A DNA stretch of 40,472 nt. Origin: a virus. Position numbers and translations under genes: made by a program. The notes beneath the pieces are model-generated. The model was not told the DNA's origin. It worked only from the letters and a program-made list of their open reading frames with translations, and searched no databases. Of the stretch, positions 1 to 40,472 are shown piece by piece (the first letter of the stretch is position 1; each line of letters opens with the position of its first letter). Location of the stretch: the IMG/VR virus record IMGVR_UViG_3300046616_000243, positions 1 through 40,472 of that record. One strand, given 5' to 3'.

Positions 1-6
1 GTGTCC

Positions 7-17
7 GGCGATCCGCC
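7..17. repeat. Short dyad GGCG-ATC-CGCC at left window edge
   Basis: A GGCG arm, an ATC spacer and a CGCC arm lie in the 45 noncoding bases after the stop of the HNH gene. If the window ends are the physical phage ends, this is in the cohesive-end region. It is too short to name as a site by itself. Confidence 0.25.
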
Positions 18-45
18 TTGCTGGATTTTTTCGAGGCCCGAACGG

Positions 46-369
46 TCACCAGTCTTCGGAAGTGATGCCCATGCTGAGATCCTCGCCCGGGCCAGCCGCC
101 TTGTTGCAGTCCAGGTGCGCGGGCTTCCAGTTGCTCGGCTCCCATGTCAGGTGCGGGTACAGCTTGCGTGACTTCACATGCTGCACACTGCACGACTGCT
201 TGTGCGGATAGGACAGTGAGTAGTCGATGCTCTGCTTACAGATGCAGCAGACCGCGTTGCGTCGTCGGCCCTCGGCCTTGACCTTGGCCAGCGCTTCACC
301 TGCTCGCCTGCCTGACCATGAGGGGATGCTCAGTCCGTTCACATCAGTCTCACCACCTTGACTGGACAT
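46..369 (-). CDS. HNH endonuclease (cos-proximal type)
   Basis: Protein of 107 residues with a compact HNH nuclease core: Cys41/Cys44 in CCICKQ, the first His in VQHVKS (His64), the central Asn in EPSNW (Asn80) and the closing HLDCNK (His85, Cys88, Asn89). Small HNH proteins of this kind sit beside the terminase genes in many cos phages and assist the terminase in cutting the genome ends. If the window ends are joined, this gene lies directly before the terminase cluster on the same strand, which supports that role. The ATG at 369 follows a terminator stem by only 4 bases and has no ribosome site. A GTG at 342, preceded by GGTGGTGAG, is the more likely start and would give 98 residues. Family is clear; role in packaging is inferred from position. 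Confidence 0.85.
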   Translation of the reverse strand: MSSQGGETDVNGLSIPSWSGRRAGEALAKVKAEGRRRNAVCCICKQSIDYSLSYPHKQSCSVQHVKSRKLYPHLTWEPSNWKPAHLDCNKAAGPGEDLSMGITSEDW

Positions 370-373
370 GACA

Positions 374-403
374 AAGGCCCCGACGGTTATCCGTCGAGGC
401 CTT
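374..403 (-). terminator. Rho-independent-like terminator ending the early operon
   Basis: Arms AAGGCC+CGACGG and CCGTCG+GGCCTT around an ATAA loop. On the minus strand the single internal mismatch becomes a U-G wobble, giving a continuous 13 bp stem followed by TTTGTC. It lies between the 455-1216 gene and the HNH gene and probably stops early transcription. A second small stem, AGCTGT-AGGG-ACAGCT (411-426), lies just upstream of it. Confidence 0.7.
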
Positions 404-454
404 CATTCAAAGCTGTAGGGACAGCTATCCCCTCGGAATTAGGGTACTACACTT

Positions 455-1216
455 TCAGAGCGGCACCCGTCTTCTCGACCGCATGTGCTCAAACACCTTG
501 AGCACATCACCCGGATAGTAGACGCGCTGCGGGTTTCCTGTTGTTGTCACACGATCCAGGACATAGCCCAGTCGGCCGAGCTGTACCCAGTTCTCGAAGT
601 CCTTCTTCAAGATCATCACCCGCGCTTTACGATGCAGGTACTCACGGACAGCCCGTGGTGGCATTGGCTCTCCTCTTGCTCTGGCTCGGAGCCGAGCCAA
701 TATGTCTGAGATCAGATGGACCTTCATGCATGCTGGGCACTTCACTGAAACGTCGTCCGGGTGTGCAACCAACTGTCCGTCGCAGAACTTCAGCTCCTCG
801 TCTTCAGCGTCGGTCTCTTCGTCGCTATCGATAGGCTCCTCACACCGCCCGTACACACGCTTATCCTCCGGGCCCCACACCAAGTCACGTGCTCTCGGCA
901 CCCACTCGCGGGCCATGTACAGCACCTTGCCCGCATCCGGATTGTCCATTGCAGTGGCGTGGGCGCGGTCGGGCAGCTGGCACAGCCACGCCTTCAGCAG
1001 CCAAGCGTCTACGTTCATGGCTGGTTTAGATCCGGGGTGTCCGCTTCCTCCTCCAGCACCAGGGCTTCTCGTCACGCTCATGTTGTGGATCGGGCCGTCA
1101 AGGAACTGGACCAATGGGCCAACGTCCTTGAGTAAGCCATCCAGCTCCACGATGCAGTCAGTGCACAGGTACAGCGAAGTTTCCCGGTAGCAGTCTTCAG
1201 CCGTGCAGGTCGTCAC
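455..1216 (-). CDS. Zinc-ribbon and MerR-like helix-turn-helix protein
   Basis: Protein of 253 residues, GTG start, overlapping the preceding nuclease gene by GTGA. It opens with a Cys cluster (Cys4, Cys9, Cys18, Cys21) typical of a zinc ribbon. A middle portion holds an acidic stretch and a second Cys set ending in VKCPACMKVH. The last 60 residues, around FENWVQLGRLGYV and VYYPGDVLKVF, look like a MerR-type winged helix: a tryptophan, a short turn, then a tyrosine and a valine-leucine helix. Proteins with this build are common in actinophage early regions and are annotated as DNA-binding. It is the last gene before the terminator at 374-403, so it may be a regulator acting late in the early programme. 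DNA binding is inferred from fold features, not from a named match. Confidence 0.7.
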   Translation of the reverse strand: MTTCTAEDCYRETSLYLCTDCIVELDGLLKDVGPLVQFLDGPIHNMSVTRSPGAGGGSGHPGSKPAMNVDAWLLKAWLCQLPDRAHATAMDNPDAGKVLYMAREWVPRARDLVWGPEDKRVYGRCEEPIDSDEETDAEDEELKFCDGQLVAHPDDVSVKCPACMKVHLISDILARLRARARGEPMPPRAVREYLHRKARVMILKKDFENWVQLGRLGYVLDRVTTTGNPQRVYYPGDVLKVFEHMRSRRRVPL

Positions 1217-1545
1217 TTGTCACCTCTCAGTTCTCGCTGGATACGTCCACTCCGCAGATCCTCGGGGCGCCACACGTCAGCATCGAGGCCGGCCAATTTC
1301 ATGATCTTCAGGCAGATGACCTGGGCAGGGCGCACCCGGCCCGTTGCAGTCTTCAGCTCCCGGAACAGGACGCGACGCCTGGACAAACTGCCGAGGACGA
1401 GATCCGGGAAGCCAGCCTGCGAACGCCGGCTATCTGGGTTGTGATAGCGAAGCTCATAGCCGAAGTACTGGGCGAGTTGCAGGACAGACTCTTGGAGCTG
1501 ATCTTCTGATGGTGAGTTGTGCGATGAAAGTCGTTTGGTAGGCAT
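1213..1545 (-). CDS. VRR-NUC domain nuclease
   Basis: Protein of 110 residues with the PD-(D/E)xK signature of the VRR-NUC family: GFPDLVLG (Asp48), then FRELKTATGRVRPAQ (Glu63, Lys65, with the usual Gln after it). VRR-NUC proteins cut branched or flap DNA and in phages are thought to process replication or recombination intermediates. The size, about 110 residues, is normal for stand-alone phage members. It starts 2 bases after the stop of the HNH/replication-like gene and its stop overlaps the next gene, so it belongs to the same operon. Together these two genes form a DNA-processing pair. The domain call is strong; the substrate is not known from sequence. Confidence 0.85.
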   Translation of the reverse strand: MPTKRLSSHNSPSEDQLQESVLQLAQYFGYELRYHNPDSRRSQAGFPDLVLGSLSRRRVLFRELKTATGRVRPAQVICLKIMKLAGLDADVWRPEDLRSGRIQRELRGDK

Positions 1546-1547
1546 GT

Positions 1548-2603
1548 TCAGTTCCGTCCTCGGTTGCGGGGGCGTCTTCGTCTCTTGGTTTGGTTCTTGG
1601 GTTTGCCTTGGGTTGAGTGCGGGGCTTCCTGCCCTTCACTGCCCTTACCTGCCAGACCCGTCCCGTCCCTACCCGTCCCGACGAATCCAGATCCGGGAGA
1701 CCTATGTCCTGGGTCAGGATTTGGTCTGGTGTTGGTTCTGGATCCCGTTGCAGCCGGGTGTGCCGTTGCTGCCGGTTGATGCTTGGCCTGAGCTGTATGG
1801 GCCGGTGATTCGCTGGACGGGCCGGAGTGAGCCGTTGCCTCGTCTGTTCCCGGAGCGGCCGCTGTGGGCTGCTCTACGGGGTGCGTGTCGTCCGTTGCCT
1901 TGGTACTGCTGGCCGGTGTTGTTGTTGGTCGGGTGTAGGTGGGTTCTATCGGTGTGCCGTGCTTGGCGATGAAAGCAGCCGTTGCTGGGCCAATGATCGG
2001 CTCATCCGGAACTGGAAGGGTCTTCCAGTTGCTTTCAGGGTCATGCTGTCGTCGTCCGTTGCATTCGCGGCAGCAGACAACGAGCGTGTCCACTGTTGCG
2101 GCCTTGCCGGGGTTGACGTGATCATAGGTGGCTCCTCGGCCCGACTTGGTGTCTCCCCAAGCCACGGACTTGCCGCAGTATCTGCATGCGTCGCCATCGC
2201 GGGCTCTTACTCTCCATGTCAGCTCATTGTTCCTGGTGTCCTTCTTTCTCTGGTTGTCCCACTCGCGCTCTGCCTTGAGGATCATGTGGAAGAGGTCATT
2301 GTCCTCAACCAACTTGAAAGCTCTGCGCTCTTCGCCCTCGACGGTGATCGATGTTTCTGTGAGGTAGCCGCAGAACTTCGCCGCCTTGATCAGCTCGTTG
2401 TATCTCCCCAACGAGCCGGCCATGAGCTTGGCTGTGCCGACGCTGATGATGTAATCCTGCTCGTACGCTGCCGCCTGGGTAGCGCAACGGGCCACGAAAC
2501 CGAAGCACTCATTGAGAATCCGGTCATCTGCATCTTCCATCTCCACTGCTGAGAGGACGATCGGGTGATTCGCCGCCGCGTCGCCCTGCTTCAGCCATGG
2601 CAC
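1548..2603 (-). CDS. Replication-type N-terminus fused to HNH nuclease with basic tail
   Basis: Protein of 351 residues in three parts. Residues 1-115, beginning MPWLKQGD, resemble the N-terminal winged-helix part of phage replication organiser proteins. Residues 125-190 form an HNH core with CRYC (Cys140, Cys143), YDHVNP (His162) and CCRECNGRR (Cys178, Cys181, Asn182). Residues 200-351 are a low-complexity Pro/Thr/Ser/Ala tail ending in an Arg-rich segment. The start at 2603 has AAGAAGG upstream and overlaps the previous gene by 80 bases, which is unusual here. Such proteins may bind and open the origin or nick DNA, but no origin repeats were recognised nearby. The HNH core is certain; the replication role is inference from the N-terminus and from the clamp gene upstream. 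Confidence 0.75.
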   Translation of the reverse strand: MPWLKQGDAAANHPIVLSAVEMEDADDRILNECFGFVARCATQAAAYEQDYIISVGTAKLMAGSLGRYNELIKAAKFCGYLTETSITVEGEERRAFKLVEDNDLFHMILKAEREWDNQRKKDTRNNELTWRVRARDGDACRYCGKSVAWGDTKSGRGATYDHVNPGKAATVDTLVVCCRECNGRRQHDPESNWKTLPVPDEPIIGPATAAFIAKHGTPIEPTYTRPTTTPASSTKATDDTHPVEQPTAAAPGTDEATAHSGPSSESPAHTAQAKHQPAATAHPAATGSRTNTRPNPDPGHRSPGSGFVGTGRDGTGLAGKGSEGQEAPHSTQGKPKNQTKRRRRPRNRGRN

Positions 2604-2793
2604 TGGATGGACCTTCTTTCATGATGGCCGGTCTCGGCAAGTTGTGGGTGTATCGGCCGCGCCGCACGAAGATAGGCGCGGGAGTCCGCAGTAGGTCGAG
2701 GCGCCGCAGGTAGTCCTTCTGCCACGGCAGCAGCTGCATGCCGAGCACCTCCTCCACGAATTCAACGAGGTCATGTGGATTCCGCTTGCTCAT
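2524..2793 (-). CDS. Small protein with a terminase-like Q motif
   Basis: Protein of 89 residues, starting by ATGA overlap with the gene before it. Residues 9-35 contain VLGMQLLPWQKDYLRRL, strikingly close to the adenine-recognition segment of the large terminase in this same window (VLGLDLYPWQKVLLCRML, encoded near 38540). No Walker motifs follow, and the C-terminal 27 residues overlap the next gene in another frame and look unstructured. It might be a captured terminase N-terminal fragment used as a regulator, or a family of small actinophage proteins with the same helix. I do not know its function. Confidence 0.6.
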   Translation of the reverse strand: MSKRNPHDLVEFVEEVLGMQLLPWQKDYLRRLDLLRTPAPIFVRRGRYTHNLPRPAIMKEGPSSAMAEAGRRGGESPDRPLSSGDGRCR

Positions 2794-2999
2794 CGAGAGC
2801 GTCCTCCTGTCTGAAGCTTCTTGATCTGGCCTGAGAATCCGACTCGCACCAGCACGGGCGTGCGGGGGTCAATGCCGGCCCTTTCTGCTTCCTGGATGAA
2901 CTGGGACAGCTCGGCCAGAGTCGCCCCACCCTTGGGGTCTTCCGCGTCGCGCATGATCTGTATGAGCGGCTTGGGGCGGCCACTGAATTGTTCGCTCAC
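2790..2999 (-). CDS. Hypothetical 69-residue early protein
   Basis: The GTG start at 2999 is preceded by GGAG five bases away and overlaps the stop of the upstream small gene as GTGA. A longer in-frame reading upstream to 3296 is basic and low quality and crosses two other supported genes, so I reject it. The protein has a helical middle (LAELSQFIQEAERAG) and a basic end containing VLVRVGFSGQIKKLQTG, which looks like a small beta unit. No known domain is recognised. It is part of a run of four genes joined by GTGA overlaps. Confidence 0.65.
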   Translation of the reverse strand: MSEQFSGRPKPLIQIMRDAEDPKGGATLAELSQFIQEAERAGIDPRTPVLVRVGFSGQIKKLQTGGRSR

Positions 3000-3151
3000 G
3001 GCAACTCCTCTCGTTGTGTTCCTGGGCCGGTGCACGCGCACCGGCGAATGCCGTTCGAATTCTCTGGGTAGGTATAGCCCTTGCAGGATGGCCACTGACC
3101 GTAAGCTTCTCCGTGGTGATGACCGCAACTGGCGCAAAGACCTCTCTTCAC
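2996..3151 (-). CDS. Cys-rich microprotein, 51 residues
   Basis: GTG start at 3151 overlapping the previous stop as GTGA, and its own stop overlapping the next GTG. It begins with a CASCGHHHGE zinc-ribbon-like knuckle, has a single Cys in WPSCKGYTY, and a third CAC group near the end. Four or five Cys and two His in 51 residues suggest metal binding. It was missed by a 60-residue length cut but is supported at both ends by coupled overlaps. Function unknown; phage microproteins of this type are often anti-host or anti-defence factors. Confidence 0.6.
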   Translation of the reverse strand: MKRGLCASCGHHHGEAYGQWPSCKGYTYPENSNGIRRCACTGPGTQREELP

Positions 3152-3324
3152 TCGTCATCGATGAGGGTGCCGCCACCTTCGGGCGGGGTCTCCTCCCGCC
3201 AGTCGTCCTGCCAGGACGTGTCTTTGCTGCCATCAAAGTGCGAGTAGCGGTGCCCGGGCCAGTCGGTGCAGATTGCACCCCACGGACCATGCTCATTGCA
3301 ACAGCTCGGTCGTTCGGCGCTCAC
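3148..3324 (-). CDS. Small acidic early protein, 58 residues
   Basis: GTG start at 3324 in a GTGA overlap with the gene before, stop overlapping the next GTG. The sequence carries SCCNEHGPWGAIC and WPGHRYSHF, rich in Cys, His and aromatic residues, followed by an acidic tail ending in LIDDE. The Cys/His spacing could hold a metal ion. No family recognised. Its existence rests on the open frame, composition and the exact overlap pattern shared with its neighbours. Confidence 0.6.
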   Translation of the reverse strand: MSAERPSCCNEHGPWGAICTDWPGHRYSHFDGSKDTSWQDDWREETPPEGGGTLIDDE

Positions 3325-3626
3325 TGTTCCTCTGCTTCCGGTTCGCACTGACACGTGCCGTCGTCCTCCAGCGGATACTCGCACTCATCGCAATAGGTGA
3401 GATGAGCAATCCAGTCACCGTTGTCCTGGGAACACTCCTGACAGAAGACGCCGATTGGCGAGCGCTCACAGATCTGCACGCAGCTGTCCAGCCCCTCACC
3501 TTCTGGGTGGTCAGATGCCCACTCCGCATAGGCCTCTGATTCCTCATCCTCCGGAGCTAGGTGGCCGCAGTCTTCGGCGCCCTTGTAGACCGAGTAGCCC
3601 GTGTTGTGTTGAGTCGCAGCACTCAC
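3321..3626 (-). CDS. Cys-rich acidic protein, 101 residues
   Basis: Probable GTG start at 3626, again a GTGA overlap with the upstream gene; an ATG at 3641 is possible. The protein has an acidic middle (HLAPEDEESEAYAEW) and then Cys pairs in FCQECS and YCDECEYPL plus CQCE near the end, which looks like one or two zinc ribbons. Acidic Cys-rich small proteins may mimic DNA or bind host protein partners, but nothing here proves it. Confidence 0.65.
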   Translation of the reverse strand: MSAATQHNTGYSVYKGAEDCGHLAPEDEESEAYAEWASDHPEGEGLDSCVQICERSPIGVFCQECSQDNGDWIAHLTYCDECEYPLEDDGTCQCEPEAEEQ

Positions 3627-4039
3627 CCTGCCCACTCCCATTCCACGTATTCGTCTTCCCAGCTTGTCGTTATTGGTCCGGACCTGGTCACGTCCCGAGG
3701 CAAACAGCCTTCCTGCATGTCGTCGTTGTCCTCACCCGCGTAGCTGACGCAATTGCTGTCAAACCAGTCCTGCATCCAGCACTGTTCGTGAGAGATGTAT
3801 GGGTGCCCGCACGGAAAGCTCTCGCACCCGCAAGACTCTGGATACTGATGGCACTCTGCGGTGCGGTTCCCTCGGCACTCGAACTTGAGCGTGGGTAGGC
3901 CTCGCCACCCGTCGAAGGCAGGTTCGGCGGCTGTCAGCTCGACGTAGTGCACGAACGCCGGGTTGCAGAACTTGCATCCAGGACGGATGATGCCGTTGGC
4001 CGAATGGGACGCGTGCAGTTCCTCGGGGACGCTGCTCAT
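3623..4039 (-). CDS. Cys/His-rich protein, 138 residues
   Basis: ATGA overlap with the gene before fixes the start at 4039. It holds about a dozen Cys, with CKFC near residue 26, then CHQYPESCGCESFPCGH and EQCWMQDWF in the middle, and an acidic aromatic tail. The pattern suggests two metal-binding modules. No family name can be given. It is part of the block of consecutive Cys-rich genes from 2996 to 5536. Confidence 0.65.
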   Translation of the reverse strand: MSSVPEELHASHSANGIIRPGCKFCNPAFVHYVELTAAEPAFDGWRGLPTLKFECRGNRTAECHQYPESCGCESFPCGHPYISHEQCWMQDWFDSNCVSYAGEDNDDMQEGCLPRDVTRSGPITTSWEDEYVEWEWAG

Positions 4040-4329
4040 AGTCCGCCCCACTTTCGCCGGTCCTTCAAGAGGCTCGGATCGTGAGGAACGTTCGGAGACG
4101 GGGCAAGTCCGAAGTCTTTTTGAAGGGGCTCACCACTGGATGCGGCTCGGTTGATCAGATCCGCAACAGGCTTGATGGCCTCCGCAAGAATGTTGAAGAC
4201 GTGGCCTAGATTTCCACGGAGGTGTTTGTTGCGCGCCTCCAGGATGCGGAGCTGGTCTACGGCGGTGAGCTCCACAGCGCAGAAGTCGCATCTGTAGACC
4301 CAGCGAGCCTTACCTTGTTTCCTGATCAT
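4036..4329 (-). CDS. Small protein with N-terminal CxxC knuckle
   Basis: Start at 4329 is set by ATGA overlap with the preceding 43-residue gene; a longer in-frame reading to 4467 is basic, low-complexity sequence across that gene. Residues 9-17 contain YRCDFCAVEL, a single CxxC knuckle, followed by a long helix (LRILEARNKHLRGNLGH) and a short C-terminal part. One knuckle alone can bind metal only as a dimer or with later His. No family is recognised. Confidence 0.6.
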   Translation of the reverse strand: MIRKQGKARWVYRCDFCAVELTAVDQLRILEARNKHLRGNLGHVFNILAEAIKPVADLINRAASSGEPLQKDFGLAPSPNVPHDPSLLKDRRKWGGL

Positions 4330-4457
4330 GGTTTGTCCTTCTTGGTGGGGAAGATTTGGGCGTAGAAGTCGGGATGTTCTTGTAGGAGCAGTGCGAGTTT
4401 GGCTGTGAGGATCGGTACGGGGTCCGGTGGAACCTCTTGTGCGGGGTGCGCGGTCAT
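4326..4457 (-). CDS. Microprotein, 43 residues
   Basis: Start ATG at 4457 overlaps the previous stop (ATGA), and the stop overlaps the next ATG. The peptide is proline-rich at the start (EVPPDPVPIL) and then forms an amphipathic helix, LTAKLALLLQEHPDFYAQIF, ending in a Lys-rich tail. It lacks Cys, unlike its neighbours. Support is the double overlap and plausible composition only. Confidence 0.5.
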   Translation of the reverse strand: MTAHPAQEVPPDPVPILTAKLALLLQEHPDFYAQIFPTKKDKP

Positions 4458-4633
4458 GCTGTCGCATCCGACCACTCGCCGTGAACCAGGCAGGTCCCGC
4501 CCCAGCGCTGGTTAGCGCCGTTCTGCGTGTAGAACCATCCCGTGTCCCAGGAATGTCTGCTGAACCGGCCGCAGTCTGGGCAGTGCAACGGAAGACAGTG
4601 CTCGCCGTCGTGCATGCACTCGTCGTCTGCCAT
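4454..4633 (-). CDS. Cys/His-rich microprotein, 59 residues
   Basis: Starts 2 bases after the previous stop and overlaps the next start as ATGA. It has Cys6, Cys13, Cys18 and Cys21 (HCPDCGRF) with nearby His, then an aromatic section (WDTGWFYTQNG) and a late Cys/His pair in TCLVHGEW. This is a likely single zinc ribbon. One residue short of common length cut-offs, so it is easily missed. Function unknown. Confidence 0.6.
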   Translation of the reverse strand: MADDECMHDGEHCLPLHCPDCGRFSRHSWDTGWFYTQNGANQRWGGTCLVHGEWSDATA

Positions 4634-4635
4634 TT

Positions 4636-4980
4636 CTATTCGCCGTCGTCGTAGTGCGGCAGTTCCGCGAAGCGGCTCAGAACATGCTCAATGTCTTCGG
4701 CCCGATCAGCGGAGATCGGACTGTAACCAGGCAAGCCCCAGTCGAGACGGCCGCGAGCGTAAGTAGCCACCTGGGATGCGTGCCAGAACTCTGCCGCCAG
4801 CTCCACATCGGTCAGACGCTTGCTCTGCGAGAGCTCGGCCTCTCTGATCCGATCCACCTGCCATTCCATCGATGCTTGAAAGGTCCGGACCGCCTGAGTG
4901 ATTGCATTACCGGCCTGCTCGACAGTCGGCCGGAAGTTTGGGACGGGCGGGTGAATGGTGACCTCCATAGGCCGGCTCAT
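4636..4980 (-). CDS. Hypothetical helical protein, 114 residues
   Basis: ATGA overlap with the ASCH gene stop fixes the start at 4980 (MSRPMEV), 21 bases inside the longest open frame. The middle is mostly helical (AGNAITQAVRTFQAS, WQVDRIREAELSQSKRL), resembling the uncharacterised DUF-type helical proteins of actinophage early regions. The C-terminus is acidic. No catalytic motif seen. Confidence 0.65.
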   Translation of the reverse strand: MSRPMEVTIHPPVPNFRPTVEQAGNAITQAVRTFQASMEWQVDRIREAELSQSKRLTDVELAAEFWHASQVATYARGRLDWGLPGYSPISADRAEDIEHVLSRFAELPHYDDGE

Positions 4981-5402
4981 GCGTTCGCCGCCAGATTCCA
5001 CAGGCCGAGCTGCCCAACTTCAGGGAATGGGCATGCGAGGGGTCGCGGGTTCGCTAGTTCCCAGTGGAAGAAACCGGGGCGGGCCCACTCTGAGCAGTAA
5101 CCCTCGGCGGTTCGGCATTCAGTGGAGTAATGGCAGCCCACAACTTCGACGGTTCCGAGCACATGGCCCTGCAACTTGAGGTTGTTCTTGACCGCCTGGG
5201 ACGCGGCTGCCCGCGCCTGGCGGAACGTCTCGTTCTCGTACCCGGCTTCGTCGTCCCGCTTCGCCACGTGGACATAGAGGGTGCCGCGGTGGTTGATGGA
5301 CTGCGAGCGGTTCTCGACGTCCTTGCCTGCATGGAGGATCGACCATGCCCAGGGGTTCTTTACTGTGACGGCTTTTAGGGCGGGTGCTTCGATGCCGTTC
5401 AT
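4977..5402 (-). CDS. ASCH domain protein
   Basis: Protein of 141 residues starting at 5402 by ATGA overlap. The N-terminal half has the ASCH signature: a strand leading to VKNPWAWSILHAGKDVENRS and then an HRGTLYVHVAKR strand with the typical glycine. ASCH domains share the PUA-like fold and bind or process RNA or modified nucleosides; some members are RNases or amidohydrolases. The long insert between strands (residues 55-85) and the C-terminal FHWELANPRPL strand complete the barrel. In phages the role is mostly unknown, from RNA binding to counter-defence. The gene lies between the 45-residue zinc protein and a helical hypothetical in the early operon. Confidence 0.8.
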   Translation of the reverse strand: MNGIEAPALKAVTVKNPWAWSILHAGKDVENRSQSINHRGTLYVHVAKRDDEAGYENETFRQARAAASQAVKNNLKLQGHVLGTVEVVGCHYSTECRTAEGYCSEWARPGFFHWELANPRPLACPFPEVGQLGLWNLAANA

Positions 5403-5536
5403 GAGCAATCACACTCGCCTTGGCCGTTGAGCGCCTTCTTGCAGGCACTACAGGTGTTGAGTTTCGCGGGGCGGCTGAGGAGGCCAGCTAGCGTCGCTGC
5501 TTCTTGCTGCTCGGGGGTCAGTTGGATCCAAGCCAT
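5399..5536 (-). CDS. Zinc-ribbon microprotein, 45 residues
   Basis: The ATG at 5536 directly follows the clamp stop (TAAATGG), and its stop overlaps the ASCH start as ATGA. The sequence has a helix (LTPEQQEAATLAGLLS) followed by TCSACKKAL and ECDCS, giving a four-Cys set. This build, helix then short zinc ribbon, is seen in many tiny actinophage proteins. It was not long enough for automatic calling but is fixed on both sides. Confidence 0.6.
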   Translation of the reverse strand: MAWIQLTPEQQEAATLAGLLSRPAKLNTCSACKKALNGQGECDCS

Positions 5537-6802
5537 TTACTCGCCGCCCAGGGTGCTCGGGATGCGCACGGGCATGATCAGGTGGCGGTAGCTGCTTGGC
5601 TTCTCGTCCTTGCCTTGAACGGGCGTGATGCAGATTGGCTTGTGCAGCTCGTTGAATGAGAATCTGATTGCCTCTGCTGTGGTGCTTCTCAGCGCTTCCA
5701 GCAGGTAGTGGGGATTGAGCCCCAGACCGGCCGGGTCCTGCCAGTGGCCGCCTCCCGTCGTGACTGCTGCGAGCTGCGGAGTAGCGAGGGCTTCAGAACC
5801 CTCATGCAAGGTCGGTGCCACAGTGACGGATTCAGATGTCATGGTGATGCGCGATGGCTGACGCGGTTCTGTCAGCTCCTTCGCAACCAGCACCTGGTCA
5901 AGCAGATCCCTGCGGTTCACCTCCAACGTCCGCTCGTAGGAGTCAGCAAACAACGTGCCAATCTTGGGGTAGTCGCCCTCGATGCCAGTCAGCGTGAACG
6001 CGGCATCGCCAGAAGACAGCGAAAGTGTGTAGCTACCGCCCGGGCGGCCAGCGTGGTCCGCGGTGACGAGCACGCGGAGGCTGATCTTGTCCCCGGTGAG
6101 GTGCTTCGCCATTGACTTCCAAGCAGCAGCGCGGAGCAGGAACGTAAACTCCTGGACAGCTCGGGGCAGCTGCACTGTCTCAGTGGCTAGGCGGTAGCGA
6201 TCCGTGGCGCGGAACGTCAGAGCCTTACCGGAGCACTCCAGCTGGATGGCCGTGAGGATCGGCAGCGTGTCATCCTTGCTGGCCGCGATCCACACACGGT
6301 CCAGAGCGCCAGCAAGTTCCTCGCGGTCAAGGGCCAGCGAATCCACCTCTGCATGCTCCGGAAGTGACGGGAACTCCGAAACCGGGGCGGCGTGCACCAA
6401 TGGAATGGTGTAGCCAGCGGCTGTCACGGTAATCATTGGGCGCCCCAGCAGCAACCTCGATGCCACGGTAACGGGAACGTCCCGCTTGCGATTCGTCAGG
6501 ACTCGGATCGTCCGGACGAGCCACGAGAACGGAGCGATCGCCTTGGTGTTCCTGAGCGGGCCAATAGCCTCGTGCTTCAGCTTCACAACGGCCGAAGTCA
6601 CATAGTCGTAGCTGGTCACCGTGGCATTGCCGCGGCTGCACTCCAGGAGCACGAAACCGAGGATCGGCACGGCAGGGCGGGCGGTGTTGACGACTCCAAC
6701 GGCAGAGAGCTTGCGCAGCCATTCAGTGCCGCTGGCGGTGATCTCTAAATCAGCGAGCGCCGGTTCGGTGGTTGTGGTGGGTTTGGTGGCGGTGATGGTC
6801 AT
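5537..6802 (-). CDS. dnaN: DNA polymerase III beta sliding clamp homologue
   Basis: Protein of 421 residues with the three-domain clamp layout. Recognisable segments are PAVPILGFVLLE in domain 1, then DTLPILTAIQLE and ATDRYRLATETV in domain 2, EGDYPKIGTLF at the domain 2/3 border, and the C-terminal YRHLIMPVRI that in bacterial clamps builds the peptide-binding pocket. Clamps circle DNA and tether polymerases and repair proteins. The length is slightly above the bacterial norm because of a Thr-rich N-terminal extension. It starts in an ATGA overlap with the gene before it. No phage polymerase is present in the window, so this clamp most likely serves the host polymerase III or competes with the host clamp for partners. 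Confidence 0.9.
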   Translation of the reverse strand: MTITATKPTTTTEPALADLEITASGTEWLRKLSAVGVVNTARPAVPILGFVLLECSRGNATVTSYDYVTSAVVKLKHEAIGPLRNTKAIAPFSWLVRTIRVLTNRKRDVPVTVASRLLLGRPMITVTAAGYTIPLVHAAPVSEFPSLPEHAEVDSLALDREELAGALDRVWIAASKDDTLPILTAIQLECSGKALTFRATDRYRLATETVQLPRAVQEFTFLLRAAAWKSMAKHLTGDKISLRVLVTADHAGRPGGSYTLSLSSGDAAFTLTGIEGDYPKIGTLFADSYERTLEVNRRDLLDQVLVAKELTEPRQPSRITMTSESVTVAPTLHEGSEALATPQLAAVTTGGGHWQDPAGLGLNPHYLLEALRSTTAEAIRFSFNELHKPICITPVQGKDEKPSSYRHLIMPVRIPSTLGGE

Positions 6803-7098
6803 CTTCTGGCCTCTCGTGGTTGGTGGGTGTGGTGGTCGCGGCCGTCTTCGAGCTGGAGGGCGGCGAAGGCGGCTGATGCTGTGGTGCGGGCTAGATCCAG
6901 TTCGTCGTCGGTCTGTCGGAGCCTTCGGGCAAGGAGGGTTGTGTCCTTGCCGATGAGGTCATCCGCGATCAGCTGCTGGAAAAGGGACTCGCGGCGAGCG
7001 CGGAGGGCTCCGACGATTCGAGCGGCTTCGTCGTAGCGGCTGCGGTAAACGGCTATCTTCTGGTCGCCCCAGAATTTGTCGTGCCGTATCCAGGGCAT
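6799..7098 (-). CDS. Coiled-coil hypothetical protein, 99 residues
   Basis: The start at 7098 (MPWIRHDKF) shares bases with the previous stop (TAATG). A longer in-frame reading upstream to 7254 is Arg/His-rich and runs across another gene, so I reject it. Most of the protein is a predicted helical hairpin with charged heptads (YDEAARIVGALRARRESLF, LARRLRQTDDELDLA). It precedes the clamp by a 4-base overlap, so the two are probably translated together; it could be a clamp partner, but no clamp-binding peptide is obvious. Confidence 0.6.
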   Translation of the reverse strand: MPWIRHDKFWGDQKIAVYRSRYDEAARIVGALRARRESLFQQLIADDLIGKDTTLLARRLRQTDDELDLARTTASAAFAALQLEDGRDHHTHQPREARR

Positions 7099-7490
7099 TA
7101 GCGACTCATCCCGTTCAGGCGAGTGCCGGCCTTGCGGTGTGTGCCGATGACGAGCTGGCCGTAGTCGAATGCTCCCTGGGCTGTGTCGTGCCACTGGTGC
7201 TCGGACGGAAGCGCGTGCATGACTCCGGGTTCGTCCCAGAGGGTGAGCTTCCACCGGCCGCTAGCACCTGGTCGGACACCTGCCCGGGGGTAGCGGCTAT
7301 CTGAGCCGCCTTCGAACGGTGCCGACGGCCGGTAGCCTTCCATCGCGTCCACGTGGTCAAGGACGTCACGCTTGGCTTTCCACTGAAGGCCAACGGGTGC
7401 AGGGTCATCAAGGATCTCCGGACGGAAGTCGCACCCGCACACGGGCTCGTTCTCCGCGTTCCGCTTGAGGAAGTGCCTAGGCGTCTTCAT
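7098..7490 (-). CDS. Hypothetical protein, 130 residues
   Basis: It overlaps the end of the ParB-like gene by 14 bases. The N-terminus carries CGCDF, the middle is rich in Gly, Pro and aromatic residues (LQWKAKRDVLDHV), and the C-terminal half has WHDTAQGAFDYGQLVIG. No domain is recognised. Its position between a ParB-like protein and the clamp suggests a link to replication or its control. Confidence 0.6.
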   Translation of the reverse strand: MKTPRHFLKRNAENEPVCGCDFRPEILDDPAPVGLQWKAKRDVLDHVDAMEGYRPSAPFEGGSDSRYPRAGVRPGASGRWKLTLWDEPGVMHALPSEHQWHDTAQGAFDYGQLVIGTHRKAGTRLNGMSR

Positions 7491-8865
7491 CGTCGAGGTC
7501 CCATCCCTCGTCGTTTTCAGCGGACGCCACTGAAGCTTCCTTTTCCTTTTCGGCCCAGTAGTCCAGTGCTTCCTGCTCGTAGGCCGGCACGTCGTAGCCG
7601 AAGATTGCCCTGCGGAGATCCAGGAACTTATCCAGCGATTCCCGACTCCACGAGTATTCGGCCTTCCATGTGCCTGGCTTGTGGAGGTCGTCCTTCATCA
7701 GATGAAGGAATGCGTGAAGGTATGCCAGTTGCAGGAGTTTGAGCTTCTCTATTGCCGCCTCGATGGCTTGAGTTTCTTCGAGGCTTCTGACCCCGTCCAA
7801 AGCGATGGAGATACCGAGTACGCGTGCAGCTCTGGCATGGGAGGCGCCGTAGCCGGAAAACATCGACTTTCGGAGGGTGAGGACAGCCGGGGCGTCCTCG
7901 GGGCGGTCGAAGTGGCCGGCAGCTTCGCGGATCTTGCGTTCCACGAACTCATTCCAGAGCGCGTCAGCCTGTTCAAGTCCAGCCGCGATGTCCTGGAGTC
8001 GCTTTTTGTCCGCGATCTCCTCGTCAGTGAGCTTCTTCTTGGCGGATGCCTTGACGTCGTACCACTCCAGATCGCCCTGGTAGCCGATGACAGCAATCTG
8101 CCCCTCAGCAACCCGAACGGCCGGGATCTTCTCCCGGTCATAATCACGGACGAACTTTGTGGAGGAGTACGCCTGCTGGGACGTGATGGTCTTGATTCCC
8201 AAGTCCTTCACAAGCTGCTCCGAGGCTGCTTTCTTGAAAGTGAGCGTTTTCGCGCTGCGGAGCCGATTGACTGTGTAGTTCCAGTCAGTGGTGCCGGCGT
8301 TTTTGGTCAGTTCGGCCGTAGCTGCCTTGTCATCAGCGAACTCATCAAAGACCAGGGACTGCTCCAGCGTCATCCGGCCTGCGTCGATAGCTGACTTCGC
8401 GGACTCTGGCAGCTTGACCAAGGCGGAACGGGAACGGATGAACGTCTCCGAACGATGGATGCGCTTGGCCACCTTCTTCACGGACATGCCCTCGCAATCG
8501 AGCATCGCCTGAATGGCCTTGGCCTCGTTGATGGGTGTGATGCCCTCGCGGTGGGTGTTCTCCCGCAGCATCGTCTCTAGCTGCTTGTCCAGCGAGTCCA
8601 GATCCGGGCGCAGGCGACAGTACAGCTCCTCCACGTTTCCGAGGCGTGCCGCTGCGGTTCTTCTGTGGCCGGCGACCAGCAGGAACTTGCCAGCGTCCGG
8701 GCCTTCCTTGATGGGAAAGACGTGCAGCGCTTCGGTGTTGCCGTTGTCCGCGATGTCGTTGGCCAGCTCGGCCAGCTTCTGCGGATCCCCGAGATCGTCT
8801 CTCGGGTTCTGTGGGTGGTCTACGAGATCCGCAACCGGGATCATTCTGAATTCGATGGGTGTCAT
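7477..8865 (-). CDS. ParB-like nuclease/partition domain protein
   Basis: Protein of 462 residues; ATGA overlap sets the start at 8865, five codons inside the longest frame. Residues 5-105 form the ParB N-domain: NPRDDL, then LLVAGHRRTAAARL (the GHRR box that binds CTP in Spo0J-type proteins) and LRENTHREGITPINEA. A helix-turn-helix follows (SVKKVAKRIHRSETFIRSR). The remaining 250 residues are phage-specific, with Lys-rich linker (KASAKKKLTDEEIAD) and an acidic C-terminus. There is no ParA nearby, so plasmid-style partition is unlikely; phage ParB-like proteins of this size are usually early DNA-binding or nuclease-like regulators. Confidence 0.8.
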   Translation of the reverse strand: MTPIEFRMIPVADLVDHPQNPRDDLGDPQKLAELANDIADNGNTEALHVFPIKEGPDAGKFLLVAGHRRTAAARLGNVEELYCRLRPDLDSLDKQLETMLRENTHREGITPINEAKAIQAMLDCEGMSVKKVAKRIHRSETFIRSRSALVKLPESAKSAIDAGRMTLEQSLVFDEFADDKAATAELTKNAGTTDWNYTVNRLRSAKTLTFKKAASEQLVKDLGIKTITSQQAYSSTKFVRDYDREKIPAVRVAEGQIAVIGYQGDLEWYDVKASAKKKLTDEEIADKKRLQDIAAGLEQADALWNEFVERKIREAAGHFDRPEDAPAVLTLRKSMFSGYGASHARAARVLGISIALDGVRSLEETQAIEAAIEKLKLLQLAYLHAFLHLMKDDLHKPGTWKAEYSWSRESLDKFLDLRRAIFGYDVPAYEQEALDYWAEKEKEASVASAENDEGWDLDDEDA

Positions 8866-9185
8866 GACTGTCCTTCGCAAGGTTCGGTAAGTGCTTGCTC
8901 CGCCAGGGCAAGGGTCAGCGCGGCCTGTAGCCGGCTGATAGCTGCATCGAGTTCGCCATCCTGCAACGCCGAAAGGGCGCGGGTGGTCGTACGTTCGATG
9001 CGGAGAAGGCGCAACGCAGCGTCATCACGGACTACTGGGTTGCCAAGCCACGCTTGTTCGGTGGCTGGTTCCTGCCTCTGGCGGTGGACGTTCTCCTGGT
9101 CCTTCTGAGCAAGGGCCGGGACAGCGTCCGCTGTCTGGGGTACTGGGGCGGCGCCGGGGCGGGCGCCTGGTGGTCTATCTGTCAT
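8862..9185 (-). CDS. Hypothetical helical protein, 107 residues
   Basis: The start at 9185 (MTDRPPGAR) has a GGGGG stretch upstream; the longer frame to 9317 crosses the previous gene. The N-terminal 40 residues are Pro/Ala-rich and probably disordered; the rest forms two helices (AALRLLRIERTTTRALSAL and LDAAISRLQAALTLALAEQ) suited to a helical hairpin. Its stop overlaps the ParB-like start, so they are probably co-translated and may be partners. Confidence 0.6.
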   Translation of the reverse strand: MTDRPPGARPGAAPVPQTADAVPALAQKDQENVHRQRQEPATEQAWLGNPVVRDDAALRLLRIERTTTRALSALQDGELDAAISRLQAALTLALAEQALTEPCEGQS

Positions 9186-9207
9186 CGGCGCCCCCAATCG
9201 CCGGTCG

Positions 9208-9399
9208 TCATCTGACCATGGCCTTAGTTGGCGACGGCGACGATCCGGAATGAGCACCCTCATGGCCGCGTGGCCTGTCACATCGGCATACTGGTTGATG
9301 CTGGCCGGCCTCTGCACATCTGGTCACGGGTTCAAGGCAAGGGGCGGCTGGGGACGCGGCCCGTTCAGGTCGTCGCCCGGCCCAGCTCGGCCGCCTCAT
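9208..9399 (-). CDS. Small Cys/His protein, 63 residues
   Basis: It begins in an ATGA overlap with the membrane protein gene before it. The second half contains CRCDRPRGHEGAHSG, the Cys-x-Cys, proline, GHEG-x-H arrangement seen in many short actinophage and actinobacterial proteins and likely a metal site. The first half is basic and less convincing. Function unknown. Confidence 0.55.
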   Translation of the reverse strand: MRRPSWAGRRPERAASPAAPCLEPVTRCAEAGQHQPVCRCDRPRGHEGAHSGSSPSPTKAMVR

Positions 9400-9596
9400 C
9401 TTCTACTCCCAGGCGGTGGCCCTGACTCGAGAACGAAACCGCCGGCACCGGCCATCATGACCAGGAGGCCAGCCAGATAGGCGCCGTTGAGGTTGGGGCT
9501 CGTCATGAGGATCAGCGCTGCCCCGAGGACCACAAGGGGACCGTAAAGGTAAGCGCGGCGGCGATACCGGCCGACCCGCGCTGTCGGGCGCATCAC
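9396..9596 (-). CDS. Small two-helix membrane protein, 66 residues
   Basis: GTG at 9596 overlaps the previous stop (GTGA); an ATG at 9593 is equally possible. After a basic N-terminus, two hydrophobic segments follow: residues 16-32 (LYGPLVVLGAALILM) and 38-56 (AYLAGLLVMMAGAGGFVL), separated by a short SPNLNG turn. The positive-inside rule puts the N-terminus in the cytoplasm. It might act in superinfection exclusion or membrane-linked replication; nothing in the sequence decides it. Confidence 0.6.
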   Translation of the reverse strand: MMRPTARVGRYRRRAYLYGPLVVLGAALILMTSPNLNGAYLAGLLVMMAGAGGFVLESGPPPGSRR

Positions 9597-9862
9597 AGTT
9601 CCAACCCAAGCTGAATAGCTTTACGGGCCGACTCCCGGTGCTCGTGCTCGGAGAACTTGCCCCGATCAACGCCGTTCACAACGATCGTGTTGGTGGAAAG
9701 GTCGATCTCGATCGACTGGGGCAGCGGCCACTTGCGGCGGGCATAAGCGGTCATCTGGTGCTTGAACTCCGCAGTGCTGCGGTAGTGCAAGTCGCAGGTG
9801 TCCTGGAAAGGCCGATGTCCGATGGGATGGACCACCGCGAACGTCTTCTTCCTGGCCTTCAT
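9593..9862 (-). CDS. Hypothetical protein, 89 residues
   Basis: ATGA overlap with the gene before. It contains an alternating pattern (FAVVHPIGHRPFQD, IEIDLSTNTIVVNGVDRG) suggesting a small beta sheet with a helix (AEFKHQMTAYARRKW), somewhat like a small DNA-binding fold. Basic overall. No family recognised. Confidence 0.55.
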   Translation of the reverse strand: MKARKKTFAVVHPIGHRPFQDTCDLHYRSTAEFKHQMTAYARRKWPLPQSIEIDLSTNTIVVNGVDRGKFSEHEHRESARKAIQLGLEL

Positions 9863-10452
9863 CTTCTGCTACCCCGAAGTCGAGCTTCCCGGTCCAATTC
9901 GTGAAGCTGCGCAAGCGCAGATCGGTTCGGGTCGAACACCGTCACCGAAGCCAGATGCGGCCCCGGCTTCGGCAGAGACTCGTCCGACTTCTTGAAGCCG
10001 TCAAAAACGGGAGCGATCTCCACGTAGACGACATCAGGACTGGAGGCAGCTGCCGCCGGCACGTCGGGGGATTCGACGGCAGCTGCCGGATCAGAGGACT
10101 GCCCCCCGGCAGCCTCAGTGGAGGAAGTGGCAACGACGCTGCGATAGCGATCCGTTGACACCTCCACGTCAGAAACAAAGTTGTTGACCTTGGTCACCAC
10201 ATCGGCGAGCGCATCCGTGATCTGCGGGAGTGCGTGTTCGATGTTGCCTAGGCGGTCGAAGTGCTTTGCCGTTTTGAGAGCCCCGATAAGGTTCTCCGCA
10301 TCCTGAATAGCGAGGGTCAGCAGCTTGTGCCGACGGCCTTGCTCGGTAGGGATGATCTTGGACGGATAAGAGTCCGTTTCCATCTGCCGATCGACGGCGT
10401 GGAAGTAGGAGTTGCGGGGGAGCAGGTTCGTTGCTTCGTTGCTGGTGGTCAT
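9859..10452 (-). CDS. Hypothetical protein with Ala/Ser/Pro linker, 197 residues
   Basis: Residues 30-105 are helical (HKLLTLAIQDAENLIGALK, LPQITDALADVVTKVNNFV) and probably form a bundle. Residues 108-140 are a low-complexity Ala/Ser/Pro linker. The C-terminus has a short beta region (PDVVYVEIAPVFDGF) and a basic helical end. It shares bases with the neighbours at both ends (TGATG and ATGA). No known domain. Confidence 0.6.
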   Translation of the reverse strand: MTTSNEATNLLPRNSYFHAVDRQMETDSYPSKIIPTEQGRRHKLLTLAIQDAENLIGALKTAKHFDRLGNIEHALPQITDALADVVTKVNNFVSDVEVSTDRYRSVVATSSTEAAGGQSSDPAAAVESPDVPAAAASSPDVVYVEIAPVFDGFKKSDESLPKPGPHLASVTVFDPNRSALAQLHELDREARLRGSRR

Positions 10453-10685
10453 CAGGCCACCTCAGCCACAACGGGGGAGTGGCGAACTGACTGACCCATG
10501 AGGCGCGCTTCGGCCAGCTTCTCCAGCTGCTCCAGCGAGGGGCCTCCCGGCGTGTAGGCAGCTTCCGCGATCTCGCGGGGGCTCATGTTATTCATGCGGG
10601 CTGTCGCCTCGGCAAGAACACGGCCAGCGGCGGCGATGTGGGGACGGGCTTCCGGCGGTAGCTGCCGGAGTCTTCTGAGGACCAT
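10452..10685 (-). CDS. Hypothetical basic helical protein, 77 residues
   Basis: First gene after the hairpin-bearing gap 10686-10811. It has a basic N-terminus and three short helices (AAAGRVLAEATARM, SPREIAEAAY, LEQLEKLAEARLMG). An AGAAAAGAG purine stretch about 8 bases upstream may be the ribosome site. Fold and function unknown. Confidence 0.55.
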   Translation of the reverse strand: MVLRRLRQLPPEARPHIAAAGRVLAEATARMNNMSPREIAEAAYTPGGPSLEQLEKLAEARLMGQSVRHSPVVAEVA

Positions 10686-10708
10686 TTGTTAGACTCTTTT
10701 CTGATTCG

Positions 10709-10746
10709 AGAGCCAGGCTTCCCTTTTCAGATGAGGGCCTGGCTCT
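10709..10746 (-). terminator. 10 bp hairpin, possible attenuator
   Basis: Perfect arms AGAGCCAGGC (10709-10718) and GCCTGGCTCT (10737-10746) lie in the 126-base gap between the first two leftward early gene groups. There is no strong T run on the minus side, so it may be a weak terminator, an attenuator or an antitermination site rather than a full stop. Confidence 0.45.
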
Positions 10747-10758
10747 TGGGTTGTGACG

Positions 10759-10799
10759 AGCGGTCCAGTGAGTTCTTGGCGGAATAGCACTGGGCCGCT
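10759..10799. terminator. 12 bp hairpin beside the first
   Basis: Arms AGCGG-TC-CAGTG and CACTG-GG-CCGCT pair over 12 positions with one G-U. On the plus strand the stem is followed by TTTCTTTCT, a terminator-like tail, yet no plus gene ends here. It could block antisense transcription into the early genes or act in the early leader RNA. Confidence 0.4.
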
Positions 10800-10811
10800 T
10801 TCTTTCTGCCC

Positions 10812-11129
10812 TCAGCAGTTCTCCGCTGAGGAAGTGGGGACCGGCGCAACAGCAGCGGGGGAAGATGCTGCTGCGCCGGAGTCTGTGGGTTCAGCGGCGA
10901 GCGCCGCTTTCGTCTGTTGCAGGATCTCGATCAAGAGGTCCAGATCCGCTACCTCGAACTGAATGACGTCATGGTCATATCCGGACTGAATAGCAATGAG
11001 CGACGCTGGCTCTTCATTCCAAGCGATCACTTGCACTCGATGGCGCTGGGTGTAGCTGCCATGGCCCAGAAGATGGTCCGGCCGGGTGACGACCGCTTCC
11101 ACGGAGTGGGCTGTTCTGTAGCCGCTCAT
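10812..11129 (-). CDS. Early hypothetical protein, 105 residues
   Basis: It follows the Cro-like gene by an ATGA overlap, so it is the second gene of the early transcript. Residues 25-70 alternate hydrophobic residues and turns (HRVQVIAWNEEPASLIAIQ, HDVIQFEVADLDLLIEIL), suggesting a small alpha/beta domain; the last 30 residues are a disordered Ala/Pro/Ser tail ending in Cys. Genes in this place often control early expression or excision, but no helix-turn-helix is visible. Confidence 0.55.
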   Translation of the reverse strand: MSGYRTAHSVEAVVTRPDHLLGHGSYTQRHRVQVIAWNEEPASLIAIQSGYDHDVIQFEVADLDLLIEILQQTKAALAAEPTDSGAAASSPAAVAPVPTSSAENC

Positions 11130-11461
11130 GCGTGCATCCTCTTCTTCCGATCGGCAGAGATTGAATGTGTTGAATCTGTAACTGGAGGCAAAATATCATG
11201 CTCCTCAGCCTCGAAGAGCTCCTGCCAGGGGACTCCGAGCCATGCGGCAATGCCGATGGCGACCCCCTCTGTGCATGTCTTCATGCCTCCCGTTTCCAGC
11301 AAGTGGATCGTCTGCTGTGAGCGTCGAATGAGCGTTGCCAGTTGCTGCTGTGAGAAGCGCTGCTGCTTTCGCCACCGACGGAGCGCGGCCGGGTCTTTGA
11401 CCTTCATCCACGTATCCCTTCGATTGAGCGACGGACGCCGCCGAGTTGCTTGCATAGTCAT
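11126..11461 (-). CDS. Cro-like XRE helix-turn-helix regulator
   Basis: Protein of 111 residues with an HTH_3-type domain (PAALRRWRKQQRFSQQQLA, then LIRRSQQTIHLLETGG). The start at 11461 has a strong GGAGGT five bases upstream; an internal ATG at 11407 with AAGGGA upstream would give a shorter 93-residue form that starts right at the domain. It is the first gene of the leftward early operon and is read from the promoter at 11493-11521 that carries the operators, divergent from the repressor. This arrangement matches a Cro or early lytic regulator. Confidence 0.8.
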   Translation of the reverse strand: MTMQATRRRPSLNRRDTWMKVKDPAALRRWRKQQRFSQQQLATLIRRSQQTIHLLETGGMKTCTEGVAIGIAAWLGVPWQELFEAEEHDILPPVTDSTHSISADRKKRMHA

Positions 11462-11471
11462 TCTGACCTCC

Positions 11472-11490
11472 ACTTGTGAGTTTTACAAGT
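11472..11490. promoter_or_regulatory. Operator O-L: ACTTGT-N7-ACAAGT
   Basis: A perfect 6-7-6 inverted repeat of 19 bases. It covers the predicted transcription start of the leftward early promoter and lies just before the Cro-like ribosome site. The same arms recur 41 bases away at 11513-11531, about four helical turns, which fits cooperative dimer binding. Confidence 0.75.
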
Positions 11491-11492
11491 TC

Positions 11493-11521
11493 AATATGTC
11501 TAATCTTTGGCTACTTGTCAA
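11493..11521 (-). promoter_or_regulatory. Leftward early promoter
   Basis: On the minus strand a perfect TTGACA (11516-11521) is 17 bases from CATATT (11493-11498), a good sigma-70-like promoter. Transcription would begin near 11486. The -35 box lies inside the second operator, and the start inside the first, so repressor binding at either would shut it. Confidence 0.7.
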
Positions 11522-11531
11522 ACCCACAAGT
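11513..11531. promoter_or_regulatory. Operator O-R: ACTTGT-N7-ACAAGT
   Basis: Second exact copy of the 6-7-6 dyad arms with a different 7-base spacer. It overlaps the -35 box of the early promoter. A related half-site pair, GCAAGT-T-ACTTGT, lies at 11563-11575 nearer the repressor and may be a weak third site controlling the repressor itself. Confidence 0.75.
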
Positions 11532-11633
11532 GAGACAGCCCTTCTAAACTCTGCAAAGATGAGCAAGTTACTTGTATTCAGATTGCAGCTCGCCCCTTAC
11601 TAAACGGCGACACCATCAGGAAGAGTCATCGGT

Positions 11634-12215
11634 GTGAACCAACCTCAGAGCCTCAGTGAGCTAGTCGAGCTTGCGGCCCAGTATCGCGACGCATCAGGCC
11701 TCGGCCTGTCGCAGCTGGCAGCTAAGAATGGCTACCAATTGACGGCTACGACGATCAACCAGATCCGTCAGGGTCTGTACAAGTCGAAGCCACGCGAAGG
11801 CACCCTGCGTGCTCTGGCTTGGCTAGCCGGCGTGTCAGATGAGGTTGCGTTCACGGCTGCGGGGCAAACCGTCCCCGGCCCACCGTTTGCCGAGGAACTC
11901 CCACCCGGTGTCGACAACCTCTCGCCTAAGGCTCGGAAGGTAGTGCTCGACATGGTGAGGGTCCTTGTGGACTTGGAAAAGAGCGCAAATGCGAGTAACA
12001 CCGATGCAGAGGAACAGCCAACCGACATCCGGGATGCCCGCGAGCGCCGTAACACTCGCGCTGGACAGAAGACCTCCCCGGGCAGTGAATCAGAAACTGT
12101 CGTGCCCCTAAGCGATGATGCGATAGACCGTCTGCACAAAGAGCAGTGGGAATCGTTGGCGGCCAAGAAAGCACCAGGGGGCATTACACATGATCAGAAT
12201 CCCGAGGACACCTGA
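11634..12215 (+). CDS. Immunity repressor (helix-turn-helix)
   Basis: Protein of 193 residues with a GTG start; AGGAAGAG lies 8 bases upstream. The N-terminal domain (residues 8-75) has a helix-turn-helix around LSQLAAKNGYQLTATTINQI followed by LRALAWLAGVSDEVAF, the layout of actinophage immunity repressors. A helical middle (KARKVVLDMVRVLVDLEK) could be a dimer segment. There is no LexA/CI-type self-cleavage domain. Instead the next gene, overlapping by 26 bases, is a metallopeptidase, so inactivation is probably by that partner. Placed divergent from the Cro-like gene with shared operators. Confidence 0.8.
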   Translation: MNQPQSLSELVELAAQYRDASGLGLSQLAAKNGYQLTATTINQIRQGLYKSKPREGTLRALAWLAGVSDEVAFTAAGQTVPGPPFAEELPPGVDNLSPKARKVVLDMVRVLVDLEKSANASNTDAEEQPTDIRDARERRNTRAGQKTSPGSESETVVPLSDDAIDRLHKEQWESLAAKKAPGGITHDQNPEDT

Positions 12216-12609
12216 CTCGTACGCGAGAGAGCTGGGCGTCCGGATCCGCTTCGGTTGGGTACCGGATGGAGCGTGGGGGAGCTACGACGCGGACCTCCAC
12301 CTGATCACCCTTCGCGTAGGACTTGGCCCGTTGCAGCTACTGTGCACTTTGATGCACGAGCTGGGGCACGCAGCACACCGCCACCGGGGCCGTGGGCGCC
12401 GGCAAGAGCGTGAAGCCGACACTTGGGCAGCCGTGAGGCTTATCTCGAAGACAGACTTCGTCGACGCCTACCTGGAGCGCCAAGACGCTGTCGGTATCGC
12501 CCACCGGCTTGGAGTCCTGCCTGACGTCGTGGAGCACTACATCGCCGCACTGACCAAAGCCGAGCGTGACTCCTTAGCGGAGCTCCTCCGCGCACGCCTC
12601 GCCGCGTAA
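12190..12609 (+). CDS. ImmA/IrrE-family metallopeptidase
   Basis: Protein of 139 residues with a zinc-protease motif HELGH (His56, Glu57, His60) and a downstream EREADTWA that supplies the third ligand (Glu75), the pattern of the ImmA/IrrE family. In ICEBs1 the homologue ImmA cleaves the repressor ImmR, and in Deinococcus IrrE cleaves DdrO. Here the gene overlaps the 3-prime end of the repressor, so cutting of that repressor upon DNA damage or infection is the likely role. Length is normal for a single-domain member. Confidence 0.85.
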   Translation: MIRIPRTPDSYARELGVRIRFGWVPDGAWGSYDADLHLITLRVGLGPLQLLCTLMHELGHAAHRHRGRGRRQEREADTWAAVRLISKTDFVDAYLERQDAVGIAHRLGVLPDVVEHYIAALTKAERDSLAELLRARLAA

Positions 12610-12637
12610 GCCCTTCCTCTTAGAGAGCCTTCCAAAC

Positions 12638-14080
12638 GTGAATACACAAAGGGCCCACCTCAGGGCTGTCCAGAACGCGCCTAAAAGGGCGGTCGCCTAT
12701 ATCCGCGTCTCCAAAGAACGCGACGGAATGATCAGTCCCGAACTGCAGCTGGCATCCATCGAACAACACTGCGAGCGCAGCGGATACGAGATCGTTGAGA
12801 CGCTCACTGACTTGGACATGACCGGACGCTTTTGGAAGCGCCGGCAAGTTGAGCGTGCCATTGGCATGATCGAGGCCGGTACTGCTGATGTTCTCGTTGT
12901 CTGGAAGATCAGCCGCGTATCGAGGAACCGCAAAGACTGGGCGATCGCCGTTGACCGAGTCGAAGGCATCGGCGGCCGCATGGAGTCCGCAACGGAACCG
13001 ATGGACACCACCACTTCATCGGGCAGGTTTGCCCGGGGAATGCTCGCGGAACTGGCTGCTTTCGAATCCGAGAGGATGGGGGAGCAGTGGAAGGAGTCCC
13101 ACGCCCGCCGGATAAGGGCTGGTATCCCTGCCAACGGGAAGCCGCGCTTTGGCTACCAGTACTCGAAAGAGGAGGGCTTCAGTCCAGATCCTGTCACTGG
13201 GCCAGTCCTGGCGGACCTGTACCGCCGGTATTTGTCCGGCCAGTCTTTCTACTCCCTGGTGAAGTGGCTAAATGACGGACCAACCCGACCCGTCATCGGC
13301 TACGGAGTGTCCTCGGACGGCATGTGGTCCGATCGAACCGTGCGCCGGATCTTGGACCAAGGCTTTGGCGCCGGCTACATCACCGCCCACGGGGAACGGG
13401 TGCCAGGAGTCCATGAACCGGTAATCACCCCCGAGGAGTGGAATGAATACCTCTCCCGACGCGAAACCCGACGGGTGTACCGGCGTAGCGAGCGATCCAA
13501 CTACCTCTTCTCAGGAATGATCCGCTGCGCCTGCGGAGGGGCCATGCACGCGGGACTCTACGGCGCTGGCAAGTCGCCCAAGTACAAATGCGCCGATGTG
13601 GCGAGCAAGCGGAAGCACACTGGCGGGTACGTCATGACCTCCACCGTCGAGATCGAGTTTGTGAAGTGGCTGGAAAGCATCGCCGCAAACATCGACGCGG
13701 AAGCCGACCTTGCCGCCAAAGCGGAACAGCAGGCAGCGAGCGCGGCTGACACGGCCGCCCACCTCAAGAAGCAACTGGCCAAACTGGGCACGCGCATGGA
13801 CCAACTCACCAACAAGATGCTCGACGGCACCGTCCCCGATGACACCTACCGCCGGCTGCGGGACGAGTTGGAGGCCCAAGGCAGCGCGTTGGAGATCGCC
13901 ATCAGAGATGCGCAGGTGGTCGCATCACGGCCGCCCGCCTCGCTTATCCCTGACCTCCTGGCAAACTGGGCTATCCTCCCCATCGACGCTAAACGCGATC
14001 TCCTGTCGAGGCTCATTCATCACGTGGAGGTTCTACCAGGGCGTCCGCGAGCGCAAGTAAAGGTTCATCCTCGCTGGTGA
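12638..14080 (+). CDS. int: Large serine integrase
   Basis: Protein of 480 residues, GTG start. The resolvase domain has the catalytic Ser25 in YIRVSKERDG and the usual Arg-rich region (WKISRVSRNRKDW). The recombinase domain follows (GFGAGYITAHGERVPG), then a zinc ribbon with CACGGAMHAG (about 297-299) and YKCAD (near 318), and a coiled coil (AAHLKKQLAKLGTRMDQL). This is the standard order for phage large serine integrases, which join attP and attB without host factors and need a separate directionality factor for excision. It is transcribed in line with the repressor and protease, so integration is tied to the lysogenic programme. Confidence 0.9.
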   Translation: MNTQRAHLRAVQNAPKRAVAYIRVSKERDGMISPELQLASIEQHCERSGYEIVETLTDLDMTGRFWKRRQVERAIGMIEAGTADVLVVWKISRVSRNRKDWAIAVDRVEGIGGRMESATEPMDTTTSSGRFARGMLAELAAFESERMGEQWKESHARRIRAGIPANGKPRFGYQYSKEEGFSPDPVTGPVLADLYRRYLSGQSFYSLVKWLNDGPTRPVIGYGVSSDGMWSDRTVRRILDQGFGAGYITAHGERVPGVHEPVITPEEWNEYLSRRETRRVYRRSERSNYLFSGMIRCACGGAMHAGLYGAGKSPKYKCADVASKRKHTGGYVMTSTVEIEFVKWLESIAANIDAEADLAAKAEQQAASAADTAAHLKKQLAKLGTRMDQLTNKMLDGTVPDDTYRRLRDELEAQGSALEIAIRDAQVVASRPPASLIPDLLANWAILPIDAKRDLLSRLIHHVEVLPGRPRAQVKVHPRW

Positions 14081-14099
14081 GAATCTGAGGCCGCGCTTG

Positions 14100-14411
14100 C
14101 TACCGCTTCGTTTCTGCGGACCTAGGTTGTTCGGGCTCTGTGAAAACGATGCCGGTACCGGTGTCTGGGATCTTCTTGAATGATCCGAGATGGGCGTCCT
14201 TGAGTACATGACCGATCCATCCTTCACGCAGATGGACTTTGCCGGCGGGCGTGGTCGTCGGCGCTGGGATCGGTTCTTGCGCTGACGGGAACTTGGTCAA
14301 GTCCAGCCCCGCGAGCTTCACGATCTTCGTGGGAACAGGCTTATTCTGGCCTTCCAGAATCCGCTTGCGACCCCTCGCTGCGATGATGTGTGCCCTAGTT
14401 ATCTTGCTCAT
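14100..14411 (-). CDS. Hypothetical basic protein, 103 residues
   Basis: It starts within the end of the upstream membrane protein gene (17-base overlap) and is convergent with the integrase. Residues 1-35 are basic (RAHIIAARGRKRILEGQNK) and the rest is Pro/Thr-rich with LREGWIGHVLKDAHLG. No domain known. The tight overlap suggests a two-gene unit with the membrane protein, perhaps lysogenic cargo. Confidence 0.5.
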   Translation of the reverse strand: MSKITRAHIIAARGRKRILEGQNKPVPTKIVKLAGLDLTKFPSAQEPIPAPTTTPAGKVHLREGWIGHVLKDAHLGSFKKIPDTGTGIVFTEPEQPRSAETKR

Positions 14412-14772
14412 CAGCTGCCCTCTCGACGTCCTCTTCGCTGACCTCGTCAGTGATGTCTTCCAAGATCGAGTCGATCATGTCTTTGTCGACGGTTTCAATC
14501 CAGTCTACGAGTGCAAGGGCTCCCAGCACAGTGGCCCCCAGCTCTCGGTAGTCCTCTTCCGGACCTTCCACCCGCTCGGCCGCCCAGACGAATCGATCCC
14601 ACCACTGTTCCCTGTTCTCCCGGTTGGCAGTCCCCAGTCGGGTCAGATGCCCTTGCCTAATCGTCACAATGACGTTGATAACGCCAACGACGATTGCCGC
14701 TGCGGCAACGCAAATAGCTGCGACGACTTGGGGCGAGTTTGCTACGTCCGTCACTACTTCTGTCGAGATCAC
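14395..14772 (-). CDS. Membrane-anchored protein with acidic tail, 125 residues
   Basis: GTG start. A single clear membrane segment lies at residues 16-37 (VVAAICVAAAAIVVGVINVIV), preceded by a short outside part. After it comes a soluble helical part with RENREQWWDRFVWAAERVE, a Trp-rich motif seen in other actinobacterial membrane-linked hypotheticals, and a strongly acidic end. Small single-span proteins next to integrases are frequent superinfection exclusion or abortive infection factors; here that is only inferred from position and build. Confidence 0.55.
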   Translation of the reverse strand: MISTEVVTDVANSPQVVAAICVAAAAIVVGVINVIVTIRQGHLTRLGTANRENREQWWDRFVWAAERVEGPEEDYRELGATVLGALALVDWIETVDKDMIDSILEDITDEVSEEDVERAADEQDN

Positions 14773-14982
14773 CGCTTCATCGTAAACGGTGATCTTCCGT
14801 AGCTCCGCTCCTTGAGGGGTGAGAACACGCCTTAGTCACACTAGTGACTGCGGTCTAATCTCACCTTTGCCCGGCAGGGGTCCGGACCCGCGCCTGAGAT
14901 CCCGTCGTCAAGCACCCATCAAGTACTCATCAAGGAAAGCCTCTAGTGGCAAACCGTCGGTGCTTCCACATAGGCTTCCGGA
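14773..14982. other. Noncoding 210-base region with dyads; attP or regulatory candidate
   Basis: No gene is visible. It holds a 16-base dyad AGTCAC-ACTA-GTGACT (14834-14849), a perfect 12-base palindrome GGGTCCGGACCC (14878-14889) and a direct repeat CATCAAG-TACT-CATCAAG (14917-14934). The attachment site of the serine integrase was not found elsewhere, so this is one place to look, and it must also hold promoters for the genes on both sides. Confidence 0.35.
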
Positions 14983-15219
14983 ATGCTCACCGACCAACAG
15001 AAGGCCATGCTCGACCTTGCCAGCGAGAAGTTCAAGTACGCTGGCTCCCTGGACTCGGCTGCCATGGAACGTTTCGGCATGACTCCGACCAGATACTGGC
15101 AAGAGGTCAACCGACTCATCCAGACAGAAGCCGCCGTGGCATACCGCCCGGCAACGGTGGCCCAGCTCAAGACCAGGCACCGAGCCATGGTGCGGACTGC
15201 CAGCAGGCTAATCCGGTAA
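14983..15219 (+). CDS. DUF3263 family protein
   Basis: Protein of 78 residues matching the DUF3263 pattern well: LTDQQKAMLDLASEKFKYAG, then FGMTPTRYWQEVNRLI and a basic end with RHRAMVRTASRLIR. DUF3263 proteins are small helical, helix-turn-helix-like proteins of actinobacteria and their phages, thought to be DNA-binding. It overlaps the end of the next minus-strand gene by 12 bases. As it is read rightward beside the integrase region, a role as regulator or excision factor is possible. Confidence 0.8.
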   Translation: MLTDQQKAMLDLASEKFKYAGSLDSAAMERFGMTPTRYWQEVNRLIQTEAAVAYRPATVAQLKTRHRAMVRTASRLIR

Positions 15220-15579
15220 GAAACCCGGGAACCTCTTCCCCCACTGAACCATGCGAAGCCACTCAGGGCAGCGGTTGTACTCATCGATGTCCCACTCCGA
15301 GTCCGTAACGGGCCTGACTGATTCCTTGGGCAACCACGCTGCCAGACTCACTTTGTCATCGTCGTACCATTGCACGCTGATTTGGGTTTTGTTCCAGTGC
15401 GTGGCCTCGGCGTAGACGGCGACTGTTCCGCCAGCCTTTAGCGAGACTTGTGCGTGGACCTTTGGGTAGCTGCCCCACTCCCATGAACGAATGTCCTCGT
15501 GCGGCCCCACGCGCTCTGAATGGACGTACTCGTACGTGACGCCCCCAAGCAGGAAGGACGTCGGCGGATAGATCGGCAT
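15208..15579 (-). CDS. Hypothetical protein, 123 residues
   Basis: The protein alternates strands and aromatic turns (GGVTYEYVHSERVG, HAQVSLKAGGTVAVYAEAT, TQISVQWYDDD) and is probably a small beta-rich domain with an acidic C-terminal half ending in PEWLRMVQWGKRFPGF. No family recognised. It is divergent from the 15605 gene, with only 25 bases between the starts, and convergent with the DUF3263 gene. Likely lysogenic cargo. Confidence 0.5.
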   Translation of the reverse strand: MPIYPPTSFLLGGVTYEYVHSERVGPHEDIRSWEWGSYPKVHAQVSLKAGGTVAVYAEATHWNKTQISVQWYDDDKVSLAAWLPKESVRPVTDSEWDIDEYNRCPEWLRMVQWGKRFPGFLPD

Positions 15580-15582
15580 CCC

Positions 15583-15601
15583 ACCATCATGCCAAGATGG
15601 T
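15583..15601. promoter_or_regulatory. Dyad ACCATC-N7-GATGGT between divergent genes
   Basis: A 6-7-6 inverted repeat fills the short gap between the divergent starts at 15579 and 15605. The geometry equals that of the immunity operators (6-N7-6), but the arm bases differ. It may be an operator for a local regulator; it could also be chance given its length. Confidence 0.3.
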
Positions 15602-15604
15602 CAG

Positions 15605-15751
15605 GTGGAAGTTACCTTGACCATTGAGAACGCCGCCGGAGAGCGGGGCACTGTGCAGGCGTTAGGGGGCGATTACGAGACAGCCTATACAGCAGCACGT
15701 GAGCTAATCCCCGAAGACTGTAAAGCCATCGTCATCCGCACATCAGAATGA
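15605..15751 (+). CDS. Small protein, 48 residues
   Basis: Open frame from GTG at 15605 to the stop at 15749-15751. It has a strand-rich start (VEVTLTIENAAGERG), a helix (YETAYTAARELIPED) and a final strand (CKAIVIRTSE), the profile of a compact beta-alpha-beta domain. It precedes the next small gene by 14 bases. The start codon is weakly supported. Confidence 0.45.
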   Translation: MEVTLTIENAAGERGTVQALGGDYETAYTAARELIPEDCKAIVIRTSE

Positions 15752-15765
15752 AGAGAGAAGAAACC

Positions 15766-15936
15766 ATGACAGCTCCTCAAGAAGTACGTGCAGCAGAGAA
15801 GGCAACACGCATCGCACTGCTGGAAGCAATATCGGCACAGACCCCTGACGCATCAGCGGCAGACATGGTGAAACTCGCGGAGGCCTACAAGCTTGTCGTT
15901 TCATCGTCTAGTATTTCGACTACCGACCAAAACTAG
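15766..15936 (+). CDS. Small helical protein, 56 residues
   Basis: The ATG at 15766 is preceded by AGAGAGAAG with good spacing; an ATG at 15748 is less likely. Two helices are visible (EVRAAEKATRIALLEAISAQ and AADMVKLAEAYKLVV), and the end is a short Ser-rich tail. Similar two-helix peptides occur in many actinophages, function unknown. Confidence 0.5.
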   Translation: MTAPQEVRAAEKATRIALLEAISAQTPDASAADMVKLAEAYKLVVSSSSISTTDQN

Positions 15937-15951
15937 GCAGAGGACCCACCC

Positions 15952-16149
15952 ATGAGCAGCTACTCTGGCAGCACCAAGGCAACCGAGACTCCACAGCGCT
16001 CGGTGACGGTCTTCGCAACGTTAGCCACGCTTGCCTTCTTCGGCGCTGTCATGGCTTTCTACATGGAGAACGTTCTCTTCGCCGGCGGCTTGCTGCTGCT
16101 GACGCTCGGACTAGGCCTTGGGGCCAAGTCAGCCAATCGCAGGCAATAG
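15952..16149 (+). CDS. Small two-span membrane protein, 65 residues
   Basis: AGAGGACC lies before the ATG. Two hydrophobic spans are clear: residues 19-38 (TVFATLATLAFFGAVMAFYM) and 41-57 (VLFAGGLLLLTLGLGLG), with a short basic end. It is the last gene before a bidirectional terminator. It is probably expressed in the lysogen and may be a superinfection exclusion factor, by position only. Confidence 0.55.
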   Translation: MSSYSGSTKATETPQRSVTVFATLATLAFFGAVMAFYMENVLFAGGLLLLTLGLGLGAKSANRRQ

Positions 16150-16162
16150 GCAGCAACGCAAA

Positions 16163-16196
16163 AAAGCCCCCGTACTCCGAAGAGTGCGGGGGCTTT
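16163..16196. terminator. Bidirectional terminator with UUCG loop
   Basis: Perfect 10 bp arms AAAGCCCCCG and CGGGGGCTTT, extended by ACTC/GAGT around a four-base loop. On the minus strand the inner stem is CTC-TTCG-GAG, the extra-stable UUCG tetraloop, and it is followed by TTTTTT. It would end the polymerase-like gene from the right and the small membrane protein gene from the left. Confidence 0.85.
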
Positions 16197-16255
16197 GCAG
16201 CGCTCAGGGGGTTGAGCAAATGCTGCGGTTCAATCCTACTGTTTATGATTGGGGC

Positions 16256-16489
16256 ATGACTATGGATGCTGCCCTCAAAGAGCTCGCCGCCGCCCTGGCC
16301 GAAGATCCGGCGCTATCGCCGCGGACTCGGACAGCTGCGCAGGAAGTCCTGCAAGCCGCGCAAGCTCGGCTTGATGACGCTGAACGGGTGGCCGTGTTCT
16401 ATGCCGAAGACCACGCCGCAATGCTCGCAGAGGACGAGGCGTTTCGTCGGCGGAAACCGTTCCTAAGTAAGCTATTGCGAACCAAATAG
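16256..16489 (+). CDS. Helical protein, 77 residues, possibly leaderless
   Basis: The peptide is a long amphipathic helical run (LKELAAALAEDPALS, AAQEVLQAAQARLDDAERV) with a basic end RRRKPFLSKLLRTK. The ATG at 16256 has no ribosome site but lies 6 bases after TATGAT (16244-16249), as in leaderless actinobacterial transcripts. It overlaps the 3-prime end of the minus-strand polymerase-like gene by 215 bases, so one of the two ends may be misread. Composition argues that it is real. Confidence 0.5.
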   Translation: MTMDAALKELAAALAEDPALSPRTRTAAQEVLQAAQARLDDAERVAVFYAEDHAAMLAEDEAFRRRKPFLSKLLRTK

Positions 16490-17708
16490 GCAGCACCGTC
16501 CACGCTGGAGTTGCGTTCAACCCCACCACCAAAAACACGACCAGAGCCAAGTCGCTCCGCTGCGATCCCCGGAGCCTCCACAGTAAGCCGGTCAGGAGCA
16601 AGACGAACGCGACGCCGGCGATAGCTCCCAGCTCAGCGAAGATCTGCACATAACTGTTGTTTGCAATCGCACGTTCGATTCCCGCATTAAAGTTTCGGGG
16701 AAGCTCGCTATAGTCCGTATAAGTTTCGTACCAGGCCCCGTACCGACCGGGACCGACGCCGAGGAACGGATTATCAAGCATCATCGCGAACCCTGTGTCC
16801 GTGTTGACGGTTCGCGAGCGCATCGAGTAGCCGATGTTCCGGCTTAGGCCGTCAGCATCTACCAGACCGAGCTTGCCAAGCTGCTGGGACACATAAGCAT
16901 TGGCCGCTGGAATGAAAGTAGTGGCCGCAGCGCCTACCAGTCCGAGGAACGCCAGGACTGATACGACCTTACCGGTCGGGCGCAGGAACACAATCAACAT
17001 CAGACCTGCCAGCACGCCGAGCACGCCAGTGGTCGACTGCGAGTACAACAGGCAGGCCAACGCTAGTCCGGTACCAAGTTTGTCGCCACGTCGCAGGACG
17101 ACAAAGAATGCAATGCCTGCGAAGAACCCAAGGTAATTACCTTCAAGGAACGGGCCATTTCGTGGGAGCCTCAAGCCGTAAGCACTCCCTGACTGCGTGC
17201 GGCCATTAACGGCGGCAAGCAAGGACGCTGCTCCACCTAGGAACAGCACCACCTGCACGCCGCAATAGATCGCTGCAAGCCTGACTGCTTTAGAAAAGCC
17301 TTCAGCAATCCGCTCAGGGCCGAGTCGAGTAGCCGCAAACCAGCAGACCACAATGACTATCCCGCCGTAGGCCATGTACTGGATGATGTCCGCCGTGAGC
17401 CCGCGGCTGTAACCTTGCGGATTGTTCAAGGGCAGCTCGCGCGTCATGTTGACGGCCGTGGACAGCGCCAGAACGACAGACATCACCAGCAGCTTTCCGC
17501 CGCCGTGGAAACTAAACGCCGGCTTGCGTCCCTCAAGCATGAAAAGAGCCACCGCCAACAGCCCGGCGACTTCACTAATCTTCAGCGGGAACCCAACCTG
17601 CACCGTGAAGGCCTGCTGGAACGGCACGAAGACCACAGCCCAGAACATCAGCCCTTCAGCGAACGGTGTTCGTGACTTAGCAGATCGCGGTAATTCTTTG
17701 ACAAGCAT
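16275..17708 (-). CDS. Wzy/O-antigen-ligase-like membrane protein
   Basis: Protein of 477 residues with about ten membrane spans and one large loop, the build of the O-antigen ligase / Wzy polymerase superfamily. Spans begin near residues 22, 45, 70, 102, 136 and continue to about 415. The loop at about 280-350 carries GLSRNIGYSMRSRTV and MMLDNPFLGVGPGRYG, the R-x-x-x-W-like and NP-x-x-GVG-type segment common in WaaL/Wzy proteins. Such proteins polymerise or transfer surface polysaccharide units. It has its own candidate promoter and terminators and follows the tail spike, so it looks like a moron. From about residue 422 the sequence turns Arg/Ala-rich and overlaps a plus-strand gene, so the true end or a truncation is in question. 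Confidence 0.75.
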   Translation of the reverse strand: MLVKELPRSAKSRTPFAEGLMFWAVVFVPFQQAFTVQVGFPLKISEVAGLLAVALFMLEGRKPAFSFHGGGKLLVMSVVLALSTAVNMTRELPLNNPQGYSRGLTADIIQYMAYGGIVIVVCWFAATRLGPERIAEGFSKAVRLAAIYCGVQVVLFLGGAASLLAAVNGRTQSGSAYGLRLPRNGPFLEGNYLGFFAGIAFFVVLRRGDKLGTGLALACLLYSQSTTGVLGVLAGLMLIVFLRPTGKVVSVLAFLGLVGAAATTFIPAANAYVSQQLGKLGLVDADGLSRNIGYSMRSRTVNTDTGFAMMLDNPFLGVGPGRYGAWYETYTDYSELPRNFNAGIERAIANNSYVQIFAELGAIAGVAFVLLLTGLLWRLRGSQRSDLALVVFLVVGLNATPAWTVLPIWFAIAYLGTVSADETPRPLRALRRGLRHRTRPPVQRHQAELARLAGLPAQLSESAAIAPDLRPGRRRAL

Positions 17709-17737
17709 GCATCATCCCTGCTCGAACCAAGTGGGAC

Positions 17738-17770
17738 GGTCCCCCCGCGCAATATTAGCCGCGGGGGACC
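17738..17770. terminator. GC-rich hairpin after the tail spike gene
   Basis: Arms GGTCCCC-C-CGCG and CGCGGGGGACC form an 11 bp stem with one bulged base, between the spike stop and the polymerase-like start. There is no long T run. It may end most late transcription, leaving the moron to its own promoter. Confidence 0.5.
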
Positions 17771-17781
17771 ATGGCTCCCAA
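17752..17781 (-). promoter_or_regulatory. Candidate moron promoter
   Basis: On the minus strand TTGGGA (17776-17781) is followed after 18 bases by TAATAT (17752-17757), each 4 of 6 to consensus. It lies in the short gap upstream of the polymerase-like gene and partly within the hairpin at 17738-17770. Confidence 0.4.
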
Positions 17782-17791
17782 CATTTGGTCG

Positions 17792-20419
17792 TCAGAGAAG
17801 GCGGGTCAGCTTCAAATACGACCCTGCGAACACCGTGGCATCTGACGCCTCGGCAACGAGCTGTGCAAACGTCAATTGCAGCACCCCTGCCGTTGCGCCA
17901 GTGACCAGCAGGCCTTTGGGGTAAGCGAAGATCTTAGAGGCCACGCCTGCCCCACCAATCGGGCTTGTCTCGCTGATACCCTTCGGCTGTCTAGCAACAG
18001 AGCTGGTCGGAGACGTCGTACCTGTCGAGAGCCCGTTGGCTGACCAGTCCATCGCTGCGGAAGCCGGGTATGTCCAACCGAATGTGATATCCGCCGCCGT
18101 CGATGCAGCGTAGATAATGGCTCCCTCAACCTCGTAAACGGCATTGGCGGCCACGTTGAAAACAAGCCCAGTCGCCGCCACCAGCGACCCAGAGTTATTC
18201 ACCACCACGTCGGCCGTGGACTTTGCCAGCCTGGGGATATCCAAATCCGTCAAGACCTTGCGAGACCCAACCGAAAAACTGCCGTCTGCCGCAACGACAA
18301 CCTGGTCAAATGCCTCTCGCCAGGCACCACTGGACCAGACCAAGTGCACAGCCTGGTTGCCGACTGACAGAGTACGGTTCACGCTTCCCGCCAGCCTCGT
18401 GTTGAAGCTTGCCCCATGCTGAACCGTCAGTGCCGCAGTTGCCGTCCCCATGACTATGCTGAGTCGTTGCCCGTCAAACTGCCCGACAGGAACGGACCCC
18501 ATAGTTCGGGGCGTTGAATCGGTGATGTTTGCCGTCAACACCAGCTGGGCGTCTGTGGCCATGAATAGCTGCGTCAAGGAGCCAGCGAGCGCTGCGTTGT
18601 TGAACCCCACGCCACCTGAGGTGCGACGGGATAGCGAGTCTGTTGGGTTGTAGAGGCACCGCCATTTCACTGAGGAGATGACGGCGTCCGGTATTGGGAA
18701 TGGAGCCGACGTCGCCCAGGGCGTTTCGAAAACGAAGTCCTCAATGAGGACGCGTTCTGTCTCAGAAGAGAATGCTGTCGGCGTGGCAGTCGCTGCTTGG
18801 TAAGCGGCGCTGGCCTTTACTTTGAGTTTGCCAATGCGGAAGTCCGACTTTTCGCCTGCCACGGGGTCAACGCTGAACAGACGCTGCGTGCCGGTACCCA
18901 CTGTTGCCACTGCGGAAAGGTCAAGAGAGCCGCTGAACTCTAGGGCAGAGTTTTCGCACTGGATAATCGACCCGTCGGCTTTGGAGCCTAGGGTGATGTC
19001 CGCGTCTGTGATCTTTGCGTTTCCGTTGAGGAGAACCCCGAACCTTTCAACGCCTCGGGCGTTCACGCCGGTCATGGTCACACTAGGAGTTGTGGGCCGA
19101 ACGTTGTAGTTAGGGTGGGTCGCTGCTCCGCGGACGGCCACGGTCAGAACTCGACGGGACCCTACAACTTTGAAGTTGTCCACCGTGTGCAGTTCCGACT
19201 CTCCTTGACTCCAAGCCCCCGTGACTTGTGTTGTCACCATGAGGGCCGCGAGTCCACCGTAGACGGTGCAGTCGATGATGCTGTGACTGGTTCCGCGCAG
19301 CAGGAAGCCGTTGACTTCCGGGGAGACGTACGCGGTGCAGCCGATGAACTGGATGCCGCGTGACATGTGGTGGGTGTCGAACCCGGCTGCGGTGCAGTCG
19401 TGGCTTGTGATGTTGACCAACTTCGTATTGAAGGTCCGCCCGAACGATGACGCATCAGTCGAGCCTGCGGCCACGTCGCCTGTGCCACAGGTGAACGGGT
19501 GGCGCAGGGATCGCTGGCTACCGCCCTCAATGACACCATTCGTGCACGACGAATCGTGAACGCCGTAGCTGAACACCCCGTTGGTGGGATCGTTCATGCC
19601 CCAACGAACGTTGAAGTTGGAAACGCGGTACGCGTAGCAGGACTTGAAAGACAGGCCCATTCCTACGAGCCGCTTTGCGACGCTATTCTCCACGACCGCG
19701 TTCGTGAGGTTCTGGAAGCGGAACATCGAACCCTCGGTCTTGCCCGACACCACCGCATCAGTGACGTCGAACATGGCGCCGGTCAAGGTCACGCCACCGT
19801 AGGGAAGACGGCTGGCCCGGGGGGCTGTCGTGTAGGACTCCGCCAGAAGGTTGGAGCGGACCCCGTCTGTGAGGCCACGCAAGTACACAGTCGTGCCTGA
19901 AACTGACAGGACCTCGGCAAACTCACCCCGCCGCGGCTTCACCGTATCGGAAGTGACGTGCGCGCCGCTGATGACGTCATCTGAATAGATTTTGATCAGG
20001 TCGTTGGGGAACCACGACGGGGTAGTGGCCATGGTCAGCTTCGTAACCGTGGCTGGCTGGCCGTCAATCGTGATTGACTCAGTGGCAAAGGCGGTGATGC
20101 CGTACTCAGTATCAAAGACACTTTCACACCGGAAGACCATGGCTGAGCCAGCCCGGATGAACGTTGCCGCCTGGCCATCAATCTTCAAGAACTTCTCAGG
20201 GGGGACAACGGATACTGCGCTGGTAAGGTACTGACCCATAAACTTGACGGTCGCCCCATAAGGGGCTGCATTCAGCACCTCTTGGATCCCAGTGTGGGTC
20301 AAGGTGGCGCCCGTGTTGTCGATCGCCGGAAACTGATCCGGTGTGGCGAGAATGGCGATTTCACCGAACGCCGAATACATCTCATTGCGTGTGATGCCGG
20401 GGACGTCCAAGATTCCCAT
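17792..20419 (-). CDS. Beta-helical tail spike / receptor-binding protein
   Basis: Protein of 875 residues. The start at 20419 (MGILDVPG) has AAGGAGAA upstream; the longer frame is low-quality. After a short N-terminal part, residues 60-450 show the pectate-lyase-like right-handed beta-helix pattern: short strands, Asn and Gly ladders (VSNFNVRWGMNDPTN, NGVIEGGSQRSLRHP, FIGCTAYVSPEVNG, SIIDCTVYGG). A later part (about 620-870) is beta-rich and probably trimeric. Spikes of this fold bind or degrade host surface polysaccharide. It is the last gene of the structural operon, directly before the polymerase-like gene. Catalytic residues cannot be assigned from sequence alone. Confidence 0.75.
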   Translation of the reverse strand: MGILDVPGITRNEMYSAFGEIAILATPDQFPAIDNTGATLTHTGIQEVLNAAPYGATVKFMGQYLTSAVSVVPPEKFLKIDGQAATFIRAGSAMVFRCESVFDTEYGITAFATESITIDGQPATVTKLTMATTPSWFPNDLIKIYSDDVISGAHVTSDTVKPRRGEFAEVLSVSGTTVYLRGLTDGVRSNLLAESYTTAPRASRLPYGGVTLTGAMFDVTDAVVSGKTEGSMFRFQNLTNAVVENSVAKRLVGMGLSFKSCYAYRVSNFNVRWGMNDPTNGVFSYGVHDSSCTNGVIEGGSQRSLRHPFTCGTGDVAAGSTDASSFGRTFNTKLVNITSHDCTAAGFDTHHMSRGIQFIGCTAYVSPEVNGFLLRGTSHSIIDCTVYGGLAALMVTTQVTGAWSQGESELHTVDNFKVVGSRRVLTVAVRGAATHPNYNVRPTTPSVTMTGVNARGVERFGVLLNGNAKITDADITLGSKADGSIIQCENSALEFSGSLDLSAVATVGTGTQRLFSVDPVAGEKSDFRIGKLKVKASAAYQAATATPTAFSSETERVLIEDFVFETPWATSAPFPIPDAVISSVKWRCLYNPTDSLSRRTSGGVGFNNAALAGSLTQLFMATDAQLVLTANITDSTPRTMGSVPVGQFDGQRLSIVMGTATAALTVQHGASFNTRLAGSVNRTLSVGNQAVHLVWSSGAWREAFDQVVVAADGSFSVGSRKVLTDLDIPRLAKSTADVVVNNSGSLVAATGLVFNVAANAVYEVEGAIIYAASTAADITFGWTYPASAAMDWSANGLSTGTTSPTSSVARQPKGISETSPIGGAGVASKIFAYPKGLLVTGATAGVLQLTFAQLVAEASDATVFAGSYLKLTRLL

Positions 20420-20427
20420 GGTTCTCC

Positions 20428-20787
20428 TTAGCTGACCGCGATTGGCGGCCTGTTCGTTACGGCCCCGCTGCTGTTGCGGGTGACCATGGGCTGCGTGAAA
20501 GTCAAGGTTGTTGTTCCCACACGAGTCAACGTGTATGAATCGGTTGCGCCTGGCCATTCGGCAGAGGCTGTACCGGAGTAGACTCCGGCGACTCCGTCTG
20601 GCCATTCGACCTGCGCAGACGTCGCCACTTTGTTCGAATCTCGCACTATTGCTCCCGAGAAAAGTGCGTCCGGCTCCTTAGCGAGTTGGACCAGCGCAGC
20701 CTCCAGGTCGTCTTCGAGGTCGTTCAAGCGGGCCGCTGTCAGTGGCGTATTGCCGATTGGGCCATCTGCCCAATTTCTCCTCGACAT
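20428..20787 (-). CDS. Minor tail protein, spike-associated, 119 residues
   Basis: The ATG at 20787 shares bases with the previous stop (TGATG). The N-terminus NWADGPIGNTPLTAARLN followed by LEDDLEAALVQL is the common opening of actinophage tail fibre and spike proteins. The rest is beta-rich with VEWPDGVAGVYSG and ending in NRPPIAVS. It lies 8 bases before the spike and may be a spike adaptor or small fibre. Confidence 0.65.
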   Translation of the reverse strand: MSRRNWADGPIGNTPLTAARLNDLEDDLEAALVQLAKEPDALFSGAIVRDSNKVATSAQVEWPDGVAGVYSGTASAEWPGATDSYTLTRVGTTTLTFTQPMVTRNSSGAVTNRPPIAVS

Positions 20788-21731
20788 CAAACATCCCCTC
20801 CAAGTGCGCGGACAGCCGCGGTGAGCTTTTCGATCTGTTCTTGCTGTGACTGGACGACAGGTAGAAGTGCCACACCCAGCAGGTCGTAACGGACACCGTC
20901 AATCTCGCCGTCGTAGTAGGTGACGATTTCGGGTACGTGCTTCTCGACTTCTTGAGCGATGAGACCGTATTGGTTCTTTGCGCCGGGGAATTTCTGTTCT
21001 GGCCCGATGAGGCGGTGACCGTTCGCGTCTTGGGGGTAGCGGTAGGTCGGTTTGCGGTCGTACCTGACTTGGCGGAGCTGGAGGACGTTGACAGGGTCTA
21101 CTTCCGCGTCCGTGACGTTTTCCTTGTACTTGATGGAGGACACGTTCCGGCCGAAGTGGAACCCGCCGTCATTGCCAACCCAGAGCGCGTAGAAGCTGGA
21201 CCCGGCGACGTTGTTCGTCCACCCTGACTCAGAACCGTCCGCTTGGGCGGCGTGGGTTGCCTCCACCGCGTTGGTGGCGTTTGTGGCGTTCGCAACAACG
21301 GAAGTGATCTCGCCGCCGCTATGTGTGTGTGCTGACGGCGCGAACGTTGCCGGTTTGCCGGATACGCCATCCCATGTGGTTACTTGATTGCCGAGGCGCA
21401 CCCAGGTGGAACCAACCAGGACTTCCACGCCGTACTCACCTGGTGCCGTCTCTAGGAGCTCACCGAAGCGGGTGACAGGTGCGGCGCCGGCGTCGTCGAA
21501 CACCGTGAACGTGCCTGTTTCCGGATCAACCTGCACCCCGGTGGTGCCGTCGGTCCGACGGAACTGCATGAAGCCGTTTACTAGTACGCCACCAGCTGCT
21601 GCGTTGATGCCGGCTGTTGCGAGGATGTTCGCGGCGCTGAATTGTTGGACGCGCTGCTCCAGCTCGCGGAGTCGGCGGTTGATCGCGTCCTCGCCCGGGA
21701 ATTGTGATCCCGGTAGTCCTGGCTGGGCCAT
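20787..21731 (-). CDS. Minor tail protein with S74 intramolecular chaperone
   Basis: Protein of 314 residues. Residues 20-35 form a short coiled coil; the middle (50-190) is beta-rich with HTHSGGEI, typical of tail tips. The C-terminal domain from residue 198 is a peptidase S74 chaperone: Ser198 and Lys203 in SSIKYKENV form the S-to-K dyad at +5 as in endosialidase chaperones, followed by YGLIAQEVEKHVPEIV and a final coiled coil (VVQSQQEQIEKL). In this family the chaperone folds the trimer and then cuts itself off just before the Ser. So the mature protein is likely about 197 residues and trimeric. Confidence 0.85.
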   Translation of the reverse strand: MAQPGLPGSQFPGEDAINRRLRELEQRVQQFSAANILATAGINAAAGGVLVNGFMQFRRTDGTTGVQVDPETGTFTVFDDAGAAPVTRFGELLETAPGEYGVEVLVGSTWVRLGNQVTTWDGVSGKPATFAPSAHTHSGGEITSVVANATNATNAVEATHAAQADGSESGWTNNVAGSSFYALWVGNDGGFHFGRNVSSIKYKENVTDAEVDPVNVLQLRQVRYDRKPTYRYPQDANGHRLIGPEQKFPGAKNQYGLIAQEVEKHVPEIVTYYDGEIDGVRYDLLGVALLPVVQSQQEQIEKLTAAVRALGGDV

Positions 21732-22844
21732 TTAGTCGATTCCTCTCACGGCAGTTACATCAATCAGTGGAGTGATCGTTTCGTCCGTCAGCTCCCAGCC
21801 GACACAGCGAGCCGTGCCGACCAAGCCGTCAGGAAACTCCGGGGCTTCGATGTCGAACCCCACATCATCGCCAATGAACCAATCGAGCCCCAGCTTTGGG
21901 GCCTCGCCCCGGTTGGCTGTCAACGTCATGGCCAAGGAACCGCCCTTCATCGCGGCGAGCGCCCGTTGAGCATGCTGCGTCAATGTAGAGATGTCTTTGA
22001 TGTCGCTCTCCGGGGTCCACCGGTATTCGAAACGGGGCCGAAGGTCTGTGGTGACCCTTTGGTGTGGTGACTGCGGGCGGGCGCCTTCCGTGCCTGTGGA
22101 GACGGCCATGACGTCGTTGGCGCCTTCGTCAGCCCCATACCCCTCCACCAGCTCGGCTTCGGTGACGGAGCCTGGCAGGTAGAACTGGGCTGCCGGGCCG
22201 AGGCCTGCTGGTGGTTTCCTGCCGATCCGGTCACCGACATAGAGGACCAGGCCGAGCTTCTCCTCGTCCACCCATTCCCAGCCGACAGTCCATTCAGATC
22301 CACCGATGAGGCCGGAGAAGTCCGTCAGGGCTGAGTACAGGGTTTTGTCGGCCGCGTCCTTCCACGTGTTCTTGTCCCGCAGCACTCCGTTGCCGCCAAC
22401 GACCTGCACCCGCAGCGGGAGCCCACGTTTCGTTTCCGTGGTTTTGGCGTACTTCTCAGCCATGGTCTTGACGATGATGTTCTGTGCCGTGGCCGTGAAC
22501 GCCTCATCCTCGACGTAGACACGATCGAAGTAGCCCTCAGCTGTCACCAAGCTGAGGTCCACCCCGTTGCCGACCTTCCGCGTCCTCCGGATAATTAGGC
22601 CACCCCAGAGCGGCAGCCCGCGGGGTTCGTTCTCTTCCGGTTCGGAAAGAGCAACCAGGAAGACGGCCCCCGGTCGGGTAGCCTGTCGCCAACCTTCAGG
22701 AGGGTCATCGCCTATCGGAAGATTCGCCGTCTGCGACTCGTACCGCATCAACGTCTGCTTCAGAGCGCCACCGACGCTCAACGTAGGGAGGTCCCCCATG
22801 ATCGTGCCGTCGTTCGCGTTCACGGCAACCCAAGAAATGGTCAA
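21732..22844 (-). CDS. Gp37-like tail hub / minor tail protein
   Basis: Protein of 370 residues similar in layout to the Siphovirus ReqiPepy6 Gp37-like family: an N-terminal beta domain (VGGALKQTLMRYES), WGGLIIRRTRKVGNGV, a middle with YFDRVYVED, and a C-terminal part with LDWFIGDDVGFDI. This family is the tail-hub or tail-associated protein in actinophages. TTG start with GGGGG six bases before it, 1 base after the next stop. It lies between holin and the S74 protein. Confidence 0.75.
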   Translation of the reverse strand: MTISWVAVNANDGTIMGDLPTLSVGGALKQTLMRYESQTANLPIGDDPPEGWRQATRPGAVFLVALSEPEENEPRGLPLWGGLIIRRTRKVGNGVDLSLVTAEGYFDRVYVEDEAFTATAQNIIVKTMAEKYAKTTETKRGLPLRVQVVGGNGVLRDKNTWKDAADKTLYSALTDFSGLIGGSEWTVGWEWVDEEKLGLVLYVGDRIGRKPPAGLGPAAQFYLPGSVTEAELVEGYGADEGANDVMAVSTGTEGARPQSPHQRVTTDLRPRFEYRWTPESDIKDISTLTQHAQRALAAMKGGSLAMTLTANRGEAPKLGLDWFIGDDVGFDIEAPEFPDGLVGTARCVGWELTDETITPLIDVTAVRGID

Positions 22845-22866
22845 GAGGACCCCCTACGTTTGGAAG

Positions 22867-23217
22867 CTACGCTTCGTGCCTGCCCTGGTTCGAACCGATC
22901 GGTGTAGCCGACTGAATGGCTGGAGCTACACCGGTCGGCTTCCACAGGAGCTTGTAGCTGTTGCCTGCGGTTATGAAGATGACCAGCACTGCTACGATGA
23001 TGCCCGCGGTGTTGAAGATCCCCATCAGGTACGCCGTCACCGTGGCCACCGCCACGTAGAACAGGAACGCCACGATGGCCTGCCTGCGCGGGGACCAGCG
23101 CGACTGCTGGATAACAGCAATGACCAGCGGGCTGAAGAACCCCACCGCCATGAGCCACAGGGCCACCGGACCAAGAGCTGCGAGCGCTTGGATTACCTTC
23201 GGGTCAAGAGATTCCAT
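22867..23217 (-). CDS. Holin, three membrane spans
   Basis: Protein of 116 residues with spans at about 12-35 (ALAALGPVALWLMAVGFFSP), 46-66 (IVAFLFYVAVATVTAYLM) and 70-88 (TAGIIVAVLVIFITAG), and a polar end. It starts 3 bases after the endolysin stop and is the expected size and build of an actinophage holin that opens the membrane for the endolysin. Confidence 0.75.
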   Translation of the reverse strand: MESLDPKVIQALAALGPVALWLMAVGFFSPLVIAVIQQSRWSPRRQAIVAFLFYVAVATVTAYLMGIFNTAGIIVAVLVIFITAGNSYKLLWKPTGVAPAIQSATPIGSNQGRHEA

Positions 23218-23220
23218 GTA

Positions 23221-24021
23221 CTAGCCTTCCTGGCTGAGAGTGACAGTAGTGGTGGCGACTGCTTCGAAGCCGGCCAGTGCTTCTTCGGCACCTTCCTTGG
23301 CTGCCGCTTTCATGGCTTCGAGGTCTACCGGTTCGCCCTTACCGAGGTTTCCCAGCGCGGAGAGGATGGCTCGCTGCCCGCCCTGGAGGTCCGCAAGCAT
23401 CTGCGGGATGGGACCGGCCAGCCGCTTACCCCCTTCGCCAGGCAGGATCAGGGTAGTGAGCCCGTCTACGCGGCGCTGGGTTTCCTCGGTGACGAGCATG
23501 AAGCCGGGGTGCTGCTTTCCGTCCGCGTCAGTCCACCCCTCGTAGGCGAGCTTCCTGACGTATTCCTTGACGTCTTCTGCACCGGACATATTGAGGTCTC
23601 CTTCTGGTGTTGGGGTGGAGCTTGACGGGTTGATGGATTCGGCGGCTCGCACGACAGCGACGCCTTCGATGTCTTCTGTCCACCCCAAGTACGTCGGTTC
23701 TAGCCGCCAGTAGTAGGCCAGAAGGTCGTCAAGGTCTGGGTGGCAATGCGGGGTGTTGCTGTCATCCGAGGTGGAGTAGACGTTGCCGTTCGGCGCCCGA
23801 AGGGCGACGTGGCCGAGGGGCTCCCCACCGAGGTGGAACCACACTGGAACCCAGCGGCCCACAGGGAAATTGCGGTCCCGATGCTTGCTGCGGGACGCAA
23901 TCCAGCCAGCAGTGGCATTGGGGTACAGCCCGTTGAGCCCGAAAGTCTGCCGGACGTACTGCAAGCAGTAGCCAGGCCGGCACCAGATGTTTGGATTGGG
24001 GTAGATCAGCTGCACCGTCAC
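23221..24021 (-). CDS. Endolysin with CHAP-like domain
   Basis: Protein of 266 residues; GTG start at 24021 in a GTGA overlap, GGAGCG upstream. Residues 10-100 have a CHAP-like arrangement: Cys19 in GYCLQYVRQTFG and His71 in PLGHVALRAPNGNVYS. CHAP enzymes are amidases or endopeptidases that cut peptidoglycan. After a Ser/Thr/Pro linker (about 135-150) comes a C-terminal part with helices (EDVKEYVRKLAYEG, QRRVDGLTTLIL, AMKAAAKEGAEEALAG) that may bind the wall or oligomerise. The gene precedes the holin and follows the collagen-like gene. Confidence 0.8.
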   Translation of the reverse strand: MTVQLIYPNPNIWCRPGYCLQYVRQTFGLNGLYPNATAGWIASRSKHRDRNFPVGRWVPVWFHLGGEPLGHVALRAPNGNVYSTSDDSNTPHCHPDLDDLLAYYWRLEPTYLGWTEDIEGVAVVRAAESINPSSSTPTPEGDLNMSGAEDVKEYVRKLAYEGWTDADGKQHPGFMLVTEETQRRVDGLTTLILPGEGGKRLAGPIPQMLADLQGGQRAILSALGNLGKGEPVDLEAMKAAAKEGAEEALAGFEAVATTTVTLSQEG

Positions 24022-24785
24022 GGCGCTCCTCCTGCGGGTGTGGGTTGCGCTGCTGCGCACGTGTAGGTGCTGGAGCCGGGCGGGTTTGGCATGCACGTGT
24101 ACGTGGTGCCGAGAGTGTCCGTGAAAGTGAACGAGGTGGGCGAAGTGCCGTCTTTGCCGTCCACGCCATTGGTGCCGTTTGTGCCATTCGCCCCTGCCGG
24201 GCCAGCCGGACCTATTGGACCAACCGGACCCGTCGGACCAGGCTCGCCTTGGGGCCCGGGCGGCCCGGGCACTGTCGAATCAGCGCCGTCCGTGCCTGTG
24301 TTCCCGCTTGCTCCGGAAACCCCCGCGGCGCCAGTATCACCCTTTGGGCCAGTGGCCCCCTGGATGCCCTGGACCCCTTGCTGGCCAATCGGGCCGGGAG
24401 AACCATCAATACCGCGGGGCCCAGGCGAACCCTGAGGGCCTTGCAAACCTTGAACGCCCTGCGGTCCTTGACTCGGTTCAGTAGCTGCCTTCTCCAGATT
24501 CCGGCACGTTTCCGACGCGGCCGCCGACTGATCAGCAGACTGGCACAGGGTGTCCGTGGCAGCCTGTGCCAAGCTCTTCTTCTCTTTCTCCTGTCCCGCC
24601 CCATACTGCGCATTCACCACAGCCAGCCGGTGATTATCTGAAGCCAACCAGGCCGCGTAAGCGCCCACCCCCAAGAGCACCAGCGAGAGGGCGGCAAGGA
24701 TGAGCATTGTTCGTTTGGCGGCACGCCTCGACTTCGCGACTTCCGCCTGAGCTGCTTCGAGCTCCGGATCACTCGGTGTCGTCAT
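24018..24785 (-). CDS. Membrane-anchored collagen-like protein
   Basis: Protein of 255 residues, start at 24785 with GGAGGA upstream. A membrane span lies at about 27-46 (MLILAALSLVLLGVGAYAAW), followed by a polar helix with two Cys. Then come 34 Gly-X-Y triplets in two blocks (about 107-169 and 174-212), split by STVP, with many GPQ, GPP and GKD units. A Cys-containing beta end (DTLGTTYTCMPNPPGSS, TYTCAAAQ) finishes it. Collagen repeats are known in phage tail fibres; here the anchor and the place between two lysis-type genes point to an envelope role instead, perhaps a trimeric spanin-like or wall-linking rod. This is inference. Confidence 0.8.
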   Translation of the reverse strand: MTTPSDPELEAAQAEVAKSRRAAKRTMLILAALSLVLLGVGAYAAWLASDNHRLAVVNAQYGAGQEKEKKSLAQAATDTLCQSADQSAAASETCRNLEKAATEPSQGPQGVQGLQGPQGSPGPRGIDGSPGPIGQQGVQGIQGATGPKGDTGAAGVSGASGNTGTDGADSTVPGPPGPQGEPGPTGPVGPIGPAGPAGANGTNGTNGVDGKDGTSPTSFTFTDTLGTTYTCMPNPPGSSTYTCAAAQPTPAGGAP

Positions 24786-25056
24786 GATCGTCCTCCGGCC
24801 ATTCTGCTGGATCTGGTTTAATGTCATGAGCAATCAGTTGCTCCCGCCATTTGCCTGCGGCTGCCTTGATCCTGGAGTTGTACCGTTGGAGGCTCTTGAC
24901 CTTTTTCAGCAGCTCCGTGATTCGGGCATTCAGGAGAGCTTCCACGGCCACCTCCCGGCGTTCACGTTTCTTGTCTGCACGGTCGATGAGCTTCCACGCG
25001 CCGCCGCCGACACCAAGGAGAATCGTCCCGATTGCTGTGAGCATCGCAGCATCCAC
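24769..25056 (-). CDS. Small membrane protein of lysis region, 95 residues
   Basis: One N-terminal membrane span (residues 5-22, MLTAIGTILLGVGGGAWKL) followed by a charged coiled coil (ERREVAVEALLNARITELLKK) and an acidic end. This is the pattern of a class of small holin-like or Rz-like actinophage proteins. It overlaps the collagen-like gene by 17 bases, so the two are probably made together. Confidence 0.65.
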   Translation of the reverse strand: MDAAMLTAIGTILLGVGGGAWKLIDRADKKRERREVAVEALLNARITELLKKVKSLQRYNSRIKAAAGKWREQLIAHDIKPDPAEWPEDDHDDTE

Positions 25057-25092
25057 ACGTCTGCCCCTCCTATCCGTTCATCTTCAGATGGC

Positions 25093-26091
25093 TCATGACG
25101 TGCTCCATGTGTGGCCGTCAAGCCACATGACCGCACTGGCGGCTGGGATTGAGGTGAAGGCTGTAGGGGTTTCCCACGTGACCGCACCGGTGGGATCGAT
25201 ATAGATCCGAGCCAAGCCGCCCATGGCATTCGAGGTAAGCACAATGAACGTGCGCTTTTTCGTGGGCCGGAACCCTGCCGGTATCGTTGCCAGCGGTTTC
25301 GGATCGTTCGCGAGCATCGTCAGTGTTCCTGTCGCCCGCTGGAGGACACCCTCCAAGATCACGTCACCGTCTGCGTTCTGCGACACTAGCGGCGTTTCAT
25401 TGCCGGCGCCGTAGGCCACGTACAGTCCATCCAGGCCGATGTTAGCTTTGCCGCCCACCCACCGGGTGCCGTTATAGCGAAGCTGCCGGTCAAGGTCAGT
25501 CCGGTCAATCCGCATTCCGTCATAGGGGACGAGCGCGTCCTGGGCTGCCTGGCTCGACACCGGCTGAATACCACCTGCCGCGACGAATACCGAAGGGTTT
25601 CGATTAACTGTGGGAGGCCCGCCTCCAACCTGCGGAACCGTAATCGTCCCAACCAAGAAGGACCGTTCAGGAAGATCAGGAGCTTGGGGATCGGCTGCCG
25701 GGGCGCCGGCAAGATACATCACTGGAGCTGTGAGCGAACCGGACCCGTCCCCGGAGCTGGAATCGTTCACTTGGATGTAGACGATGTCCTTGCGTGGGTA
25801 CGTTGCGTTAGGAGCAGTAATTGCCCCCGTACTGTTCTGGTCAGAGGCCCAGCGATAGGACCCCTGAGATGTAGCAGCGCCGGGCGTAATAATCGCCGCA
25901 CCTGGCGTCAGCGTCCACGTCGTAGAGGAAGCCGAAAGTACGTTCCCAGCGCCTGGTCGAAACCCTGATCGAGCCGCCAAAGCAAGGCCCGAACCGCCGC
26001 CGTAAAGGGCCGCATCCGCCTGTCGTTCATCCGAGGCGTCGTAAGCCGGGAGGCCGCCAGAAGCGTCCATGGGCTGGCAAGTAATTGTCAT
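25093..26091 (-). CDS. Minor tail protein, 332 residues
   Basis: Beta-rich protein with Gly/Ala/Ser repeats and segments such as YPRKDIVYIQVNDSSS and PTKKRTFIVLTSNAMG, typical of siphovirus tail-tip components following the distal tail protein. It has no catalytic motif. It lies downstream of the distal tail gene, 1 base from its stop. Confidence 0.65.
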   Translation of the reverse strand: MTITCQPMDASGGLPAYDASDERQADAALYGGGSGLALAARSGFRPGAGNVLSASSTTWTLTPGAAIITPGAATSQGSYRWASDQNSTGAITAPNATYPRKDIVYIQVNDSSSGDGSGSLTAPVMYLAGAPAADPQAPDLPERSFLVGTITVPQVGGGPPTVNRNPSVFVAAGGIQPVSSQAAQDALVPYDGMRIDRTDLDRQLRYNGTRWVGGKANIGLDGLYVAYGAGNETPLVSQNADGDVILEGVLQRATGTLTMLANDPKPLATIPAGFRPTKKRTFIVLTSNAMGGLARIYIDPTGAVTWETPTAFTSIPAASAVMWLDGHTWSTS

Positions 26092-26092
26092 C

Positions 26093-27010
26093 TCAGCTCC
26101 AAGCAGGTTTCGTGAGTACGGTCAGTTGCGCAGTTTCCGAGTAATTCGCTGCGCCGAATGCAATTTCGTTCTCTCCTGGATCCAGAGAGAACCAGCCCCG
26201 CGAGGTGATGTATCCCTGCCTTGCGGACTGTCCCTGAGCGAGGACTTCCCGTCGGTCCATGTCCACGGTCACGAATTCGCCCGACGCGAGCGCCAGGCTG
26301 GTGGCGAACGAGAGGGATCGTTTCTTGCCCACGTGGGTGACTGTCCAGCCGCCGGCTGGGATTGGCCCGTCGATGCGGAGCCATACGGGGGCTTGGGTGT
26401 TTCCGGGGTTAGTGATCCGGACGCGGCCGGTGTTTGAGACGCCGGTGTAGGTGATTGGATACGTCTTGGGGTAGGTGAGTCCGCCACTGGATGAAGGCAA
26501 CAGGGTCGAGAGCGAAACGAGGTCCCCGAACTTTCGGGGGTCCTTGGCGAACACCTGGATGCTGAAAGTCGCAGTGAATCCGCCCGCCAGCGTGTCCGTC
26601 AGGATCTCGTCCTGACGTTGCACCTGCATGTGGCGGACCCTGCCCGATTCGGATACCAGCAGCGTGAACGGGGCCACGCTTACAGCGGCGTTGAGCTTGT
26701 CGAGCGCCAGCGACAGGGCCTCCGGAGTCCGGGCCCTGATCTTGCCCTCCATGGGCAACACCTTGCCCAGCAGGAACCCTTCCGTTGACGTTGTCCCGTT
26801 ACCGCGGGCACGTTGGTTGAACTGGGCGGTGGAGCCGGGTGATCCGAGCCATCCTGGGTTCTTCTCCACCGCCCATACAGTGCCGTCTTCATCTACCCAG
26901 TTCATGAGCAGGTCACCCAAAGCTATGGGTGACCTGCCCTGATTCTCCGGAAGGGCTGTTCCTGGGAACAGCAACCCGGATGGGTAGGTGATCGGGGATG
27001 GGTATGGCAT
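26093..27010 (-). CDS. Distal tail protein
   Basis: Protein of 305 residues immediately after the tape measure gene, the usual place of the distal tail (Dit-like) protein. The middle has RVRHMQVQRQDEILTDTLAGG and FSIQVFAKDPRKFGD, and the end VWLRIDGPIPAGGWTVTHV with SGEFVTVDMDRREVL, a pattern of two beta domains seen in actinophage Dit proteins. It would form the ring at the tail end. Confidence 0.75.
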   Translation of the reverse strand: MPYPSPITYPSGLLFPGTALPENQGRSPIALGDLLMNWVDEDGTVWAVEKNPGWLGSPGSTAQFNQRARGNGTTSTEGFLLGKVLPMEGKIRARTPEALSLALDKLNAAVSVAPFTLLVSESGRVRHMQVQRQDEILTDTLAGGFTATFSIQVFAKDPRKFGDLVSLSTLLPSSSGGLTYPKTYPITYTGVSNTGRVRITNPGNTQAPVWLRIDGPIPAGGWTVTHVGKKRSLSFATSLALASGEFVTVDMDRREVLAQGQSARQGYITSRGWFSLDPGENEIAFGAANYSETAQLTVLTKPAWS

Positions 27011-27022
27011 GTCAGGCCCCTC

Positions 27023-29851
27023 CTATGGTGCTAGTGCGCCGAGGCGCCTGACGACGGCAGCTGATGTTCCGTTGGGGTCGGTCACTTCGTTGATCGTCAC
27101 GTAGTTGGTCTGACCGCCTCTTGTCCCGCCGGAGCCGCCCTGTGAGGAAACGCCGGACTCGATACCGGACACGCTGGGTACGGTGACGAGACGCTTTGCG
27201 GCGTCCGCCACGGACTTCACCTTGTCCAGGATGCCGAGACGGGCACCCTCACCGACCTGCTGGCCAACCTCGAACCGGAAACGGCGCGACGGCGACTTGA
27301 TCCCAAGGAAGCCTTTGACGCCATCGAGCATCGCGCCGCCGACGTCCTTGATCGCGCTCACGGCGTTGTCAATCATTCCCTTGGCCCCGTTGATGAGGCC
27401 TTGGACGATGTTCCGTCCGACGTCAAGCAACCATGTGCTTGCGCCGGATAGCGCACCCATGATCTTTCCGGGGAGGTCGTTGAAGAACCCGAGGAACCCG
27501 GAGATGAATCCTGAGACGCCGTTGGTGATGTTCCGCCATGTGTCAGCGAAGAACGAACCGATGTTGCCCAGGACAGATCCGACTACGGTGCCGACGATGC
27601 TCAGCCCCGCCTGGATGACAGAACCGACAATCTGGATAGCTCCGCGAACGACCGCGACGATGGTGTTCCAAATACCGCCGAAGATGTTCTGGATCCCGGA
27701 CCAAACCTGCGACCAGTTTCCGGAGATGATCCCGGTGACCACCTGGATGATTCCCTGCACAATCTGCATTGCCGCTTTGATCACTTCAGCGATCACGCCG
27801 AAGACCGTCACGACAACAGGCATCAAGGCTTGGATAACCGGAATCAGGAGATCCATGATCTGCGTGATCAGCGGAGCGATCGCCGCGATGACCATGCTGA
27901 AGATGCTGATCAACGGAGGCAGTATCGAAGTGACCAGGTTGATGATGATCGGCGCGAGCTGAGACACCAACGTGGTGATCAGCGGGAGCACCGCACCAAG
28001 AACCATACTGATCACCGGCGAGAGCATGGTGAACGCGTCACCCAGCATCGTGATCAGGCTGACGATGCTCGGCATGATCGCGATAAACACCCCGCTGAGC
28101 ACGCCGACCAGTGTCTGAATCAGAGGCTGAACGGTTGTCAGCGCCGAACCCAAAACACCGGCGAGCGCCATGCCCAGCTGACCTATCGCAGCTGCCAGAA
28201 CTGGTAGGACTGGTTGCAGAGCTTGGAACAGCAGCCCTATTGGTGAGAAGGACTGGAACAGTCCCAGCACGGTCGGTGCGAGCGCCTTGAAGGCGTCGAA
28301 CACCGGTTTGAGCGCGTTGGCGAGATGCTCCATGAAGCCGGGGAATCCGGACGAGGTTACATCCCCGTCTGCGGCTTTCCACGCTGCGCCGAAGGCTCGG
28401 AAGCCCCCGCCTACCTCTTGGGCCGCGTCCCGGATGCTGAACAGGAAGCCGACAAAGCCCGAGTCTTCCTCGACGTTGAACGCTTCACGCAGGTTCGCGG
28501 TGAAGTCGCCATTGGCGAAGACATCGATCAGGCCGGAAGCAGCCTTGCCCGTCCACTCAAACGCCTTGCCAAGACCACCGGAGACGAGGTTGATGGCACC
28601 TGTGATACCGGGCTTCATCTTGTCCAAGGCGCCCATCAGGCCCGAGTTGATCGTGGCCTGAAGGTTGCCGATGGCACCCTCAAACGTCTTGGTGGACTTG
28701 GCGGCCTCCACCGCAACGGGATCGTTGCCGAGCTTCATCAGCGCGGCGTTGAACTCTTCGGAGGTGATCTCACCGGCGGCCATCGCGTCGCGGAAGTTGC
28801 CGGTGTACGCGCCGGCCTCTTCCAGGGAGCGCATCAGCGGGCCAGCTGCACCGGGGATGGCGTCAGCCATCTGGTTCCAGTTCTCCGTCGTGAGCTTGCC
28901 CGCGCCGGCGGTCTGGGTCATGACCATGGCCACTGACTTGAAGGTGTCAGCGTTACCACCGGCAACGGCGTTGAGGTTACCCGCGGCCTTGGTCAGGCCT
29001 GTGTAATCCTGTACGCCGTTGGACGCCAGCTGCGCGATGGTGTTCTGGATCGTCGGCAGGTCAAAGACCGTCTGATCCGCGTAGTCCTTCGCTGCCTTCG
29101 ACGCCGCATCAATGGCTGAGGTGTCCAGCCCCGCGAAGTCCATCGTGGCTTTGAACTTGTCAGTGGCATCGCTGGCCCGGGCAGCCTCGGCAACAAAGCC
29201 ACCGAACACGCCTGCGCTGGCCAGTGCCATGGCCGGGCCGATGAGAGCCTTGAAGCCCCTACCGAACCGTCCACCAGAGTCCTGACCAGCTTTGTCAGCA
29301 GCGGCAGCGGCCTTGTTGCCTTCGTCGTCTACGGCGCTCTTGGCCGCCCCGGAGAGTTTTGACTTCAGGCTCTGCCAGCCCCGCCCGAACCGGCCGGCCG
29401 CTTGCTCTCCCGAAGATCCGGCAGAGTCCATCGCCTCAGCCAGTTTCGTCTGGGACTGCCGCAACTGGTCAGATGCGGCGATGGTTTTGCCGCTGGCCTC
29501 GGACAGCTTCCGCTTAGCCGTCGCCAGGCGCTCTTCTGCGGCGATAACGCGAGCGCTACCCTGCTCGCCCCTTGCCCGGGCCTCGTTGAGCGCTGCTTCG
29601 GCTACACGGACCTTGCCAGTGGCGTCTTGCTCTTGGAGACGAGCCGCGGAAAGAGCCTTGGCGCCGGATGCAATCTGTGCGTTGAGCTTCTTGACCAGCG
29701 CCTGGCCGGGATCACCGGCGCCAGCGCTGAACGCGGAGCTGAACGTTTTGCCGCCCTCGCGTCCCGCGCCAGCAACCTCTGAGTTGACTGAAGACCGGAA
29801 CCCACGGAACGTGGGGAAGATTGCTACCTGACCGGACCCGACTTCAGACAC
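27023..29851 (-). CDS. Tail tape measure protein
   Basis: Protein of 942 residues, GTG start. The first 165 residues hold Ala/Lys coiled coils (ARLQEQDATGKVRVAEAAL). The middle (about 200-450) has the phage TMP core with DFAGLDTSAIDAASKAAKD and QMADAIPGAAGPLM. Residues 520-720 contain many hydrophobic helices (LITTLVSQLAPIIINLVTSI). The end has the usual FLGIKSPSRRFRFEVG. By the rule of about 1.5 angstrom per residue the tail should be near 140 nm. It follows the two tail chaperone frames. Confidence 0.9.
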   Translation of the reverse strand: MSEVGSGQVAIFPTFRGFRSSVNSEVAGAGREGGKTFSSAFSAGAGDPGQALVKKLNAQIASGAKALSAARLQEQDATGKVRVAEAALNEARARGEQGSARVIAAEERLATAKRKLSEASGKTIAASDQLRQSQTKLAEAMDSAGSSGEQAAGRFGRGWQSLKSKLSGAAKSAVDDEGNKAAAAADKAGQDSGGRFGRGFKALIGPAMALASAGVFGGFVAEAARASDATDKFKATMDFAGLDTSAIDAASKAAKDYADQTVFDLPTIQNTIAQLASNGVQDYTGLTKAAGNLNAVAGGNADTFKSVAMVMTQTAGAGKLTTENWNQMADAIPGAAGPLMRSLEEAGAYTGNFRDAMAAGEITSEEFNAALMKLGNDPVAVEAAKSTKTFEGAIGNLQATINSGLMGALDKMKPGITGAINLVSGGLGKAFEWTGKAASGLIDVFANGDFTANLREAFNVEEDSGFVGFLFSIRDAAQEVGGGFRAFGAAWKAADGDVTSSGFPGFMEHLANALKPVFDAFKALAPTVLGLFQSFSPIGLLFQALQPVLPVLAAAIGQLGMALAGVLGSALTTVQPLIQTLVGVLSGVFIAIMPSIVSLITMLGDAFTMLSPVISMVLGAVLPLITTLVSQLAPIIINLVTSILPPLISIFSMVIAAIAPLITQIMDLLIPVIQALMPVVVTVFGVIAEVIKAAMQIVQGIIQVVTGIISGNWSQVWSGIQNIFGGIWNTIVAVVRGAIQIVGSVIQAGLSIVGTVVGSVLGNIGSFFADTWRNITNGVSGFISGFLGFFNDLPGKIMGALSGASTWLLDVGRNIVQGLINGAKGMIDNAVSAIKDVGGAMLDGVKGFLGIKSPSRRFRFEVGQQVGEGARLGILDKVKSVADAAKRLVTVPSVSGIESGVSSQGGSGGTRGGQTNYVTINEVTDPNGTSAAVVRRLGALAP

Positions 29852-29862
29852 CAGGGGCCCCC

Positions 29863-30252
29863 TTATTTAGTTCTGATTTGCCCGAAGGCGCTGTACTGCC
29901 TCAGTTGCGCCTCAGCTCGGGCACGTTCCTCGGGGGTGACTTCTTCAACCGGCGGCTCAGTGGGCCATGGCCAGTCGGGCACGAACGGTGGAGTGTCCTT
30001 GTCCCGGTTCGCGTTGAACTCCCGAGTGAATGAGGCCGTGGCCATCATTTCCCCGCGAGTCATCGGGAATGACCACCCGGCGAGCGCAGCGAACAGGCGC
30101 GAACCCATGTCCAGCGCTATCTGTTCGGCAAGCTCCACGGCCTCCCAGACCGGCAATGACTCGCCAATGTCCGCAACGGAGATGCCTAGCTTTCGGAAGT
30201 CGTAGGCGATTGCTCCTCGGTGCTCTCCGAGGAGTCCGACGAGCCAACGGAT
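29863..30252 (-). CDS. Tail assembly chaperone, frameshifted T part
   Basis: This is the -1 frame reached by slipping at GGGAAAA (30252-30258). The frame reads IRWLVGLLGEHRGAIAYDF, then ISVADIGESLPVWEAVELA and on to the stop at 29863, 129 residues, typical of the T part of GT chaperones. A TTG at 30156 could give a short free form but is unlikely. The fused GT product would be 228 residues; it binds the tape measure protein during tail assembly. Confidence 0.8.
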   Translation of the reverse strand: MRWLVGLLGEHRGAIAYDFRKLGISVADIGESLPVWEAVELAEQIALDMGSRLFAALAGWSFPMTRGEMMATASFTREFNANRDKDTPPFVPDWPWPTEPPVEEVTPEERARAEAQLRQYSAFGQIRTK

Positions 30253-30548
30253 TTTCCCATGCTCACCTTCATTCGACTGGCCAGTGCCTGGCTGTACTGG
30301 GTGAGGATCTCAGCGGCATCTGCCACGTCAAGGGCGTCGATAGCCTTGTTGTCGGCCTCAGTGAAGATTTCCGACATGAAGAATTCGAACTCTTCGAACT
30401 GGGTCTTCTCCTCACCGCCCATGAGCTTGCGGACCGTGGAGAACTTGACGGACAGCGAGAGGGAGAGTTCGCCGTTTTCGGTCTGGCATTTCAAGGTGTT
30501 CTCGACAACGAGGAACTTGGGCTTGGGTGCTACTTCCTGCTTGGTCAT
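30186..30548 (-). CDS. Tail assembly chaperone, G part
   Basis: Protein of 120 residues. It has a beta opening (KPKFLVVENTLKCQTENG), then LSLSVKFSTVRKLM and a helical run (QFEEFEFFMSEIFTEADNK), and a Ser/Glu-rich end. It is the expected place between major tail and tape measure genes. The slippery heptamer lies at codons 97-99, so part of the ribosomes make the longer GT fusion. Confidence 0.85.
   Translation of the reverse strand: MTKQEVAPKPKFLVVENTLKCQTENGELSLSLSVKFSTVRKLMGGEEKTQFEEFEFFMSEIFTEADNKAIDALDVADAAEILTQYSQALASRMKVSMGKSVGSSDSSESTEEQSPTTSES
30252..30258 (-). promoter_or_regulatory. -1 frameshift slippery site GGGAAAA
   Basis: On the minus strand, ATG-GGA-AAA gives the X-XXY-YYZ heptamer G-GGA-AAA in the G frame. 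Lambda uses the related GGGAAAG. After slipping back one base the T frame stays open for 129 codons with good tail chaperone content. Confidence 0.85.
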
Positions 30549-30591
30549 TGCTACTCCTAATGGGTGTGCGATGGGTTTGATGGGTTAAAAG

Positions 30592-30632
30592 CTGTGGTCC
30601 CGTGCTCACCCATCGAGAGCACGGGACCACAG
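30592..30632 (-). terminator. Long-stem terminator after the major tail gene
   Basis: A 16 bp perfect stem (CTGTGGTCCCGTGCTC and its complement) with a 9-base loop, followed on the minus strand by CTTTTAAC. The loop contains GATGGGT, which is complementary to three ACCCAT(C) copies that follow immediately (about 30555-30588). The terminator may be modulated by this pairing. Confidence 0.8.
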
Positions 30633-30652
30633 GTCTAAGGAGCTCGGGAGGG

Positions 30653-31231
30653 CTAGGGGGTGACGGGCAGCGGGATCAGCCATTCGCCCAGGTGCTGGTT
30701 TTCCAGCTCCGGTGCGCGGGAGATCGAGAAGGTCACTTCGTAGCCGAGGACCTTGCCGCGCTCGGACTTGTCTTCCTTGACCGACTTCACACCGACGTTC
30801 GCTGCCACACGCCGGCGGATCACACCGTTCTTGAAGATCTCCTCGGTGAACGCGACGTACCTGGTGGACGTACCACCGCCGTCGATGGTCATGTAGCCGT
30901 TCGCGTCCGCGACCTTGCCTCGGATGATCTGGCGCACCGTCTCGTCGGTCTGAGCGAACTTGACCTTCAGTTCCACGTTCGCAAGGCCGGACGGGATGGA
31001 GTATCCCTCCTGCCAGAAGGTGATCGCGTCACCGTCGGCCTCCATGGTCCACTCAAAGCCGCCGTCCTCCGTGAGGAGGCCCGGGATCTTGAAATCGACC
31101 GGAAGTTCGAAGTCGAGGGCCTTGCCCACCACGGGCGTCGGGACAGCGGTCCCGAAAGGTGCGAAGCCGATGTGTCCGGTCACCGGTACACCAACAGCTT
31201 CGACGTCGTTGCCGAGTTCATCAGCAGCCAT
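30653..31231 (-). CDS. Major tail protein
   Basis: Protein of 192 residues; start at 31231 has GGAGG seven bases before it, and the longer frame upstream runs through a terminator. Beta-rich with VTGHIGFAPFGTAVPTP, FKIPGLLTEDGGFEWTME and GYEVTFSISRAPE, as in tail tube proteins. It lies between the tail terminator-type gene and the chaperones. Both sides carry strong hairpins, so it appears as its own expression unit. Confidence 0.8.
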   Translation of the reverse strand: MAADELGNDVEAVGVPVTGHIGFAPFGTAVPTPVVGKALDFELPVDFKIPGLLTEDGGFEWTMEADGDAITFWQEGYSIPSGLANVELKVKFAQTDETVRQIIRGKVADANGYMTIDGGGTSTRYVAFTEEIFKNGVIRRRVAANVGVKSVKEDKSERGKVLGYEVTFSISRAPELENQHLGEWLIPLPVTP

Positions 31232-31250
31232 TATTTGCCTCCAAATAGAA

Positions 31251-31270
31251 AAACCATTCACAGGCGTGAA
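31251..31270 (-). terminator. Terminator just upstream of the major tail gene
   Basis: Perfect 8 bp arms CCATTCAC and GTGAATGG around a 4-base loop, followed on the minus strand by TTTTTCTATTT. The major tail ribosome site comes immediately after. It would lower read-through from the head genes unless a promoter or antiterminator acts here; it may also protect the 5-prime end of the mRNA. Confidence 0.75.
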
Positions 31271-31298
31271 TGGCTGGTTGATTGGTTTGGGTAAAGCT

Positions 31299-31724
31299 CT
31301 AAGCCAGCTCTTCGCCGGCAACGGACAGTTCAGCCGTCATGTAGCGCCGAGGGTGACCCGTCTCGTCGGGGACCTTGTACGGGCCGTTGAAGCCGAGCAC
31401 CGCGGCGACCGGGTTGCCCGGTTCCACGCGAGCGCAGTCCTTGACTATCGCCTTGACGAGCAACGCAAGGTTGGTGGCAGTCTCACCCTGGGTCGGGTCC
31501 TCATCAGTCAGGACGGTGACCCCGACTGTTGGTTCATTGGTGATGATCGAGACGTCAGGGCCGCCGTCGTCTCGGACGATCACCGACTTGGGCCGGGCCG
31601 GATTGGGAAATTCATTGCTCACAAACACATCGGAAGCGAGTGGAGATCCGAGGGCCTCCAGCTCCCGCCGGATGAAACCCGTGAGGAACTCCTCAAGGTC
31701 TGAGTGGATGACGCGCTTACCCAC
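31299..31724 (-). CDS. Tail terminator protein
   Basis: Protein of 141 residues with SDVFVSNEFPNPARPKSVIV, VGVTVLTDEDPTQGETATN and LALLVKAIVKDCARVEP. This fits the tail terminator proteins that cap the tail tube, expected right before the major tail gene. It overlaps the previous gene by 8 bases. Confidence 0.7.
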   Translation of the reverse strand: MGKRVIHSDLEEFLTGFIRRELEALGSPLASDVFVSNEFPNPARPKSVIVRDDGGPDVSIITNEPTVGVTVLTDEDPTQGETATNLALLVKAIVKDCARVEPGNPVAAVLGFNGPYKVPDETGHPRRYMTAELSVAGEELA

Positions 31725-31998
31725 TCTTCTTCACCTGGTTCAACGCCCGTGCAAGGTTGCCGGTCTTGGATTCGACCAGCAGAGCAATGGGGCTGTCCGC
31801 TTTCACGAGCGCCGCGTTACGGCGGCCGCGGCGAACAACCTCCACATGAATGCTGTTCGCATACGCGTTACTGTCCCTCGGTGCCGAAGCGCGGGCAGCG
31901 GCCGCGATCTGATTGGCCTTTTCGACACACAAGCCGGTCACTGCCGGCGAGCGCCCGAGCTGTTCAAAGAATGAGTCGTTGAAGTCCACTCCGGCCAT
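31717..31998 (-). CDS. Head-tail joining / gp10-like protein, 93 residues
   Basis: Helix then KANQIAAAARASAPRDSNAYANSI and IHVEVVRRGRRNAALVKAD, the pattern of HK97 gp10-type neck or minor tail proteins. It begins by TGATG overlap with the gene before. Confidence 0.7.
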   Translation of the reverse strand: MAGVDFNDSFFEQLGRSPAVTGLCVEKANQIAAAARASAPRDSNAYANSIHVEVVRRGRRNAALVKADSPIALLVESKTGNLARALNQVKKSG

Positions 31999-32348
31999 CA
32001 GCCCACCACCTTCGTCACCCGGAACTCAACGCCCGGATTCCAGCCAGTGAGCGCGTTCAGCCAGTCGGCAACTTCGCCCTCAACCTGCCAGAGGCCAGAT
32101 CGTGCCCTGATCCGATCCTGGGGCAGCACGTCCGTGCCTGGAGCACAGTAAAGGCTCATGGCCGTCGTGACAGTGTTCCGATTCTCCGTCTGCGTCTCGA
32201 CGCTGCTGGACGGGGCAATGGCACAACCCTCGATGTCGATCTTTTCCGGGTCGGTCCAGTCCCGCTTGGTGGCTTCTCCGGAGTACTTGTCATCCACGAG
32301 CTGGGCACGTTCCCGCACTACCGTTTCGCCGTTTGCCAGGGGAAACAT
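31998..32348 (-). CDS. Head closure (stopper) protein
   Basis: Protein of 116 residues, ATG at 32348 with GGAAGG upstream; a GTG at 32369 is less likely. Beta-rich, LANGETVVRERAQLVDDK, with IEGCAIAPSSSVETQTENR and a late ADWLNALTGWNPGVEFRV, as in siphovirus stopper proteins that close the portal channel. Confidence 0.65.
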   Translation of the reverse strand: MFPLANGETVVRERAQLVDDKYSGEATKRDWTDPEKIDIEGCAIAPSSSVETQTENRNTVTTAMSLYCAPGTDVLPQDRIRARSGLWQVEGEVADWLNALTGWNPGVEFRVTKVVG

Positions 32349-32779
32349 CAGCACCGTCCTTCCGGCCACATGAAAAGGCCTTCGTAGCGACCTGACGGAG
32401 GAGCGTGGAAGATCGGGGTTGCTGTGGAGCGACCTTCGAACACTTCCACCATCCAGTCCTCGATGTTCGATGGGTTGGTGCTGCCAGCCAGCAATGTGGC
32501 TGAGCGCGACATTGGCCCCACACCTTCGGAGAAGGACTTGGCACCTCGGACTGGCGGCCTGTCTACCGCACTGAGAACCATCTGCACCACGACGTCGGCA
32601 ACGTCATCATCAGTGAGATAGTCGCTCTCACTGATGATGCGTTGATCAACGTCTCTCCAACGCCGTCGGACGGCTCGCGAGGCGGATCTCAGATAGTACT
32701 CAGCCCGGGGCTTCTCGATTGAGGTAAGCGGGCGCCATGCCTGTTCGATCGCTTCTATTGTTGCCAGATCAGTGGCCAT
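32348..32779 (-). CDS. Head-tail connector (Gp19/Gp15/Gp42-like)
   Basis: Protein of 143 residues with IEQAWRPLTSIEKPRAEYY, LRSASRAVRRRWRDV and VADVVVQMVLSAVDRP, matching the helical head-tail adaptor family. It lies between the Ala-rich protein and the stopper. Confidence 0.75.
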   Translation of the reverse strand: MATDLATIEAIEQAWRPLTSIEKPRAEYYLRSASRAVRRRWRDVDQRIISESDYLTDDDVADVVVQMVLSAVDRPPVRGAKSFSEGVGPMSRSATLLAGSTNPSNIEDWMVEVFEGRSTATPIFHAPPSGRYEGLFMWPEGRC

Positions 32780-32794
32780 GGCACCCGCCTCCTT

Positions 32795-33154
32795 CTACTT
32801 TGCTGCTGCTGTCGTCTTGCCCGGCGTGCTGACCTTGGCGTCTGCGGCCGCTTTCGCAGCAGCGTCGGCCTTTGCCTTGGCGGCAGCAGCTGCCTTCGCA
32901 TCAGCGTCAGCCTGGGCCGTCGCGTCAGCAGCTGCCTTCGCCTCGGCAGCTCGCGCGGCTTCTTCAGCAGCCAGATCCTCGGCAGGTTCTTCCGTAACCT
33001 TTTCGATTCGGCCCAGCTCCACCAGCTTGTCCAGCAGGCCCTGATCAACACCTTCAGGGATGATGCCGCCGCGATGGATGAACCGAGCGACGCGGTTACC
33101 ATCAGCAGGACCAACAGCGACCTTCACAACAGTGGCATTTACCTTGTACGTCAT
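32795..33154 (-). CDS. Ala/Lys-rich coiled-coil head protein, 119 residues
   Basis: Residues 1-50 form a small domain (ARFIHRGGIIPEGVDQ, LLDKLVELGRIEKV). The rest is a long repeat-like run of Ala, Lys, Asp and Glu (about 58-115), a likely single helix or coiled coil. Similar proteins lie next to capsid genes of other actinophages. Function uncertain, perhaps a capsid accessory protein. Confidence 0.6.
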   Translation of the reverse strand: MTYKVNATVVKVAVGPADGNRVARFIHRGGIIPEGVDQGLLDKLVELGRIEKVTEEPAEDLAAEEAARAAEAKAAADATAQADADAKAAAAAKAKADAAAKAAADAKVSTPGKTTAAAK

Positions 33155-33156
33155 GG

Positions 33157-34065
33157 CTATGCCCCCGTCCCGGTCAGGTGGAAGCCAGCCAGCGGGTTCG
33201 CCACCAGCGGCACGTGCGGGTTCCTTGCCTGAATGCGCGTCTTGTCGGACTTCTCACGGAAGGTCGCGATCTCGACACCGGTGTCATTGCCAACAGGCTT
33301 GTACTCCGGAGATGGGATCTTTTCGCGGCCGATGCCTCCGAGGCGCCGGCGATCAACGAACAGCGGGTCAGAGAACTCGTCATCATCGCTGGAGACCCAA
33401 GTGAGTCCAGCGATAGTCGGGAAATCGCCGGTGAGAGCCGTGTTGTCGTTGTCCGGAAGGACATCGAGCAACTCGGGAATCACTTCCGCATACTGCTCAC
33501 CATTCAACACAACTGTGTCGAGTGCGAAACCCAGCTTCAGACGGCGGGCAGCGGCCTGAACGCGCAGGGCGTCCTTGAGGATCTGCTTGCCGTTGGTCCA
33601 GGTGCCGCCAGCCGTGAAGGTCTGGGTGATGCTGGACTGAATGACACCCAAGGCCAGCTCGTTGGCACTGAACACCAACTCGGTCTGCAAGAAGAGCAGG
33701 GCTTCGTCGATGGGCTGGCGCAGGCTGCGACCAACTTCCTCGTCCACAACCTCGGTGGCGATGCCGTCCTTCTGAGCTGTGTAGATTTCGTACTGCTCAC
33801 TGCTCAGCGGCGTCAGCTTGTACTCGGCGCCTGGGGCTACCGTCTCAGCACCACGCTCAGTGCGGATCTTCTCGTTAGACGGAACCGCAATGGCTCCGCC
33901 CTTGATGTCATAACGCCCCTGCAACAGGAACAGCCCGATAAATTGCTGGGCGGTCAGGATCTCGCCAAGGCGGCGGGCCAGTTGGGTGGGAGACTGCGCA
34001 AACGCGATCAGCTGTGCCGCTGTCGCCTCCGAGAGCTGACTCGGAGTGAGGGGGTAAGTCCTCAT
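33157..34065 (-). CDS. Major capsid protein
   Basis: Protein of 302 residues with HK97-fold features: N-terminal helices (TAAQLIAFAQSPTQLA), the E-loop region (RTERGAETVAPGAEYKLTP), a spine helix (QPIDEALLFLQTELVFSAN) and P-domain strands (LDTVVLNGEQYAEVIPELL). It sits between decoration and connector genes and begins 17 bases after the decoration stop. Confidence 0.85.
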   Translation of the reverse strand: MRTYPLTPSQLSEATAAQLIAFAQSPTQLARRLGEILTAQQFIGLFLLQGRYDIKGGAIAVPSNEKIRTERGAETVAPGAEYKLTPLSSEQYEIYTAQKDGIATEVVDEEVGRSLRQPIDEALLFLQTELVFSANELALGVIQSSITQTFTAGGTWTNGKQILKDALRVQAAARRLKLGFALDTVVLNGEQYAEVIPELLDVLPDNDNTALTGDFPTIAGLTWVSSDDDEFSDPLFVDRRRLGGIGREKIPSPEYKPVGNDTGVEIATFREKSDKTRIQARNPHVPLVANPLAGFHLTGTGA

Positions 34066-34082
34066 GTGACTACCGTCCTTTC

Positions 34083-34442
34083 TTAGAGTTCGAGAGCCTC
34101 GACGGCAGCGCCGTCAACGGCAGAGGTGAGTGCGATGTAGTAGCCAGTGCCGGCGGCCAGGGTGCGAACCTTGCCGGTTCCAGCGGTTTCGAGGCGCTGG
34201 CCGCGGGTAATCGCTCCGGAGGCCGTAAGCGAGTGGACCGGCTTATTGACTTCGACGGTTACCTTGTCGCCCACAGCAGCGTCGTGGCCGGCTACGCCCA
34301 CAACCTTGGTGGAGGCAGCAGCCGCAGGTGCCACCGAACGGTCTGCAGAACCAACCTCAACGGGGTGACCGCCGGTAACAGCCGTGGTGACGCCGAACGT
34401 CACTGTCTGGCCAGGGCGAAACAGGGGCAGGTACTGACCCAT
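34083..34442 (-). CDS. Head decoration protein
   Basis: Protein of 119 residues, Gly/Ala/Val-rich beta type with VVGVAGHDAAVGDKVTVEV and SLTASGAITRGQRLETAGTG, the pattern of small phage decoration proteins (DUF2190-like). It precedes the capsid gene as in many siphoviruses. Confidence 0.75.
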   Translation of the reverse strand: MGQYLPLFRPGQTVTFGVTTAVTGGHPVEVGSADRSVAPAAAASTKVVGVAGHDAAVGDKVTVEVNKPVHSLTASGAITRGQRLETAGTGKVRTLAAGTGYYIALTSAVDGAAVEALEL

Positions 34443-34444
34443 AA

Positions 34445-34903
34445 TCAGGCCTCCTTCGGGAAGATGTGTGCGTAGGCGACGGCTTCGTCCGTGGATTCCT
34501 CCACGCCGCCCGTGTAGCCGACGGAGGCTACCGGGATGAGACCCTTTTCGAGGCTTGCGAGGGTCTCTGCGACTCCCGGATCTGCTTCGAGGGCGTTCAG
34601 CCAGTGGTCGCGTCGGGCCGGCGGGATGCGGCCGTCCTCAACAGCTGCATTGACGAGCGTGGCGCGGTTCTCGGCCAGCTGCTGCTGGCGCGCGAGGCGA
34701 CCGTCAGCGGCGTCGTTGCGGAGTTCCTCGTACTGGGCGGAATCCAGCACGACGGTTCCGGGAGCGGCAGCGGATGCGGCGGGAGCAGGCTCCTGCTCTT
34801 CGAGCGCCTCGTCAAGAGCGGCGAGAAGGCCGTCCTCGTCGAGTTCTGCTGCGGCGGGGATGCCGAGCCGCTCACGGAGCCCCTGGTTCAGTTTTGCCGA
34901 CAT
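34445..34903 (-). CDS. Nested scaffold from an internal start
   Basis: Inside the protease gene, an in-frame ATG at 34903 (MSAKLNQGLRERLG) is preceded by AGAAAGGA. The product of 152 residues is helical and Ala/Glu-rich (LDEALEEQEPAPAASAA, ARQQQLAENRATLV), as phage scaffolds are. Lambda C/Nu3 uses the same nested arrangement. Confidence 0.5.
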   Translation of the reverse strand: MSAKLNQGLRERLGIPAAAELDEDGLLAALDEALEEQEPAPAASAAAPGTVVLDSAQYEELRNDAADGRLARQQQLAENRATLVNAAVEDGRIPPARRDHWLNALEADPGVAETLASLEKGLIPVASVGYTGGVEESTDEAVAYAHIFPKEA

Positions 34904-35710
34904 GGTGTCGGGTCCTTTCTCTTTGGGGGTGGTGGTGTCCTTCGGCTCGGCCGGAGGTGTTGGGATGACCTTTTCGGCCATATGTGTGGCAGCGATCAGC
35001 GCTGAGCCATTGATCAGGCTGAGGCTCTGCCGGCGTTCATGCCCGGCGTTCACTGCCGGCGCGGGCGCGTTGCGGCGTCCGGCGTGGGCAAAGATTGAGA
35101 GGTCGAATCGGTTGTTGGCGTCCTCGGCTGCTTCGGACTTCTTGGCGGCTGCTGCCACTCTGTCTGCGAGGCCTGCGGCGACTGCTTCCTCCGCCGTGTA
35201 CCAGGTCTCTTCTTTCATGGCCGCCCGCCAATCCTCGACGGTCCCGCCGGCGCGCTCGGCATAAATGCCGGCGATAGTGGAGGAGATCCGGTCGAGGTTT
35301 CCGGCCGCCTTCTGCATGGCTTCGGCGTTACCCCAAGCGATTGACCAGGCGTCGTGAATCATCAGCTCGGAGCCTTGACCCATGATCACTTCGTCCGCTG
35401 CCTGGATGATGAACGACGCTGCTGAAGCGGCCATACCGTCCACCGTGGCCACGACCGTTGCTTTGTGACGGCGAAGGGCGTTCATGATCGCCACACCGTC
35501 ATATACGGAACCGCCCGGAGAGTTGACCCACAGGTTGATGGTTCCAACGTCGAGAGCGGCGATGTCTCGGACGAACTGGGCCGCGTCCACTCCCCACCAG
35601 CTGTCGATCATCTCGTAGATGTAGACATCGGCTGTGTCGCCCGTTGCCGTGGCTTCCATCCGATACCAGTCCCTCCGTTCTGCGGAGGGCTTGAGCATGG
35701 TGATTGTCAT
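34445..35710 (-). CDS. ClpP-type head maturation protease with scaffold part
   Basis: Protein of 421 residues; ATGA overlap sets the start at 35710. Residues 50-185 form a ClpP-like fold with WVNSPGGSVYDG, catalytic Ser96 in DGMAASAASF and His119 in ELMIHDAW. From about residue 240 it turns into a helical Ala/Glu/Pro-rich scaffold-like part. Such fusions cut themselves and the scaffold from maturing heads. Confidence 0.85.
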   Translation of the reverse strand: MTITMLKPSAERRDWYRMEATATGDTADVYIYEMIDSWWGVDAAQFVRDIAALDVGTINLWVNSPGGSVYDGVAIMNALRRHKATVVATVDGMAASAASFIIQAADEVIMGQGSELMIHDAWSIAWGNAEAMQKAAGNLDRISSTIAGIYAERAGGTVEDWRAAMKEETWYTAEEAVAAGLADRVAAAAKKSEAAEDANNRFDLSIFAHAGRRNAPAPAVNAGHERRQSLSLINGSALIAATHMAEKVIPTPPAEPKDTTTPKEKGPDTMSAKLNQGLRERLGIPAAAELDEDGLLAALDEALEEQEPAPAASAAAPGTVVLDSAQYEELRNDAADGRLARQQQLAENRATLVNAAVEDGRIPPARRDHWLNALEADPGVAETLASLEKGLIPVASVGYTGGVEESTDEAVAYAHIFPKEA

Positions 35711-36993
35711 TTGTTCTCCGTTGCAGGTGTGGTTCTGGGCAGTGGTTCCCGAGCTGTTGCTGGGTCGGCTCCTGGCAGCCCGTACACGGTGCGCAGGAAG
35801 TCGTCCAGCTTCTGATCGGCCTTGATGGCACCGCATTCGATGAGGCTCTTGATTGCCTCAGCCGTGGCAGCGTGCCTTGACCCAATCTCTTCGAAGACGA
35901 GTCGCGGCGCCGGCTCTTTCGGACCCCAGTTGACGTCCACGATGTCTTCGATGACGTGCTGGGTCGTTGTATCCGCGATCTGCATCGCCAATGTCTGCAA
36001 CGACATGGTGAAGAAGTCCGCGAAAGTGGACCCCAGCGCCCATGAGCCAGTTTCGGTACCGAGGTTTAGGAAGTGAGCGAGGACCGCACGCGCTATCTGC
36101 TCGTCGTAGTAACGGATCGGCTTGTCAGAGTCGGGAAGAGTCCCAGTGACGCCTTTCAGCTCCACGTCTGCACCATTTGGAATCGATGCGCCCGAATTGT
36201 CCCCGGACCGGAGTCCCTTGGCGAGCTTGAGACCCGCGTCCAGTTCCTGTTTCTCTCGGTCAATCCGGTCCTGGCCAGTAACGGTGTCAGGCAGCTTTGA
36301 GCCCTCATAGACCGGAACGCCTGTGCCGTTTCGATCCAGAGTCTGTGCTTGTATGCGCAGCGCACGGTCTTTCAGGATCCAGTCCTTGTAGGCGGCCCGC
36401 AGGATGGACTGGCCGAACCAGTTGCCACCCTCACGGTCGTGAACGTAAACCACCAAACGGTCTACGCCCATCGGCCGCTTGGACCCGTGCTGATGAATGG
36501 CCACAAGGCCTCCATCGGATGCCACATCCACGCGAGAGATCGTCTTCGGTGGGCGCCAAGCCAGCTTGCGGAGGCGAGCCCAACCGGCGTCGTCAATGCG
36601 GTACAGCTGCTCGAATACAGAGTGTCCGAACGGGAGCATAAGCAAGGACAGTCGCAGATGCTCCGCCCAAGAGAAGCGATCGCGGGTGCGAAGAACGGGT
36701 TCGTTCTCAGCTCCTACCAGCGGCAGGCCAAGATCGTCTGCAACCTGCCTGGCGACCTCGGGGCGGGCACCGTTAGGGTCGATCCTCCACTTGGTACGCC
36801 GGATCGGCAGCGTCATGGCTCTCAGGACGGAGATGACCTGGGCGTCCTGGCGACGCATTCGGTCGTACACCTCGATGTTGTGAGGCCAGCGCAGTTCCGG
36901 AGTCTCCTCCGTGTCCAGTTCTGCCCACCATTCAGATGCTTGGTTTGCGTAGCCTCTCTCCGATAACGGAGCTGCTGTCAACTGATCTGCCAT
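35707..36993 (-). CDS. Portal protein (DUF935-like)
   Basis: Protein of 428 residues with RMRRQDAQVISVLRAMTLPI, GHSVFEQLYRIDDAGWARLR, and YVHDREGGNWFGQSILRAAY, typical of the portal ring protein, followed by the long helical parts. It lies between terminase and protease genes and starts with AAGGAG upstream. Confidence 0.85.
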   Translation of the reverse strand: MADQLTAAPLSERGYANQASEWWAELDTEETPELRWPHNIEVYDRMRRQDAQVISVLRAMTLPIRRTKWRIDPNGARPEVARQVADDLGLPLVGAENEPVLRTRDRFSWAEHLRLSLLMLPFGHSVFEQLYRIDDAGWARLRKLAWRPPKTISRVDVASDGGLVAIHQHGSKRPMGVDRLVVYVHDREGGNWFGQSILRAAYKDWILKDRALRIQAQTLDRNGTGVPVYEGSKLPDTVTGQDRIDREKQELDAGLKLAKGLRSGDNSGASIPNGADVELKGVTGTLPDSDKPIRYYDEQIARAVLAHFLNLGTETGSWALGSTFADFFTMSLQTLAMQIADTTTQHVIEDIVDVNWGPKEPAPRLVFEEIGSRHAATAEAIKSLIECGAIKADQKLDDFLRTVYGLPGADPATAREPLPRTTPATENK

Positions 36994-37008
36994 GCCATGC
37001 TCCTTTCA

Positions 37009-38799
37009 TCAGAAGCCCACGAGGGCCACGTTGTCTTCGACGTAGCTTGTTTCCGCTGTAGTAACGGCTGCCGGCGGAGGGGGCGGGGGCGGTGGTGCTA
37101 TCTCGCGGCGCCCCATGAGCCATTTGGCCGCTGTGAATGCCATCAGTGGCGCTACTTCGGCTGGTGATGCCCGGTGGTCGGGGATGGACGCTCCACCGCT
37201 GAACACCTTCACCACGGCAGTCGCCGCAGCTGTGTCCAGTGGTGGCTGTGGATTGTGGAAAACCGTCACGTCCCTGACTGAGTCGAAGACATCGGCCCAG
37301 CCGTTGGTTAGATCGCTGCCCGACCACTCGACAACAGGAATCGTGAACTCAATGTCGGCGGCGAGGCTCTCCATGAGCGGCGAGATCGGGGCACCCTTCG
37401 ACTGCCCCGCCACTGCCTTGATGCGTCCGTGGCGCTTCTCGTCCATCAGGTAGCCCTTGACCCAATCGGAGCCATGGCGAGCAGCCACAATCTCCACCTG
37501 CGCTTTGCCGTCAGCTCGAAGGCCTCCAAAGGCTACGTAGGTCATGGATCGATCGTGAGACTGGTCAACTCCTGCCCACACTTCCGAGCCGGGGACTATC
37601 CGGTGTTCCTCCGCGACGCCAAGTTTGCCGTCGTCAAGGGTTATCGCCGGGTTCTTGCCCTTGTCCCACGCACCTGGCGGGAATGGGCCGGTAAGAGTGC
37701 CTTCAGACCACTGGCAGCCGACCTCTGTGCGGAAAACCCACTCTGGATCAGTTTTGCAGGCGGCTGCGATGGTGCGTTCGGTGAATCCAGGGTTCCAATT
37801 CAGCGACGGGTTTGCCTGTGCCCAACCTTGACGGTCCTTTTTGTCCGTTCCAGGAGCCATCGACCATTCCCACAGGCCCAGAGTGTCCTCATCCTGCTCA
37901 AAATCGGCCAGCTCGTCATCATCAAGTTCTTCATCGTCCTCAGTGAGGTCTGCGACGTCGAGCGCGGACGGTCCCGCGGCCCCGATCTCCTCGCAGATGC
38001 CGTCTGGATCTCCGATGGCCTCATGGGCCATCTTGCGGAGGTATCGGAGAACGATCGAGGTCAAGTCGCCGGCGTTGGAAAGCGCCAGAATCAGAGCCTC
38101 GGCTTGCGCCATGGTCGTTTTGGTGATCGCTCCCCAGGCTTCCCAGTTCTGGTGCTCGCGCAACTCATCGAGCATGATCAGGTTGCCGGTGAAACCACGC
38201 CCAGCGCGACGGTTTGCGGCTTTCACCTTGTAGCGACTGCCGGCCTTCAGCTCAAGGGCCTTCTTGCCGTTGACTTTGACAACGCGTTTGAGGAGTTTGG
38301 AGAGTTCCTCGTCCTCTTCCACGAGATCGACGGCGCCCTGCCACACTTCTTCGGCCGTTTCGAGGTCCTGGGCGGTACCCATAACCAGCGGCCAGCCCCA
38401 AACGATCATGAACCAGAGGGCGAGGACCTGTGAAAGCGTACTTTTACCGTTCTGGCGAGCGATCAGGACCACTGCGGTCCTGAACCTCAGCGACCCGTCA
38501 GGGAGCAGCTCCAGCATGCGGCAGAGCAGGACCTTCTGCCACGGGTAAAGATCGAGCCCCAAGACATCGCGTGCGAAGTCAATGACGTCGTAGCCGAGCG
38601 TTGTCTCCGGAGTAAGGGCCCGGAGGGGTGGCGTGCAGATCCGAGGTTCCGCGTAGCCGAATATCTTCTTCCGCTTAGCTCCGGACTGATCAGGTTCTGC
38701 GACATGGCAAACCGAGCGGTAGTAATCGCCCGGATCTACTGCGTTGGGACCACTAACCGGAGCGGCGTGCCCTGGCGCGAGCTTGGAAGTCTGAGACAT
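37009..38799 (-). CDS. terL: Large terminase subunit
   Basis: Protein of 596 residues; the ATG at 38799 has GGAGGG upstream. It has the Q motif (LDLYPWQKVLL), a variant Walker A ARQNGKS (114-120), Walker B LIMLDE (207-212), and the nuclease part starting at about 410 with GVDQSHDRSM. An acidic insert (LTEDDEELDDDELADFEQD) lies between the two parts and a run of eight prolines near the end. It packages DNA into the head with ATP. Confidence 0.9.
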   Translation of the reverse strand: MSQTSKLAPGHAAPVSGPNAVDPGDYYRSVCHVAEPDQSGAKRKKIFGYAEPRICTPPLRALTPETTLGYDVIDFARDVLGLDLYPWQKVLLCRMLELLPDGSLRFRTAVVLIARQNGKSTLSQVLALWFMIVWGWPLVMGTAQDLETAEEVWQGAVDLVEEDEELSKLLKRVVKVNGKKALELKAGSRYKVKAANRRAGRGFTGNLIMLDELREHQNWEAWGAITKTTMAQAEALILALSNAGDLTSIVLRYLRKMAHEAIGDPDGICEEIGAAGPSALDVADLTEDDEELDDDELADFEQDEDTLGLWEWSMAPGTDKKDRQGWAQANPSLNWNPGFTERTIAAACKTDPEWVFRTEVGCQWSEGTLTGPFPPGAWDKGKNPAITLDDGKLGVAEEHRIVPGSEVWAGVDQSHDRSMTYVAFGGLRADGKAQVEIVAARHGSDWVKGYLMDEKRHGRIKAVAGQSKGAPISPLMESLAADIEFTIPVVEWSGSDLTNGWADVFDSVRDVTVFHNPQPPLDTAAATAVVKVFSGGASIPDHRASPAEVAPLMAFTAAKWLMGRREIAPPPPPPPPAAVTTAETSYVEDNVALVGF

Positions 38800-39406
38800 T
38801 CGCACCCTCCGGCTTTCCCTCTTCTGCCGGTTTGGATTCCTCAGCTGCCGGAACGGCCGTCAGCCCCGCGCCGGACGGAAGGGAAGCGGGTGTAATTTGC
38901 AGTTCAGCGCAAGCTTTGAGGTAGTTCGGCACGGTTGTTGTCATGGCCTTCTGGAGCGCTTCCATGCTGTCTCGCTGGGCCTCATCGATCATCCAGGCAA
39001 GTGTCTTCACGGCCGCCACCGGTCCAGCGAAGCGAGGCCCTTCAAGGTGTTTCGCGGCCGCGATGGTCAGCGCCGTGGCGTCAGCCACGTAGCCGCGTTT
39101 CCTGGCTGGCTTCACGAGCGGGGCGAAGCGGTCACCCCACGCCCGAATCTGCTCCGCGGTGGACCGTTCGACGGCGAGCGCCGGGTGAGGGATGACGCGG
39201 CCTCGGGGATCGGTGACCACCATGCCTTCGTCCTCGATGCGCGTTCGTGCTTCGCGGAGTCTCGCCATGAGGGTGCAGAAGGTTTCCAGTGCGGAGCGGT
39301 CCACGTTTCCCACGAGGTCGTTGCTTTCAACGATCTCCCGCCACACTTCCGCGACAGGCTCCGGAAGATGGTCAGGAGGGTCGATGTGGTTCTCCGCTGA
39401 GGTCAT
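38753..39406 (-). CDS. terS: Small terminase subunit, P27-like
   Basis: Protein of 217 residues, start fixed at 39406 by ATGA overlap. It has LPEPVAEVWREIVESND, the P27-type middle with ALETFCTLMARLREARTRI, RVIPHPALAVERSTAEQIR, and a low-complexity C-terminus. It precedes terL with a 47-base overlap, as usual. The gene binds cos or pac DNA. Confidence 0.8.
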   Translation of the reverse strand: MTSAENHIDPPDHLPEPVAEVWREIVESNDLVGNVDRSALETFCTLMARLREARTRIEDEGMVVTDPRGRVIPHPALAVERSTAEQIRAWGDRFAPLVKPARKRGYVADATALTIAAAKHLEGPRFAGPVAAVKTLAWMIDEAQRDSMEALQKAMTTTVPNYLKACAELQITPASLPSGAGLTAVPAAEESKPAEEGKPEGANVSDFQARARARRSG

Positions 39407-39801
39407 AGTTTCAACTCCCCGAGTTTCATCGAGCCGCACCGGAGTGGCTTTGTGGTGAGCTTGCCGGTTGCGAGTGATTCGAGCGTGCGAGCTTGGACCG
39501 TCGGCCACTCATTCGCGGTTTTCGGTCGGAGCCGTGCGACGAGATCCGAGAGCTGCCGGCGGGATTTCCTCCAGTCGATCAGGAGGGCGACGTCCGCGAC
39601 GCACATCTGCGGATAATCGGCCAGGACGTCGCGGACGGCCGACTCAGCTTCCTCAATTGCAGAGGGCCGGTAGTATCCATCGCGAGCGCCGGGCCGGATT
39701 GCCCGGCGGACGGCGTTCCGAGAGGCTCCGCGTTCCCTCGCGATGCTCCGGATGGAGTTGCCCTCGTCCCGCTTTCCCTGGATCGCTGGGCGGTCGTGCA
39801 T
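39403..39801 (-). CDS. Helix-turn-helix protein upstream of terminase
   Basis: Protein of 132 residues, start at 39801 one base after the previous stop; a longer frame to 39906 is poor. The helix-turn-helix is NSIRSIARERGASRNAVRRA, similar to the HTH of IS21-type transposase proteins, followed by YYRPSAIEEAESAVRDVLAD and a basic end. It could be a DNA-recognition partner of the terminase or a late gene regulator. Confidence 0.7.
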   Translation of the reverse strand: MHDRPAIQGKRDEGNSIRSIARERGASRNAVRRAIRPGARDGYYRPSAIEEAESAVRDVLADYPQMCVADVALLIDWRKSRRQLSDLVARLRPKTANEWPTVQARTLESLATGKLTTKPLRCGSMKLGELKL

Positions 39802-39802
39802 G

Positions 39803-40369
39803 TCAGGGGAAGCTGATGATGGCCGGCTCTTCGCTGGTGTCAACCAGCGGAGGGAGCTGCACCTTCTCTTCCTCACTGACAGCGGCGGAAACGTAGAGGC
39901 GGTCAAACGACGCGCCTCGGCTTCCCTGGCTGCGGACGGAGGTGAACCTCAGGACTCCTCCGGAGCGGAAGTCGATGCCCTGACGGCCGCTCGTCCTGGA
40001 GATCTTGGCAACTTGGTTTTTGTCGAGGACTTCCACGAACTCGTTGAACCAAGCGTGAGCCTCCTGGGCCTTGGTTTCGATGATGGCTACACGCCTGCCA
40101 GCCTCAGCAAAAGCGAGCGCCTCCTGTACCCAGGCATGTCGCTTCTTGGGTGCGGCAACTGCCATCTCATCGGAAACGGCAGCGGCGAATTCATCCAGGC
40201 GACGCTTCAGTTCATCCTCATCAACCCGGACCCTTGCCGTGATGGTCACATGGCCGGCGGTGTGGGTGTTCTCTGTGACGACGGGAAGTTCAATTTCGCC
40301 GATGTCGTGAGGCTCTCCGGCGCCGATCCTTGCAGAAATGACGATCGTGAGATTTCCGGGCTTAGCCAT
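39803..40369 (-). CDS. First late-region protein, terminase-ATPase-like remnant
   Basis: Protein of 188 residues. The first 75 residues are beta and helix (NLTIVISARIGAGEP, VTITARVRVDEDELKRRLD). The second part resembles a P-loop protein without Walker A: EALAFAEAGRRVAIIET, then DFRSGGVLRFTSVRSQGSRG and FDRLYVS, close to the region before Walker B in large terminases (GG-x-L-x-F, R-x-x-x-S-RG). No acidic Walker B follows. It is the first gene of the late cluster beside the window end. I do not know its function. Confidence 0.55.
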   Translation of the reverse strand: MAKPGNLTIVISARIGAGEPHDIGEIELPVVTENTHTAGHVTITARVRVDEDELKRRLDEFAAAVSDEMAVAAPKKRHAWVQEALAFAEAGRRVAIIETKAQEAHAWFNEFVEVLDKNQVAKISRTSGRQGIDFRSGGVLRFTSVRSQGSRGASFDRLYVSAAVSEEEKVQLPPLVDTSEEPAIISFP

Positions 40370-40472
40370 GCTTCGATCACGCCTTTCAGGTATGATGGTG
40401 GGTCCATTTTCCCCGCCAACTCAACGATCTTGGGGCAAATCCATCGGGGAAACTCCCGGGGGGAGAGGGAGG
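40370..40472. other. Noncoding right end; candidate cos region
   Basis: No gene is visible. There are 8-base inverted arms TTTCCCCG (40408-40415) and CGGGGAAA (40445-40452), and a GC-rich CTCCC-GGG-GGGAG (40453-40465) near the edge. As the terminase cluster begins here and the HNH gene lies at the other edge, the cohesive ends are probably in this region. Confidence 0.45.

Follow-up and report, generated by a model that had tools for sequence, protein, structure and literature searches.

By its gene content, a temperate, cluster-FF-like phage of Arthrobacter type carries, immediately behind its tail spike gene, a gene (wzy) whose product is a member of the Wzy_C/O-antigen-ligase superfamily and is most likely a captured exopolysaccharide polymerase. 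We regard it as probable that wzy is a lysogenic-conversion gene altering the polysaccharide that is read by the neighbouring spike. The window, i.e., the whole stretch of DNA that was analysed, is a virus contig of 40472 bases. The coordinates of the features discussed are collected in Table 1.

Table 1. Features of the window, with strand and basis of the assignment.
Feature	Position	Strand	Basis
HTH-like protein, immunity-type gene	11634-12215	+	HTH from inspecting the translation
IrrE/ImmA-like peptidase, immunity-type gene	12190-12609	+	PF06114
Large serine recombinase (integrase)	12638..14080	+	PF00239, PF07508
65-aa protein, two predicted transmembrane segments, convergent with wzy	15952..16149	+	no family match
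Intrinsic terminator behind wzy, UUCG loop	16163..16196	-	folding
Coding-like 77-aa ORF on the strand opposite the wzy 3' end	16256..16489	+	codon score
Non-conserved end of the wzy ORF (residues 426-477), probably read-through	16275..16433	-	codon score, alignment
wzy-like gene, Wzy_C/O-antigen-ligase superfamily, probable polymerase	16275..17708	-	PF04932, fold, orthologs
Spike-wzy gap, 83 bases, GC hairpin and weak promoter-like site	17709..17791	-	folding, shuffles
Tail spike, 875 aa, depolymerase-type, upstream neighbour of wzy, co-directional	17792..20419	-	phrog_27786, PF25692

The wzy-like protein and its bacterial relatives

The 477-codon open reading frame encodes a polytopic protein with a large loop, as the earlier note had read it from the sequence; the loop is extracytoplasmic, comprises about residues 267-353 and contains DNPFLGVGPGRYG. 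The conserved part of the protein corresponds to residues about 15-425 (16434-17666). In a profile search the protein matched PF04932 (Wzy_C) with an E-value of 8.6e-15 and 55.3 bits at a curated cut-off of 31.7, the match spanning residues 214-369 including the extracytoplasmic loop with NPFLGVGPGRYG. Conserved arginines and the GxGxG-type motif are kept as R183, R299, R322, R346 and GVGPGRYG, the four arginines being among the positions at which the four closest bacterial homologs do not vary. No family was found in NCBIfam or PHROGs, a scan for defence systems returned no match for the protein, and the Wzy alignment, run as a sequence profile against the PDB, gave no matches. An AlphaFold2 model calculated from a five-sequence alignment, which is of modest confidence (mean pLDDT 63), had the O-antigen ligase WaaL as best PDB match (7tpg, E 5e-6, probability 1.00), followed by FtsW (8p1u, E 0.026), and transporters scored far lower, with TM-scores near 0.1. 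The predicted fold is accordingly of the WaaL/SEDS type. The assignment to the surface-polysaccharide polymerases or ligases, proposed before any database search, is therefore borne out by the Pfam score above cut-off and by WaaL as top fold match, and on the same two results an unrelated transporter family is rejected. The homolog in Geobacillus virus E2 weakly resembles the model of the 'bicarbonate transporter' IctB (44.6 bits against a cut-off of 366), which is taken to reflect membership of the same superfamily.

One scan of bacterial genomes yielded four close homologs in Microbacteriaceae (38-55% identical), and further homologs at 29-38% identity were present in about 1-2% of the sampled Micrococcales genomes. 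Orthologs were counted in 4/300, 5/396 and 6/245 genomes of family- and order-level samples that overlap, and the five hits among 396 genomes include one short weak match and one interrupted gene. This rarity fits a serotype-specific Wzy, as expected. The nearest relatives (29-55% identical) mostly reside in Wzx/Wzy exopolysaccharide loci of Micrococcales, where genes for glycosyltransferases, an initiating sugar transferase and a flippase are found nearby. Around the Galbitalea gene, Pfam identified a Wzx flippase (PF13440), a GT2 glycosyltransferase, a bacterial sugar transferase and a pyruvyl-transferase-like protein; most other ortholog loci, compared to the Galbitalea locus by BLAST, contain relatives of some of these genes, and the full set does not occur in every locus. 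In the phylogenetic tree the phage protein is nested within the bacterial group beside the Galbitalea protein (support 96/95). As the relatives sit in exopolysaccharide loci and the phage protein is nested in the bacterial group of the tree, we conclude that wzy is most likely an exopolysaccharide polymerase gene captured from bacteria.

The 3' end of the wzy frame apparently extends into a neighbouring gene. The last 52 codons (residues 426-477) are absent from the homologs in the alignment and have a non-coding-like codon score of -0.43 bits per codon, compared to +0.12 for the remainder of the ORF, and the opposite-strand ORF (16256-16489) scores +0.27, i.e., coding-like, in the stretch overlapping wzy. 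This read-through could be a scar of the capture.

The phage, its tail spike and the flanking signals

The terminase, portal and capsid proteins of the window share 67-83% identity with their counterparts in Arthrobacter phage Cole. Its tail module is mosaic and includes RootBeer-like parts. Cole and Elesar are members of the actinobacteriophage cluster FF (PMC13097055). The host is taken to be Arthrobacter-type from the phage backbone, the contig itself giving no direct assignment. A temperate lifestyle is indicated by the presence of the large serine recombinase together with the ImmA-like peptidase. As in Cole, the phage encodes a DnaN-like sliding clamp and a ParB-like protein, at 5537-6802 and 7477-8880 (both on the minus strand). 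Between integrase and wzy lies a gene (14395-14772, minus strand) for a 125-aa protein with hydrophobic N-terminal segment and acidic tail, possibly another moron, which shows no convincing family match.

Two families are matched by the spike: phrog_27786, a tail spike family (E 1e-55), and Phage_depo_C, the C-terminal domain of phage depolymerases (PF25692, 49 bits). The spike shares 39% identity with the Rhodococcus phage ReqiPoco6 tail spike. Its true start is most likely at 20419, where AAGGAG precedes the ATG, rather than at 20605; the first 62 codons of the longer ORF overlap the preceding gene. The pectate-lyase-like helix suggested in the earlier note is supported indirectly, by family and relatives rather than by a model of the spike: no Pfam beta-helix match was obtained, and phmmer gave weak matches in the PDB to K1 lyase and to another phage or particle-associated lyase. 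Relatives of the spike were not detected among 396 genomes of the order, and beta-helix proteins near bacterial wzy loci, considered as a source of the spike, show no similarity to it.

With only the short gap between them, wzy does follow the spike gene directly, as had been stated. The signals that were supposed to make it an independent unit turned out to be of unequal quality. The UUCG-loop terminator is well supported, with six consecutive T on the minus strand, a folding energy of -31.4 kcal/mol and a z-score of -5.3, none of 200 shuffles being as stable (0/200); small plus-strand genes end at 16149, just before it, and on their strand the T tract is weak. The GC hairpin in the gap (inverted-repeat core 17743-17766) is stable as well (z -2.9, 3/200 shuffles). 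It is not a canonical intrinsic terminator, however, because the T tract is absent. At 17752-17781, where a promoter had been proposed, a site TTGGGA-18-TAATAT does exist, but it is weak: it has 8/12 matches, it is not listed by the standard 9/12 promoter scan, and an equally good site occurred in 48/1000 shuffles of the gap. Over 9000-21000 promoter-like sites are not in excess, 2 being found and 3.0 expected by chance.

An inhibitor gene of the iap type was not recognisable by sequence in the window. The 65-aa protein convergent with wzy is reminiscent in size and topology of the alpha-polymerase inhibitor of epsilon15 and could be an Iap-like polymerase inhibitor. Its sequence does not resemble iap of epsilon15 or D3, and Cole has a 66-aa membrane protein at the equivalent place without wzy.

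The slot beside the last tail gene in other phages

Four further Wzys were found in phages of Gram-positive bacteria, namely in E2, in the Arthrobacter phages Elesar (gp31) and Maja (gp27) and in a prophage of the bacterial genome G614, and all of them adjoin the last tail gene. E2 was retrieved by a search with the window Wzy sequence, Elesar was noticed by its position, and Maja and the G614 prophage were retrieved with the Elesar Wzy sequence; leaving aside Elesar as a positional find, and epsilon15 and D3 as chosen because they were known, 3/3 of the sequence-found Wzys adjoin the last tail gene. E2 resembles the window in having a PF04932 protein (ORF19, 'putative O-antigen polymerase', 67 bits) beside the spike of a Gram-positive phage, with 25% identity to the window Wzy over 280 aa. 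It differs in its opposed orientation, a 41-base gap separating wzy from the convergent gene of a pectin-lyase-like spike, in its Firmicutes host and in its distant lineage. Elesar (MK392368), the cluster FF relative, encodes in the equivalent slot a 504-aa 'membrane protein' (locus L031, 7954-9468, minus strand; PF04932 at 40 bits), whose gene overlaps the 3' end of a beta-helix and SGNH tail gene by 141 bases. In Maja (MK279899) the gene, also for a 'membrane protein' (locus L037, 9203-10645, minus strand; PF04932 at 43 bits), meets an SGNH tail esterase. Unlike the window gene, both are opposed to the late genes, and they represent another Wzy lineage, for which BLAST found no significant similarity to the window Wzy. 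The prophage in G614 (locus L046, G614:C1:3568700-3588600) combines a beta-helix/SGNH tail protein (5454-8321, plus strand) with a convergent Wzy (8181-9731, minus strand), 77% and 60% identical, respectively, to their Elesar counterparts. G614 has two PF04932 matches in its genome and its own resident Wzx-, Wzz- and Wzy-like locus (L052; neighbours by inspection), so that both polymerases can meet in one lysogen. Separate Wzy lineages occupy the slot, at least two in Arthrobacter phages and a third in Geobacillus.

Scans of IMG/VR with the window Wzy, a five-sequence Wzy alignment, the spike, the E2 Wzy and the Elesar Wzy found no Wzy-bearing relatives beyond E2, and a scan with the minor tail protein found one distant contig. 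A second Wzy of the window type was not present in the phage or IMG/VR collections, the distant E2 aside.

In about 23 other Arthrobacter phages (23 distinct phages from 35 records with 99-100% identical protein, RefSeq duplicates merged) the slot holds an anchored SGNH esterase instead of wzy. In these phages the tail esterase is followed by a small membrane protein and then by an SGNH hydrolase with N-terminal hydrophobic anchor. Anchored SGNH hydrolases in the slot of related Arthrobacter phages lie at 24618-25385 in locus L007 and at 20645-21517 in locus L008 (both minus strand). Elesar and Maja are without the Cole-type SGNH gene. The SGNH-like hydrolase in the slot of RootBeer and this phage's own tail protein share phrog_15641 at 25% identity. 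SGNH domains of tail proteins were reported to be active esterases in Klebsiella prophages (PMC13123978). Judged from its contents, the slot seems to be a place for genes whose products edit surface glycans.

The earlier note had gone further and postulated a matched pair of spike and polymerase. What stands is the adjacency, which recurs in unrelated phages, and the joint presence of an Elesar-type tail and Wzy in a resident prophage. A strict match is not supported, because Elesar and Maja have polymerases that are 80% identical but unrelated tail proteins, and Maja thereby breaks a strict co-variation of beta-helix tail and Wzy. Conversely, the tail SGNH domain is common to Elesar and Cole at 81%, yet their slots carry different cargo. 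From both comparisons, the type of cargo is not strictly tied to the type of tail. The description of wzy as a moron holds nonetheless, given a temperate phage, a gene nested among bacterial exopolysaccharide Wzys and a slot that varies between related phages.

In Gram-negative bacteria the arrangement is known. Salmonella phage epsilon15 (tail spike gp20, wzy-beta, iap) is likewise temperate, has a PF04932 polymerase (40 bits) directly after the tail spike and wzy near the integrase, with a terminator between spike and wzy-beta. Its target, however, is the Gram-negative O antigen on LPS, its wzy is opposed to the late genes and it has a co-directional iap inhibitor gene, whereas the window wzy is co-directional with the spike and no iap was recognised. 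Pseudomonas phage D3 also encodes a surface-polymer polymerase between the tail gene and the endolysin and integrase genes, but as part of a three-gene module acting on LPS, with iap and an O-acetylase between tail gene and wzy-beta. The epsilon15 and D3 proteins are known polymerases and are annotated as such in the records. The prophage Wzys of A. baumannii (WzyPh1/Wzy1Ph and Wzy2Ph) share with the window that a Wzy and a tailspike depolymerase are found in one prophage, the Wzy using capsule units that the host produces; they concern a Gram-negative capsule, and the function that was shown there is only inferred for the window. Comparison of isolates with and without prophage showed that the prophage Wzy alters the linkage of the capsule units, the resident Wzy seems to be suppressed, and the authors speculated that the change gives protection from phages with a depolymerase that acts on the former linkage (PMC9241936, PMC13228068).

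Proposed role, rival readings and implications

By analogy, the A. baumannii logic would fit the window phage. A Wzx/Wzy-type exopolysaccharide polymerase would have been captured from a micrococcal chromosome into a variable slot after the receptor-binding tail gene. Expressed in the lysogen, the Wzy in the cytoplasmic membrane would take undecaprenyl-linked repeat units supplied by the host flippase, override the resident polymerase and join the units by a linkage, or to a length, unlike that made by the host polymerase. The depolymerase-type spike would read or cut the normal polymer, and the changed polymer would no longer serve as receptor for the phage and its kin, by which superinfection would be blocked. 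Extending this to Gram-positive temperate phages in general is more tentative, and we hold it with somewhat less than even confidence: such phages would keep a coat-editing slot by the receptor-binding gene, filled by a captured Wzy or an anchored SGNH esterase, with which the lysogen erases or rebuilds the glycan that is read by the tail, a form of seroconversion without LPS.

The main oddity of the window gene is its co-directional layout. Since wzy and the late genes are oriented alike and its sole promoter candidate is weak, its transcription might be confined to the late phase and start at the structural-gene promoter. The gene would then be a passenger or act around lysis, for example by altering the surface such that new virions are kept off debris, instead of serving lysogenic conversion. 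For this speak the co-directional position 83 bases after the spike, the lack of a canonical terminator in between and a promoter not above chance in the standard scan. In E2, Elesar, Maja, the G614 prophage, epsilon15 and D3, however, wzy is opposed to the late genes and therefore needs its own promoter there, and a polymerase made minutes before lysis would presumably alter little of the coat; we consider late-only expression unlikely. Slightly less likely still is that the protein acts as ligase, moving a finished glycan from the lipid carrier to a protein or wall acceptor like PglL, TfpO or WaaL; the lysogen would then acquire new glycosylation, and adsorption would be affected in a similar way. 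Ligases and polymerases do both fall under PF04932 and the WaaL fold, and bacterial genomes with an ortholog have one to six PF04932 matches, which suggests several jobs for the family. The orthologs nevertheless sit with Wzx, an initiating transferase and glycosyltransferases, as a Wzy would, the epsilon15 and D3 proteins of the slot are known polymerases, and lipid A, the acceptor of WaaL, is not known from actinobacteria.

We regard it as very improbable that wzy came from a host chromosome by chance and is carried along as a neutral or decaying passenger. Its rarity, with no second Wzy of its type in the collections except the distant E2, and the apparent read-through at the 3' end would agree with such a fate; against it, the protein retains the residues that do not vary among its four closest bacterial homologs, the four arginines among them, the core is open and coding-like, and separate Wzy lineages are found in the same slot elsewhere. 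Lysogenic conversion by a captured polymerase is the reading we prefer.

A phage Wzy behind the tail spike is already known from viruses of Gram-negative bacteria. New are the member in an actinobacterial phage, two unannotated Wzys of Arthrobacter phages, one prophage Wzy and a slot that is shared with anchored esterases. A search of the open-access literature, of which coverage is incomplete, found no paper dealing with Wzy-type proteins from phages of Arthrobacter or Geobacillus, and within the literature covered the remark that such systems are less explored in actinobacteria was right. The classic layout of serotype conversion is thereby extended to actinobacterial phages and seen in a Firmicutes phage, i.e., to groups in which the receptors are poorly known. 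A function is suggested for two genes now named only 'membrane protein', Elesar gp31 and Maja gp27, and as these phages infect the laboratory strain Arthrobacter globiformis B-2979, the idea is directly testable. The findings further suggest as a rule that a receptor-editing gene should be sought directly beside the last tail gene.
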